Origin: Arenicola marina
Taxonomy: Eukaryota > Annelida > Polychaeta > Arenicolidae
Reading direction: 5' to 3'
Length of the DNA: 64,000 nucleotides
Assembly (NCBI GenBank): GCA_964019135.1
Contig: OZ025255.1
Span: 19,569,708-19,633,707, forward strand
The first letter of the stretch is position 1; every line of letters starts with the position of its first letter. The position numbers and the translations under genes are program-made. The notes beneath the pieces were generated by a model. That model worked only from the letters and a program-made list of their open reading frames with translations, did not search any database and was not told where the DNA came from. Positions 1-64,000 of this stretch are shown in pieces.

Positions 1-949
1 AAGCGTCCGAGGGGGGAGTGAGGGGGGGGGGGGTGGAGGGGGGAGGGGGGGGGGTGCTCTGTTTACTGGATGGCCCAGGTCCGTAAGTTCAAAACGGCCG
101 CGCCGATTATTTCGGCCGATTACTTCCCCATGCTAATCTCCTGTTTTAAGGCGATATATATTCCGCCCCACTTTCGTGTCGGATTTGCGCGTTCTCATGT
201 TAGTCATGTAAGCTGTTGTCTGTGCTGGTTGGTGGTACAATGGGAAAGACATGAAGAGGGGTGGTGCGAGCGTCTGTGATATGACCTGTTACTGTATAGC
301 TGCTCTGTATACGATAAGGTAAGGTTGTACTAGGTGGATGTGGTGAACGCCATCCGTATACGCTGGCCCGGTGTCAGGGCGTTGTCCATGCATGCGGGCT
401 GGGCGACATTGGGCCCTGGGAAATCTGGCGAGATTTACGTGACGCTTCATACATCTCACCATGTGAATTCCCTTTACCAAACACACATTTGTATTGTGGC
501 GCGTCTGACATGTTGGTATGGAAGTAAATGAAATGGGTCACTGCGTCGATAACGAGGTGACCAGCGGATATGTATGTGTAGGCGGTGTGTAAGTTGATGG
601 TAGGATATGTTTTGGATGGACCAACCGATCCCCCTACATCCGCACCCCCCACCCTCATCCACCCTCACCTTGCTATAACTCATTTTGTTCTCCCGGGCGG
701 TAGTTGCAGTTGTGGCGCGAGGGCATTGCATGCTAGCGTGTTAGCGTGACACACACTGTGTCTGGATATACTCCGCCGCCCCGACCCCCACTCTACATCC
801 TCCCTCCCCCCCCCCCCCCTGAAGGCCCCCGGGCTGCCGGCCCCAGCTGCTCATTAGGACGGCCAGTTAGAGGCAGTGCCTCGGCCGGCTCCGGCCTGGC
901 CCCGTGATTCCCGGGGTCCCGGGGACAGGTCCCTCCTCGAGACCGGCAG
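1..949. other. No gene seen; G-rich and C-rich flanks
   Basis: Positions 1-55 are almost pure G. Positions 60-780 are ordinary sequence with only short random open frames, and 780-830 are C-rich. I see no conserved domain, splice-flanked exon or RNA gene here. Confidence 0.6.
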
Positions 950-1545
950 CTGCCACCGCCAACCCGCCACCCCGCCAACCGGCCTCCCCGCCACCCCGCC
1001 ACCCTGTCATCCCGCCACCCTGTCATCCCACCATCCCACAACCCAAGCTTCCCGCCACCCCACCACGCCATCACTCCGCCACCCTGTGACCCCGCCACCC
1101 TGTCATCCCACCACCCCAGCTCCTCGCCACCCCATCACCCCGCCACCCCGTCACCCCGCCACCCTGCCACCCCACCACCCCACCACCCCGCCACCCCGTC
1201 ACCCCGCCACCCTGCCACCCCACCACCCCACCACCCCGCCACCCCGTTACCCCCGCCACCCCGTCACCACGCCACCCTGTCACCATACCACCCCTCCACC
1301 CCGCCATCCCACCACCCCGCCATCCCACCACCCCGCCTCCCCACCACCCCACCACGCCATCACCCCACTACCCCGCCACCCCGCCACCCCGCCGCCCCGC
1401 CACCCCGCCACCCCGCCACCCCGCCACCTTGCCACCACGCCACCCTGTCGTTCCACCACCCCACTACCCCGCCACCCCGCCGACGCCCCGCCACTCCCCG
1501 CCACCATCTCCTTGCCGCCACCCCGCCACCCTGCCACCCCTCATG
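950..1545. repeat. CCACCCCG-type octamer minisatellite
   Basis: Imperfect tandem copies of an 8-bp unit, CCACCCCG, with variants such as CCACCCTG, CCATCCCA and CCACCACG. The strand is almost free of G outside the CG steps. The His/Pro/Thr-rich open frames on the + strand and the Gly/Trp-rich ones on the - strand follow from the repeat and do not look like genes. Confidence 0.85.
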
Positions 1546-1626
1546 CTCGCCGCCGGCAAATAACTTCTGATAAATGACCTTCCTGAGGTCATCCCTGTGC
1601 CGTCTGCTGGCGGCGGTCCCCTTCAC

Positions 1627-2480
1627 ACCGTCCTCATCCCCACCCCTAACCACCCACACCGTCCTCATCCCCATCCCTAACCACCCACACCGTCCTCATC
1701 CCCATCCCTAACCACCCACACCGTCCTCATCCCCACCCCTAACCACCCACACCGTCCTCATCCCCATCCCTAACCACCCACACCGTCCTCATCCCCATCC
1801 CTAACCACCCACACCGTCCTCATCCCCATCCCTAACCACCCACACCGTCCTCATCCCCATCCCTAACCACCCACACCGTCCTCATCCCCATCCCTAACCA
1901 CCCACACCGTCCTCATCCCCATCCCTAACCACCCACACCGTCCTCATCCCCATCCCTAACCACCCACACCGTCCTCATCCCCATCCCTAACCACCCACAC
2001 CGTCCTCATCCCCATCCCTAACCACCCACACCGTCCTCATCCCCATCCCTAACCACCCACACCGTCCTCATCCCCATCCCTAACCACCCACACCGTCCTC
2101 ATCCCATCCCTAACCACCCACACCGTCCTCATCCCCATCCCTAACCACCCACACCGTCCTCATCCCCATCCCTAACCACCCACACCGTCCTCATCCCCAT
2201 CCCTAACCACCCACACCGTCCTCATCCCCATCCCTAACCACCCACACCGTCCTCATCCCCATCCCTAACCACCCACACCGTCCTCATCCCCATCCCTAAC
2301 CACCCACACCGTCCTCATCCCCATCCCTAACCACCCACACCGTCCTCATCCCCATCCCTAACCACCCACACCGTCCTCATCCCCATCCCTAACCACCCAC
2401 ACCGTCCTCATCCCCATCCCTAACCACCCACACCGTCCTCATCCCCATCCCTAACCACCCATACCGTCCTCATCCCCAAC
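1627..2480. repeat. 31-bp minisatellite containing CCCTAACC
   Basis: About 27 nearly identical head-to-tail copies of a 31-bp unit. Each holds ACCGTCCTCATCCCC followed by CCCTAACCACCC. Starts of ACCGTCC are spaced 31 bp (1627, 1658 and onward). One copy near 2101 has lost a C and is 30 bp. The first copies and one near 1735 carry CACC for CATC. The high identity suggests recent amplification. Confidence 0.95.
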
Positions 2481-2777
2481 CCACGCCGATGCCTTCCAAT
2501 CCCGCTCGCCCACTCATTCACCCCTTCCCCCGCAGAAGTCCTGCCACCCATCCTAACCAGGCCACACCTCCCCCACATGTATAACCCCGCCTCTCATTCC
2601 TACACGTACCCCTATAGCATCCCCTCCCCCCTCGCCACCCCCCCCCATATCATCCGCCCGCCCTGCCCCTCCTACCCCTGCTCTTCCTCGGCGCTCGTCC
2701 CGCCCCTCCTACCCCTGCTCCTCCTGGCCGCCCGCCCCCTGATCTGGCGTGACATAACAAGGCGACACCCGCCGGTC

Positions 2778-3190
2778 ACGCCAGGCGCCCCCATTGCCCA
2801 CGCCAGGCGCCCTTATTGCCCACGCCATGCGCCCGCATTGCCCACACCAGGCGCCCCTATTGCCCACGCCAGGCGCCCCCATTGCCCACGCCAGGCGCCC
2901 CCATTGCCCACGCCAGGCGCCCCCATTGCACACGCCAGGCGCCCTTTTTACCCACGCCAGGCGCCCCCATTGCCCACGCCATGCGCCCGCATTGCCCACG
3001 CCAGGCGCCCCCATTGCCCACACCAGGCGCCCCCATTGCCCACGTCAGGCGCCCTTATTGCCAACGCCAGGCGCCCCCATTACCCACGCCTGGCGCCCCC
3101 ATTGCCCACGCCAGGCGCCCTTATTGCCCACGCCAGGCGCCCCCATTGCCCACGCCAGGCGCCCCCATTGCCCACGCCATGCGCCCCCAG
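2778..3190. repeat. 22-bp minisatellite
   Basis: About 19 copies of a 22-bp unit built from GCCAGGCGCCCCCATT and GCCCAC. Variants include GCCATGCGCCCGC and CCTTATT. Because 22 is not a multiple of 3, all three frames read the same 22-residue Pro/Ala/His-rich cycle, so the open frames here are repeat by-products. Confidence 0.93.
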
Positions 3191-3940
3191 AGCCTCGAGG
3201 GTATGTTCTGCAACCCCAGCCCCTCTCCCTATGACCCTCCCCCCCCCTATCCGTCCTTCTTCAGGATACTGAGCACGCCTCGTCCAGCCTCCTCAACCGC
3301 CACCATCCCCATCGCCGCAACCCCCACATATACCCTGGCCCCCGGGTCCCGTCACCCGTGGCAGCGCCCGCCCAGATGACGGGTGGGACACAGTTCAGAG
3401 GTCCGCGATCTCATGCAGCATTGGCTAAATCCAGATGAAGACCGGAACACAAAAGCCAGCGCCACACAGCGGGGGGTGATCAGAGCACGCTGGGGGGTGT
3501 GGGGGTGGACGGGAGCACCGGCGATTGGGGAGGGGGGAGTGGGAGAACAACGGGGAGAGTCAACGGGAAAGAGTGGGGAGGTCTGGGGGGGGGGGGCGGC
3601 TGGTAGCAGGCGAGAGGGTGTTGCTGCGCTGAGCGGGTCCATTTTGACCGGTCAGATCCACAGAGGGCAGCTTATTAGGGACAGCTGGTTCGGGGTGTGC
3701 CTGGTTGATGCCCCCTGCAGGACTGTTGTATCTGCCCCTCCAGCAGCCATACAAGGACGGAAACCCCCGGCTTGACAGTCCGGCCCAGCGTTCAGCTCAT
3801 TACCCCAATGGCCAACCAGCCGTTAGGGCCTGAATCATTGACACCTCGTGACAAGAATAGGACGTCCAGACTGGCAAGTATCCACATCGGCTGCCGTGTC
3901 ATGCCGGCCGTATGTGAGATACATGTCTAGCACGTACCGC

Positions 3941-3985
<45 letters not shown>

Positions 3986-4349
3986 AGGTTTAGCTTCTGT
4001 GCTAGTGCAATAGACCGATCCACACTCAGAAACTGAGCCCCGCTGATCGTACCATCTCTGAAACTGACAACAAAGTGACATGCTGCTATGTTTGTCCGAC
4101 TGGTTTGTCCGACCTAACGCACGTGGAAGACCTTCTTGCACCACATGATTGGATAAAAGTGATGTCAGTGAATGAGTGACAGCCTGGATCGGTCTATTGT
4201 GCGCACTGTTGCGGTGACAGTTAGTTACGGTCATTCTAACACAAGTAGTCATGTAATAGGGTGATCAGATGGCAAGAACGCTCGAACGTCTTCGAAAGTA
4301 ACGAATGCTCATGTGGTGGGTGTCAAAAATTTGGAAAAGCTACTCTCAT
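3191..4349. other. Spacer with a TA/GA microsatellite
   Basis: Mostly single-copy sequence. Positions 3941-3960 are (TA)n running directly into (GA)n to about 3986. No exon or RNA gene was recognised. Confidence 0.6.
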
Positions 4350-6405
4350 GATGTGTTGCTGTATCAGCAATGTGCCGCTGTATCAGCAATGTGCTGCTGT
4401 ATCAGCAATGTGCTGCTGTATCAGCAATGAGCTGCTGTATTAGCAATGTGCTGCTGTATCAGCAATGAGCTGCTGTATCAGCATTGTGCTGCTGTATCAG
4501 CAATGAGCTGCTGTATCAGCAATGTGCTGCTGCATCAGCAATGTGCTGCTGCATCAGCAATGTGCCGCTGTGTCAGCAATGTGCTGCTGTATCAGCAATG
4601 TGCTGCTGTATCAGTGCTGCTGTATTAGCAATGTGCTGTTGAATCAGCAATGAGCTGCTGTATCAGCAATGTGCTGCTGTATCAGCAATGTGCTGCTGTA
4701 TCAGCAATGTGCCGCTGTATCAGCAATGTGCTGCTGTATCAGCAATGTGCCGCTGTATCAGCAATGAGCTGCTGTATTAGCAATGTGCTGCTGTATCAGC
4801 AATGTGCTGCTGTATCAGCAATGAGCTGCTGTATCAGCAATGAGCTGCTGTATCAGCAATGTGCTGCTGTATCAGCAATGAGCTGCTGTATTAGCAATGA
4901 GCTGCTGTATTAGCAATGTGCTGCTGTATCAGCAATGTGCTGCTGTATCAGCAATGAGCTGCTGTATCAGCAATGAGCTGCTGTATCAGCAATGTGCTGC
5001 TGTATCAGCAATGTGCTGCTGTATTAGCAATGTGTTGCTGTATCAGCAATGTGCTGCTGTATCAGCAATGAGATGCTGTATCAGCAATGAGCTGCTGTAT
5101 CAGCAATGAGCTGCTGTATCAGCAACGTGCTGCTGTATTAGCAATGTGCTGCTGTATCAGCAATGAGCTGCTGTATCAGCAATGTGCTGCTGTATCAGCA
5201 ATGTGCTGCTGTATCAGCAATGAGCTGCTGTATTAGCAATGTGCTGCTGTATCAGCAATGAGCTGCTGTATCAGCATTGTGCTGCTGTATCAGCAATGAG
5301 CTGCTGTATCAGCAATGTGCTGCTGCATCAGCAATGTGCTGCTGCATCAGCAATGTGCCGCTGTGTCAGCAATGTGCTGCTGTATCAGCAATGTGCTGCT
5401 GTATCAGTGCTGCTGTATTAGCAATGTGCTGTTGAATCAGCAATGAGCTGCTGTATCAGCAATGTGCTGCTGTATCAGCAATGTGCTGCTGTATCAGCAA
5501 TGAGCTGCTGTATTAGCAATGTGCTGCTGTATCAGCAATGAGCTGCTGTATCAGCATTGTGCTGCTGTATCAGCAATGAGCTGCTGTATCAGCAATGTGC
5601 TGCTGCATCAGCAATGTGCTGCTGCATCAGCAATGTGCCGCTGTGTCAGCAATGTGCTGCTGTATCAGCAATGTGCTGCTGTATCAGTGCTGCTGTATTA
5701 GCAATGTGCTGTTGAATCAGCAATGAGCTGCTGTATCAGCAATGTGCTGCTGTATCAGCAATGTGCTGCTGTATCAGCAATGTGCCGCTGTATCAGCAAT
5801 GAGCTGCTGTATCAGCAATGAGCTGCTGTATCAGCAATGAGCTGCTGTATCAGCAATGATCTGCTGTATCAGCAATGTGCTGCTGTATCAGCAATGTGCT
5901 GCTGTATCAGCAATGTGCTGCTGTATCAGCAATGTGCTGCTGTATCAGCAATGAGCTGCTGTATCAGCAATGTGCTGCTGTATCAGCAATGAGCTGCTGT
6001 ATCAGCAATGAGCTGCTGTATCAGCAATGTGCTGCTGCATCAGCAATGTGCTGCTGTATCAGCAATGTGCTGCTGTATCAGCAATGTGCCGCTGTATCAG
6101 CAATGTGCTGCTGTATCAGCAATGAGCTGCTGTATCAGCAATGTGCTGCTGTATCAGCAATGAGCTGCTGTATCAGCAATGTGCTGCTGTATCAGCAATG
6201 TGCTGCTGTATCAGCAATGTGCTGCTGTATCAGCAATGAGCTGCTCTATCAGCAATGTGCTGCTGTATCAGCAATGTGCTGCTGTATCAGCAATGAGCTG
6301 CTGTATCAGCAATGTGCTGCTGTATCAGCAATGTGTTGCTGTATCAGCAATGAGCTGCTGTACCAGCAATGGGCTGCTGTATCAGCAATGTGCTGTTGTC
6401 ACACG
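4350..6405. repeat. 19-bp hairpin-forming minisatellite with higher-order blocks
   Basis: About 108 copies of a 19-bp unit, GTGCTGCTGTATCAGCAAT. Common variants are GAGCTG for GTGCTG and TATTAGC for TATCAGC. Each unit contains the perfect dyad TGCTG-TAT-CAGCA. A block of about 180 bp with a rare combination of variants (CATTGTG, CATCAGC twice, GTGTCAGC, and a short unit ending CAGTGCTG) occurs three times, starting at 4446, 5239 and 5519. The Cys/Ser/Leu/Gln-rich open frames are not genes. Confidence 0.96.
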
Positions 6406-7689
6406 ATATGGCCTGGCATGCCTTTATCTTGTACACGCCCTGGGCCTGCTGGGGGGCTTCTGGTTCTCTGTAGGGGTGTCGCGGCTCGGGGGTGACGTGT
6501 CGCTTTATTAATGAGACAGTGAGGAGGGAACCAAAACGAGGGAGAGAAGGGGGCACCTGGTCATTGATCAAATAGTCTCCCACCCTCCACCCCCACCCCC
6601 CGTCCCCTCCGCCCCCGCCATCCCCCAGCTTACGTCCTCCCCCTCCTAACTCCTGTCCCTCCACCCTGCCCGGAGAGTAGTAAGCCACTCAGCGGGGTGA
6701 TGAGAACCCGGATGAGAGGCTCGAGAAACTGCCCTCGCCCCTACCGCTCCCCACCCACCCTACCCCATGCATATCGCCCCCTGACTGCCTCCCCCCCCCA
6801 CCCCCCAAGTTACCAACCCTCGTATCGGGACAAATAACCTACTATGGAGTGTCACTCAAGGTCCGGCCATCACACAATGGAAACCTCTGTGGAGCCGGTG
6901 CAACGGAAGGTCATCCCACTGGAAACAAGCTCCAGCTTACAATATAACAGGGCGATAAATGGGGCCAGTGCGCCCACGTGTTTTTTTTATGTGCATCAGA
7001 TCATCATCACCGATAATGCGCCAGAAAACAATAAAAATCATGTTTTCGTCATGCCATGGCATAAGTCAAGTCGATGTGGCAAGGAAAAACTATCTGAGCT
7101 CTGCACGACATTGCATAAATCCAGACATTAGGAGGAATAAATACATGGTCGTAACGTAAAAAATGTCGGAGCTCTGCACGCCATTGCATAAATCCAGACG
7201 GGGGTGATGGGGCGGAGGCACGGATATCTGTTACTCTACCCCTCCCCCCCGCCCATCCCCCACCCCCATGCCAGTTAGTGGATCTTATGCCAGCCTTCTC
7301 CGACTCATGCCATGTCCATGTCATGTCCCACCATGCACCACTGATTGAATACACAGACTCTGTCTAACAGACCACACCTCGTAGGTTTTAATCAAGTGAG
7401 CCACGTGGGGAGGGGAAAAATGTCCTACACCAAACAGTTCGGATTTTATTAAGTGTCAACTAGTACGAACCATCCAACTGGGCTCCCGAAAGTGGGGTTT
7501 TTGTTTGCCGGTTGTTCGCTCGATGAGCGATCGAAGGGTTCAATTTGGGTGAAGAAACACCCCCTGCTGTGTGAAAGCACTTGCCACTTTACTGTTCCCG
7601 GGGGCCGGTCACAAAGGACCTGTCCCATGCGAGCATCTCCGCAGCCGCCGCCTTGCGCTGTCTACAGTCACTCAGTCCTAACGTCCACA
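6406..7689. other. Spacer, C-rich, no gene seen
   Basis: Contains C-rich tracts at 6575-6670 and 6730-6815. The phrase CATTGCATAAATCCAGAC recurs at about 7109 and 7181, so there is a small local duplication. No convincing exon. Confidence 0.5.
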
Positions 7690-8870
7690 GCCCGTAAGCC
7701 ACAGCACCACAGACCACAGACCACAATCCACAGCCCACAGCCCACATACCCACAGCCCACAGCCCACAGCCCACAGCCCACAGCACCACAAACCAGTCTA
7801 CAGTCCACAGCCCACATACCCACAGTCCACAGCCCACATACTCACATACCCACAGCCCACAGCCCACAGCCCACAGCCCACAGCCCACAGCCCACAGCCC
7901 ACATCCCACAGTTTACAGCCCACAGCCCCACCAGCCCACATACCCCACAGATCATAGCCCACAGCAACACAGCCCACAGCCCACATACTCACAACCCACA
8001 TGCCCACATACCCACAACCCACATGCCCACAGCCCACAGCCCACAGCCCACAGCCCACACACCCACATACCCACAGACCACAGACCACAGTCCACAGTCC
8101 ACAGCCCACAGCCCACAGCCCACAGCCCACAGCGCACAGCCCACAGCCCACAGCCCACAGCCCACAGCCCACAGCCCACAGCCCACCTAACCACATACCC
8201 ACAGACCACAGACCACAGACCACAGTCCACAGTCCACAGCCCACAGCCCACAGCCCGCAGCCCACAGTCCACGGCTCACAGCCCACAGCCCACACACCTA
8301 CAGCCCGCATACCCACGGCCCACAGCTTACAGCCCGCAGCCCACAGCCCACATACCCACGGCCCACAGCCCACAGCCCAGCCTACAGCCCACAGCCCACA
8401 GCCCAGCCCACAGCCGACAGCCCACAGTCCACGGCCCTCAGCCCACAGCCCACATACCTACAGCTCACAGCCCACATCCCACAGTCTACAGCCCACAGCC
8501 CATAGCCCACAGCCCACAGTCCACAGCCCACAGCCCACAGCCCACAGCCCACAGCCCACAGCCCACAGCCCACAGCCCACAGCCCACAGCCTACAGCCCA
8601 CAGCCCACAACCCACAGCCCACAGCCCACATACCCACAGCCCACAACCCACAGCCCACAGCCCACATACCCACAGCCCACATGCCCACAGTCCACAACCC
8701 ACAGCCCACAGCCCACAGCCCACAGCCCACATCCCACAGTCTACAGCCCACATACCCACAGCCCACATACCCACAGCCCACATGCCCACAGCCCACAGCC
8801 CACAGCCTACAGCCCACAGCTCACAGCCCACAGCCCACAACCCACATACCTACAGCTCACAGCCGACAGC
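7690..8870. repeat. CCCACAG heptamer array
   Basis: Long array of the 7-bp unit CCCACAG, interspersed with CCCACATA, GACCACA, GTCCACA and CTACAGC variants. Runs of pure CCCACAG alternate with CCCACATACCCACAG segments, giving a higher-order texture. The Pro/Thr/His/Ser/Gln open frames (+) and Cys/Gly/Leu/Trp/Ala/Val ones (-) come from the heptamer being open in several frames. Confidence 0.95.
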
Positions 8871-11800
8871 GGAGTCCTCGCGTGAAAGGTACAAAAATTA
8901 CGGGGCCGCAACCCAAGAAAAACGACAAGACGCGAGATTTCAGATTGGTATATCAGGGCGAAAAAAGCCGTGGTTTTCCGTCGGCGGAGATGACAATTGA
9001 GAGACTGCAAGTGGCCATTTTGGCCCCCCACGAGCGCAATGTGATTAGGCTGGGTAAGGCACGCGTCTGAAGGAGACCGGTATTCAGGCTGTATCCACCC
9101 GCAGCATTCTTATCCTCATACTGCCTGGGCGTTTCCTTTTTTTGTCTCTGTGTGTCTTTTTTATTCCTTCTTCTTACTGCTGCCCGTCGGAACTATCCTA
9201 TTCTCGTCTTGGATAATGGTTCAGTGTAGCACTTAAGGGGAACCCTCCTCCACCCAGCAGCCCCGCATAGCACGGCGGCTATGACGAAGGCGTACTTTAG
9301 ATGGACCAACGAAAGCCGCATCGATTGGCAATTTGTCGGGATGGTCGGACTGCCCAAGCCTGCCATATATGCCAGAAAGTGCCTTCGGTAACCCCAGGGG
9401 GGAAGCCACCACCGACTACGGCCTGCAGACGCGCCGAGCGGTTGAATGTAACCCCCGTAAAAAAATCTATAAGAGATTTTTTGGGAGCGGTGGTTTTGCC
9501 GATAAGGGAGCAAGGGGAAGCGGATTTTATTCAGATCCGAATGAGCTGCAAGGCTGTTCGGGCTGGTGAGTGGGAGTCACACATAAACCTGGTGATATCT
9601 GGGGCGTGAACAGTGGCGAGAGTGGGTGTTGCCGATTTCAGAGATTGACGTAATGGTTCGCCCCCGCGTAGGCTCTATGGGTGTGCATCCATTCCCCATT
9701 TTAGTGAGTGGGTAAACTTGTTTTTGTGTTCCTCCTCATATAAAGGGCATTGTCGAGTAATTGTAAGAGCTCCAAGTGTGCCATCCTCTTGCAACATATC
9801 GTGATTAATAGTTAAATAAAATACTCCTGCGTCCGTGTTTCACCAACGAAGCCGTCAACGGGGAAATGTACATGAAAGGATAATTTTTTAATAGCTCATG
9901 TTGGGTTATGCCTCTGTTTCGAGTGGCACGCAACCCACCATTCGTTTGGGAATAAATACTGATTCTGATTCTTATCCATCAGATTATTTGGATGGCATGC
10001 TCCTTTTGTACATTCCCTTTGTTTCCTCCTGAATATTTTGTGCATTTAATAACTGAATGAAAGTAAGCTTGTAAGGAAATCCGTTGCCCCATTCAATGGC
10101 GGAATCGCCTTCCACCAGCGATCCCATGGCCCCAGCCTATGACCTCAAGGGGGGTTGGAGCCCAAGTCATAAGGCATTATCGAGTAGCGACACGTCCTCA
10201 CGATGGAATGCCGACTGACCACTTCCGCCATAACACGTCTTAAAACAGGGTCCAGCTCAAGTGGTTCCTCCCTATCGCTGCCCGGCCTCCTGTCTTTCAG
10301 TCAGTCGGTCCGACCGATCATACCCCTCACCCTTCACCCCTCACTCCCTCACCCTCACTCCATCACCCTTACCCCCTCACCCTCACCCCCTCACTCCCTC
10401 ACCCCCTCACCCTCACTCCATCACCCTTACCTCCTCACCCTTTACCCCTCACCCCCTCACCCCCTCACCCTCACCCCCTCAGCCTCAACCCCTCACCCTT
10501 CCCCCCCGCATCCCCTCAGTCTGGCCGCTACCGCAATTGTTATCAGACCTCATGCCACCCCTACCCCCGCCCCTTCCCCGCTACCACCCCGCTCGCCCCC
10601 CCCACCCTCTGCTCTCAGCTCTCACACTGTCTTCCCCAAGGCGACACCCAGCGGTATTAGTGGGAATCCCCAGTAATAACGAGTCCATCCCGCCAACCCC
10701 CTGACCTAAGCACGATAAAGGTCGGACGGTGGGTCCCCTCCCCTCTTCCGATACCCCACCCCACCCCACCCCACCCCACCCCTCATCCCAACCCCACACC
10801 GCCACAACGCTCAAATCAACCAATCACTCTCATACCCCCCTCCTCCTCCACCCCATACCCCCCTCCTCCACCCCACACCCCTCCTCCTCATTCCCCCCTC
10901 CTCCCACCCCGGTAGTTCAAGTGGCTGTCGGTCGCTGATAAGGGACAGCGGCACATGACGGGAATCACGGGCATTATATTTCATCCCTCCCGCAGCCCCC
11001 GCTCGTAGCTCATGTAAAAATGTTAATAAAGCTATCTAGCACACCGAGCTTGAACGCATCCAGAAAGCTGCCTGAACATTGATGGCCCGAAGAGTCGCTC
11101 TTACCGAGGGATGGCACTCCACGATAGCCGACGAGGATGAGATTGGGGTCCAATGTCCACAGCCCCACGCAGTCCAGCCATCCAGGCCGACAGTTAAACA
11201 TTCCCATTGTGACTGAGGCGCATTATCTCTTTGCTTTCCACGACTTACCGATGCAGTTGAGTTGCGTGGTGAATCGCACCATGAACCTATCTCGGTGACA
11301 TTTATGCCGATGTCGGTTTGTTTTAAGTAAATAACGCCCAGTGCGATAACCTGTTCGAACACTGGAGTTAGCTGCGGTCGTCAATTTTCTCCGCCGGGGT
11401 TTTGACGTTTGATAATGGAAGTAAAATGACCGGAACAATCAGTGGAGACACCGGACAAGGGTGTGGCATCCATCAGGTCTGGGAGGCGTTAATAGCCAGT
11501 AGTTATTGTCACCGTCCCATGGGGTAGCCATGGTGAGTGGAAGGTGGGTGGGGGATGTGTGAGGGGATGAGGGAGATAGGGGGGTGGGGGGGGGTACCAA
11601 GTAGTTCTTGTCACCGTTCCATGGGAAAGCCTGGATGGTGGGGGAGGGCGGTGGGGTAATTGTGGGGGAGGGGGGGGGGTAGGTGTGTGTGTGGGGGGGG
11701 GGGGGGTAGGTGTGTGTGTGGGGGGGGGGGGTAGGTGTGGGGGGGGGAGGTTACTGTCAGACACACTGTACTTGGTACGTACTTTAGAAGCACGCTGTCG

Positions 11801-11924
11801 GATACCCAGAATGTCTGTGATTGAGTCCCTATTGGTGAGGTAGAAAGAGCAAAGCATCATGAGCCTTATTAGAAGATAGATGTATGGAGCTGCGCTTCCA
11901 TTGGATATCAGAGTTCTGCAGCAA
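8871..11924. other. Intergenic, C-rich simple repeats, no supported gene
   Basis: Positions 8880-10200 are mixed single-copy sequence. Positions 10320-10510 are (CCCTCAC)n-like. Positions 10740-10910 are CCACCCC and CCTCCT tracts. Positions 11520-11755 are G runs with GTGTGTG. Short open frames near 9301-9609 match nothing I recognise. Confidence 0.5.
9945..9978 (+). mobile_element. Possible 3' end of a short retroelement fragment
   Basis: The sequence GGGAATAAATACTGATTC followed by a second TGATTC copy resembles the short-tandem 3' tails left by non-LTR elements in invertebrates. Upstream sequence shows no recognisable coding remnant, so this rests on the tail alone. Confidence 0.25.
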
Positions 11925-14345
11925 TAGATCAGGTGTCACCGAAGGGTCGAGTCCTGTCTGGAACAATAGATCATGTGTTACCAAAAGATCGAGAGCTGTC
12001 TGGAGCAATAGATCAGGTGTTACCAAAAAATTGAGAGCTGTCTGGACCAATAGATCAGCTGTCACAAAAGGTCGAGAGCTGTCTGGAACAATAGATCAGG
12101 TGTCACCAAAAGGTTGAAAGCTGTCTGGAACAATAGATCAGGTGTCACTAAAAGATCGAAAGCTGTCTAGATCAATAGATCAGATGTTACCAAAAGATCG
12201 AGATCTGTCTGGACCAATAGATCAGCTGTCACCGAAAGGTCGAGAGCTGTCTGGAACAATAGATCAGGTGTCACCAAAAGGTTGAAAGCTGTCTGGAACA
12301 ATAGATCAGGTGTCACTAAAAGATCGAAAGCTGTCTAGATCAATAGATCAGATGTTACCAAAAGATCGAGAGCTGTCTGGACCAATAGATCAGCTGTCAC
12401 CAAAAGGTCGAGAGCTAGCTGGAACAATAGATCAGGTCTTACTGAAAGATCGAGAGCTGTCTGAAGCAATAGATCAGGTGTTACCAAAAGATCGAGGGCT
12501 GTCTTGACCAATAGATCAGCTGTCACCAAAAGGTCGAGAGCTGTCTGGAACAATAGATCAGGTGTCACCAAAAGGTTGAGAGCTGTCTGGAACAATAGAT
12601 CAGGTGTCACCAAAAGGTCGAAAGCTGTCTGGAGCAATAGATCAGATGTTACCAAAAGATCGAGAGCTGTCTGGACCAATAGATCAGCTGTCACCAAAAG
12701 GTCGAGAGCTGTCTGGAACAATAGACCAGGGGTTACTGAAAGGTCGAGAGCTGTCTGGAGCAATAGATCAGGTGTTACCAATAGATCGAGAGCTGTCTGG
12801 ACCAATAGATCAACTGTCACCAAACGGTCGAGAGCTGTCTGGAACAATAGATCAGGTGTCACCAAAAGGTCGAGAGCTGTCTGGAACAATAAATCAAGTG
12901 TCACCAAAGGGTCGAGAGCTGTCTGAAACAATAAATCAGGTGTTACCAAAAGGTGGAGAGCTGTCTGGACCAATAGATCAGGTGTTACCAAAAGATCGAA
13001 GGCTGTCTGGACCAATAGATCAGCTGTCACCAAAATGTCGAGAGCTGTCTGGAACAGTAGATCAGGTGTCACCAAAATGTCGAGAGCTGTCTGGAGCAAT
13101 AGATCAGGTGTCACCACAAGGTTGAGAGCTGTCTGGAGTAATAGATCAGGTGTCACCAAAAGCTCGAGAGATGTCTGGAGCAATAGATCAGGTGTCACCA
13201 AAAGATCGAAAGCTGTCTAGAGCAATAGATCAGATGTTACCAAAAGATCGAGAGCTGTCTGGACCAATAGATCAGCTGTCACCAAAAGGTCGAGAGCTGT
13301 CTGGAGCAATAGATCAGGTGTTCACAAACGATCGAGAGTTGTCTGGACCAATAGATCAGCTGTCACCAAAAGGTCGAGAGCTGTCTGGAACAAGAGATCA
13401 GGTCTTACTGAAAGGTCGAGAGCTGTCTGGAGCAATAGATCAGGTGTTACCAAAAGATCGAGAGCTGTCTGGACCAATAGATCAGGTGTCACCAAAAGGT
13501 CAAGAGCTGTCTGGCACAATAGATCAGGTGTCACCAAAAGGTTGAGAGCTGTCTGGAACAATAGATCAGTTGTCACCAAAAGGGCGAAAGCTATCCGGAG
13601 CAATAGATCAGATGTTACCAAAAGATCGAGAGCTGTCTGGACCAATAGATCAGCTGTCACCAAAAGGTCGAATGCTGTCTGGAACAATAGACCAGGTCTT
13701 ACTGAAAGGTCGAGAGCTGTCTGGAGCAATAGATCAGGTATTACCAATAGATCGAGAGCTGTCTGGACCAATAGATCAACTGTCACCAAACGGTCGAGAG
13801 CTGTCTGGAACAATAGATCAGCTGTCACCAAAAGGTCGAGAGCTGTCTGGAACAATAAATCAGGTTTCACCAAAAGGTGGAGAGCTGTCTGGACCAATAG
13901 ATCAGGTGTTACCAAAAGATCGAGGGCTGTCTGGACCAATAGATCAGGTGTCACCAAACGGTCGAGAGCTGTCTGGAACAATAGATCAGGTGTCACCAAA
14001 AGGTCGAGAGCTGTCTGGAACAATAAATCAGGTTTCACCAAAAGGTCGAGAGCTGTCTGGAACAATAAATCGGGTGTCACCAAAAGGTGGAGAGCTGTCT
14101 GGACCAATAGATCAGGTGTTACCAAAAGATCGAGGGCTGTCTGGACCAATAGATCAGGTGTCACCAAAATGTCGAGAGCTGTCTGGAGCAATAGATCAGG
14201 TGTCACCAAAAGGTTGAGAGCTGTCTGGAGCAATAGATCAGGTGTCACCAAAAGGTCGAGAGCTGTCTGGAGCAATAGATCAGGTGTCACCAAAAGGTCG
14301 AGAGCTGTCTGGAACAATAGATCAGGTGTTACGGAGATCATATGT
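11925..14345. repeat. 42-bp minisatellite with higher-order structure
   Basis: About 57 copies of a 42-bp unit containing AGAGCTGTCTGGAACAATAG, ATCAGGTGTCACC and AAAAGGTCG. Because 42 is a multiple of 3 and the unit has no stops in several frames, 14-residue cycles (for example RAVWNNRSGVTKRS on + and DLLVTPDLLLQTAL on -) run for hundreds of residues on both strands. Larger duplications are visible: a variant block at 12604 recurs at 13570 (966 bp, 23 units), and one at 12113 recurs at 12281 (168 bp, 4 units). Confidence 0.96.
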
Positions 14346-16411
14346 TACCGTTAGCTGTCTGAATCAGTAGATCAGTTCTTGCCGACATTTTAATAGCGGT
14401 CTGGGGCATATATGGGAATATAGAGAACCGGATTTAGTGGCATCCAGTCAGTTTATCGCTTTCTTATGCGTCCGATCAGTTGTTGCCAATAGGTCCATAG
14501 CTTGCGCGAATTAGATAATAGGACATCCTATTGCTTCAAAACAAGACATTGCAAACGCGAACAAGGGAGAAAGCGATGTCGTAGTACTTTTAAGAACCTA
14601 GCCGGTACCCTCGTGTTTTGAGGCACTCTCTCTAACCCCATTGAAGTGATACACCAAATTGGGAGTCAATTTGTTTTTACTTAAAATCGTTTTGTTATTG
14701 CACTTTATGCATTTGCTGCCATGTTGGCTACGAGAAGTCCCCGAGGACGGATGCAAGCGTCTCCCACCCGTGTATTGGGATTGCCACAGCATTTGACGCC
14801 CGTCATACGGGACCTACAGCGCCGTGCTGCGGCTGCTGAGCCCGGATAGCAGAGACCAGAGACAGGTTTGCAGCTTTATGACGAATGAACGTCATCCCAA
14901 GGGACACATGAGTCATAGTTTGACGTGATGGGGATAAGGATGCCCCGTCTCTCTATGCCTTGGCTCCGCCACCTCCCCCCCCCACCCCCTCCTTGCACCC
15001 CCTCCCACCCCACAGCCCCGTGAGACCCCACCACCCACCGCCTCTCACCAGAGACACACTTGCCCGATCTGGTGACCTCCCACCTCCGGTTTCTTAGTTT
15101 CCAATCGCCCTCATGCCCTTCCTGTTGATCTCGCTATCCCTGTCTCATACCCCCAGCTTCTCGGCCGGTGTTTGGTGCACCCAGCGCCCGCCGGATGGCA
15201 GTGCACCCGCCCGGCGGCCCATCCCGTGTGCCACAGGGACCCATTCATCAATCAAAGACAAAACCGGTTTTTATTTCTATTTTTTTTACCAATATTGCGT
15301 ATTGGAGGCAAAGGTGTATATTTCCAGCTGCAGACAACCGATCAGAAGTTAAGCACGTCTATTTTTTCTTGTTTTGATTTAGATTTTGATTTGTCTTAGA
15401 AAGGGTTGCTGGCCGTGGGTGCGAGGTCACTCTAGCGCCCTCCCCTAACCTTAGCCATTGATTCACTGATTCATTGAATCCTGGCCGCTGTGTACTTCTA
15501 AGAGTGAGGCGTCGCTATATCTGGTAGGCAGACCATAGAGTCAAAAAGCGTTCCAAAACACTCCCAAATTTGTTGCCCATCGGAGTCCCTATATTCTTTA
15601 GTAGGAAATAAATTACCCAATCAGATGCCGTATATTCGTTCCTAGGAAAACATTGTACCTTAACCAATAACCCAATCAAAGGCCGTATAATCACTCCCAC
15701 AAACGAAATTAACCAATCAGATGCCGTATATTCGTTACTAGGAAAACATTGTACCTTACTTGGTTTCTTGGGAATGAATATATGGTCTCCAACAAGTCAA
15801 TTACTTACCTAAAAACCAATTTAGGAGTGTTTTTTGGTTTTGAGGAAAATTTTTTACTTCATGGCATTGTCAGCCTGCCATAACTATTTACATCATTATT
15901 ACGTTGCTGTTGCAATGACAGTGCCGTAGCCTTACCAACTGGATGAACCTTTGTCCACAAATGAACTAACCCAGGCAAATTAATTTCCTAGGACAATTAG
16001 GTTAAGGATATATCAACTCTCTATATAAATTGTTGCTACGTCTGACTTCTATGTTATGGATAACACAGTGGCTTCAAATAACATGTTCCCGTTGGCAGAA
16101 AACACACCGAAATAAGATAATTGTGTTTTCCCCGGATCGGTCCCTGACGGACTACAAACTTAGTCTTCGCATTGGCTAATTGCACAAATGCTACAAAAAA
16201 CCCGATTGAATAATAAATCTGATTCACGGACAACACGGTATTCTTATTGTGAGTAATGGCGCCGTGTACTATAAAACCATTGGCCAGTCACCCACATGCA
16301 CGAGCAAACCCAATGTTAACATTGGCCGATTACCCCGCATGGTAAGAAACGCGATCTATCATTGGCTTGTTACTCCTACTTAATAACAAACTAAATGTCA
16401 TTATTGGCCAA
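14346..16411. other. Upstream of the Ig gene exons; no exon seen
   Basis: I looked here for the missing signal peptide and the first half of Ig1 and found no splice-flanked match. A block containing CAATCAGATGCCGTATATTC and GGAAAACATTGTACCTTA occurs twice, near 15616-15661 and 15716-15757. Positions 16348-16408 and 16568-16626 are diverged copies of one segment and flank the 17-bp array. Confidence 0.5.
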
Positions 16412-16565
16412 TGAGAAATGCCGCGTAATGAGAAATGCCGCGTAATGAGAAATGCCGCGTAATGAGAAATGCGGCGTAATGAGAAATGCCGCGTAATGAG
16501 AAATGCCGCGTAATGAGAAATGCCGCGTAATGAGAAATGCGGCGTAATGAGAAATGCCGCGTAAT
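16412..16565. repeat. 17-bp minisatellite TGAGAAATGCCGCGTAA
   Basis: Nine copies of TGAGAAATGCCGCGTAA. Two copies carry GCGGCG instead of GCCGCG, at 16471 and 16539. They are 68 bp apart (4 units), which suggests duplication of a four-unit block. Confidence 0.95.
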
Positions 16566-16897
16566 AAGAAACACGATCCATCATTGGCTTGTTATTCTCA
16601 CGTAATAATAAAATAAATGTCATCATTGTTCCATTACTCCCATGTTATATGTCATTAATGTACATGTTCTGTGGGCCTGATGGCTTCGAAAACAATACAG
16701 ATATCTTGTAGCACGATGTCATACTCCCATGTAATAACGAAGGCGTCATGCTGTTGGAAGATTTGAGAAAGGAAAAAAAAAAATCATTCACCAAACGAAA
16801 ATGTTAATTGCTTACATATATTTTTTGAAACATAAATTCTGGCCGCTGATTGGATGTCTGTTTTCACCGGTTCTGTCCTCTTGACTCCGCATACCAG

Positions 16898-17114
16898 GTT
16901 ACGTGGCGGCGTCAGGGAGAGATCCACCCGCTGACGATCGGCCTGTACACGTTCGCTCCGGACACCCGGATCAACGTGGATTTCAACCAGCGGACGAACG
17001 AGTGGAGCCTCATCATCCAGGCCGTGAAACCCACGGACGAGGGTGTCTACGAGTGCCTTATCAGCACAAAGGACGAATCAACGAAGACATATGACGTCCT
17101 CCTCAACGTCCGAA
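16898..17114 (+). CDS. Exon: second half of Ig domain 1
   Basis: The acceptor follows a pyrimidine-rich stretch ending TACCAG, and the donor is GTAAGT at 17115. The exon starts in phase 0 and ends in phase 1 (217 nt). It opens with VTWRRQGEIHPLTIGLYTF, covering the Ig C strand tryptophan and the LT-G-x-F/Y stretch typical of Dpr-like V domains. It then has WSLIIQAV and DEGVYECLIST with the second disulfide cysteine, and ends after DVLLNVR. The first cysteine must be in an upstream exon. Confidence 0.87.
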
Positions 17115-17382
17115 GTAAGTGGACAACTCATCGAGGCACTGCGGCAGTGATGTATACCTATGCACCATCTGATTTTGTCAGCCGTTAAAGTCTCCATCAA
17201 TTATCTGAAGATGCTCTTCACTGGTTTGTCAATAATCGGCTGCCATCAACGAGACCGTGTGTTGGTGGGTTCCGTGATCAATCAGCCAAGTAGCCTGTGT
17301 CAAAGCCAGATATCGAGCCAAAGGGTGGGCTTTCTCGCCCCGTTTGTATCATGTAAGTCATCTTGCTCTCTCTCTTTCTCTC

Positions 17383-17422
<40 letters not shown>

Positions 17423-20400
17423 CCACCCCCTTCGCTTCATCAGTCAGTGACGTGACTCATACTCATCCTACCATGCCCTCATTTCACTCGTTTCCCGCCA
17501 TGTTGTCCCGTTGTTGTTGTTGTCGCTGTTTTCGCGCCATATTGTCACGTGGTTGTTGTTTTCGCTGTTTCCTCGCCATGTTGTCACGTGATGGTTGCTT
17601 CTCCAGTTCCAAAACGTTGTCGTCCGTATGTATCTATTTTTACGTGGAAAAATTAATCAAGACAGCGTTCTATTTTTTGACATTGAACATTTAATGGAGA
17701 TCGCTTGCTGTCCTTTACTTAACGCGATGGAATCCGGGTATTATATGCCGTGGCTGGGTAGGACTGTTGTTTACATAACACTTTACTTGCATGTCACGGA
17801 GAGTAAAAACTCAGCCATAAATGACTTTCGCACACTGACGAAACTTTACGATCATCCAAATTTCTTTTAGTGTCCATTGTGTCATGGACGGATTGAAAGC
17901 TACTGGCACATGTCTGACATTCACAAAATCCTTCCTTGTTAAGCTGTCCTATATTCTTACCCTCCTTGCTTTGGTGGTGATGGATACGTTTTATTCTCCT
18001 TGTTAAAGACGAAAAATCCGATGTGTAGCGGCCACATTATTGGAGGTCTTAACACGTACCAATCAGGCTACATTTGCCAAGGTTTAAATGTATGATTGAC
18101 AGTGTTATCAATAACTAAATCTCAGAAAAGCGAGGTGTAATGATCGATAAACCAGTCCTGATTCTCATTTCAGGTTACTCGGGAGTCTTTATTGTGGGAA
18201 AGCAAGTCATTAACAACGCCAGTTGTAGGTAGACCTTTAAGACCGTAGTTAATCATCACCCTGAAAAATTTTGGTGTGTCAGGTGACAATTTGGGATGAT
18301 GGGTTTGCAATTGGTTTAAACAAGATCAAAATTCGTTGGACGGCGCTTCAACTACGCTTTAACTTGAAGTGTAGTGTAAATAGTCAATGGTTGATCTGAG
18401 CTGACATTTTTGGTACTTTGGGTTTTCAATTGTCGTAAAATATTTGATGATCAAATGTGCACATTTGAAGCTTCCTCCACACCCTGCCGGCATTCAAATG
18501 GATGCTTTCCTGGTATTTGGTGTCCTGTGCATTCATAGCCATTATCTTTTGCTTCCTATCCTTCAGCCATGGTTCCTTTGTTCGTACCATTTTGTATTGT
18601 AAGTGCGCATGTATCTATATATAAATATGCATCCATGTATATTGCTATCAATATACTCATCAAAGAAAGAAGCGCTACCGTGTTGCAACCCTGCATGACC
18701 CACACTTGGCGTTTCTTTCGTTGACCGGTATATGTTTGGATTTCATGCCTGGCTGGCTCGTGGTTCGGAGAACCCAAAAGGGATTATAAGCTAGTATGAT
18801 CGTTTCCCACTGTAGCAATGGCAAACGATTCGCCGGCAGTTGTGGCGGAGGATCGGCCCGTACGTGCAGATCAGGGCGTCGAGCCAAATTCTCAGAGACC
18901 TCCAAAGTCTCAGCGAAACCCCAAACGATCTAAGGGGCCGAGGCGAAGGAAAAAGAGGACCTCTATCGTACCCTTCTTCACAACACCCTCCCTAGAAGGC
19001 CTTGAAAGCGTTGTCGAGGGGGAGCCACAGGCACCCCCAGTCCGCCGGATGTTACCCGCCGATTCGCCACCTGTGGACGACACGAGGAACCCCGCTAACC
19101 CACCCCAGAACGATAGCTGCACCTGCATGCCTGTTTTTGTTTGTAAGAACCCTTTTTTTCGTTATTTTTGCGTGCTTGTACCTTTAGCCCATAGCAGCCA
19201 TTTCACATATTTTATTTGAAAATTCGTCTTTTTTTCAAAAATTTGCCACATCAATTTGCAACCACCATGCTTTATTTTACTTTCTTATATATCATGTATA
19301 GATAGATGGTTCTTTAACATAAAGACACAAACGGTGGTAGATATATCCTTATATTTATTCCCGAGTTCCCTATGTTATATATTCCTTTGGATATGCTGGG
19401 TGCGGGCGAAAGGGATTTTACAGTATTTTATTGCAATTACCATTTGTACATAGATTGTTGTCGTACATGAAAAGCTTTGCCGTTATTGGAATCAGTCACC
19501 ATTTTTTAAGGCGTTTTGTGAATGTATTTTCGAGCTTATTATCTATTCAGGTCATTTGAGCTCTATTAATGAAACTTTCACCCTTTTGACTTGTGGTCGC
19601 CGAGCCATATAATCGTATGCATATACATCTATAAGGCAAACACTAAGCAACTTTGTGCGTGGCGCTTGCAGAGCAAATCGTTATATGCATGACAACTTTG
19701 TTGCATGTTTATGGCATGACAATTTGATGTAAAAGCGTTTTTATGCTTGCGCCGGTACTCATAGCCGGTCACGTGGTTTCGCCTACCCACCCCGCCCCCC
19801 ATCCGCTCGTTGTATTGCATGCATCACGTGGTCTCCTTCTTCCTTTTTCATCATTATTCTTTCAGACGTCCCCATTTCTGACACTGTTCCAGGTAAGACT
19901 CCCGTGGGTGATATTCGTGTGATCGCATTTCACCCTACGAATCGGTCTTATTTCTGTTTTGTTTAGCAACGCAATCATATTATTCTAGTTTACACCGCTT
20001 TCGTCTGGTCTAACCCGCCACATTTATCTGTCCCAGCTTGTCCACGGTCCTCATCTGCCTTCCCGCCATATTATCGATTGTATTGCATTGATCTTCGTCT
20101 CCTGGTGCTTTCATCTAATGCATTAGCATCATCGTCATCTTCTCCATCGTCAGCATCACCATCATCATCACGATGACCACCATCATCATCACCATGACCA
20201 CCGTCATCACCATCATCATCACCATGACCACCGTCATCATCACCATGACCACCATCAGCTACCCGTCATCTAGTTCCCCCTCATTCTCAGCGTCATTTCC
20301 CACTATGTTAGGCACCCACAAGCTTCTCTTTTTCATCTATTGAATCTTTCCCCAGTACAACATCCTTGATGACTTAATTGCAATTGTAGCCAATCTAGAT

Positions 20401-20717
20401 CTGCGTACTTTAACCTTTAACCTTTAACCTTTGCCGCACTTTCTACCACCTAGTTACCTCTGCATACGTCTCACTTAACGTTTGCCATTGGTATCTGGTG
20501 CTCTCTAATTATCAACTGATAACTGTTTAGTGCGCCATAACTATTGCGGTGCTAATCTGACACTTAATATATGTATACATATATACATATATAACATATA
20601 TATAGATATATATGTATATATATAACATATATATATATATATATATAACATATATATATATATATGTATAAATATATACATATATAATATATATATATAT
20701 GTATAAATATATTCACG

Positions 20718-20755
<38 letters not shown>

Positions 20756-23700
20756 ATATACATATTTCAATATACAATCCTTACATATATTTTATTATAC
20801 AGAACTGCTGCATATAATTTCCATTTGGTATTAGACATGTGCATTTCGCATTTTCATCTTATGCATTCGACACGAGTCATTAGCGGTGTTTTAATCACTG
20901 ACGTGCACACATCGAGCAGGGGTTGGCGGCTTATCAAACGCTACGTAGCCGCATATTATATAGAAGACATTGTGAATTCGTATGATATGAATGCTGGAGG
21001 CCAAAACAGTTATTGACTGGTCTAGACAAATCCTCCACGTCTTGTCCGTTTGACTGAAACTAATTGACGTGACGAGAATATGCAATTCCTTTGTGGACTC
21101 GTAATGGTGGAGATTTGCTGGACATTTGTTACAGTCGGGTGAAGCCATAACCGGTTTTTGTTATGCAATGTCGGCAGAATACGTGCTCTTGTTGTCTCTC
21201 TGGGTCGTCCTTCAATATTTCTTTAACCCATTCCCGTTTAACGCATGGTCACTCATTGTTAATCAAGTCCTAGGTCCTAAAAAAGCAAGGGGGTCTTTGG
21301 CTGCGTCAAGTGATATTTCGGTGAAAGGGCTTGCTAAATGTCATATTTAAGATGCAAATGACGTATAACATAATGATGCAATGATGTATATAGCCACGTT
21401 GTGCACCCGTGTACTTATAGCGTACAAGTCACAACTTAGTTATGTCAGCAGGGATAAACACACTAAATGTTGCGACAAGATGCCTTACCATCAAACCGCG
21501 GTTCTATTGGCAATTAAACCTTGCGTTTCTCATTGAATATCCCGTATAAATGGCTACTGGGCCTCCTGGAGGGCAGTTAAAAGCACCACGGGCTACGAGA
21601 GAAAGGAGGGAGGAAGTGCCGGCGGCAGGGGTCTGGCTGCGGCTCGGGGCCGGGGTCGCTACTGGGTGGGGAGGAGTGGCGCGGTGGGTGGGTGGGGGTG
21701 GGGCGTATACAGACGGTGTCATGCAATGATAACCCTACCGACTCCGCAAACACTGCAGTCGGCATTCGCCTGGATTAAGGAACTTAGCAGGCAATATCCA
21801 TAAATTGGACGATCGCACTACTGGGTGCCGGTTTAATCCCATAGGGTCCCGCGTGCTAGCTCGTCCCCTGTGCATGACTGGACTGACTGCAGGGATTAGA
21901 GGTTGTTATTGGATTCCCCAGCAGGCCGTAGCCAAGCAATTCCACAGTCCACGCACCGCGGGGCTACTGCGAACGACGCAGCATATTAGGCAATGCTCAA
22001 AAAAAAAAAAAAAAAAATGACAATCCCTCCCTCCGTATTATTTCAACATAGCCTTACACACATGCTGGGGGCTCATCTCGTCATGTCATCGCTGGAATAA
22101 TCTTCATACGTGAGTCTAAGATAGTATAGAACAGGACACAGTGAATTAGTAGTGAATTAGAACACCTAGGTTCTGGATAATAAGCTAAAAATAGTTATTG
22201 TTTTACATCACGCCATGCCAATATCCCAAATCCTTAAGCCAGTTGACACGTGTCCCACTAGACATCTACCCTATAGTTCGGTCAGGATGACGATGCAAGG
22301 TCCTCGGTAATCCGATAATTCGGTAGCATCCCCGAATTTGCTCTTACTACCAGAAATGCAGAAACTTGCCAGTTGACACGTGTCCCATTATGCATCTACC
22401 CTCGATAATCCGGTAGCATCCCCGACTTTGCTCTACCAGAAATGCAGAAACTTGCCAAGTAATTTGACACGTGTCCCACTATGCATCTACCCTCGATAAT
22501 CCGGTAGCATCCCCGAATTTGCTCTACCAGAAATGCAGAAACTTGCCAGTTAATTTGACACCTGTCCCACTATGCATCTACCCTCGATAATCCGGTAGCA
22601 TCCCCGACTTTGCTCTACCAGAAATGCAGAAACTTGCCAGTTGACACGTGTCCCACTATGCATCTACCCTCGATAATCCGGTAGCATCCCCGACTCTAAC
22701 AGAAATGCAGAAACTTTCCCAGAGACGTGTTAGTGATACCGTAGCTTCGCCACGTTCAATGGACCCGTTTTGTACCAATTCTGTACTTTCTGAGGTCATT
22801 GCGGGGGATTTAGCTTTCAAATTAAAATGGTGAAACGTTTCTTCAAAAGTGAAGAAATCCCTCGCCTTTCTTGTGCCGTTTGCCATACAGGGTACACCAG
22901 CCTTAGTTGAACGATTGTTTTATTAATAATGTTCAAATGCGGTTTAAGCCTTCCGTTTGAACGCGATATCTTTCTCTTAAAAACCAACCCCATAATGGGG
23001 ATTTCCTATAGATTTGGCCTTAAGATTTTGGTATCGTCTCGGGTGCGAAGTCAATGCTATTAAAGGAACGTCCATCATCCAGTAAGGAAGACTCAGTAAG
23101 TAGAGCGGGCGCTCGGTGTCTGGGGAGGGTATTGATTGAGTCGCGGCGCCTCAATGGTCTTCCCGCGGCAACATATCTCTGAATGTAATCGAGATAATCT
23201 GAGATAATCCGACCCTACTTATGAGCAATTTATCCTCATATCAGTAGCAATGGCGATGCTGGTCCATTGCATAGTTTTCTGCCGCATCAATCATATATTC
23301 TTTACATGGGAGCTAAGGATACTTTGACCGCCAGGCACCGATCAGTTATCGCCCGCAGGACAGCGCTTTGCCTTTGGTTGCGGTGTGTTAAAAGATAAGG
23401 GGCGGTTGCGTACATTTTCATCGTTCAAAATGTCAAGGGAAAGGCAGGCGTTTGTGATTAAGTAGCTTCAATATGGATATAAATGACGCAGCTACCTTGA
23501 ATACGGAATCACCCACCCTTTTGCCATGTACAAGACAAATCATTGGCGCCTTTGTCAGGGTTTCAGAGCACCTTTTTCACCCCTGAGCAACAAGTGAGCT
23601 ATAATGAACCAAAGCTTCGCTTCCCGCTGACATTGAACAATAACCTATTGGCACGACATGGTTTTTTGTTGTCTTTCCCTCACAGAGCTCATTAGCCATA

Positions 23701-26700
23701 CACAGTCACTGCTCCACCAACAATGATGCATATTCTACGAAACATATTATGGAACCTATAATAATAGCTCTGTGTTGTTGTGCAGCCGTGCAGGTGACGG
23801 GTACGGAATACGTTGAGCGTGGCGGCATGGTGCGGCTGGTCTGCAACGCGTCCGGGCGGCCGGACCCACCGCATAACGTCGATTGGTACAAGGACGGGGA
23901 AAAGATCGAGTCGGACGCCGTGGGCGGAGTCATCATTACCAAGAAGATCGGGACCAAACAGCTCGTCAGCATGCTGGTGATCCAGGACACAGACATGACC
24001 GATGCCGGGGATTACATCTGCCGCTCCTCCAACAAGGACGCTGGCATGATCCAGGTCCGGATCCTGAACGGTGAGAAAAGGATGGATAGATGCTTCTTCT
24101 GGAGGTACAGGAGAAGTAGATTGAGAGTGCTGGCGAGAATGGGTACATATAGGGATCGTCGTTAAGGATTGCTGGTCGGGATGCTTCTGGATACATTGAG
24201 AGATAGTTAAGGATTACTAGTCAGACTTTTCAGGAAATGGGTAAGGATTACTGGTCAGAATGTTTCAGGAGATTGGGGAAATTAGTAAGGATTACTGGTC
24301 AGAATGTTTCAGGAGATTGGGGAAATTGGTAAGGATTACTGGTCAGAATGCTTCAGGAGATTGGGGAAATTGGTAAGGATTACTGGTCAGAATGTTTCAG
24401 GAGATTGGGGAAATTGGTAAGGATTACTGGTCAGAATGTTTCAGGAGATTGGGGAAATTGGTAAGGATTACTGGTCAGAATGTTTCAGGAGATTGGGGAA
24501 ATTGGTAACGATTACTGGTCAGAATGTTTCAGGAGATTGGGGAAATTGGTAAGGATTACTGGTCAGAATGTTTCAGGAGATTGGGGAAATTGGTAAAGTC
24601 TTACTTGTCGGGAGGCTGTTGAATGCATCTAGATATATTTATGATCTTGGAGACATCGGAACGGAGATACGGATTACTGATCGTGATTAGTGTTAGGGAG
24701 ACTGCTTCTGGAAATATCGAGATATATAAGCTAAGGATAATTGATCATTGCTTCTAGAGTCATCGGGACATCGTTAATAATTGCTGGTCGTGCTTAGTCT
24801 CAGGGATACGGCTTCTGGAGATATCTGGGGGTATTGAACGATCACATGTGTATAGATCTACTTCTGGAGACATCGGGAGATACTTAAGCATTCCCTGTCC
24901 AGAGTAGTGTTGATTGGACTGTTGCTGTAGTGTTGCCTCTGACGACTGGGATATGGCAGAGGATTGCTAGCCCTTTGCTACTTTATATGACATTGATTAC
25001 TTGTTGTAAACAGACAAAACTGATTTTGATGTGTATACTGCATGTTGTTTGTGATTGCTTAGATATCCAATTAAATATATCATCATTTGCTATATATATA
25101 TAAGGTTTAAGCAATTATTGCATACGCTGTTTGATATCGTGTTACATGATTAACGGCGCCTGCAAGGAGCATTGATTATCAATATGCGACTGTTCTGTTC
25201 TTATTAACTTACCTCTTGGCCGGTACTTAATGAAAGAATTGTCGTTTACAGTTCAGTCGCCGGTTGGAAAACGTGGTAAGCGATTTATTTGCTGTTTCTC
25301 TGTCTGCGTGTGACTGATTGTGAGTACATGGGACACCACTCACGTCAGGAACACCCGTATCCCTGATGTGCTCTATGACTACCTCCTTTACTATCCCTTT
25401 AACACCTTTGAATGAACCTCAATCGAAACTACGCCAATTTGTTCCCATATTTGCCATAGGAATACAATTTTGGAAAAAATAGCACCGAATAATGCTTCTT
25501 GGGTGTATCCTCTGATATACAAACCAGTCTGGTCCTGGTGTCCCATGGCATATTTCAAAGGTGGAAGCAATTTTCACACAAGCCAGACTGAAACATTCAC
25601 CACGTTATATGTTGAGTGTGGCCGCCAGGTGTATCCTGGAGTCGCGGGGGACTTTAACGACAATCCTCGTGTTTGGCGCGCGTCGATCGCTTTATTAAAG
25701 CGCCGAATCACGTGACTAAGTAATATCAAGTTTCTGAAGAACATGGACGTTACGCGCGTGAAACAAGGGTCACCAGGAGACGATTGGGAAGCACTCTTGT
25801 GCAGCAACGGCAGCCGCCGATTGCCTAGTGGCTGAAAACTAAAATCCCTTTCAAAAATCCCACAATGGTTGACTTCCATTATCCCACCTTGGAATCCAAG
25901 CGACAACTTCACTACAGAGTCCTATATAATGCCGAGATGCCCTGACGAGAACCGTTATAGTACGCGCCTCCGGGATATACAAGGATCATGCACACTAACA
26001 CCAGCCGAGGAACATTTAGTCGAACGTATGAAGCTTAAGGGAACCCCTCCTATTCTTTCTGTCTTTTGAAGATTTCATGAGTCAGATGCAACAGCTTGAC
26101 AAACCGCGCCAGGGTAAGTGAACATGGCGTCTTTGTTCATCTTACTCGCTGTCGTGGCCTCGCATCCCAATGTCTTATATATATATATATATATATATAT
26201 CTATTTATTATAGCACGCAGTGCAAACCCGTTTGTTGAACACTTATGTTCCCATAAATTATGCTTAGAGTTAGTGTAAGAATGCACCCGACATTGGCATA
26301 TTACTGGCAAAACAGCTTGACAACTTGATGACAAGGATACGTCATTTGACGATTCCAACATACAGAAAACTAACGACTCTAAGATGATACACACACCTTG
26401 GTACTATAACGGACAGAATGGAAGTCGTGTACAGTCGTGTAAATTTTAATATATTCATGTAACTTATAGACATGTTTAAATATGATATACCCATATATAT
26501 TAGACACACGTAATACATATGTTAGAGGATTGCAACTAATATAAAAACTTCGCATATAGTTCTGTCAAAGAAGTTCAATGAAAGAAACTTTCATATTCTC
26601 CTAGATTACGCATGTTACCCCAGTCCAGTGTTAACGCAAGCGATAGCCCTAATATAGCGTTGCACCGGCTGCATGTTTAACATTGTGCACCCATGTGAAC

Positions 26701-27431
26701 AGTGTCCCAGATCTCCCTATTCACGTGGACATTTCAGTCTGGTTTGTGACTCAGTTGTGTGTCACCAACATTGCTATTTTTACGTATTCTTAGTTCATAA
26801 TTGATTTCGTTGATCCATTTATGTATATATCACACTTTTATTAGGTATGAGTGAAACATTTGCGTATTTATCAATGTTGTTTCCTACGTTTGTTTACCAT
26901 GACGTCTTTCTCAATAATGCACAATAAGTGTTGATTCACTTATACCCTTTTTTAAATTATACCTGTTCTGTCGTGTCTGTCACTATATATGTAAGGTTGT
27001 CAATGAATAATTGTCTCTTTACAAGTTCAACACTTGATGTTTATTATCCGGGTATTAACATAGAATTAGTACATTTTTATAATTTAAAATTATTGCAATA
27101 ACTAAAATTAGTTACAACCGGAGTTAATGCCGGAAAGTAGACAGTATGTAACATGTAGCAAGAATTTATTTGATGATTGTTGGAATTCATATTTACGCTT
27201 TGTCACTGGGAATGTCCTGACCAATTTAGATGTCTATGAATTTTTTATGTTGTGTTCATATTGCGTGCATATCCTGCCCTTTCAGGTACCTCGACGGGGG
27301 AGGCGCGGTCGGGCGCTACCGCGGTCACTCTCCACAACAACCAATCACGGTCGTCGTTACTAACGACATTCGGCAGCCTGTTGGCGATGATGGTACTCTT
27401 CTACGACACCAGATGGCGTCTGACGTCCTGA
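16898..27431 (+). CDS. Dpr/zig-8-like two-Ig cell-surface protein (3' part of gene)
   Basis: Seven candidate exons on the + strand: 16898-17114, 18816-19142, 19866-19892, 23786-24070, 25252-25275, 26072-26113 and 27286-27431. Every junction is phase 1, so optional exons can be skipped without changing frame. Domain order is the second half of a V-type Ig, a linker, a C2/I-type Ig, a short stalk and a hydrophobic C-terminus. The first Ig has VTW, LTIG, WSL and DEGVYEC; the second has RLVCNASG, DWYKDG, the AVGGV turn and DAGDYIC. These are hallmarks of insect Dpr and nematode ZIG-8 proteins, which mediate synaptic and axonal recognition by pairing with partner Ig proteins outside the cell. The signal peptide and first Ig1 cysteine are missing and must come from exons upstream, not seen here. 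Other two- or three-Ig families (IgLON, lachesin) are the main alternative. Function is inferred from family resemblance. Confidence 0.75.
17115..18815 (+). other. Intron with a (TC)n microsatellite
   Basis: (TC)n microsatellite at about 17363-17415. A possible extra exon beginning after TTTCAG at 18173 has no phase-compatible good donor and was not called. The rest is AT-rich single-copy sequence. Confidence 0.6.
18816..19142 (+). CDS. Candidate optional exon: 109-residue Pro-rich, polybasic linker
   Basis: Bounded by TTTCCCACTGTAG and the donor GTAAGA, 327 nt, phase 1 at both ends and open throughout. It would insert between the two Ig domains a disordered segment rich in Pro, Arg and Lys, with GPRRRKKRTS near its middle and PPVRRMLP later, ending near CTCMPVFV. 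PRRRKKR fits a furin-type processing site (basic cluster with R-x-K/R-R). No family was recognised. An ATG lies 2 nt after the acceptor, so an alternative first exon is another possibility. It is supported by splice signals, phase and length of open frame only, with no homology. Confidence 0.42.
19866..19892 (+). CDS. Candidate 27-nt microexon, inter-Ig linker
   Basis: Preceded by a strong pyrimidine tract ending ATTCTTTCAG and followed by GTAAGA. It is 27 nt, phase 1 at both ends, and encodes VPISDTVP plus split codons. Joined directly to Ig1 and Ig2 it gives LLNVRNVPISDTVPAVQV, which suits the V-P-x-I-containing linker usual between Dpr-like Ig domains. Confidence 0.6.
20139..20262. repeat. 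CATCATCACCATGACCACC simple repeat
   Basis: Tandem CATCAT, CACCATGACCACC and GTCATCATCACC motifs with irregular spacing; an imperfect trinucleotide-derived array inside the intron. Confidence 0.85.
20569..20755. repeat. TA-rich microsatellite
   Basis: Long (TA)n interrupted by TACATA, TAACATA and GTATAAATATA segments. The Tyr/Ile open frames on the - strand are artefacts of this composition. Confidence 0.93.
22240..22700. repeat. Irregular 85-92 bp tandem repeat, about 5 copies
   Basis: Each unit carries TTGACACGTGTCCCACTATG, CATCTACCCTCGATAATCCG, GTAGCATCCCCGA and CAGAAATGCAGAAACTTGCC. TTGACACG-type starts are near 22243, 22373, 22463, 22555 and 22641. The first unit is longer and more diverged. 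Confidence 0.9.
23786..24070 (+). CDS. Exon: Ig domain 2 (C2/I-type)
   Basis: Acceptor TGTTGTTGTGCAG, donor GTGAGA at 24071, 285 nt, phase 1 at both ends. It encodes a whole Ig fold in one exon: VQVTGTEYVERGG, then the first cysteine in RLVCNASG (with an N-x-S glycosylation sequon), WYKDG, the DAVGGVIIT turn, SMLVIQDTD and the second cysteine in DAGDYICRSSN, ending QVRILNG. A GG-V/I turn after a D and a closing V-L-N-G are usual in the second Ig of Dpr/zig-8 proteins. Confidence 0.9.
24241..24595. repeat. 44-bp minisatellite in intron
   Basis: About eight nearly identical copies of a 44-bp unit with TAAGGATTACTGGTCAGAAT, GTTTCAGGAG and ATTGGGGAAATTGG. Diverged echoes of the same theme (GGATTACTGATCG, GCTTCTGGAGAC) continue to about 24900 and precede the array from about 24165, showing an old, decayed array around a young core. 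Confidence 0.95.
25252..25275 (+). CDS. Candidate 24-nt microexon, stalk
   Basis: Acceptor GTCGTTTACAG and donor GTAAGC, 24 nt, phase 1 at both ends. Encodes a Val from the split codon and then QSPVGKR. It fits directly after ILNG of Ig2. The nearby alternative acceptor TTCAG at 25256 would break the phase. Confidence 0.5.
26072..26113 (+). CDS. Candidate 42-nt microexon, stalk
   Basis: A very good acceptor (CTATTCTTTCTGTCTTTTGAAG) and a consensus donor GTAAGT bound a 42-nt segment, phase 1 at both ends. It encodes an Asp from the split codon and then FMSQMQQLDKPRQ. Hydrophilic, no domain; it would lengthen the membrane-proximal stalk. Called on splice signals and phase. Confidence 0.55.
26114..27285 (+). 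other. Last intron of the Ig gene
   Basis: AT-rich single-copy sequence with (TA)n at about 26176-26200. Nothing else was recognised. Confidence 0.55.
27286..27431 (+). CDS. Terminal exon: stalk end and hydrophobic C-terminus
   Basis: Acceptor CCTGCCCTTTCAG, phase 1 start, stop TGA at 27429-27431. It encodes TSTGEARSGATAVTLHNNQS (N-Q-S sequon), then SLLTTFGSLLAMMVLFY followed by DTRWRLTS and the stop. The hydrophobic run of about 16 residues near the C-terminus fits either a GPI-attachment signal, as reported for Dpr proteins, or a short membrane anchor with an eight-residue tail. The final charged residues make the GPI reading less certain. Confidence 0.75.
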
Positions 27432-29049
27432 CCTGCTCCCGTCGTTGATTCTAGTGTTGTTATTACCTGTGTTGCTGCCTGATTCAGGGACCGCGCAGAC
27501 CCCCGGGTCCTGGCCTATCTTTGTGAGCGCTGGTCTGTTCTGTAAGCCCTCATCCCATGTTCAACCCCAGCTCCTGGAATCCCCAGATATATTAACGTTT
27601 ATGGCGTACGCCCGATGATAGTACCCGAAGCTGTTTGATGTAATAGCGAACCTTTCGATTCCGACACTGCACGAACTGCATTTTGATACATAGCCGGCAG
27701 CTGTGTTTATTAATCGGGTCAAAACAAAGTCAGCCAGCAAACAAGAAGATACGAGGCGATTTAAGTTTCATGACCGCCAAATGTTGTCCCATGGACAGAT
27801 TGTGGCGCTATGCGGGGGTGGAGATGGAGGAGGGTGGGGGGTGATGGTAAAGCACACAGGTGTATTCCTATGGGTCATTATCACAAGCCTGTTTATCTAT
27901 GTGGGGGTGACGGTGATCTGGACACACTACAAGTGACGGAGTCGAGGCGTGGAAAAAGACGGTGAGTGTGTAGTGAGTGCATAACATGCTGGCCTGGTCG
28001 TAGAGGGACCAGGGGTCACGCGCATATGGTATCGGCCAACAGCAGGTGGGTGGGCGGCGTGCCAGCGAGCCAGCATCATATTCCTGCATCTCTTTTTTTA
28101 ATATGCTTTAATGCGCGAATGTCGCCTGAGCGTCTGTCTTAATTATAACTTGTGAATGGAGGTTGTGCGGAGCTATAATTGTGCGTGTGCGTTTTGTGAT
28201 TGGCTGAGATGTATGAGACTTTTGTACGAGTCCGTGATTTGCTGTCGTGCGCACTAGTCACTGTGAAGACACGCTATCGGTTTGTGACGCCTTGTTGATT
28301 ATTACCCTCCAGTTATACATACATTCCCGAAATGACCGTCGATCGCACGTGGAGCAAGCACCGGCTTTCTGTTATTTCTTGGAGTGTTGCACATCTTGTT
28401 ATCTTTGGCATATATGCTGTCTATATCAGCCTCTTACCAGATATAGTGCGTAGGCTCTATCAGTCGCATAGTGGTGTTGCGTAATATTGTGAACAAAACC
28501 CAGTCCACGACCATCGGCCTCATAACTTAATTCCTGGACTTCTTTTAACAGTCAAATTGATATCTTGAATGTGTGAACCATGTTTTGATTGAACGTGAAA
28601 TAATAATGCCAACAGAGAATTGGTGATAAAGTAAGTGTTCTTCTTTTTTGAACTACAATTGGTAATATTTACCAAGAGCCACTCATTGAGTTTAAATTAG
28701 TATCCAGGATACTAGTTCCGATAACGCCCTGGCTCTCCAGGGAAGCTTCTCTTTTCTTCTTATAGGCATTAGGTAGTTTTGTCTATACATATCTTCTCCA
28801 ATCCTGCACCAAACCTTGACTTCCTGTTGCCTTTTGTGATGTCATTCCCACCAAAACATCCAGTATGGCGCACGCGCACATTGAAGTCACGTGAACATAC
28901 AGATTCTGCGGGACTGACGCGAGTCCTAATCCGCGTGTACAGCTAAAACCTACGTGTACATAGTATACATATGTTAACGTACGAGATAATGTATTGTGTT
29001 AGTATGTGATTATTCATAATGTTGTGTGTGAAGCGATTATTAAAATAAA
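27432..29049 (+). other. Probable 3' UTR and downstream sequence of the Ig gene
   Basis: No further exon is needed after the stop at 27431. An AATAAA at 29044-29049 is a possible polyadenylation signal, though 1.6 kb is a long UTR. No conserved coding seen. Confidence 0.35.
29044..29049 (+). promoter_or_regulatory. Candidate polyadenylation signal AATAAA
   Basis: AATAAA in TTAAAATAAAGAG, followed by T-rich sequence. Position relative to the Ig gene stop is plausible; usage is unproven. Confidence 0.3.
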
Positions 29050-32000
29050 GAGTTTTTATATATTTTGAACGGTTTTTGTTTGCTGAATTACTATTTAGCA
29101 ATATGGGTGGAATGATATACGCCTTAAAAGTCGGAAATGTTACAGAAATCTCTTTTTTTATACATACTGATACTACTTAAAGTTGCACGTGAAGTTGTTT
29201 CGCTGTTGCCAAATTTGCGTATAAGAACACAAACCTAAGGTCTTAAGGTTCATAACAGACAATAAACACCTACCATATCGCTCACCAATTATCTGCCAAT
29301 GAGCAAAACATTTCAAATTCATGAATTGTCCGCCACAAAAATGAAAACTTGTGCTGATTTGAAACGTCATAAACGTGTGTAAACAAGTCGTTTACCGGTG
29401 CCATTGACAGGGGGCCCAAGCGCTAAATATATGAGACAATAGAAGCGTCCGGAGCGCCACTTTTTATTTGGCGGTGGCCGTGGACACTGCTTGTGGTCAA
29501 AGGTAACATTTCCTGTTTATGTTTAGTTTGGTACAGCCGTTGCAACGGTCAGCTCCACATGTAACTTTAAATGTTTATGCAAAAGTGTATCGAGGTTTAA
29601 ATATTGATTCGGGGAACAGCTGGGCAAACGGAAAGGCCGATTGACTGAAATTTACGTGAGATGCGGATATGACATATATTTTTTGCTTCAAGGTTAAAAA
29701 TTGCTAATGGTACTAAAATGGTGTGTTGGGTGATGTGAACATTATATGTACACCAGAGAAATTTTGCAAGGATATTTCTACAAGTGGGTGATGCGGGGGG
29801 GGGGGGTGAATAAGCGTGCAAAATACCTTCGGTTACAGATGTATAAAACATATGTCGCAAGAAAGTCGATGGCAGCATAAATGTTGCTCGGTCACTAACA
29901 CAATAATAATTTAACGTCAAACTGTTAACTCACAAACGTAAAAGAAATGATTGCACAAACTTAGAGCGTCTTATGATTGACTAATACCCACCATAAACCA
30001 CTGAGAGATTTCGCTCCTAACCTGATACTTCTATATTGGATTAATAGTGTCATTGAGCCCTGCGCCACTCGTTCTCGGACCTTTGAATCCACTCAATGTA
30101 ACAATGCGACGATAGCCCAGTTCTATCTTATTTTTAATCATACAATAAACAATATTTCAACATTGAACTTCATCTTGGCACATTAACAGATAAAATGCTA
30201 TGTCGTATTTCAGTACTTTGCAAAACGCATAGAGGCAAATGAAGCTCCTCACAATCTGACTCCCCCCCCCCCCCCGCACCACCAACAACGCTACATCCTC
30301 CCTCTCAGGAATATCGGTTACATCAAGAAAGTCGCCCCTCGCCTCTCCAACGTCACACAAACCGCCATTATATTGTGCACCCCACCCCCAGCCTCCCCCA
30401 CCATCCCCAACACCCCCCTCCCCTTCTCATCCCAGGCCGGTCACGTGCCATAGATCACGATTATGAAGTCTAGGCTCACTCTTCGACGCCGTTATTTCGC
30501 CACCGATGACCTTGACTGGTTATAATGCCTTCCACCGGAAATGACGTCGCGATTCGGCCTTCAAGCACCGCTCTTGCCCCCACTCACCTCCATCTTCCCC
30601 CAAATGCCCCCATCCTGCCTCCTCCTCCCTCTACCGCTCCCCCTCTCCATAACCCTCCTTTGCGTACCCTCTTCCCCAGCAGGGGCGGGTGTTGAGTTGT
30701 GTGTTCAGCCCACATGGCAAGTTATCACTGCTACCAGCCGCCGTGGTAACGGCAGTATTAAGGGCCGGGGGCCGGGTGTATTGGGTGCGACATGGGAGGC
30801 GCTGGGGCTCCCCCAACCAAATGCAATACAAAACCACTTTATTACCATCGAATCAAGAGACACTTCTTGTGGCAACCGTGGTGCATCTGCGGCCAGAGAG
30901 CCGCTCAATACTGACTATAAACAAAGGGACCGCGGCATAACCTGCACAGCGTATCAATAACTGTTGTTGCACTCTTCGCAAACACAAAGAATATAACATA
31001 ATGGTGGATTAAGTATATATATAATATGTAAACGCTTCAAACTTTCTGTCAACTCTGACAATAATACGTGCCTTATGAGTCATTATATTTTATATTTATT
31101 AAATATATAAATGTTGACTTTCCTTTCATGAAATTCAAACAAAAGAGCTAAACTTTCCGATGACATGGATTTACAGATAGCCAGTGGGCTAGCGCATCAC
31201 GACTAAATATTCAACGTTATACTGACAGGGCACAACGTATATTTATAACTTATGTCATATAATTTCATTACTAATGTTGGAATTTTGGAATTTCTGGCAC
31301 GCAATTTTTTATGATTTAATTAAGAATTGTTGTCTTCCTTCCTTCACATTTCTGTCACTATTTAAATACTAGTATACACTTTAATGCCATAGGTCCAAAA
31401 GGGTTATATATCGCATACAACAATTTATATTAGATTTACATTTCATGAATAAGAGCAAAATGCAAACCTTTTAGTATCGCCGGATTTCATCCATTTTCGG
31501 TTCACAGGTTATTTGCCACCACTGAAGTTTAAACAGTTATGGCTTCGTCCTTACTAATTGCTATAATTTGATGCCAAACCAATGCACTTAGATAACGACA
31601 ATGGCTGCTTCTTCGCTTCCCCCTTGTATACTAACGTTCCATGGGCATTTCAATTTAAAAAAGGATAGGCATGTTTAATAGCCCAAATTCTCTACGTTTG
31701 TCTTCCGTCTAGTGCACAAACCATTGGATGCATAGCCAAAAGACTTGGAATTAATTCATTTGGAACTAAGCGTCTCCAAGCATCCCTATCTTTATGCTGC
31801 ATGTGTAGTGATTGAACCGGCAGCATGCTGGATGATTTGGACCTTGACACTTGACTGCTGTAGCTCACAAACGTCCGAAGTCTCACTGTTTCTTTTGAAA
31901 TACCACACGAAATTTGTAAATCAGAACCAATAGAACGGTATAACGAGATAGCATACAGCAGTTTGCTTTGCAGAAAATTGGAGATAGAGATAGACTGAGC

Positions 32001-32204
32001 ACGTCCCCATCTCGCGCCCACGCGATGGGATAGGTCGGTTACTGTGGAACCCTTCTCACAGGGCAAATACCGCTTCATAACGTACTCGTCCCAGTCCTCC
32101 AGTCATCATGCACCCATGACAAAATACAAAATGACGACTGGGGATTCAAGGTTCCGTCGTTCTAAGTGGCATAACGTCACTAACTATGAACGACGTCTGC
32201 GGAC
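29050..32204. other. Intergenic, no gene seen
   Basis: Contains a C run near 30263-30276 and C-rich sequence to 30425. The rest is AT-rich single-copy sequence. Short open frames show no domain. Confidence 0.5.
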
Positions 32205-32870
32205 GCCTTATGTGTCCTGCGGGTCTTATGTGTCCTGCGGGTCTTATGTGTCCTGCGGGTCTTATGTGTCCTGCGGGCCTTATGTGTCCTGCGGGCCTTA
32301 TGTGTCCTGCGGGTCTTATGTGTCCTGCGGGTCTTATGGGTCCTGCGGGCCTTATGTGTCCTGCGGGTCTTATGTGTCCTGCGGGTCTTATGTATCCTGC
32401 GGGCCTTATGTGTCCTGCGGGTCTTATGTGTCCTGCGGGCCTTATGTGTCCTGCGGGTGTTATGTGTCCTGCGGGTCTTATGTATCCTGCGGGTCTTATG
32501 TATCCTGCGGGCCTTATGTGTCCTGCGGGCCTTATGTGTCCTGCGGGCCTTATGTGTCCTGCGGGTCTTATGTGTCCTGCGGGTCTTATGTGTCCTGCGG
32601 GTCTTATGTGTCCTGCGGGTCTTATGTGTCCTGCGGGTCTTATGTGTCCTGCGGGCCATATGTGTCCTGCAGGTCTTATGCGTCCTGCGGGTCTTATGTG
32701 TCCTGCGGGTCCTGCGGGTCTTATGTGTCCTGCGGGTCCTGCGGGTCTTATGTGTCCTGCGGGTCTTATGTGTCCTGCGGGCCTTATGTGTCCTGCGGGT
32801 CTTATGTGTCCTGCGGGTCCTGCGGGTCTCATGTGTCCTGCGGGTATGTGTCCTGCAGGTCTTATGTGTC
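32205..32870. repeat. 18-bp minisatellite TCTTATGTGTCCTGCGGG
   Basis: About 36 copies of TCTTATGTGTCCTGCGGG, with GCCTTATG and TATCCTG variants and three 9-bp partial copies (TCCTGCGGG). The unit is six codons long and stop-free in several frames on both strands, producing SYVSCG, GLMCPA and HIRPAG cycles that are not genes. Confidence 0.96.
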
Positions 32871-32904
32871 CCGCATCGCCGTTTCACTCCCCATATTATG
32901 GCTA

Positions 32905-33095
32905 GGCTCAGGGGATTAAGGGTTAGGGATCAGGGATTGGGCATTAGGGCTCATCGGTTAGGTATTAGGGGTTAGGGATTGAGGACTATGGGTCAGATAT
33001 TACGAATTAGGGCTCAGGGGTCAGGAATTAGGTTTTAGGAGTCAGGAATTGGGATGAGAGTTCAAAGTTAGGGCCTATGAATTGGGCCCACGGCT
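32905..33095. repeat. Degenerate TTAGGG-like repeat patch
   Basis: Repeated GGTTAGGG, ATTAGGG, GATCAGGG, GGTTAGGT and AATTAGGG words at irregular 6-14 bp spacing, directly downstream of the 18-bp array. It resembles a decayed interstitial telomere-type repeat; a chance G-rich simple repeat is the alternative. Confidence 0.55.
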
Positions 33096-35806
33096 TAAAG
33101 AGATGGCTTCGGTGGTGGGGCCCGAGAAAGTATAACAAGTACACAAAGGTCGCTTGGTCCAATATATAAAGACAAACTGATTTTATTATATTTGAACTAA
33201 AGTTTACTGTGATGCAATCTATGCGCTAAAGAAAAAATATAGAAATAATACTTGCCGCTATGGCAAGGTATAGGGCCTACAGATACTTACTTACTTTCTG
33301 ATCGTTTCCTGTCCTCCATATACGTCTCGCTGTGTACTTAATGCTCGTTGTGTACTAATGCTGACTTACAAAGACTGATGGGGGGTGGACTTGCGTGGCA
33401 GAGAAAGAGAAAGAGAGAGAGAAGGTTGTGTAGGGGGAGAGGAATGGAAGTAGAGGGGCCACTCAGTCGCCAGGTTGTAGGCGGAGGGCTAGGCTATTCG
33501 TCTCCGGGGACAAGACACGGAACTTATCCTCAACTGCGCCGAGATCCTGACGGCCTTTACAATATATCCCGGCAAGCTAATCCTGCTCTAATGGTGCTTC
33601 ATAGGCTTAAAGGGAACAGAAACATACGATGAGATCCCGTAACAACGTCGATAAAAAAGGTAATGCCCATCGAAATACGTGTATAAAAACTAGAATGTGG
33701 GACAACACGGGGAAATGTTTGTAAGGCACCGCATCAGGATTACGGTCCTCATACGGTGGCCGCTAGATGGCGCCACTTCTCCAGACGGGCGCCGGACTGG
33801 ACGAGCGCCTCACGAGGCGACTTATGTTAGGTTGGTATCATTATCTTCGGATATATTTGCGAAATAATCTCCAACCATAGTGCATTAACACTGATGTCCT
33901 GTCCTGGTGTTATGCAATGCAGTGTGGACATTTTATCGCACCGGGTGCTCAGTAACGACGACCGGGGAGTGGGACACAATATTATTAAAGAGGGCACATA
34001 ATGATACGTTTGAGGCTGCAATCCCGAGACTTACAGAATAGTTTAAGCCAGCATTAGATCAGATTGTGAGATACACAGCCGCTAAAGTTGTGTGTCCAGT
34101 CACCAACTTGGTTTTGGTAACCAACACCGACCATACCTTGAGTATTCTCAGCAACGAATGAACAGTTCCCCGTGCTTGCTCCTTACCGTAATACTGTATT
34201 GGCAAACCAGTTTGATCAAAGAGTTCTCAAGCTTGGAAAGATACATTTTTACATTTGTTTATTCATAAACAAAGATATGGCTGTTTTTGGCCTGAGTGGC
34301 CATTGCATCGTTTTCACAAATGACACAAAAAACTCCATATCCTGAACAGTACTAAATCGCATTGTTCGCGTCTAGACATCGAAAACATACCGACACATCC
34401 GCGTTCAATTCATATTCCATTACTATTGTCTGCAGTCATCAACTACAACGACTTTATTAGTGCAAAATGGCCAAAACAGTTGGTCTAATATGATAGGCAT
34501 TCGCCTAATTGGTTTCGCGTAAAATCGTTTGTAGCGATCAAATACCAATCAAACATGTCGAGCGGCTTGTACGCGGACGATAATTTCTTTTCAATAATTT
34601 CTGGTGGTTTGCATTAACTAATCATATGCTGCTCATAATACCGCACTATATTTTAGTTCCTTGATTTAGCGAGATCATGAATGGGATGTTACTGTTTCTA
34701 AAACCTGGAGCAATGTTAAAGTTATTGCCAGTAATGCACAACGGTTGAAACGAAACGTGGATCTCGTTTTAGTGTCAGGGTGTGACATGTGCGGGACGCG
34801 CTGGCGGCGGCTGGTCCTCTCGCTACCGGCCACTAAGCCCCACCCTCCCTGTCACCTGATTGGCTGGCTCGGTCGGCTGAGCCAGCTAGAGCTCGGGGTG
34901 CACTGTCGCTCGGACGGGCCGGAGCTCTCCGGTGTGATCCAGAAAAGAGGCGAGCGAGTAATAGCGTAGTCTAGCGATGGCAGTGGTCTATACCAGTCCA
35001 GTTTTTGTAGGTTATGAAATAAGTACACCGGTGAAAACAATCAACGTGTTACGCCGGAAGGGTGCGTGGGTGGGGCAAGGGTGGGCACCCACACCCCTAC
35101 CCACGTATACCACATTGTGACGTCACAAATCACCCGAGGCACAAATTGTAATAACTTGCTCCACAAAATAAGGACAATTAACTATGTCACAAAGCTACCT
35201 AGCGACACACTGGACTGGCGGTAATAATTGGACAGACGTTAGTGTCGAACCCAATGGGGATTACCCATGTTCACGACCCGGTCAGGGTGCACTCTACAGG
35301 CTTATTCAACAAGGTTATATACCATACCATAAGTAGGCCTACCGGTGTAAAACTATGAGTTGTTGCGAGCTCAGGCAACATATTCACCCTGCACATTGTA
35401 ATGGCAACGCCTGCTTCTCTCCAGTCCTGAGGTGGTCGTATGAGTTAAGTGTACGATAATAATAAATATGTGACACTTTATTTGCATCCGGATTCAGTGA
35501 CGGATTTAACCATAATGACTTAGGATTGAACAACACCGCCCTTTTTGTTTGCTCATTCTAGGTCTATTTTCGTTCTTCCGCGCAAGCGCAACATCACGTC
35601 GGATGACTTCCGGTTCATATTCCATCGCTAGGCAGTCATTCAATACATTACAATGTAAACATTCAATACATTACAATGTAAACCTTCAATACACTACAAA
35701 GTGTTCGTCCTTTTTTATCATTGTTCAAAGTTCAGTGTAATATTACGCAACGACCAGACTCTCCACACGGTTGCGCTACTGACTGCACAGCCTCGGCGCA
35801 CTCACT
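33096..35806. other. Intergenic, no gene seen
   Basis: Single-copy sequence. A short triplet repeat of ATTCAATACATTACAATGTA lies at about 35637-35700. A CTCF-like motif is listed separately. No exon recognised. Confidence 0.5.
33757..33775 (+). promoter_or_regulatory. CTCF-like motif
   Basis: GGCCGCTAGATGGCGCCAC closely matches the CTCF core (CC-x-C-TAGATGGCGC type) known from vertebrates and insects. It lies between the two genes, which would suit an insulator, but a single motif match is weak evidence. Confidence 0.3.
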
Positions 35807-36391
35807 GGGTGCATTTCTTTAGGCAATGTTCGGTATCCCCCGGGACCCGCAACACGCGACAGGGAACTTCCGGGTGTGCCGATAGGTATATGCCTAGTCC
35901 AATGAAATGCACACACCGTTCACATCCGGTGCATATAGGGGCACTCGGACCAACCTAATCTCATCACATTTCAATCAGCCGCCATCTTCTCCCAAATGTT
36001 CCGTGCTGTTTTAAACGGGGCACATCGGCGCACCGAATGGATGCGCGCGCACCCATACCCGGGCGAATGAAGTGTCGGGCGGTCTATCGATGCGTAATGT
36101 GCGTATTCGGGTTACCGCAGGGATAGCCGAATACGCATATGACGCATCGGTATACCTCCAAACACTTTTTTTCACTCGGGTCGGTTGTGCGCGCATTGAA
36201 TAGACATGCCGATCGTATTCCGTTCAAAACAGCACGTTAGAAATGGAGGCTGGTTGTAAAGTGAGTCTAGGCTGGTTCACCTGCCTCTATATGCACCGGG
36301 CATGACCGGTGTGGACATTTTATTGGCATAGCTCAGCCACAAATTGGGTATAGCCGGCGATATACCCAGATTTGCTTAAAGAAATGCACCC
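35807..36391. mobile_element. Foldback/MITE-like element, whole-length imperfect palindrome
   Basis: Outer ends GGGTGCATTTCTTTA (35807) and TAAAGAAATGCACCC (36377-36391) are inverted copies. Homology continues inward: CCGGTGCATATAG against CTATATGCACCGGG, CGTGCTGTTTTAAACGG against CCGTTCAAAACAGCACG, GATGCGTAATGTGCGTATTC against GAATACGCATATGACGCATC. The arms meet at a loop of about 16 nt at 36111-36126. There is no coding frame. This is the structure of a foldback or MITE derived from two inverted halves. No clear target duplication was seen. Confidence 0.75.
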
Positions 36392-36643
36392 ACCTTCTGC
36401 ACCCATGATTTTTCGTTGGTTGGTTATAGCTGCTATGAGGAGAGTGTTGATGTTGGCGCCCCCAAAAACAAGGACAGCACTGACACACTGATGCCCCTGT
36501 CGTAAATAGGCTGCGTGATAAGCAAGGGTGAAGCATGTCGTAATCCGGTATCTCGTGTTATTGACTTGACTTATACCACCGGCCCGGTACGTCTGTTATG
36601 CAACCTGCGGATTGACGTCACTGGAAATAAGGTCATCTTGTCC

Positions 36644-39482
36644 CCCAGATACCAAGTGGAGAACAACCAGATACCAGGTGGAGAACATTTATATACCAAG
36701 GGGGAGAACATCCAGATACCAAGGGGGAGAACATCCAGATACCAAGGGGGAGAACATCCAGATACCAAGGGGGAGAACATCCAGATACCAAGGGGGAGAA
36801 CATCCAGATACCAAGGGGGAGAACATCCAGATACCAAGGGGGAGAACATCCAGATACCAAGGGGGAGAACATCCAGATACCAAGGGGGAGAACATTTATA
36901 TAACAAGGGGGAGAACATCCAGATACCAAGGGGGAGAACATCCAGATACCAAGGGGGAGAACATCCAGATACCAAGGGGGAGAACATCCAGATACCAAGG
37001 GGGAGAACATCCAGATACCAAGGGGGAGAACATCCAGATACCAAGGGGGAGAACATCCAGATACCAAGGGGGAGAACATCCAGATACCAAGGGGGAGAAC
37101 ATCCAGATACCAAGGGGGACAACATCCAGATACCAAGGGGGAGAACATCCAGATACCAAGGGGGAGAACATCCAGATACCAGGTGGAGAACATCCAGATA
37201 CCAAGGGGGAGAACATCCAGATACCAAGGGGGAGAACATCCAGATACCAAGGGGGAGAACATCCATATACCAACGGGGAGAACATCCAGATACCAAGGGG
37301 GAGAACATCCATATACCAACGGGGAGAACATCCAGATACCAAGGGGGAGAACATCCAGATACCAAGGGGGAGAACATCCAGATACCAAGGGGGAGAACAT
37401 CCAGATACCAAGGGGGAGAACATCCAGATACCAGGTGGAGAACATCCAGATACCAAGGGGGAAAACATCCAGATACCAAGGGGGAGAACATCCAGATACC
37501 AGGTGGAGAACATCCATATACCAAGGGGGAGAACATCCAGATACCAGGTGGAGAACATCCAGATACCAAGGGGGAGAACATCCATATACCAAGGGGGAGA
37601 ACATCCAGATACCAAGGGGGAGAACATCCAGATACCAAGGGGGAGAACATCCATATACCAACGGGGAGAACATCCAGATACCAAGGGGGAGAACATCCAG
37701 ATACCAAGGGGGAGAACATCCAGATACCAGGTGGAGAACATCCAGATACCAAGTGGGAGAACATCCAGATACCAAGGGGGAGAACATCCAGATACCAAGG
37801 GGGAGAACATCCATATACCAAGGGGGAGAACATCCAGATACCAAGGGGGAGAACATCCAGATACCAAGGGGGAGAACATTCATATACCAAGGGGGAGAAC
37901 ATCCAGATACCAAGGGGGAGAACATCCAGATACCAAGGGGGAGAACATCCAGATACCAAGGTGGAGAACATCCAGATACCAAGGGGGAGAACATCCAGAT
38001 ACCAGGTGGAGAACATCCAGATACCAAGTGGGAGAACATCCAGATACCAAGGGGGAGAACATCCAGATACCAAGGGGGAGAACATCCATATACCAAGGGG
38101 GAGAACATCCAGATACCAAGGGGGAGAACATCCAGATACCAAGGGGGAGAACATTCATATACCAAGGGGGAGAACATCCAGATACCAAGGGGGAGAACAT
38201 CCAGATACCAAGGGGGAGAACATCCAGATACCAAGGTGGAGAACATCCAGATACCAAGGGGGAGAACATCCAGATACCAGGTGGAGAACATCCAGATACC
38301 AAGGGGGAGAACATCCATATACCAAGGGGGAGAACATCCAGATACCAACGGGGAGAACATTAATATACCAAGGGGGAGAACATCCAGATACCAAGGGGGA
38401 GAACATCCATATACCAAGGGGGAGAACATCCAGATACCAGGTGGAGAACATCCAGATACCAAGGGGGAGAACATCCATATACCAACGGGGAGAACATCCA
38501 GATACCAAGGGGGAGAACATCCATATACCAAGGGGGAGAACATCCAGATACCAAGGGGGAGAACATCCATATACCAAGGGGGAGAACATCCAGATACCAG
38601 GTGGAGAACATCCAGATACCAAGGGGGAGAACATTCATATACCAAGGGGGAGAACATCCAGATACCAGGTGGAGAACATCCAGATACCAACGGGGAGAAC
38701 ATCCAGATACCAAGGGGGAGAACATCCAGATACCAAGGGGGAGAACATCCATATACCAAGGGGGAGAACATCCAGATACCAAGGGGGAGAACATCCATAT
38801 ACCAAGGGGGAGAACATCCAGATACCAGGTGGAGAACATCCAGATACCAAGGGGGAGAACATTCATATACCAAGGGGGAGAACATCCAGATACCAGGTGG
38901 AGAACATCCAGATACCAAGGGGGAGAACATCCAGATACCAAGGGGGAGAACATCCAGATACCAAGGGGGAGAACATCCAGATACCAAGGGCGAGAACATC
39001 CAGATACCAGGTGGAGAACATCCAGATACCAACGGGGAGAACATCCAGATACCAAGGGGGAGAACATCCAGATACCAGGTGGAGAACATCCATATACCAG
39101 GTGGAGAACATCCAGATACCAGGTGGAGAACATCCAGATACCAACGGGGAGAACATCCAGATACCAAGTGGGAGAACATCCAGATACCAAGGGGGAGAAC
39201 ATCCAGATACCAAGTGGGAGAACATCCAGATACCAAGGGGGAGAACATCCAGATACCAAGGGGGAGAACATCCAGATACCAAGGGGGAGAACATCCAGAT
39301 ACCAAGGGGGAGAACATCCAGATACCAAGGGGGAGAACATCCAGATACCAAGTGGGAGAACATCCAGATGCCAAGGGGGAGAACATCCAGATACCAAGGG
39401 GGAGAACATCCAGATACCAAGGGGGAGAACATCCAGATACCAAGGGGGAAAACATCCAGATACCAGGTGGAGAACATTTAAA
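36644..39482. repeat. 23-bp minisatellite, about 123 copies
   Basis: Head-to-tail 23-bp units containing CCAGATACCAAGGGGG and AGAACAT, with 22-bp variants (ACCAGGTGGAG), and CATATACC, ACGGGG and AAGTGGG variants. Four A/G-rich words recur in larger blocks: one variant block at 37729 recurs at 38004 (275 bp, 12 units with one 22-bp unit). Frames of up to 988 (+) and 950 (-) residues pass through because the unit lacks stops in nearly all frames; they shift register at each 22-bp unit and do not look like genes. Confidence 0.96.
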
Positions 39483-41281
39483 CACCGGAAGTGGCTGTTG
39501 TCAAGGACCACGCCTGTCGATCGCGGATTTGGCGGAATGACTAACTGGAGTGAACGGAGCCTCTCCCTAGCTCACTAGGCTTGCAGGCTGAGCTGCAAAT
39601 GAACAAGTCGTGGGTGCGGTCAAACTTTCATCCAACCTGATATAATTGTCCCAGCAGGTGTGTTGGCTTGAATTAACCTTCAAGTGTACAAAAGCGGCCT
39701 TAAACAGCAACATTTCATTTCACCACGTGTGTCAAGGCCTCCAACGTGGGAAATACTGGGCAATTACAAACACGTGGGAATGAAAGGAACTTCCGAGAAA
39801 ATGTTCCCAATTTTAATCCCAAGACATTTCCCTCGAGCCGAGTCAGTGATTCCGATTCGAATCCCTGACTGCTCTCTTTTTTTATTTTAACACCCCTGCT
39901 TCTGCACTCAGGTCCGAACTGCTCTTTGCGCAATACTTCGTTCCAGCAACTTCAGCGCTTTTCGGTATATTACGCGATGTCGATCGCCTGGCCGATAAGA
40001 CGGTAGAACAGAACAGTTAATGGTACTTTATTTCGTGGCTGCACAGGCTCAACGTGATATTAGACATGATAGATTGGGACTGGTCTCTTTGGGACTTTTG
40101 AAATAGTTTATATTTGATTTAAATAAAAAACAATATAGGTGGCGCATCTGCCTATGTTACTTTAAGTAAATGTCATGTTTTAAGCATTGTTTTGCTTCAG
40201 ACGGGGCGTGGCGGACCTGGTCACGGATATATCGCATCCAGCTTTAGAACTGAGGTTAGTGATGGATGGCAACCACAATAATGGACCATATAGGAGATTG
40301 GTACAGGGTGGTTCGGGAGGCAAGGCGTCGAAAGAAGCTTTCTGTACATGTTTTTAACGACCAGGCGAGCTGTGCGTGGGCTGTGTCCTGACCTTAGGCG
40401 TTTTAGCCTATTGACACCATATCACTCTATCCATAGCGAGTATACGACACACCATCCCTGTCGTTATTGAACCATCTGTAAGTATCAGCCACGTAAGGAC
40501 AACAACTAACCTTTTCCAGCATAGTTATGTATCATCAAATTAATATAGATGTCTTTCAAAGAAAGCACATATCTTATGACTGATTGTCGAAAGTAGGACA
40601 TATATCTCACTTGTATTAAAAGGCGAATATCATCTACAGATGCGGTCTACATAGAGCTAAATACGGTCTACTCTTAGATTATGATGATTGCACACTTTGC
40701 AATAATTATAGTCCAACAAACTTATGTATCCTTATGGCGACGAATAATTGCGGAAGTTTGTGAATCCAGGGACCATATCTGATGACGCCGCACACGGATG
40801 TGAACCGTTGTATCAACGGCGACAGATCGACCCCTGACGCCCGACATCATATCTGACATCTCTTGGTGAGGTTTTACCCTCCGAGCGAGGTGATCCCGAA
40901 AGCGAGTCCCGTGCTAGCGGTTTGCCGCTTCACGCTGGTGGGGCAGGCCGAGAGGGGGAGGCCCTATCCAGGAAGTGAACCGAGCGCTGTTGAAACTACA
41001 TCACAGTCAACAGTGGGTTAGTGTCGTGCATACAGCGTAGTTGTAGCGACGAGCAAGTAGCGGATTCACAAGCGTATGTAGTACACCAACAAGTACCTGT
41101 CTGTATTGCTGCGATGTGATGTGCGTTATGGAGAACGCATAGACCTAGACGGCGACTTCAGAACTCCCGGTGCCGTCATTATCATTAAGGGCGCCAGTCA
41201 CTGTGGTGACCAACATATGACCGGTGGGAGGAGGACAGATCAGCAGCCCGCGTGCACGGTGTGGTGATCCCCGGTGACGTC
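39483..41281. other. Intergenic and presumed 5' region of the WSC-EGF gene
   Basis: No exon or TATA box was recognised. GC content rises over 40780-41280, ahead of the ATG at 41282, where the promoter and 5' UTR should lie. Confidence 0.4.
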
Positions 41282-41366
41282 ATGGCAGTGGCTGGCCACC
41301 GGGTCTTCCCCGTCCTTGTACTGTGGCTCCTGGTACAGCTGACACACAGTGGATCGGATGCGATGG
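41282..41366 (+). CDS. Exon: signal peptide
   Basis: Starts at ATG 41282; upstream in-frame GTG codons lack a reason to be used. MAVAGHRV is followed by the hydrophobic core [12 protein letters not shown] and THSGSDAM, a good signal peptide with cleavage near SGS. Donor GTACGT at 41367, phase 1 end. Confidence 0.85.
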
Positions 41367-44300
41367 GTACGTCTGGCGGCTCTCACCCGGGGGCGGGGGG
41401 TGGGGGGGGGGGGTTAGAAAAGGTTGACATCATCTTGAAAACTAACTGTTGACATTATCTTGGAAACTAACTGTTGACATTTTCTTGGAAACTAACTGTT
41501 GACATTATCTTGGAAACTAACTGTTGACATTCTCTCGGAAACTGTTAAAATTCTCTTGGAAATTAACTGCTAAAATCTTTTATGGAAACTAACTGTTGAC
41601 ATTATCTTGGAAACTAACTGTTGATATTATGTTGGAATCTAACTTTTGGTATTATCTTAGAAACTAACTGTCTACATTACATTTGAATCTAATAGTGGAT
41701 ATTATGTTTGAAACTAACTGTTAACATTATCTTGGATACTAACTGTTGCCAAGATCTTGGAAACTGTTGAAATGTTGACATGTTATTATGCTAACATTGA
41801 TATTAACATGGGTCTAACCCGACCACCCCTTTGAAAATGTGTTGCCCCCCCCCCCGCCCCGGCTCCATCCCCTTGACCTGCGAGTGATTCATAAATATGA
41901 TTCTTTGCCGCAGGATACAGGTATATTCAATGCTCGAGACATGAACTGGGAGGTCCTTCTGAAAGAAAGAGGCAGGATGACGTCACCGTCCAATGGTGTC
42001 TCGCGTTCTGTGGCGCGCAAGACCCGGCATACGGCTATGGAGGACTCAGGGTCAGTACCCAATGTGAGGGGAGGGAATAGCTTTTACCATGTCTGCGAAT
42101 GGCATCCAGGAATTCTTGGAGATTCGCGATAAGCGATTTTCTGGTTCAACGCAAAGACCCATTCACTACTTATCGCCATCCGTTATAGCAGTCTGTGACT
42201 TCGGTTGATATTCGCGATATAACCTTTAACGTTTTTGTTTTCGCGCCCGGTCTTGAACTGTCCTCAACTTGGAGATTCGATATTGCTCTCCCTAATTCTT
42301 GGTAATTTGCGATTCAGATGGGGCACCCCCACCCCCCACCCCCCCTCTCAATGTCTCTCCGCCATCGTCGGGTGAAGTGTATCTTATGTATGTGTTTGCT
42401 GCGTCAATGTGAAATGTGAGAATGCAGCTGCTACTGGGATGACGTCAAGCTAAAGACACAGCTGAGTGCGACCATTACGCTATCTGTCTACCTGTTAAAC
42501 GACGCGCCTACATTGCCAACATTCAGCAGGTTCCACCATCTAGATCCATCTACACTGATTGGTTCTCACCCATTGTGTGTTGCATGTTGAAATGCGGAAT
42601 TCAACATAACTTGTAAGCGGGCACGCAGCGGTTGAATAGTTCAGCATAACGTGTTAAATGTATTCCTATTTACCGACTATTCTACATCAGGACAAGTCGC
42701 ACACCCAAAGATATATTGAAACTTGAAATTGTATTAATGTCGAACTTCTAATATGCCATGCTCTTTATGTGGTGGTTTAATCAAATGTCAAGAGAAAGTG
42801 CGATTTGTTGTTTCAGTTCCAGCGAATTGCATGACCAATTACATCACACTTGTATTGATGTTTTTCCCTTATAGCGCACAAGGGCAGGGAGCAGCAATGC
42901 CGACTGTTACTGTTTGACTACTCCTGGCCGGAGCTTTGGTGCGACAAGATGTGGCACAACGTGTGGCGATCATCTTCAATGCGGAGGGCGACAACGCCCC
43001 TCATACGTCAGTGTGTATCAGGGTAGGTCAACACTGATAATGTGCCTCTGCGCCTTACTTCACATAAAGACTCCAAATGCTGAAGGTACATTCAACCACC
43101 AATATACCCATCATAACATTCGCACGTTTTTTACGCATCTTGAAGCTATTGTCACTGTCATGTCATAATACTATTGTCATCACTGTCATGTATGCTGTCC
43201 GTATTTATTCATGTGTTTGACGTGACATGGTTCGATATGGGTTGCCATGGGATAATATGGACTAGGGATATGGGATATCATGTATCATTTAATCTCGGCC
43301 TTGATACAGGGGTTAGAAAAGTTTTTCGTCTGTATTAAAATAATATTTTACTAACGATTGTGCACCTCCAAATGTTCTCAATCACATTTCATAATTTTCC
43401 CGCCAAACGTGCATGTATGTTACATAGTACAAGCAAATTCACAAACTATTCATCGATTTGGAAATACTCGCCGAAAAGCTAGAAATCTCCATTTTGGGCC
43501 TAATTGATAGCCTTCTTGGTTATAATCGAGCTTATAGAGCAATAGTTATTTCAGTATCATATCTGTATTTTGCTATTTATCTATGCGATGTGACGCTAGA
43601 CTTCAGTAGGCCCTTTTTGGGGTGGATTTAAAAATCTCTTTAAAAAAAACTATATTTTAAAGCCTGTTTCACATTGATCGCCATGTTAAAGCGAATTTGA
43701 CAATAATTGCCAAAATGTTTTTTAAGTCAAATCACATGTTTGTATTATATTTTTAAGTAGATCCATAGACAATACTTCTTTATGGAAAACGAAGATATTT
43801 CTTTAAGGGGAAATTTCTTTACCCCATCACCCAATCTCGACCTAAAACAAAAACGAGAGTAATGCGTGAACTACCATTGCTTGTTCACGCTCGATGTTTA
43901 TTTCTGTTGCAAAATTGAATTTGAACCTCGCATATTGGGCGCGCATTTCAGATGTCAACGAATGCCTGACCAACAATGGTGGCTGTAACCAGACGTGTGT
44001 CAACTCCCCGGGCAGCTTCTCCTGTCAGTGTCGGGAAGGCTATGATAAGACTGGCATGTTCTGCACAGGTAAGTCATGACGCATTACCGCTTATATATAT
44101 TTAACCTTTCTTCTGCATGCCATTAACGTGAACTTGTACATCGCTCATATCCTATGACTAAACTTAATGAACAGCTAAATCAATACGAACAGTCATCATG
44201 TTATTGCACGGATGAGGTAATATATATTGTGACTGACATACAATTCCTAGCTGAGTCATTATACATGTACATTGTGACTGACATTTTATGCTCAGATCAA

Positions 44301-47300
44301 TCATTATACATGTACATTGTGACTGACATTGTATGCTCAGATGAATCATTATACATGTACATTGTGATTGACATTGTGTGCTCAGATGAAACATTATACA
44401 TGTGCAGTGTGACTGACATTGTATGCTCAGATGAATCATTATACATGTACATTGTGACTGACATTGTATGCTCAGATGAATCATTATACATGTACATTGT
44501 GACTGACATTGTATGCTCAGATGAATCATTATACATGTACATTGTGATTGACATTGTATGCTCAGATGAATCATTATACAAGTGCAGTGTGACTGACATT
44601 GTATGCTCAGATAAATCATTATACATGTACATTGTGACTGACATTGTATGCTCAGATCAATCATAATACATGTACATTGTGACTGGATGGATGGATTCGT
44701 TTATTCAACAAAGTGTTACATAATAAGACTAACCGAACGATGTTTGTATAAGTATCACACTTAGTCGAGGAGACTCTAGTTAAGGCCGTGATAGGCCGCT
44801 GGCACTAGAGCCACCTAATAAATTAAATTTGGTAAATGATGACCCTATTTAAGAGAGAAAAAAGAAAAAAAACGAAAAAAAACGACAGGAATAGGCTAGG
44901 AAAAAAAACAAAAAAAACAACACAACTTGCGCTATTTGATGGTCAAACATACAAAGCAAAACGTACAAAAGCATTTGGTACATAATTGAAAAATTGAATT
45001 GAATTGAAAAATAAAAAATAAAATAAAATAAAACCCCCTATGCTTGACACACAAAACAGTTCTGTATATCACACTCTATTGGGTAGTCATTTATCATAAT
45101 TTGTTTAATAAATTGAGAGAATCCCTGTAGACTATGTGTGTAGATTTTATCTAAGATGGATTTAGGTTCATGATTTATTACATATACTAAACTATGTCTT
45201 ATACATTTAGTGGCATATTGATGGTGTGCACGGGTTGTTTGAACCAAATATTTACCCCTGGTGTTGTATGAGTGTACACTTGAAAGCTGGGCCAGTGGTA
45301 TTTGCTCAAAGTATATTGGAAGTTTTTTATTTACTAGTTTATAGTAAAATTTTAGAGTTTGCAATCGATGAATATCTTTAGCTTTTAGTAATTTAAGATC
45401 TTGGAACAAAGGATTCGTGTGTGCGTTATATTTACTGCCGGTTATGATCCGCACAGCTTTCTTTTGTAGCTTTTCCAATCGTTGTGTTTGGTAACCCCAG
45501 GCTAAGATACAATAGTTTAAGTGTGGTAACAGAAGCGTTTTATAAATTGATAACAGCGTATGTTGCGGAAGGATATACTTAGATCTGCTCATGATTGCAA
45601 TTACTTTACATACTTTAATTGCTATTTTATTTATATGGCTATTCCATTTTAAGGTTTTCTCTATAGTTAACCCGAGCATATTAAATTCGCCCACACATTC
45701 GATAGACGTTGTACCAATCACAAGTTTGGGAATATCAATTTTTTTTCCCGGCATGTAAAAGGGCATAAATTTACATTTATTCGGGTTCAGAGCCAATTTA
45801 TTTATTGCCAGCCATTGGCCAATTTTGCTCAATTCTCCATTTAGCATTTCCGCACTGGTCTCATGAGATGATATTGGTAAATTTGCGTTTAATGTGCTCA
45901 GAAGGGTTGTGTCATCCGCATATATAATAAATTTAAAAATGTCACTGGCGGATGTTATGTCATTTATGTATATTATAAATAAAAGAGGACCTAGAATAGA
46001 GCCTTGTGGAACGCCAGTGTGAATATTTAAATTATTAGACCTGGTATCTTCAAGTTGCACGTATTGTTTTCTGTCGCAGAGATAACTTTTAATGAGCTTT
46101 AAAGAGGTTGAATTCAGGCCATAATGCTTTAGTTTATGTAGAAGTATATCATGATTTATTGTATCGAATGCCTTAGACAAATCCAGATATATATTTATCG
46201 GAATTTCCCCGTTATCCATTTTTTGTAGAGTCTGATCAATTAGTTCAAGGCAGGCAAGTTCCGTGGAATGTTTTGGTCTAAAGCCGTATTGGCTGTTATT
46301 AAATAATTTGTTATCATCAAAATGTGAATAAAGTTGATTAGCGATAACTTTCTCAAAAATCTTAGAAAAGGCTGGTAGTATTGATATAGGTCTATAGTTA
46401 TTAAATACATCATTTTTCCCACTTTTAAAAATTGGAACCACCTTTGCTATTTTTAGCGAATCAGGGAAAATACCGGTTGACAACGCTTGATTAATTATTA
46501 GTGTAAGGGAGGCACTAACTTCCTGGTTGATAGCTTTGAGCAGCTTCACCGATATATCATAATGACCACAACTTGTTTTAGGCTTTAAAGCATCAACTAT
46601 TTTATTCGTTTCAGATATATCGATTGGTTTTAAATGCAGTTGATTCAAGCAGGGGTTCCTCAAATAAGTTTTAAACGAGCCACTGGTCTGCTTACTTAAT
46701 GTCTTGGTTAAACTAGGGCCGATATTGGTAAAGAAATTATTAAAGCCACTAGCTATTTTTGATTTATCTCTTGTTTGCTGACCATCAATTAAAAAACATT
46801 CAGGAAATTTCCTTTTGTTTGTTGACTTATTGATTATTTCTCCAAGCGCTTTCCAAGTTTGCTTCATATCAGTTTTACAAGATTCAAGTATTCCAAAAAA
46901 GTATTTTTTTTTGCGGCTTCGATGTTACGTTTCAGTATCTTGTTATATGTGTGTAGATTGGTTTTTAATGTGTGATGTATCAATGTATTAGGGGACGTTT
47001 CTTTTAGATTTTTGTATAGTTTATCACGAAATGATATCGATTTAATGATTCCATTCGTTATCCACTTGGCTTTTTTATGTTTACGTCTATTGTATTTAAC
47101 TGTTTTTAATGGTAGATGCTTGTCTTTGAGCAGAGATATCTCATTTTCTATGATTTGGTAGTTTAGATTAGGATCTAATAACATTGTCTTATCAAGTTTG
47201 CCGTAAATATCTAGGGAGAGTAGCTCCTTTTTTAGATTAACTAGCGCTTCTGGATCTGTTGTTTTCAATTTTATGAACCTAGAAGCCTGCACCTCGGTTA

Positions 47301-50300
47301 GAGCAACGTTCATAGATATAAAATAGGGAAAATGATCAGATATGGCATTTAGAAATATTCCACCAAATGATTCTATAATTTTCGGAGAGAGCCTACAGAA
47401 CATATTATCTATCAGTGATGCTCGAGTTCTAGACAACCTAGTTGGGAGAGTGATCTTTGGTATAAAACCATGCGTCATAGCCGCATCAAAGAAATCTGCT
47501 ACCGTTGGTTTTTCATTCAACTTTAATAAATCTATATTGAAGTCACCAGTGACTATTACCTCAGCATTTTGTTTTTCAAAGTATTTTACTGCTTGGGTAA
47601 ATTCATTTGTGAAGATTCTGTAGTTTTCGTTCACATCCCTAGGTGGCCTGTAGATATTGCCTACAATTACTTTCTTATTGAAGGATTTATGTGTCATTTC
47701 GACAAACTGCGACTCCCATACTGTACACTCTCCAGGGTAGATCACAGTATTATAAACAAAGTCATCACGCATGTAAGTTACAAGACCTCCGTGATTGGAC
47801 AGCAGTTTACCCTGTGATATAACATTATAGCCTGGCAAAATAAAGCGAGTTATGTCACAGTCTGATGAAAGCCAGCTCTCCTGTAAACAAATAATATCAA
47901 ATTCATTTCCCTGCTTACGTTGAGTATCCAGGAATATTTGTATCTCATCAAATTTTGCGTTTAATGAACAGCAGTTTAAACTTAGAATAGATAAACGGTC
48001 TCTGCAGCCAGTTAACCCCTCTATTATATCATCATTTTTATAATAAGGAGAGCATTTAAACAAATCTGGTTCAGCAGACATTTCATTATCTCCTTCCCCA
48101 GCAAAATTCAGCAAGTCAGACAGAGAGTTTTTCGTCAGACCACCAAAGTGTTTCAAGACGTTTTCCTGTAGGGATACCGCCATTTCGTCAGAGTAGCACA
48201 TAATGGCAGAATGCAGCCAGAAGATACAAATATACAGCAGTACATATTTGCAGCAGTACAGTCAGTTTCAGATTCGCGGTACCAAATACTTTGTTCATAA
48301 TCTATAATGAAGTTTGTAACAGCGCAAGACAACATAGGTGCAAAAAATAAAAAGAAAGACGTGATGAAGAAGAGGGGTTGAAAGATAGAGTGAAGAGAGG
48401 TGATATATGTGCATGGAAGCGGCGAGAAAGGCATAATACTAACGTTAAACACGTGAGGTAGAGTAGGGGAGGGGTCAATGATACGTCGGAGACGAGACGA
48501 GAAGAAAGACAAATCTTTGTGTTGTCAGAGATCCGTCAGCATGACGGACGGGGTCTCATGACATCAATTGCTATGGCATTTAATGTCAACATGATGTAAC
48601 AAATATGCCAGTAGCTGCAAGGGCGGTTGTTCATCAGAGTATCAAATTTATCAAGTGTCTTAGAAACAGGCCTAAAGCACAATTATCGAAGCAAACAGGG
48701 CGGTTATAATCAGGATTAAGGGGTGAGTGAGGTGGTAGGTATTATGCACGTTAACACTGCCCAATTCATAGTGCCGGTACACACGGGTCAGGGACACATA
48801 GTGACAACAAGCCCCTGAGTTGTACCTACATACCTTGTGAATGGTCTGAGCAATCCGAAACAATACTGGCATGTTTGGCCTAATTTTTTGAGCTGTATTC
48901 ACTTGAACGCAGGACACCATGACATCAGAACAAACACTGAACTTGCGGATCGCACAGGCAGAAAAGTTGCCAAAAGTCAACAGAAGTGTCTCCAAGGGTA
49001 TCCATACGATATGAATAATAGCATGAATAGCAAACATACACACTTGGAATTGCGTGGGTTGCTTTGTGATCCGAACGATTTGAGTTATGAGGCCGGCTTA
49101 TGCTGTTTCAGCGCAGATTCTACGGCCTTCCCCAGGAGCTTGTATCTGTCAGTCTTGGAGTGGAGGTCGGTGTAGCGGCGGGTGACGACAACTGCGATGT
49201 GTTCTAAGTTGTGGCGCTTGAGAAGGTATCTCACATGCCGTCCGGAGCCATAATCGCCATCATCCTGCCATCCATCTTGGTCGGCCGAGAGGCGATAGGC
49301 GATGATGTTGTGCATGGCCCCGGCCTTTTCGGGGGCAAGCAGCAGTTGGTGGTACACTCTCCTGACGTCCTGCAAGGTCTTGGCGGGGACCACTGTCGCA
49401 AAGGCACTAGCCCCGGTCTGGGTGATCACCTCCCCTTGCGTCACTTCCAGTAGAGCTAATCTTTCGTCTTCTCTTTCTCGTGGAGAGAGAGTCAGGATGT
49501 CCTGTGCCGATACAGCTGGAAGGAGGTCTCTTTGTCGCTCGTTGTTAATGTAGAGCGCGTCGTTCGTTACACGCGTGTTGACTGGATGTGGGGCTGCTCG
49601 ATCCCTGGCGGCCTGTGCCCTCTCTCCATACTCTCGGCGGCGTTCCTGTATCTCGGCTGGGAATTGGGGGGTGAACTTCACAGAGTCCTTACCCTTCTGA
49701 AGATGTCGTCTGGAGAACTCCAGCATATTGTCTACGTCCTTTTGACAAAGTATTCTGGCCACTATGGGTCTGGGGCGGACATGGGTGTCGCTTATCTTGG
49801 GTCCCAGGCGGTGGCATCGCTCAATGGTGGGATTACCGTTAAACCCGTTCTGGTGCAATATCTGTCTGAGTTTGGTCTCACAGTCCTCCCGTGGCTGTGC
49901 ACCCTGGACCGACGTATGCTCAGGCACGTTGTGAAGAAGCACATAATTTTTCATTGAACGATATTTGAGGTCGATACATTCATCCCTCAGATTTCGAATT
50001 TGTGTGTCCTGCTTCATAACGATTGCCTTTAGAGTTGCTACATCACCTCTTAAATCCGCAATCTCTTCTTGGTGTGTTGCGATCTGTCCAGAGTTGACGC
50101 CCTGACATTGTATGCACAGATGAATCATTATACATGTACATTGTGATTGACATTGTATGCTCAGATGAATCATTATACATGTACATTCTGACTGACCTTA
50201 ATGCTCGATGAGTGACACTAACGAGGACGGATGCGCTCAGCATTGTTGGAACACTCTTGGTAGTTACATCTGTAGTTGTGACGATGGATACATTGCTAAC

Positions 50301-53300
50301 AACACGGCATGTCACGGTAAGGTTTACTAATCAAACTTGGTTAATATTCAGGTATAGTTCGTCATGTTATATGGTGGTAGTCGTTTCATTATCAACATAT
50401 AATGGATCATCAAATACTGTGATTAACATAACGGCATAAACAGGTGGCTATGTAAAGTGACTAAATTAGCATGGTACAGATATATTTCGGCATTCTGATT
50501 GACATTAGAAACCACAATGTACTGTTGCCAATACCATGGATTTGAGGTGACTGGATTATGTCGCTTTAAGCCCGTAAGGCAATATCGTGCCATCCCCGTT
50601 GTGTGCAGTCAAAATTACTAAAATATGTTAAGGTGTAAAGAGTGACAACTAAACCCTCGTAAGTATGTAAGCGCAAGAGTATGTTGATACAATATTGGCA
50701 AAAACTCCCGAACTATGGTATAAGCGATATCTTAGTACAGATATATATCACTCTGCATGGTAAGGTATACATGTAACGGCATGCATGACTGACTAACATG
50801 TGTAACATCTGAACTTGTAACAACGACGAGTCTTATATTACTTAACTATATATAGTGATGGTATAATGAGTGTGTGGTGTTTTGCAGATATCAATGAATG
50901 CGCCATCGACAATGGCGGGTGTGACCACAATTGTACCAACACCCCTGGTGGCTACAACTGTTCATGTCTGGATGGATATGTCTCAGACAACACCACGTGT
51001 ACAGGCATGTAACATCTGGAACCCGTGGTTAATTGACAGTAATCTTTGTCTTACGCTGCATACTGCGCCTTTGCTTATCACATATAAAGATATAAATCTT
51101 GAGATAGAGAAAGGAACCATATTTCCCGTAATGGATGACCGTAACTTTGAGATCATGATAACACGTACTATTAGATAGATCATAATTAATGTGCTTGGAT
51201 CGCTCACTCAATGTAATACTAATCGTATCGTTGCAGATATAGACGAGTGCGCTGACGCAGCCATCCATAACTGCAGTCCTACGGACGAGTGTCGCAACAC
51301 GGATGGAAGCTTTCAGTGCATCCCTAAAGCGGTCGATACAACTGTTTCAAGCACCGTTACAGGTGAGACAGTTTCGTTTAGATTGACTCACCCAATTGAT
51401 ATACGCTGACAAACTACAATGTGCAAGATCTGCGCATCGTTATTCAAGATATTTACTTCTAAAACAGGTAGATCTTACAGTGTTTCTGTAAGTCTTTTTG
51501 TCAAAAGGGTGACTGATGTCGACAGGCCATTCATCATTTTTACGAGTTGATGGTCGTGTTAACTAGTACAATAGCATTCAATCTGAAGGGCGGCCGCTAA
51601 AATGCTGTAATCTGACCCAAACCGCCCTATTGCCCATTCTATCGACAATCGTTGCCATAGTGAAATTGCATAGAACAATTCCATATGACGTAACGCTAAA
51701 AATATGTGGTTATTGATGTAAAGGACCGGCCTACCTGCCTAGTTTCCTAGTTGCGTGTGCCACGTTTCTTGTCAATGATATATACGACGAGTTGATGGTC
51801 GTGTTAACTAGTGCAATAGCTTTAAATCTTTTTTCTTTTTTTTATATATATATTTTTATTTCCATAACGATGTTACAGTACAACAGTAATATATTTCAGA
51901 TCCATAATAAACGCATAGCATTACAGTATATTGCTTGGTACACCAAAGACGACGTTTTTACCACAATAAAAGCACTTAATCATCTCTAAATATTCATTAA
52001 ATTGCACATAATGGGTTCCCATTTGTTCTTAAATATAATAACAGACAAAGAAGGTTTTTGTTCTACCGCGGATTTTTCCACAGCATAGTAATACTTAACA
52101 CTATTGATGGCACTTTGATAATTTGGAATCTTTGTGGCCCATTTACAAATATAGAAATATTTCTTCACTTCTAGACTAAATGATTTAATAATCTACTATG
52201 TAGCGAGGTAACTACTCCCAGTATTATGGATTGCATGGACACTTCAAGTACCAGATTTGGGTCGGCCTCGTTTAACCAATTTGCTATTGTGTTCCATATA
52301 GGCTTGACAAATATACAACTATACAATAAATGGTCAATTGTTTCCGATTCATTTCCACAAAATACACATGTATCGGAGCTCACAAATTTACATCTATATA
52401 AAAAGGTATTTGTTACTAATGCTCTATGAAGAATAAGATACTGGAAGCTCCTCAAACGTTCATCGACAGTGGCGTTTACTGGTAGTTTGTAAAACTGTTT
52501 CCATTCTAACTCTATTTGTGGTTCCGATATTTCCTCCCATTTCGTTTCATTAACAATGTTATATGGCAAAGACTCAACGAATACATTACACAGATGGTTG
52601 CACAAGCGTTTTACCTTCAAAATAGCGTCTGTAAAGTTATATGTAACGGATGCCTGTTTCCCATGCAGTACAGAACATTGTTCTTTCCAGTCTCTTGGTA
52701 TAGAATGCATAAAACCATAAAAATCTACGAAATTTATGTCTAGTTTATATCTATTTACAAAGTGTTTCCAGCCCAGAAAGAGTCCATTTTCATTCACAAT
52801 ATCATTAACAAAAATAACCCCTTTCTTTATAAATTCTTCTTTTCGTCGTATTAAATTTTGGGCAATTTGTTTTTTCGTTTTTTTTTATTCCCGAAACTCC
52901 GTTAGTTTCCATATGGGATTCGTGCGGGACGGGTCAAGCTCCTAATGCAAACAGACTAGAATGAAAACCTGTCACTATTATTGAAAAAAGTCAAATTTGG
53001 CTCTAAAGAGTCAAATCTGGTTACTAGGGATCAAATCCGGATTATATGGCTACATTTCGGATCTGAGGGCTGAGCTATAGATCAGTAGGGTCAAATTGAG
53101 ATATGAGGGGTCAATCGGGATCCTAGAGCTGAAATTGAGATATGAAGGGTCCTCCCGGATTCTGGGGATCCATCCAGATCCTAGGGGTCCATTCTGTAAC
53201 TTGGATTCCATTTAAATCCTAGTGTCCAATCTGGATCTGAAAGTTCAAACCGGGATCTGAACAGTTTTTCTGTGCTTTGGCGTATTTAAGTTGAAGATAT

Positions 53301-53937
53301 CGCTCTGGGACTCTAGGTGATCATAAATTAGGAATGACAATGACTTGAAATCATGAAATCTGAGATTTTTTGTGTGCGTCACATGGTGCCACGAATTAAG
53401 CTTGGAATGGATTTTGATTTTGCTAATTAGGCATGAATATTACGTTAAGGGCTCGCTTGCACTTAATATTAAACAACTGATATCATTCTAAGCCTTCCAT
53501 TAGCGTCCAGTGATCCATCTCAATAAATCCACTCCCGATAAATAAGGCCATGTCTATTCCATTTGTAGCATGTATTAGCGGCAAAAACAAATACCATTTC
53601 AGAAATCGAGGGGATCGTTTGCCGATCTTCTACCACGCCGCCTGTCTGGATGTACGCTCTGCTCGGCATTCTAATGGCTGTTGTCCTTGCAATGGGTGTT
53701 GTCATCTTCATGCTGTGGCGCCGCCGTGCTGGCCCGAATGACAGCAACAACGCAGCAACTGCGTCCCGCCCTCTGGATCCTCATCCGGGTTGTGGGCGAA
53801 CCGTCCCTGCCAGTCCGGCTGCCGTCTCGTGGGAAGACAGACCAACAGACCTCGAGGTGTCTGACTCACAATACGAACACATCAAGATATACACCAACTC
53901 GGAGGCGGCGCAGGGAGTGTACGAGAAGATGGAATAG
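41282..53937 (+). CDS. WSC and calcium-binding EGF type I membrane protein
   Basis: Exons 41282-41366, 41914-42050, 42875-43022, 43952-44068, 50888-51004, 51237-51362 and 53603-53937 sum to 1065 nt, which is 354 residues plus stop, with matching phases at every join (1, 0, 1, 1, 1, 1). Order: signal peptide, WSC domain, EGF, EGF, truncated EGF, short Thr/Ser stalk, one membrane helix, cytoplasmic tail of about 75 residues. A further EGF exon near 50214-50316 is damaged at its 5' end. WSC domains are cysteine-rich, putatively carbohydrate-binding modules; cbEGF repeats give rigid calcium-dependent rods. The tail has SQYEHI, YTN and YEKM, which fit ITIM-like, Grb2-type and p85-type SH2-binding motifs, so a signalling receptor or adhesion molecule is likely. 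No named orthologue was recognised, so no symbol is given. Predicted from sequence only; extra exons may exist. Confidence 0.82.
41426..41775. repeat. Degenerate 25-bp repeat in intron
   Basis: About 13 diverged copies of a unit close to GTTGACATTATCTTGG plus AAACTAACT. Later copies drift (GATATTATGTTGG, TACATTACATTTG), so the array is older than the others in the window. Confidence 0.88.
41914..42050 (+). CDS. Exon: WSC domain, first half
   Basis: Acceptor TTCTTTGCCGCAG, donor GTCAGT, enters in phase 1 and ends in phase 0 (137 nt). It encodes [13 protein letters not shown], then [16 protein letters not shown] and YGYGGLR. The spacing C-(x)~24-C-x3-C followed by an aromatic/Gly patch (AYGYGGL) is the start of a WSC domain. 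Confidence 0.85.
42875..43022 (+). CDS. Exon: WSC domain, second half
   Basis: Acceptor GATGTTTTTCCCTTATAG, donor GTAGGT at 43023, phase 0 in and phase 1 out (148 nt). It encodes [13 protein letters not shown], then RCGTTCGD and LQCGGRQ with VSVYQG. C-x-C followed by C-x3-C-GD, CGG and a closing S-V-Y is the usual second half of a WSC domain, completing the eight-cysteine pattern with the previous exon. Confidence 0.88.
43952..44068 (+). CDS. Exon: calcium-binding EGF domain 1
   Basis: Acceptor GCGCATTTCAG, donor GTAAGT, 117 nt, phase 1 both ends. The split codon gives DVNEC, the calcium-binding start. Six cysteines follow the EGF spacing ([19 protein letters not shown]). [12 protein letters not shown] matches the Asp/Asn beta-hydroxylation consensus C-x-[DN]-x4-[FY]-x-C-x-C. 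Confidence 0.93.
44222..44685. repeat. 45-bp minisatellite, left part
   Basis: About ten copies of a 45-bp unit containing TCATTATACATGTACATTGT, GACTGACATTGTATG and CTCAGATGAA. The array is interrupted by a LINE and resumes at 50102. It is stop-free in several frames on both strands (15-residue cycles), which is not evidence of coding. Confidence 0.95.
45038..46867 (-). CDS. LINE ORF2, C-terminal part: reverse transcriptase
   Basis: 609 residues. It carries the standard non-LTR RT blocks in order: [44 protein letters not shown], motif A in [15 protein letters not shown], motif [20 protein letters not shown], and catalytic motif [12 protein letters not shown], then the thumb region with LNYCILAWG and [15 protein letters not shown] tail with [10 protein letters not shown] follows. 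The enzyme would make cDNA at the nicked target. All catalytic aspartates seen are intact. It should be one protein with the endonuclease frame upstream: the real coding continues before the first ATG here as [20 protein letters not shown], joined across the A9 run. Confidence 0.93.
   Translation of the reverse strand: MKQTWKALGEIINKSTNKRKFPECFLIDGQQTRDKSKIASGFNNFFTNIGPSLTKTLSKQTSGSFKTYLRNPCLNQLHLKPIDISETNKIVDALKPKTSCGHYDISVKLLKAINQEVSASLTLIINQALSTGIFPDSLKIAKVVPIFKSGKNDVFNNYRPISILPAFSKIFEKVIANQLYSHFDDNKLFNNSQYGFRPKHSTELACLELIDQTLQKMDNGEIPINIYLDLSKAFDTINHDILLHKLKHYGLNSTSLKLIKSYLCDRKQYVQLEDTRSNNLNIHTGVPQGSILGPLLFIIYINDITSASDIFKFIIYADDTTLLSTLNANLPISSHETSAEMLNGELSKIGQWLAINKLALNPNKCKFMPFYMPGKKIDIPKLVIGTTSIECVGEFNMLGLTIEKTLKWNSHINKIAIKVCKVIAIMSRSKYILPQHTLLSIYKTLLLPHLNYCILAWGYQTQRLEKLQKKAVRIITGSKYNAHTNPLFQDLKLLKAKDIHRLQTLKFYYKLVNKKLPIYFEQIPLAQLSSVHSYNTRGKYLVQTTRAHHQYATKCIRHSLVYVINHEPKSILDKIYTHSLQGFSQFIKQIMINDYPIECDIQNCFVCQA
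46864..48201 (-). CDS. LINE ORF2, N-terminal part: AP-type endonuclease
   Basis: 445 residues, an exonuclease-endonuclease-phosphatase domain with [15 protein letters not shown], the catalytic glutamate in [33 protein letters not shown] and the closing SDHFPYF. After the domain comes a basic linker ([15 protein letters not shown]). The frame ends at KLI-stop shortly after AAKKNTF. Reading one base back at the T9 run (A9 in the element's strand, 46904-46912) restores the conserved linker into the RT, so the stop reflects a one-base length change in a homopolymer. The start at 48201 is the first ATG; no other domain precedes it. Confidence 0.9.
   Translation of the reverse strand: MCYSDEMAVSLQENVLKHFGGLTKNSLSDLLNFAGEGDNEMSAEPDLFKCSPYYKNDDIIEGLTGCRDRLSILSLNCCSLNAKFDEIQIFLDTQRKQGNEFDIICLQESWLSSDCDITRFILPGYNVISQGKLLSNHGGLVTYMRDDFVYNTVIYPGECTVWESQFVEMTHKSFNKKVIVGNIYRPPRDVNENYRIFTNEFTQAVKYFEKQNAEVIVTGDFNIDLLKLNEKPTVADFFDAAMTHGFIPKITLPTRLSRTRASLIDNMFCRLSPKIIESFGGIFLNAISDHFPYFISMNVALTEVQASRFIKLKTTDPEALVNLKKELLSLDIYGKLDKTMLLDPNLNYQIIENEISLLKDKHLPLKTVKYNRRKHKKAKWITNGIIKSISFRDKLYKNLKETSPNTLIHHTLKTNLHTYNKILKRNIEAAKKNTFLEYLNLVKLI
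48202..49084 (-). other. Inter-ORF region of the LINE
   Basis: 883 bp between the ORF1 stop and the ORF2 ATG with no recognisable coding on either strand. This is long for a LINE. It may hold an internal promoter or ribosome entry signal, or mark the seam of a composite. Confidence 0.5.
49085..50101 (-). CDS. LINE ORF1, N-truncated: coiled coil, RRM-like core and IMPACT/YigZ-like domain
   Basis: The open frame runs to 50173, but its first residues are minisatellite; true ORF1 begins near [17 protein letters not shown]. Order: heptad-rich coiled coil ([19 protein letters not shown]); an L1 ORF1-type RRM and C-terminal domain ([57 protein letters not shown]); a linker; and a C-terminal region of about 110 residues ([76 protein letters not shown]). 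The last follows the IMPACT/UPF0029 pattern: S-x-F start, A-x-HNI-x-AYR, DDGE-like loop, GR-x-x-x-LL, VVV-x-R-x-Y and D-R-x-K. L1-type ORF1p binds RNA and forms trimers. IMPACT proteins bind GCN1 and dampen GCN2 kinase; whether this copy does is unknown. Confidence 0.85.
   Translation of the reverse strand, partial: GVNSGQIATHQEEIADLRGDVATLKAIVMKQDTQIRNLRDECIDLKYRSMKNYVLLHNVPEHTSVQGAQPREDCETKLRQILHQNGFNGNPTIERCHRLGPKISDTHVRPRPIVARILCQKDVDNMLEFSRRHLQKGKDSVKFTPQFPAEIQERRREYGERAQAARDRAAPHPVNTRVTNDALYINNERQRDLLPAVSAQDILTLSPREREDERLALLEVTQGEVITQTGASAFATVVPAKTLQDVRRVYHQLLLAPEKAGAMHNIIAYRLSADQDGWQDDGDYGSGRHVRYLLKRHNLEHIAVVVTRRYTDLHSKTDRYKLLGKAVESALKQHKPAS
50102..50200. repeat. 45-bp minisatellite, right part
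   Basis: The last two copies of the array begun at 44222, displaced by the LINE. The final copy degrades into the start of the next EGF-like exon: unit text ATGCTCAGATGAAT against ATGCTCGATGAGTG at 50201. Confidence 0.92.
50207..50316 (+). pseudogene. Damaged EGF exon (EGF 2)
   Basis: From 50214 to the donor GTAAGG at 50317 the sequence reads [32 protein letters not shown] and ends in phase 1, a clear EGF-like repeat. Just upstream GATGAGT could encode Asp-Glu and the first base of a Cys codon, but about two bases are missing before GAC. The place where the acceptor AG should sit reads CTCGAT, while the neighbouring minisatellite has CTCAGAT. So the exon lacks both an acceptor and its calcium-binding start. 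Either it has decayed or the assembly has small deletions here. Confidence 0.6.
50888..51004 (+). CDS. Exon: calcium-binding EGF domain 3
   Basis: Acceptor GTGTTTTGCAG, 117 nt, phase 1 both ends, the same size as EGF 1. Starts DINEC from the split codon and has six cysteines ([19 protein letters not shown]). [12 protein letters not shown] fits the beta-hydroxylation consensus. The 3' boundary reads ACAG followed by GCATGT, so the donor appears to be GC instead of GT. Confidence 0.9.
51237..51362 (+). CDS. Exon: truncated calcium-binding EGF domain 4 and stalk
   Basis: Acceptor TATCGTTGCAG, donor GTGAGA, 126 nt, phase 1 both ends. Begins [13 protein letters not shown], then [15 protein letters not shown], giving the first four cysteines of a cbEGF. 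The last two cysteines are absent and are replaced by [14 protein letters not shown], a Ser/Thr-rich stalk leading to the membrane exon. Either the domain is a partial EGF or it is completed by an exon not recognised here; the phase allows direct splicing to 53603. Confidence 0.85.
51829..52945 (-). mobile_element. Decayed 3' end of an L1/Tx1-like LINE
   Basis: On the - strand an open frame at 52797-52171 reads [15 protein letters not shown], then [18 protein letters not shown] (CX2C...HX4C zinc-knuckle typical of the ORF2 tail) and [10 protein letters not shown]. The protein continues in another frame as [13 protein letters not shown] and KSAVEQKPS after a frameshift near 52190. Upstream, [14 protein letters not shown] extends the match to about 52945. 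It ends at an oligo-A (T-run on + at 51829-51840). The element is 5'-truncated and inactive, and lies antisense in the last intron of the WSC-EGF gene. Confidence 0.85.
52980..53240. repeat. Degenerate GTCAAAT/ATCTGG repeat
   Basis: Loosely repeated words such as GAGTCAAATCTGG, GGGATCAAATCCGG, GGGTCAATCGGGATCC and GGGGATCCATCC at about 20-bp spacing; an old diverged minisatellite. Confidence 0.5.
53603..53937 (+). CDS. Terminal exon: transmembrane helix and cytoplasmic tail
   Basis: Acceptor ATACCATTTCAG, phase 1, stop TAG at 53935-53937. After [14 protein letters not shown] comes the helix [17 protein letters not shown] followed by GVVIFMLW, then the stop-transfer WRRRAG. The tail is Asn/Ala/Pro-rich and ends with [18 protein letters not shown] and GVYEKME. 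Three tyrosines sit in recognisable contexts: S-Q-Y-E-H-I (ITIM-like), Y-T-N (Grb2 SH2-type) and Y-E-K-M (p85 SH2-type). Confidence 0.9.
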
Positions 53938-54569
53938 TTGAACGAAAGTATCTAAATGGTTTTAAAAAAAGCGCTTTCCGCTACATATCACCTGATGCAA
54001 AAACAATATACGGAAGCTGTCATTTGCAATGAGGCGATCGACTTCTTCCAACCTAAAATCATTCTGACCGAAGTGTCCGTATCAAGGGTACTTATGTAGC
54101 TTTCTTTCAGATGATCCCTAATTCCTTAACTGCCGGTACCTCACTGTATGCTGTATAACGCTATAAATATATCGCTTTAAAATATCGGACGACTTGGCAT
54201 ACTCGGCAGTGGTTATGTTACAACAGATTAGAAGTTGTATCAGTATCACGTATTACTGAACAACAAGCCATGCAATGTGCACAGCCACCCAATTAGCTTC
54301 AATGCCTCCTTTTAGAAGGGTAAAGTACATTAAGTTGATGATTCACCCGAAAGACGACCAGTATAGATAACAGCAAGAAAATCTGGATTAATCCAAATCT
54401 ATATTAGAACACATTTGCCCAATATTGATTTTGTTTAATTTTATTGGTCACCACATTAATTCAGCAAATAAATAGTTCCTACAAACTAAATATTATCCTT
54501 GTGTTTGTTTTTAAATATACAACTAGATAAATGTGGATTTTCTACCGCTATGAATATCCAATGTTATCG
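53938..54569 (+). other. Probable 3' UTR of the WSC-EGF gene
   Basis: No coding seen after the stop. AATAAA at 54467-54472 is a candidate polyadenylation signal about 530 bp downstream of the stop. Confidence 0.5.
54467..54472 (+). promoter_or_regulatory. Candidate polyadenylation signal AATAAA
   Basis: AATAAA in GCAAATAAATAG, suitably placed for the WSC-EGF transcript. Confidence 0.4.
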
Positions 54570-55258
54570 GTACTGTGTCAGTCCGCGCACGGCGACCGTA
54601 TGTATGGTCACAATCAGTACTTTGTCAGTCCGCGCACGGCGACCCTATGTATGGCCACAATCAGTACTGTGTCAATCCGCGCACGGCCGCCCAGTGTGTG
54701 CCACAATCAGTACTGTGTCAGTCAGCACACGGCGGCACTATGTATGGCAACAGTCAGTACTGTGTCAGTCCGCGCAAGGCGACCCTATGTGTGGCCACAG
54801 TCAGTACTGTATCAGTCCGCGCCTGGCGACGCAATGTACGGCCACAGTCTGTACTGTATCAGTCCGCGCCCGGCGACGCAATGTCCGGCCACAGTCTGTA
54901 CTGTATCAGTCCGCGCCCGGCGACGCAATGTACGGCCACAATGTGTACTGTGTCAGTCCGCATAGGGTGACCCTATGTATGGCCACGATCAGTACTGTGT
55001 CAGTCAGCACACGGCGACCCTATATATGGCCACAATCAGTACAGTTCAGTCCGCACATTGCGACCCTATGTATGGCCACAATCAGTACTGTGTCAGTCCG
55101 CGCACGGCGACCCTGCATATGGGCACAATCAGTACAGTGTCAGTCCGCACATTGCGACACTATGTATATCCGCAATCAGTACTGTGTCAGTCCGCACACG
55201 GCGACCTGTTTATGGCCACATTCAGTACTGTGTCAGTCAGCACACCATGGTCCTATGT
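54570..55258. repeat. 47-bp minisatellite, about 15 copies
   Basis: Units of 47 bp containing CAGTCCGCGCACGGCGACCC, TATGTATGGCCACA and ATCAGTACTGTGT, with variants such as CAGCACACGG, CGCCTGGCGACGCAATG and CACATTGCGAC. One inverted copy lies at about 55868-55897. Open frames rotate through the repeat and are not genes. Confidence 0.95.
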
Positions 55259-55897
55259 GTAATATACCCAAGAGTAAGCAACGCGCCGCCCACCGACCGC
55301 ACACTTCGAACGAATCCACCCAAACATTGGCATCTTTCTTGTCTAAAATAATTACACTTTTGAAATAGACTATCATGACTTGCCAATTCTTTACAGCTAT
55401 TACTGAAGCAATTTTGCCCCAAAAGCGCAGTACAAAAAGCAACCTTGTTTATATACAGGAAGTATATATGAAGCGACAAAGCGACCACATGATTGACTGA
55501 ATTTGGTGAACCGCGCAAACTTTGCGCATGTATGAATTAGTCCAAGATCGAGACAGGGATGAGACATGGGCTATGTAACAACCCGCGGTACAGTGGCCTA
55601 CTTTTGCGTTTTTCATAAACATGCCACTTCCGCTTCCTGTATATAAGCAAGATCACAAAGGACTGTTTGAAGTGTGTTTTGCGAGAAAATTGTTTCAGTA
55701 GGCGCTGTAAACAAATTGTCACGATGTAAGTTAAGTTTATTTTAAAGTTGAATCATATTAGACACAAAAAATTGGATTCGCGCTTGATTAATGCATGATG
55801 CGGGTCGCAGTGTGAGGTGAGTAGCGGTGAGTTGCTTGCGCATGGGTATATGATACATAGGACCGCCCTGTGCTGACTGACACAGTACTGATTGTGT
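55217..55897. repeat. Large imperfect inverted repeat next to the 47-bp array
   Basis: The left arm 55217-55462 and the reverse complement of 55633-55897 align over most of their length: CAGTACTGTGTCAGTCAGCA, GGTCCTATGT, ATATACCCA, TTTACAGC, CTGAA-CAATTTT and TTATATACAGGAAG appear in the same order in both. The loop is about 170 bp. The left arm's outer end is the last 47-bp unit. This is a diverged foldback structure or two inverted copies of one element. Confidence 0.7.
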
Positions 55898-57074
55898 CCA
55901 ACGGAGGTGAGCGCCCTTGTTCATCAGTAATATTGACAAGGACGCAGTACATAATGGAATAGAATATATCCTGGACGTCACATCGGAGCTGAAAAAGGCC
56001 CCCCCCCCTCCCCTCAGCAAAGCACATGAGGCCATAATGTAGATCTTCATATCCCATTTTCAAGTCAATCAGGATCAAAACGTGTATAGTTTACCTTGCA
56101 AGCATCAATAATAAGCATATATCACACGATGTGTTCTATGCACACACAATAGAACGCGTTTTTGATATTATGGGGATATCTTGTGAACAAAAGTTCATCA
56201 AACGTCCACTTAAAGTTTCGAAGGAAACAGAATAACAAAACATCGTCAAACTAAATCGGACATGCCATGGCGAATAATGTACGTACAATATTTCCCCGTA
56301 TCCATTTCGCAGTAGGTCCCAACATTTACATACACTGAAGATAAGGGAATACGCATACGGTCCCATGTTAAATCAACTTAGGTCAGATACTAAAGGTTTT
56401 GTCAGAAAAATCATGTCAAACAATTCTCCAAAATGTTGGCACATGCAATCTAGGCAACATTGGTGCATATAATGCAAAAATTTCGCAGATCTATCTTCAC
56501 GCATTTAGTTGGGTGTTTTTGTCAATAAAAAAAAGAGTTTTTACAACACTCAAATCACATTATTGTCAACCACAGAAGTCCTATTCGGCTCTGTTAGAAA
56601 AATATCTGAATAAATGTATTCAAGCAAAGAGAGGTCGAAGCCTATTATGTCATGTCTTTTAAAATTAAATCAGCTGCCCCATAAAATTGAAGACTAAATT
56701 ATTCAATGTTACCACTAGATGTATAATTCCAATTGAAGTTAACTTATAAGCGACGGGCTAAAGAACAATGTATGTTGCCAAGCAGAGCGCTCTTGGTGAC
56801 CGCCCATCGGATGCTGTCATAGTGAGTAGTTGTGACGTCAAAATGTTACAAACATGACGTCACAATGGGAGTTCCTAAGGACACCGAATGATATGACAAG
56901 CACGTGCGTGGCATTCGTCATCCGGCCAAAGATATTCTTTATGACAAACCGAAGCGAGATTAATTTTGAATATTAATCTAGATGTATCCCCTCGGAATAT
57001 CGGAATTAATAAATATACGCTCGCATTTTTTAGGTAGCACCTATCCATATAATTCGCAATTGTTCACACAAAGT
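55898..57074. other. Spacer, no gene seen
   Basis: AT-rich single-copy sequence with a C run near 56000-56012. No exon or RNA gene recognised. Confidence 0.5.
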
Positions 57075-60000
57075 AAGGTGATGCGGCAGGATAATGTTTC
57101 CAATTGGTTACCGAACTCCGCATGCCTATTGCCCGAGCCATTCAGCAGAAGATATGCGGCAGGATAATGTTTCCATTTGGTTACCGAACTCCCCATGCCT
57201 ATTGCCCGAGCCATTCAGCAGAAGATATGCGGCAGGATAATGTTTCCATTTGATTACCGAACTCCCTATGCCTATTGCCCGAGCCATTCAGCAGAAGATA
57301 TGCGGCAGGATAATGTTTCCTTTTGATTACCGAACTCCCTATGCCTATTGCCCGAGCCATTCAGCAGAAGATATGCGGCAGGATAATGTTTCCATTTGAT
57401 TACCGAACTCCCAATGCCTATTGCCCGAGCCATTCAGCAGAAGATATGCGGCAGGATAATGTTTCCTTTTGATTACCGAACTCCCTATGCCTATTGCCCG
57501 AGCCACTCAGCAGAAGATATGCGGCAGGATAATGTTTCCATTTGGTTACCGAACTCCCCATGCCTATTGCCCGAGCCATTCAGCAGAAGATATGCGGCAG
57601 GATAATGTTTCCATTTGGCTACCAAACTCCCTATGCCTATTGCCCGAGCCATTCAGCAGAAGATATGCGGCAGGATAATGTTTCCATTTGATTACCGAAC
57701 TCCCCATGCCTATTGCCCGAGCCATTCAGCAGAAGATATGCGGCAGGATAATGTTTCCATTTGATTACCGAACTCCCTATGCCTATTGCCCGAGCCATTC
57801 AGCAGAAGATATGCGGCAGGATAATGTTTCCTTTTGATTACCCAACTCCCTATGCCTATTGCCCGAGCCATTCAGCAGAAGATATGCGGCAGGATAATGT
57901 TTCCATTTGATTACCGAACTCCCAATGCCTATTGCCCGAGCCATTCAGCAGAAGATATGCGGCAGGATAATGTTTCCTTTTGATTACCGAACTCCCTATG
58001 CCTATTGCCCGAGCCACTCAGCAGAAGATATGCGGCAGGATAATGTTTCCATTTGGTTACCGAACTCCCCATGCCTATTGCCCGAGCCATTCAGCAGAAG
58101 ATATGCGGCAGGATAATGTTTCCATTTGGCTACCAAACTCCCTATGCCTATTGCCCGAGCCATTCAGCAGAAGATATGCGGCAGGATAATGTTTCCATTT
58201 GGCTACCAAACTCCCTATGCCTATTGCCCGAGCCATTCAGCAGAAGATATGCGGCAGGATAATGTTTCCATTTGATTACCGAACTCCCCATGCCTATTGC
58301 CCGAGCCATTCAGCAGAAGATATGCGGCAGGATAATGTTTCCATTTGGCTACCAAACTCCCTATGCCTATTGCCCGAGCCATTCAGCAGAAGATATGCGG
58401 CAGGATAATGTTTCCATTTGATTACCGAACTCCCCATGCCTATTGCCCGAGCCATTCAGCAGAAGATATGCGGCAGGATAATGTTTCCATTTGATCACCG
58501 AACTCCCTATGCCTATTGCCCCAGCAATTCAGCAGAAGATATGCGGCAGGATAATGTTTCCATTTGATTACCGAACTCCCCATGCCTATTGCCCGAGCCA
58601 TTCAGCAGAAGATATGCGGCAGGATAATGTTTCCATTTGGTTACCGAACTCCCCATGCCTATTGGCCGAGCCATTCAGCAGAAGATATGCGGCAGGATAA
58701 TGTTTCCATTTGATTACCGAACTCCCTATGCCTATTGCCCCAGCCATTCAGCAGAAGATATGCGGCAGGATAATGTTTCCATTTGGTTACCGAACTCCCC
58801 ATGGCTATTGCCCGAGCCATTCAGCAGAAGATATGCGGCAGGATAATGTTTCCATTTGGTTACCGAACTCCCTATGCCTATTGCCCGAGCCATTCAGCAG
58901 ACGATATGCAGCAGGATAATGTTTCCATTTGGTTACCGAACTCCCTATACCTATTGCCCGAGCCATTCAGCAGAAGATATGCGGCAGGATAATGTTTCCA
59001 TTTGGTTACCGAACTCCCCATGCCTATTGCCCCAGCCATTCAGCAGAAGATATGCGGCAGGATAATGTTTCCAATTGGTTACCGAACTCACCATGCCTAT
59101 TGCCCGAGCCATTCAGCAGAAGATATGCGGCAGGATAATGTTTCCATTTGATTACCGAACTCCCCATGCCTATTGCCCGAGCCATTCAGCAGAAGATATG
59201 CGGCAGGATAATGTTTCCATGTGGTTACCGAACTCCCCATGCCTATTGCCCCAGCCATTCAGCAGAAGATATGCGGCAGAATAATGTTTCCTTTTGATTA
59301 CCGAACTCCCTATGCCTATTGCCCGAGCCATTCAGCAGAAGATATGCGGCAGGATAATGTTTCCATTTGATTACCGAACTCCCCATGCCTATTGCCCGAG
59401 CCATTCAGCAGAAGATATGCGGCAGGATAATGTTACCATTTGATTACCGAACTCCCCATGCCTATTGCCCGAGCCATTCAGCAGAAGATATGCGGCAGGA
59501 TAATGTTTCCATTTGGTTACCGAACTCCCCATGGCTATTGCCCGAGCCATTCAGCAGAAGATATGCGGCAGGATAATGTTTCCATTTGATCACCGAACTC
59601 CCTATGCCTATTGCCCCAGCAATTCAGCAGAAGATATGCGGCAGGATAATGTTTCCATTTGATTACCGAACTCCCCATGCCTATTGCCCGAGCCATTCAG
59701 CAGAAGATATGCGGCAGAATAATGTTTCCATTTGATTACCGAACTCCCTATGTCTATTGCCCCAGCCATTCAGCAGAAGATATGCGGCAGGATAATGTTT
59801 CCATTTGGTTACCGAACTCCCCATGGCTATTGCCCGAGCCATTCAGCAGAAGATATGCGGCAGGATAATGTTTCCATTTGATTACCGAACCCCCTATGCC
59901 TATTGCCCCAGCCATTCAGCAGAAGATATGCGGCAGGATAATGTTTCCATTTGATTACCGAACTCCCCATGCCTATTGCCCGAGCCATTCAGCAGAAGAT

Positions 60001-63000
60001 ATGCGGCAGGATAATGTTTCCATTTGGTTACCGAACTCCCCATGCCTTTTGCCCGAGCCATTCAGCAGAAGATATGCGGCAGGATAATGTTTCCATTTGG
60101 TTACCGAACCTACTATGCCTATTGCCCCAGCCATTCAGCAGAAGATATGCGGCAGGATAATGTTTCCATTTGATTACCGAACTCCCCATGCCTATTGCCC
60201 GAGCCATTCAGCAGAAGATATGCGGCAGGATAATGTTTCCATTTGGTTACCGAACTCCCCATGCCTATTGCCCCAGCCATTCAGCAGAAGATATGCGGCA
60301 GGATAATGTTTCCAATTGGTTACCGAACCTACTATGCCTATTGCCCCAGCCATTCAGCAGAAGATATGCGGCAGGATAATGTTTCCATTTGATTACCGAA
60401 CTCCCCATGCCTATTGCCCGAGCCATTCAGCAGAAGATATGCGGCAGGATAATGTTTCCATTTGGTTACCGAACTCCCCATGCCTTTTGCCCGAGCCATT
60501 CAGCAGAAGATATGCGGCAGGATAATGTTTCCATTTGGTTACCGAACTCCCCATGCCTATTGCCCGAGCCATTCAGCAGAAGATATGCGGCAGGATAATG
60601 TTTCCATTTGGTTACCGAACACCCCATGCCTATTGCCCGAGCCATTCAGCAGAAGATATGCGGCAGGATAATGTTTCCATTTGGTTACCGAACTCCCTAT
60701 GCCTATTGCCCGAGCCATTCAGCAGACGATATGCAGCAGGATAATGTTTCCATTTGGTTACCGAACTCCCTATGCCTATTGCCCGAGCCATTCAGCAGAA
60801 GATATGCGGCAGGATAATGTTTCCATTTGGTTACCGAACTCCCCATGCCTATTGCCCGAGCCATTCAGCAGAAGATATGCGGCAGGATAATGTTTTCATT
60901 TGGTTACCGAACTCCCCATGGCTATTGCCCGAGCCATTCAGCCGAAGATATGCGGCAGCATAATGTTTCCATTAGGTTACCGAACTCCCTATGCCTATTG
61001 CCCGAGCCATTCAGCAGACGATATGCGGCAGGATAATGTTTCCATTTGGTTACCGAACTCCCCATGCCTATTGCCCGAGCCATTCAGCGGAAGATATGCG
61101 GCAGGATAATGTTTCCATTTGATTACCGAACTCCCTATGCCTATTGCCCGAGCCATTCAGCAGAAGATATGCGGCAGGATAATGTTTCCATTTGATTACT
61201 GAACTCCCTATGCCTATTGCCCGAGCCATTCAGCAGAAGATATGCGGCAGGATAATGTTACCATTTGATTACTGAACTCTTTATGCCTATTGCCCGAGCC
61301 ATTCAGCAGAAGATATGCGGCAAGATAATGTTACCATTTGATTACTGAACTCTCTATGCCTATTGCCCGAGCCATTCAGCAGAAGATATGCGGCAAGATA
61401 ATGTTACCATTTGATTACTGAACTCTCTATGCCTATTGCCCGAGCCATTCAGCAGAAGATAAACGGCAGGATAATGTTACCATTTGATTACTGAACTCTC
61501 TATGCCTATTGCCCGAGCCATTCAGCAGAAGATATGCGGCAAGATAATGTTACCATTTGATTACTGAACTCTCTATGCCTATTGCCCGAGCCATTCAGCA
61601 GAAGATATGCGGCAAGATAATGTTTCCACTTGGTTACCGAACTCCCCATGCCTATTGCCTGAGCCATTCAGCAGAAGATATGCGGCAGGATAATGTTTCC
61701 ATTTGGTTACCGAACTCCCCATGCCTATTGCCCGAGCCATTCAGCAGAAGATATGCGACAGGATAATGTTTCCATTTGGTTACCGAACTCCCCATGCCTA
61801 TTGCCCGAGCCATTCAGCAGAAGATATGCGGCAGGATAATGTTTCCGTTTGGTTACCGAACTCCCCATGCCTATTGCCCGAGCCATTCAGCAGAAGATAT
61901 GCGGCAGGATAATGTTTCCATTTGATTACCGAACTCCCCATGCCTATTGCCCGAGCCATTCAGCAGAAGATATGCGGCAGGATAATGTTTCCATTTGGTT
62001 ACCGAACTCCCCATGCCTATTGCCCAGCCATTCAGCAGAAGATATGCGGCAGGATAATGTTTCCATTTGGTTACCGAACTCCCCATGCCTATTGCCCGAG
62101 CCATTCAGCAGAAGATATGCGGCAGGATAATGTTTCCATTTGGTTACCGAACTCCCTATGCCTATTGCCCGAGTCATTCAGCAGAAGATATGCGGCAGGA
62201 TAATGTTTCCATTTGGTTACCGAACTCCCCATGCCTATTGCCCAGCCATTCAGCAGAAGATATGCGGCAGGATAATGTTTCCATTTGGTTACCGAACTCC
62301 CCATGCCTATTGCCCGAGCCATTCAGCAGAAGATATGCGGCAGGATAATGTTTCCATTTGGTTACCGAACTCCCTGTGCCTATTGCCCGAGCCATTCAGC
62401 AGAAGATATGCGGCAGGATAATGTTTCCATTTGATTACCGAACTCCCTATGCCTATTGCCCGAGCCATTCAGCAGAAGATATGCGGCAGGATAATGTTAC
62501 CATTTGGTTACCGAACTCCCTATGCCTATTGCCCGAGCCATTCAGCAGAAGATATTCGGCAGGATAATGTTTCCATTTGGTTACTGAACTCCCCATGCCT
62601 ATTGCCCGAGCCTTCAGCAGAAGATATGGGGCAGGATTATGTTTCCATTTGGTTACCGCACTCCCTATGCCTATTGCCCGAGCCATTCAGCAGAAGATAT
62701 GCGGCCGGATAATGTTTCCATTTGGTTACCTAACTCCCCATGCCTATTGCCCGAGCCATTCAGCAGAAGATATGCGGCAGGATAATGTTTCAATTTGGTT
62801 ACCGAACTCCCCATGCCCATTGCCCGAGCCATTCAGCAGAAGGTATGCGGCAGGATAATGTTTCCATTTGGTTACCAAACTCCCCATGCCTATTGCCCGA
62901 GCCATTCAGCAGAAGATATGCGGCAGGATAATGTTTCCATTTGGTTACTGAACTCCTCATGCCTATTGCCCGAGCCATTCAGCAGAAGATATGCGGCAGG

Positions 63001-64000
63001 ATAATGTTTCCATTTGGTTACCGAACTCCCCATATCTTTTGCCCGAGCCATTCCACAGAAGATATGCGGCAGGATAATGTTTCCATTTGGTTACCGAACT
63101 CCCAATGCCTATTGCCCGAGCCATTCAGCAGAAGATATGCGGCAGGATAATGTTTCCATTTGGTTACCGAACTCCCCATGCCTATTGCCCGAGCCATTCA
63201 GCAGAAGATATGCGGCAGGATAATGTTTCCATTTGCTTACCAAACTCCCCATGCCTATTGCCCGAGCCATGCAGCAGAAGATATGCGGCAGGATAATGTT
63301 TCCATTTGGTGACCAATCTCCCTATGCCTATTGCCCGAGCCATTCAGCAGAAGATATGCGGCAGGATAATGTTTCCATTTGGTTACCGAACTCCCCATGC
63401 CTATTGCCCAGCCATTCCACAGAAGATATGCGGCAGGATAATGTTTCCATTTGGTTACCAAACTCCCCATGCCTATTCCCCGAGCCATTCCACAGAAGAT
63501 ATGCGGCAGGATAATGTTTCCATTTGATTACCGAACTCCCTATGCCTATTGCCCGAGCCATTCAGCAGAAGATATGCGGCAGGATAATGTTTCCATTTGG
63601 TTACCGAACTCCCCATGCCTATTGCCCGAGCCATTCAGCAGAAGATATGCGGCAGGATAATGTTTCCATTTGGTTACCGTACTCCCCATGCCTATTGCCC
63701 GAGCCATTCAGCAGAAGATATGCGGCAGGATAATGTTTCCATTTGGTTACCAAACTCCCTATGCCTATTGCCCGAGCCATTCAGCAGAAGATATGCGGCA
63801 GGATAATGTTTCCATTTGGTTACTGAACTCCCTATGCCTATTGCCCGAGCCATTCAGCAGAAGATATGCGGCAGGGTAATGTTTCCATTTGGTTACCAAA
63901 CTCCCTATGCCTATTGCCCGAGCCATTCAGCAGAAGATATGCGGCAGGATAATGCTTCCATTTGGTTACTGAACTCCCTATGCCTATTGCCCGAGCCATT
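57075..64000. repeat. 73-bp satellite, about 95 copies, continues past the window
   Basis: Head-to-tail 73-bp monomers with GCGGCAGGATAATGTTTCCA, TTTGGTTACCGAACTCCCCA, TGCCTATTGCCCGAGCCATT and CAGCAGAAGATAT. Most copies differ at a few fixed sites (GGTTACC/GATTACC, CCCCATG/CCCTATG, CGAGCC/CCAGCC). Copies near 62025, 62243 and 63407 have lost one base (TTGCCCAGCC). A seven-monomer block at 57396 recurs at 57907 (511 bp). A subfamily with GATTACTGAACTCTCTATG and CAAGATAATG clusters at 61190-61620. As 73 is not a multiple of 3, the same 69-residue open frame appears in all frames; it is a by-product. Confidence 0.97.

What the first reader, a model, noticed from the sequence alone, without database searches (positions are those of the whole stretch)
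49085..50101. LINE ORF1 protein carrying an IMPACT/YigZ (UPF0029)-like domain
Seen in sequence: after a coiled coil and an L1-type RRM core ([24 protein letters not shown]), the same open frame continues through [41 protein letters not shown] and [12 protein letters not shown]. Established: these positions follow the IMPACT/UPF0029 family (A-x-HNI-x-AYR, DDGE-type loop, GR, VVV-x-R-x-Y, D-R-x-K), whose eukaryotic member binds GCN1 and restrains GCN2. Inference: a retrotransposon captured a host translation-stress regulator, possibly to keep translation of its mRNA going under stress or to bind RNA/ribosomes. I do not know this architecture as a described ORF1 type.
Basis: partly seen in the sequence, partly recalled or inferred. 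Interest (0 to 1): 0.87.

Follow-up and report, generated by a model that had tools for sequence, protein, structure and literature searches.

The report
Jumping gene carrying IMPACT-like domain
A family of self-copying retrotransposons in this animal-like genome builds a relative of the host translation regulator IMPACT into the tail of its RNA-packaging protein, an arrangement I found no description of, although its job is still unknown.

Summary
Window 49085-50101 (-) encodes a LINE ORF1 protein: coiled coil, L1-type RRM and CTD, then a UPF0029/IMPACT domain (Pfam 44.6 bits, cut-off 27; predicted fold matches YigZ at 1.9 A over 118 residues and L1 ORF1p). The window copy is one 5.4-kb insertion in a 45-bp minisatellite, 5'-truncated inside ORF1, its ORF2 in two frames. 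In the same genome 119 places (window copy included) were scored of 1314 candidates. All 15 close copies have endonuclease about 0.9 kb and RT about 2.2 kb downstream; 10 divergent copies also pair with an RT. In 7 subfamilies UPF0029 dN is below or tied with RRM+CTD in 16 of 21 pairs, so it looks like a working module. Best guess: an extra basic RNA- or ribosome-contacting module of the LINE RNP (inferred). My library searches listed no description; Repbase could not be searched. New variant of a known kind.

The parts
44686..50101 (-). whole LINE insertion (5'-truncated at 50101; 3' end ...CCATCCATC at 44686)
   Evidence: Flanked on both sides by the same 45-bp minisatellite (44226-44685 and 50102-50211). 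Low flank ends at phase 10 and high flank starts at phase 7 of the unit, each matching 87 of 90 bases, i.e. a 3-bp duplication CTG. Similarity to copy L004 ends at the 5' junction.
49085..50101 (-). ORF1, 338 codons plus stop, lacking about 102 first codons
49961..50101 (-). end of the coiled coil (ORF1 residues 1-47 of the window frame)
   Evidence: predicted helix 3-51; L1 ORF1p match begins at residue 6-9
49508..49960 (-). L1-type RRM and CTD (residues 48-198)
49103..49429 (-). UPF0029/IMPACT-like domain (residues 225-333)
48184..49084 (-). spacer between ORF1 stop and ORF2 Met, about 0.9 kb
   Evidence: gap from the last ORF1 sense codon to the EN Met is 892-912 bp in 15 of 15 close loci, the window copy included
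46864..48183 (-). ORF2 first part: apurinic-type endonuclease
   Evidence: PF03372 E 2.7e-7 (scanned as 46864-48261)
45038..46924 (-). ORF2 second part: reverse transcriptase, in another frame than the endonuclease in this copy
   Evidence: PF00078 E 9e-36; LINE-1 ORF2 protein 9k6g_A E 1.3e-17
44226..44685 (.). 45-bp minisatellite, target side 1
50102..50211 (.). 45-bp minisatellite, target side 2

Best explanation
Shown: a LINE with two ORFs (EN-RT ORF2) whose type II-like ORF1 protein (coiled coil, RRM, CTD) ends in an IMPACT-type UPF0029 domain, present in divergent subfamilies of this genome and evolving under constraint like the RRM. Inferred: an ancestral element took the domain from a eukaryotic IMPACT-like gene long ago. 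Inferred: in the ORF1p multimer the domain adds a second, basic RNA- or ribosome-contacting surface next to the RRM/CTD, helping ORF1p stay on its own translating mRNA and build the RNP. The conserved loop residues (A-x-H, DDG, G-x-G-R, T-R, K) would be the contact face. The window copy is a 5'-truncated insertion of this family with ORF2 in two frames.
For: Domain identity: Pfam UPF0029 at E 0.01 in 11 of 11 ORF1s given, Yih1 by profile, fold. Linkage: 15 of 15 close ORF1 copies (window copy included) have RT 2156-2175 bp downstream on the same strand; in all 25 of 119 ORF1 places pair within 8 kb with one of the 70 scored RT places (10 of the pairs divergent, RT 54-56% identical), against 0.04 expected by chance. 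In-frame same-strand endonuclease lies downstream in 24 of 30 fetched loci. Constraint: UPF0029 dN (two decimals) is lower than RRM+CTD in 12, tied in 4 and higher in 5 of 21 pairs of 7 subfamily representatives, with dS saturated or at least 1.2; A262, H264, D281, G282, G287, T307, K321 are in 26 of 26 copies. Basic domain: net charge +2 to +8 in 5 of 5 LINE domains against -3 in the Yih1 domain (a single cellular control). PMC4503747 passages say invariant loop motifs cluster on one face of the Yih1/YigZ domain, and that a Yih1 region suffices for ribosome binding.
Against: No binding data of any kind. The Yih1 region sufficient for ribosome, actin and Gcn1 binding overlaps the linker after the RWD and need not involve the ancient domain. 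Net charge was compared with one cellular protein only. In this genome the IMPACT signature HLGP has decayed (residue 314 is H in 11 of 26). In the five-protein alignment UPF0029 is less identical (36.7%) than RRM (42.1%) and CTD (44.3%). Two of the 7 representatives used for dN (L017, L018) hold stop codons, and within-subfamily counts are small and mixed. 94 of 119 ORF1 places and 45 of 70 RT places were not paired, among them 20 of 35 close RT copies, which I take to be 5'-truncated without having looked. ORF1 and ORF2 differ strongly in GC (53.6 and 34.5%).
Confidence: 0.45

Rival explanations
1. Stress-response antagonist: the domain blunts GCN1/GCN2 or another eIF2alpha-kinase arm so that LINE mRNA stays translated under stress.
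For: Homology to IMPACT/Yih1. PMC10289378 passages propose that mouse L1 ORF1p uses PRKRA to prevent activation of PKR, a precedent for a LINE evading this pathway.
Against: GCN1 binding is linked to the RWD domain, which was not listed for 11 ORF1s, 6 of them with their N-terminus. PMC10289378 has 0 occurrences of GCN1 or GCN2.
Confidence: 0.15
2. Ligand-binding or catalytic module: the domain keeps an unknown small-molecule or nucleotide activity, like the NADAR and esterase domains of other LINE ORF1 proteins.
For: Acidic and glycine loop residues kept in 24-26 of 26 copies (D280, D281, G282, G287). Enzyme-like domains are known in other ORF1s: NADAR in oyster Tx1 LINEs (PMC12477816), esterase (PMC3905857). 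P0007 is an ORF1-like protein with NADAR.
Against: No activity is recorded for UPF0029 in the passages seen; PMC4503747 calls its function and partners elusive.
Confidence: 0.2
3. Passive passenger: the domain was fused once and is only kept as a folded spacer.
For: In this genome the HLGP signature varies.
Against: Constraint similar to the RRM over deep divergence and invariant loop residues; retained in four further divergent proteins.
Confidence: 0.08
4. Artefact or composite: ORF1-UPF0029 is a host gene piece or separate element lying by chance next to an unrelated LINE ORF2.
For: GC contrast between ORF1 and ORF2; the two-frame ORF2 of this copy.
Against: Single insertion in phase of one minisatellite; 15 of 15 close copies with the same spacing, and divergent pairs too.
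Confidence: 0.01

Closest known systems
Type II ORF1 of CR1/L2-lineage and L1 LINEs (coiled coil, RRM, CTD; PMC4120745: abstract, first part of Results with Table 1, and Discussion read)
   Same: Coiled coil, L1-type RRM and CTD upstream of an EN-RT ORF2
   Different: Table 1 lists PHD, RRM, CCHC, Tnp22, esterase, coiled-coil and zinc-finger/leucine-zipper parts, no UPF0029; here a UPF0029 domain is added at the C-terminus
NADAR-bearing ORF1 of oyster Tx1 LINEs (PMC12477816, passages)
   Same: A small domain with cellular relatives in a LINE ORF1
   Different: NADAR is an unrelated family
IMPACT / Yih1 (GCN2 inhibitor)
   Same: UPF0029 domain, closest by sequence profile among solved structures (Yih1 E 2.5e-12)
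   Different: IMPACT has an N-terminal RWD domain and is a cellular gene; in the ORF1s no RWD was listed and a coiled coil and RRM precede the domain
YigZ family (1vi7, and 2cve of T. thermophilus)
   Different: NCBIfam YigZ model is matched only in part by P0001 (13-104 of 205) and far below its cut-off, 18.7 against 167.95 bits
Esterase ORF1 of ZfL2-1 type LINEs (PMC3905857, passages)
   Same: A domain with cellular relatives in an ORF1 with a coiled coil
   Different: The paper reports no RRM in the esterase ORF1s of Repbase; here the RRM is kept

Membership tests
LINE type II (L1-like) ORF1 protein | coiled coil before the RRM | tested here: met
   helix 3-51 in the window copy and 37-101 in P0005; aligned with the L1 ORF1p coiled coil
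LINE type II (L1-like) ORF1 protein | L1-type RRM followed by CTD | tested here: met
   by sequence profile E 1.5e-5 to 2ldy
LINE type II (L1-like) ORF1 protein | match to a Pfam L1 ORF1 (Transposase_22) model | tested here: not met
   none listed at E 10 for P0001 or at E 0.01 for 11 ORF1s
LINE type II (L1-like) ORF1 protein | lies upstream of an EN-RT ORF2 in one element | tested here: met
LINE type II (L1-like) ORF1 protein | trimerises and binds RNA | not testable with these tools
   needs protein work
UPF0029 / IMPACT domain family | Pfam gathering score | tested here: met
   44.6 against 27 bits; 150 of 150 scored genome places (of 289 candidates) over the cut-off
UPF0029 / IMPACT domain family | YigZ N-domain fold | tested here: met
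IMPACT protein proper | N-terminal RWD domain, linked to GCN1 binding | tested here: not met
   no RWD listed at E 0.01 for 11 ORF1s, of which 6 include their N-terminus
IMPACT protein proper | binds GCN1, inhibits GCN2 | not testable with these tools
   needs protein work
YigZ protein proper | full-length match over the NCBIfam cut-off | tested here: not met
   best of six proteins 24.2 against 167.95 bits, partial (P0005)
CR1/L2-type LINE (Jockey superfamily) | ORF2 with apurinic-type endonuclease then RT | tested here: met
CR1/L2-type LINE (Jockey superfamily) | RT phylogenetic placement in a named clade | not tested
   no reference RT set was available; the lineage is a recalled resemblance only

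The most novel reading that the evidence does not exclude
A LINE lineage turned a host translation-control domain into a permanent part of its RNA chaperone and uses it on ribosomes, either to hold ORF1p on its own translating mRNA (cis preference) or to shield that mRNA from stress-induced shut-off.
Probability: 0.3. Interest if true: 0.88.

Novelty: new variant of a known kind. Interest (0 to 1): 0.7.

Why it matters
How LINE ORF1 proteins find their own mRNA and keep being translated is an old open question. A constrained IMPACT-type domain inside ORF1p, in a family with many open copies, gives a direct handle. It would also provide a system in which the function of the widespread but unexplained UPF0029 domain can be read out as transposition. 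It adds to the list of ORF1 accessory domains (PHD, esterase, NADAR).

Tried and rejected
Chance motif resemblance: rejected by Pfam, profile and fold evidence. Host gene fragment or composite insertion: rejected by flanks and recurrent spacing. GCN1 capture as stated: weakened.

Led nowhere: scans of viral contigs with A1, P0003, the window RT and A2 and of bacterial/archaeal genome contigs with P0005 and A2 gave no relative. A protein search with the UPF0029 part of P0004 found only P0004 itself. A plasmid search with P0005 gave 7 records with partial hits, two with a YigZ family protein under the match. The endonuclease gave no PDB match below E 0.6 by sequence.

Own errors: the endonuclease query was an off-frame translation (one search showed 49 stops). 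Those endonuclease numbers are superseded, made with the correct frame; the third-position GC of the endonuclease is off-frame too and not used. The ORF1 and 5'-end results stand, except that the longest-frame lines for loci with the match on the minus strand read the wrong strand and are not used.

Not done: RT clade assignment, expression, a tree of the UPF0029 domain against many IMPACT proteins, a look upstream of the unpaired RT copies, classing of the UPF0029 places outside scored ORF1 matches, and a count of related ORF1s without the domain (search with P0006 did not complete).

Full report
Observation. The frame at 49085-50101 (-) is open for 338 codons. At E 10 Pfam lists two families, of which one is over its cut-off: UPF0029 (PF01205) at residues 235-331, E 1.6e-11, 44.6 bits against 27. 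Against solved structures, the single sequence matches yeast Yih1 only weakly (E 0.21). A profile of four relatives gives E 1.6e-11, of the UPF0029 part alone E 2.5e-12, and of 11 ORF1s E 7.2e-11; the same 11-sequence profile matches LINE-1 ORF1p with its middle part at E 1.5e-5 (2ldy).

Relatives elsewhere. Two searches of the large protein collection found four proteins with the same architecture (P0002-P0005, 34-41% identical, each with UPF0029). They also found P0006 (288 aa, E 4.2e-24), for which no UPF0029 was listed at E 1, and P0007 (E 2.4e-11), whose C-terminal domain is NADAR instead. NADAR-like domains in ORF1 of Tx1 LINEs of the Pacific oyster are in print (PMC12477816, passages).

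The insertion. The same 45-bp minisatellite lies on both sides of 44686-50101. Each flank matches the unit in 87 of 90 bases, and the two flanks meet in phase with 3 bp (CTG) duplicated. So ORF1, spacer, endonuclease (46864-48183) and RT (45038-46924) most simply arrived as one insertion. The element is 5'-truncated at 50101: similarity to copy L004 ends there, while eight copies (L002, L003, L005-L010) share with L004 a 5' end 104-123 bp before the ORF1 Met. The ORF1 of L004 has 440 residues. The endonuclease and RT of the window copy are in different frames; seven other RT places lie in stop-free frames of 1074 codons.

The family in the genome. The window lies in an 867-Mb genome, animal by inference from its EGF and Ig exons. 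With P0001, 119 places were scored of 1314 candidates: 11 over the whole query at 98-100% identity (window copy included), four 5'-shortened at 84-98%, and 104 at 44-60%; 115 of 119 matches reach residue 301 or beyond. With the window RT, 70 places were scored of 11010 candidates. Same-strand RT within 8 kb downstream was found for 25 of 119 ORF1 places: 15 of 15 close copies at 2156-2175 bp and 10 divergent ones at 1247-2577 bp; one pair lay in another arrangement; 0.04 pairs are expected by chance. Of the RT places, 15 of 35 close and 10 of 35 divergent ones were paired. Both lists hold only the best candidates; the unpaired ORF1s and RTs were not examined further. Within the 1.5-kb flanks of the 30 fetched loci, an in-frame same-strand endonuclease was found in 24 of 30: 15 of 15 close and 9 of 15 divergent.

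UPF0029 in this genome is largely a LINE domain. A search with PF01205 scored 150 of 289 candidates, all above the cut-off. Of the 150, 81 lie inside one of the 119 ORF1 matches, and 84 lie in open frames of 300 codons or more. Of the top 12 loci, 11 have RRM-core sequence upstream on the same strand, in L032 only 25 residues of it and in L037 in another frame; L038 has none. One place (C10:33245131, L043) reads as an exon of the host's own IMPACT gene, with the signature VTRWYGGIHLGPDRFKHI. The other places were not classed.

Constraint. 26 ORF1 copies of the 30 fetched loci (the four shortened ones, L012-L015, were left out) fall into 7 subfamilies at 85% identity. dN between representatives is 0.22-0.37 in UPF0029 and 0.26-0.44 in RRM+CTD (21 pairs): lower in UPF0029 in 12, tied in 4, higher in 5. 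dS is 1.2 or more, or beyond correction, in every pair, so ratios are rough. Four of the 26 copies (L017, L018, L019, L027) hold stop codons, which were skipped; L017 and L018 are among the representatives. A262, H264, D281, G282, G287, T307 and K321 are in 26 of 26; G285 and R288 in 25; D280 and R308 in 24; position 314 is variable. Within subfamilies pN/pS of UPF0029 is 0.15, 0.26 and 0.39 in three groups and undefined in a fourth; for RRM+CTD 0.31, 1.85, 0.82 and 0.31 (few changes). In the five-protein alignment the UPF0029 domain is less identical (36.7%) than RRM (42.1%) and CTD (44.3%) and more than the linker (26.5%).

How it may work. GCN1 binding by IMPACT/Yih1 is linked to its RWD domain (PMC5054600 and PMC4503747, passages), which was not listed for 11 ORF1s, 6 of them with their N-terminus. 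PMC4503747 says the function of the ancient domain is elusive and that its invariant loops cluster on one side. The LINE domains are basic (net +2 to +8, 5 of 5) where Yih1's is acidic (net -3), a one-protein control. Together with its place after RRM and CTD in a presumed multimer, I infer an added RNA- or ribosome-contacting surface. A link to stress signalling stays possible: PMC10289378 (passages) proposes that mouse L1 ORF1p uses PRKRA to prevent PKR activation.

Known or new. PMC4120745 (abstract, first part of Results, Discussion) tabulates ORF1 domains of Jockey-superfamily elements (448 analysed); UPF0029 is not in Table 1. UPF0029 with retrotransposon: 0 papers. UPF0029 with transposon words, two of four terms: 20 listed, none holding UPF0029. 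UPF0029 alone: 4 papers in the library, listing only apart from PMC5054600, none about transposons by title. PF01205 or YigZ with retrotransposon or transposable: 8 listed, one of which (PMC12157461, on Trypanosoma cruzi, not opened) holds YigZ. Subscription papers and Repbase were not searchable; an unremarked Repbase entry with this ORF1 may well exist. I call it a new variant of a known kind: a LINE with a modular ORF1.

Noticed in passing
P0007, residues 266-412: An ORF1-like protein from a JGI record ends in a NADAR domain; NADAR-like domains in ORF1 of oyster Tx1 LINEs are in print (PMC12477816, passages).
   Followed up: partly
window about 43950-44069, 50205-50320, 50888-51007 (+): Exons of an EGF-repeat gene on the + strand (Pfam tested for the first and third); the LINE lies antisense in the intron between the first two. 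Exon ends are estimates.
   Followed up: partly
window 44226-44685 and 50102-50211: LINE insertion into a 45-bp minisatellite with only a 3-bp target duplication.
   Followed up: yes
window 52171-52884 (-): Fragment of another LINE ORF2 with a zf-RVT domain (PF13966, E 3.5e-10).
   Followed up: no
window 49085-50101 against 45038-48189: GC is 53.6% in ORF1 and 34.5% in ORF2, third-position GC 59 in ORF1 and 30% in the RT part, falling roughly gradually from 5' to 3'; unexplained, possibly modular origin.
   Followed up: no
window 956-64000: The window is rich in long minisatellites (e.g. 73-bp unit at 57081-64000, 23-bp at 36645-39477, 42-bp at 11915-14329).
   Followed up: no
window 23644-24165 (+): Immunoglobulin-domain exon (PF13927, E 5.6e-12).
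   Followed up: no
L043:1529-1660 (+): Exon of the host's own IMPACT gene with the HLGPDRF signature, clearly different from the LINE domain of the window.
   Followed up: partly
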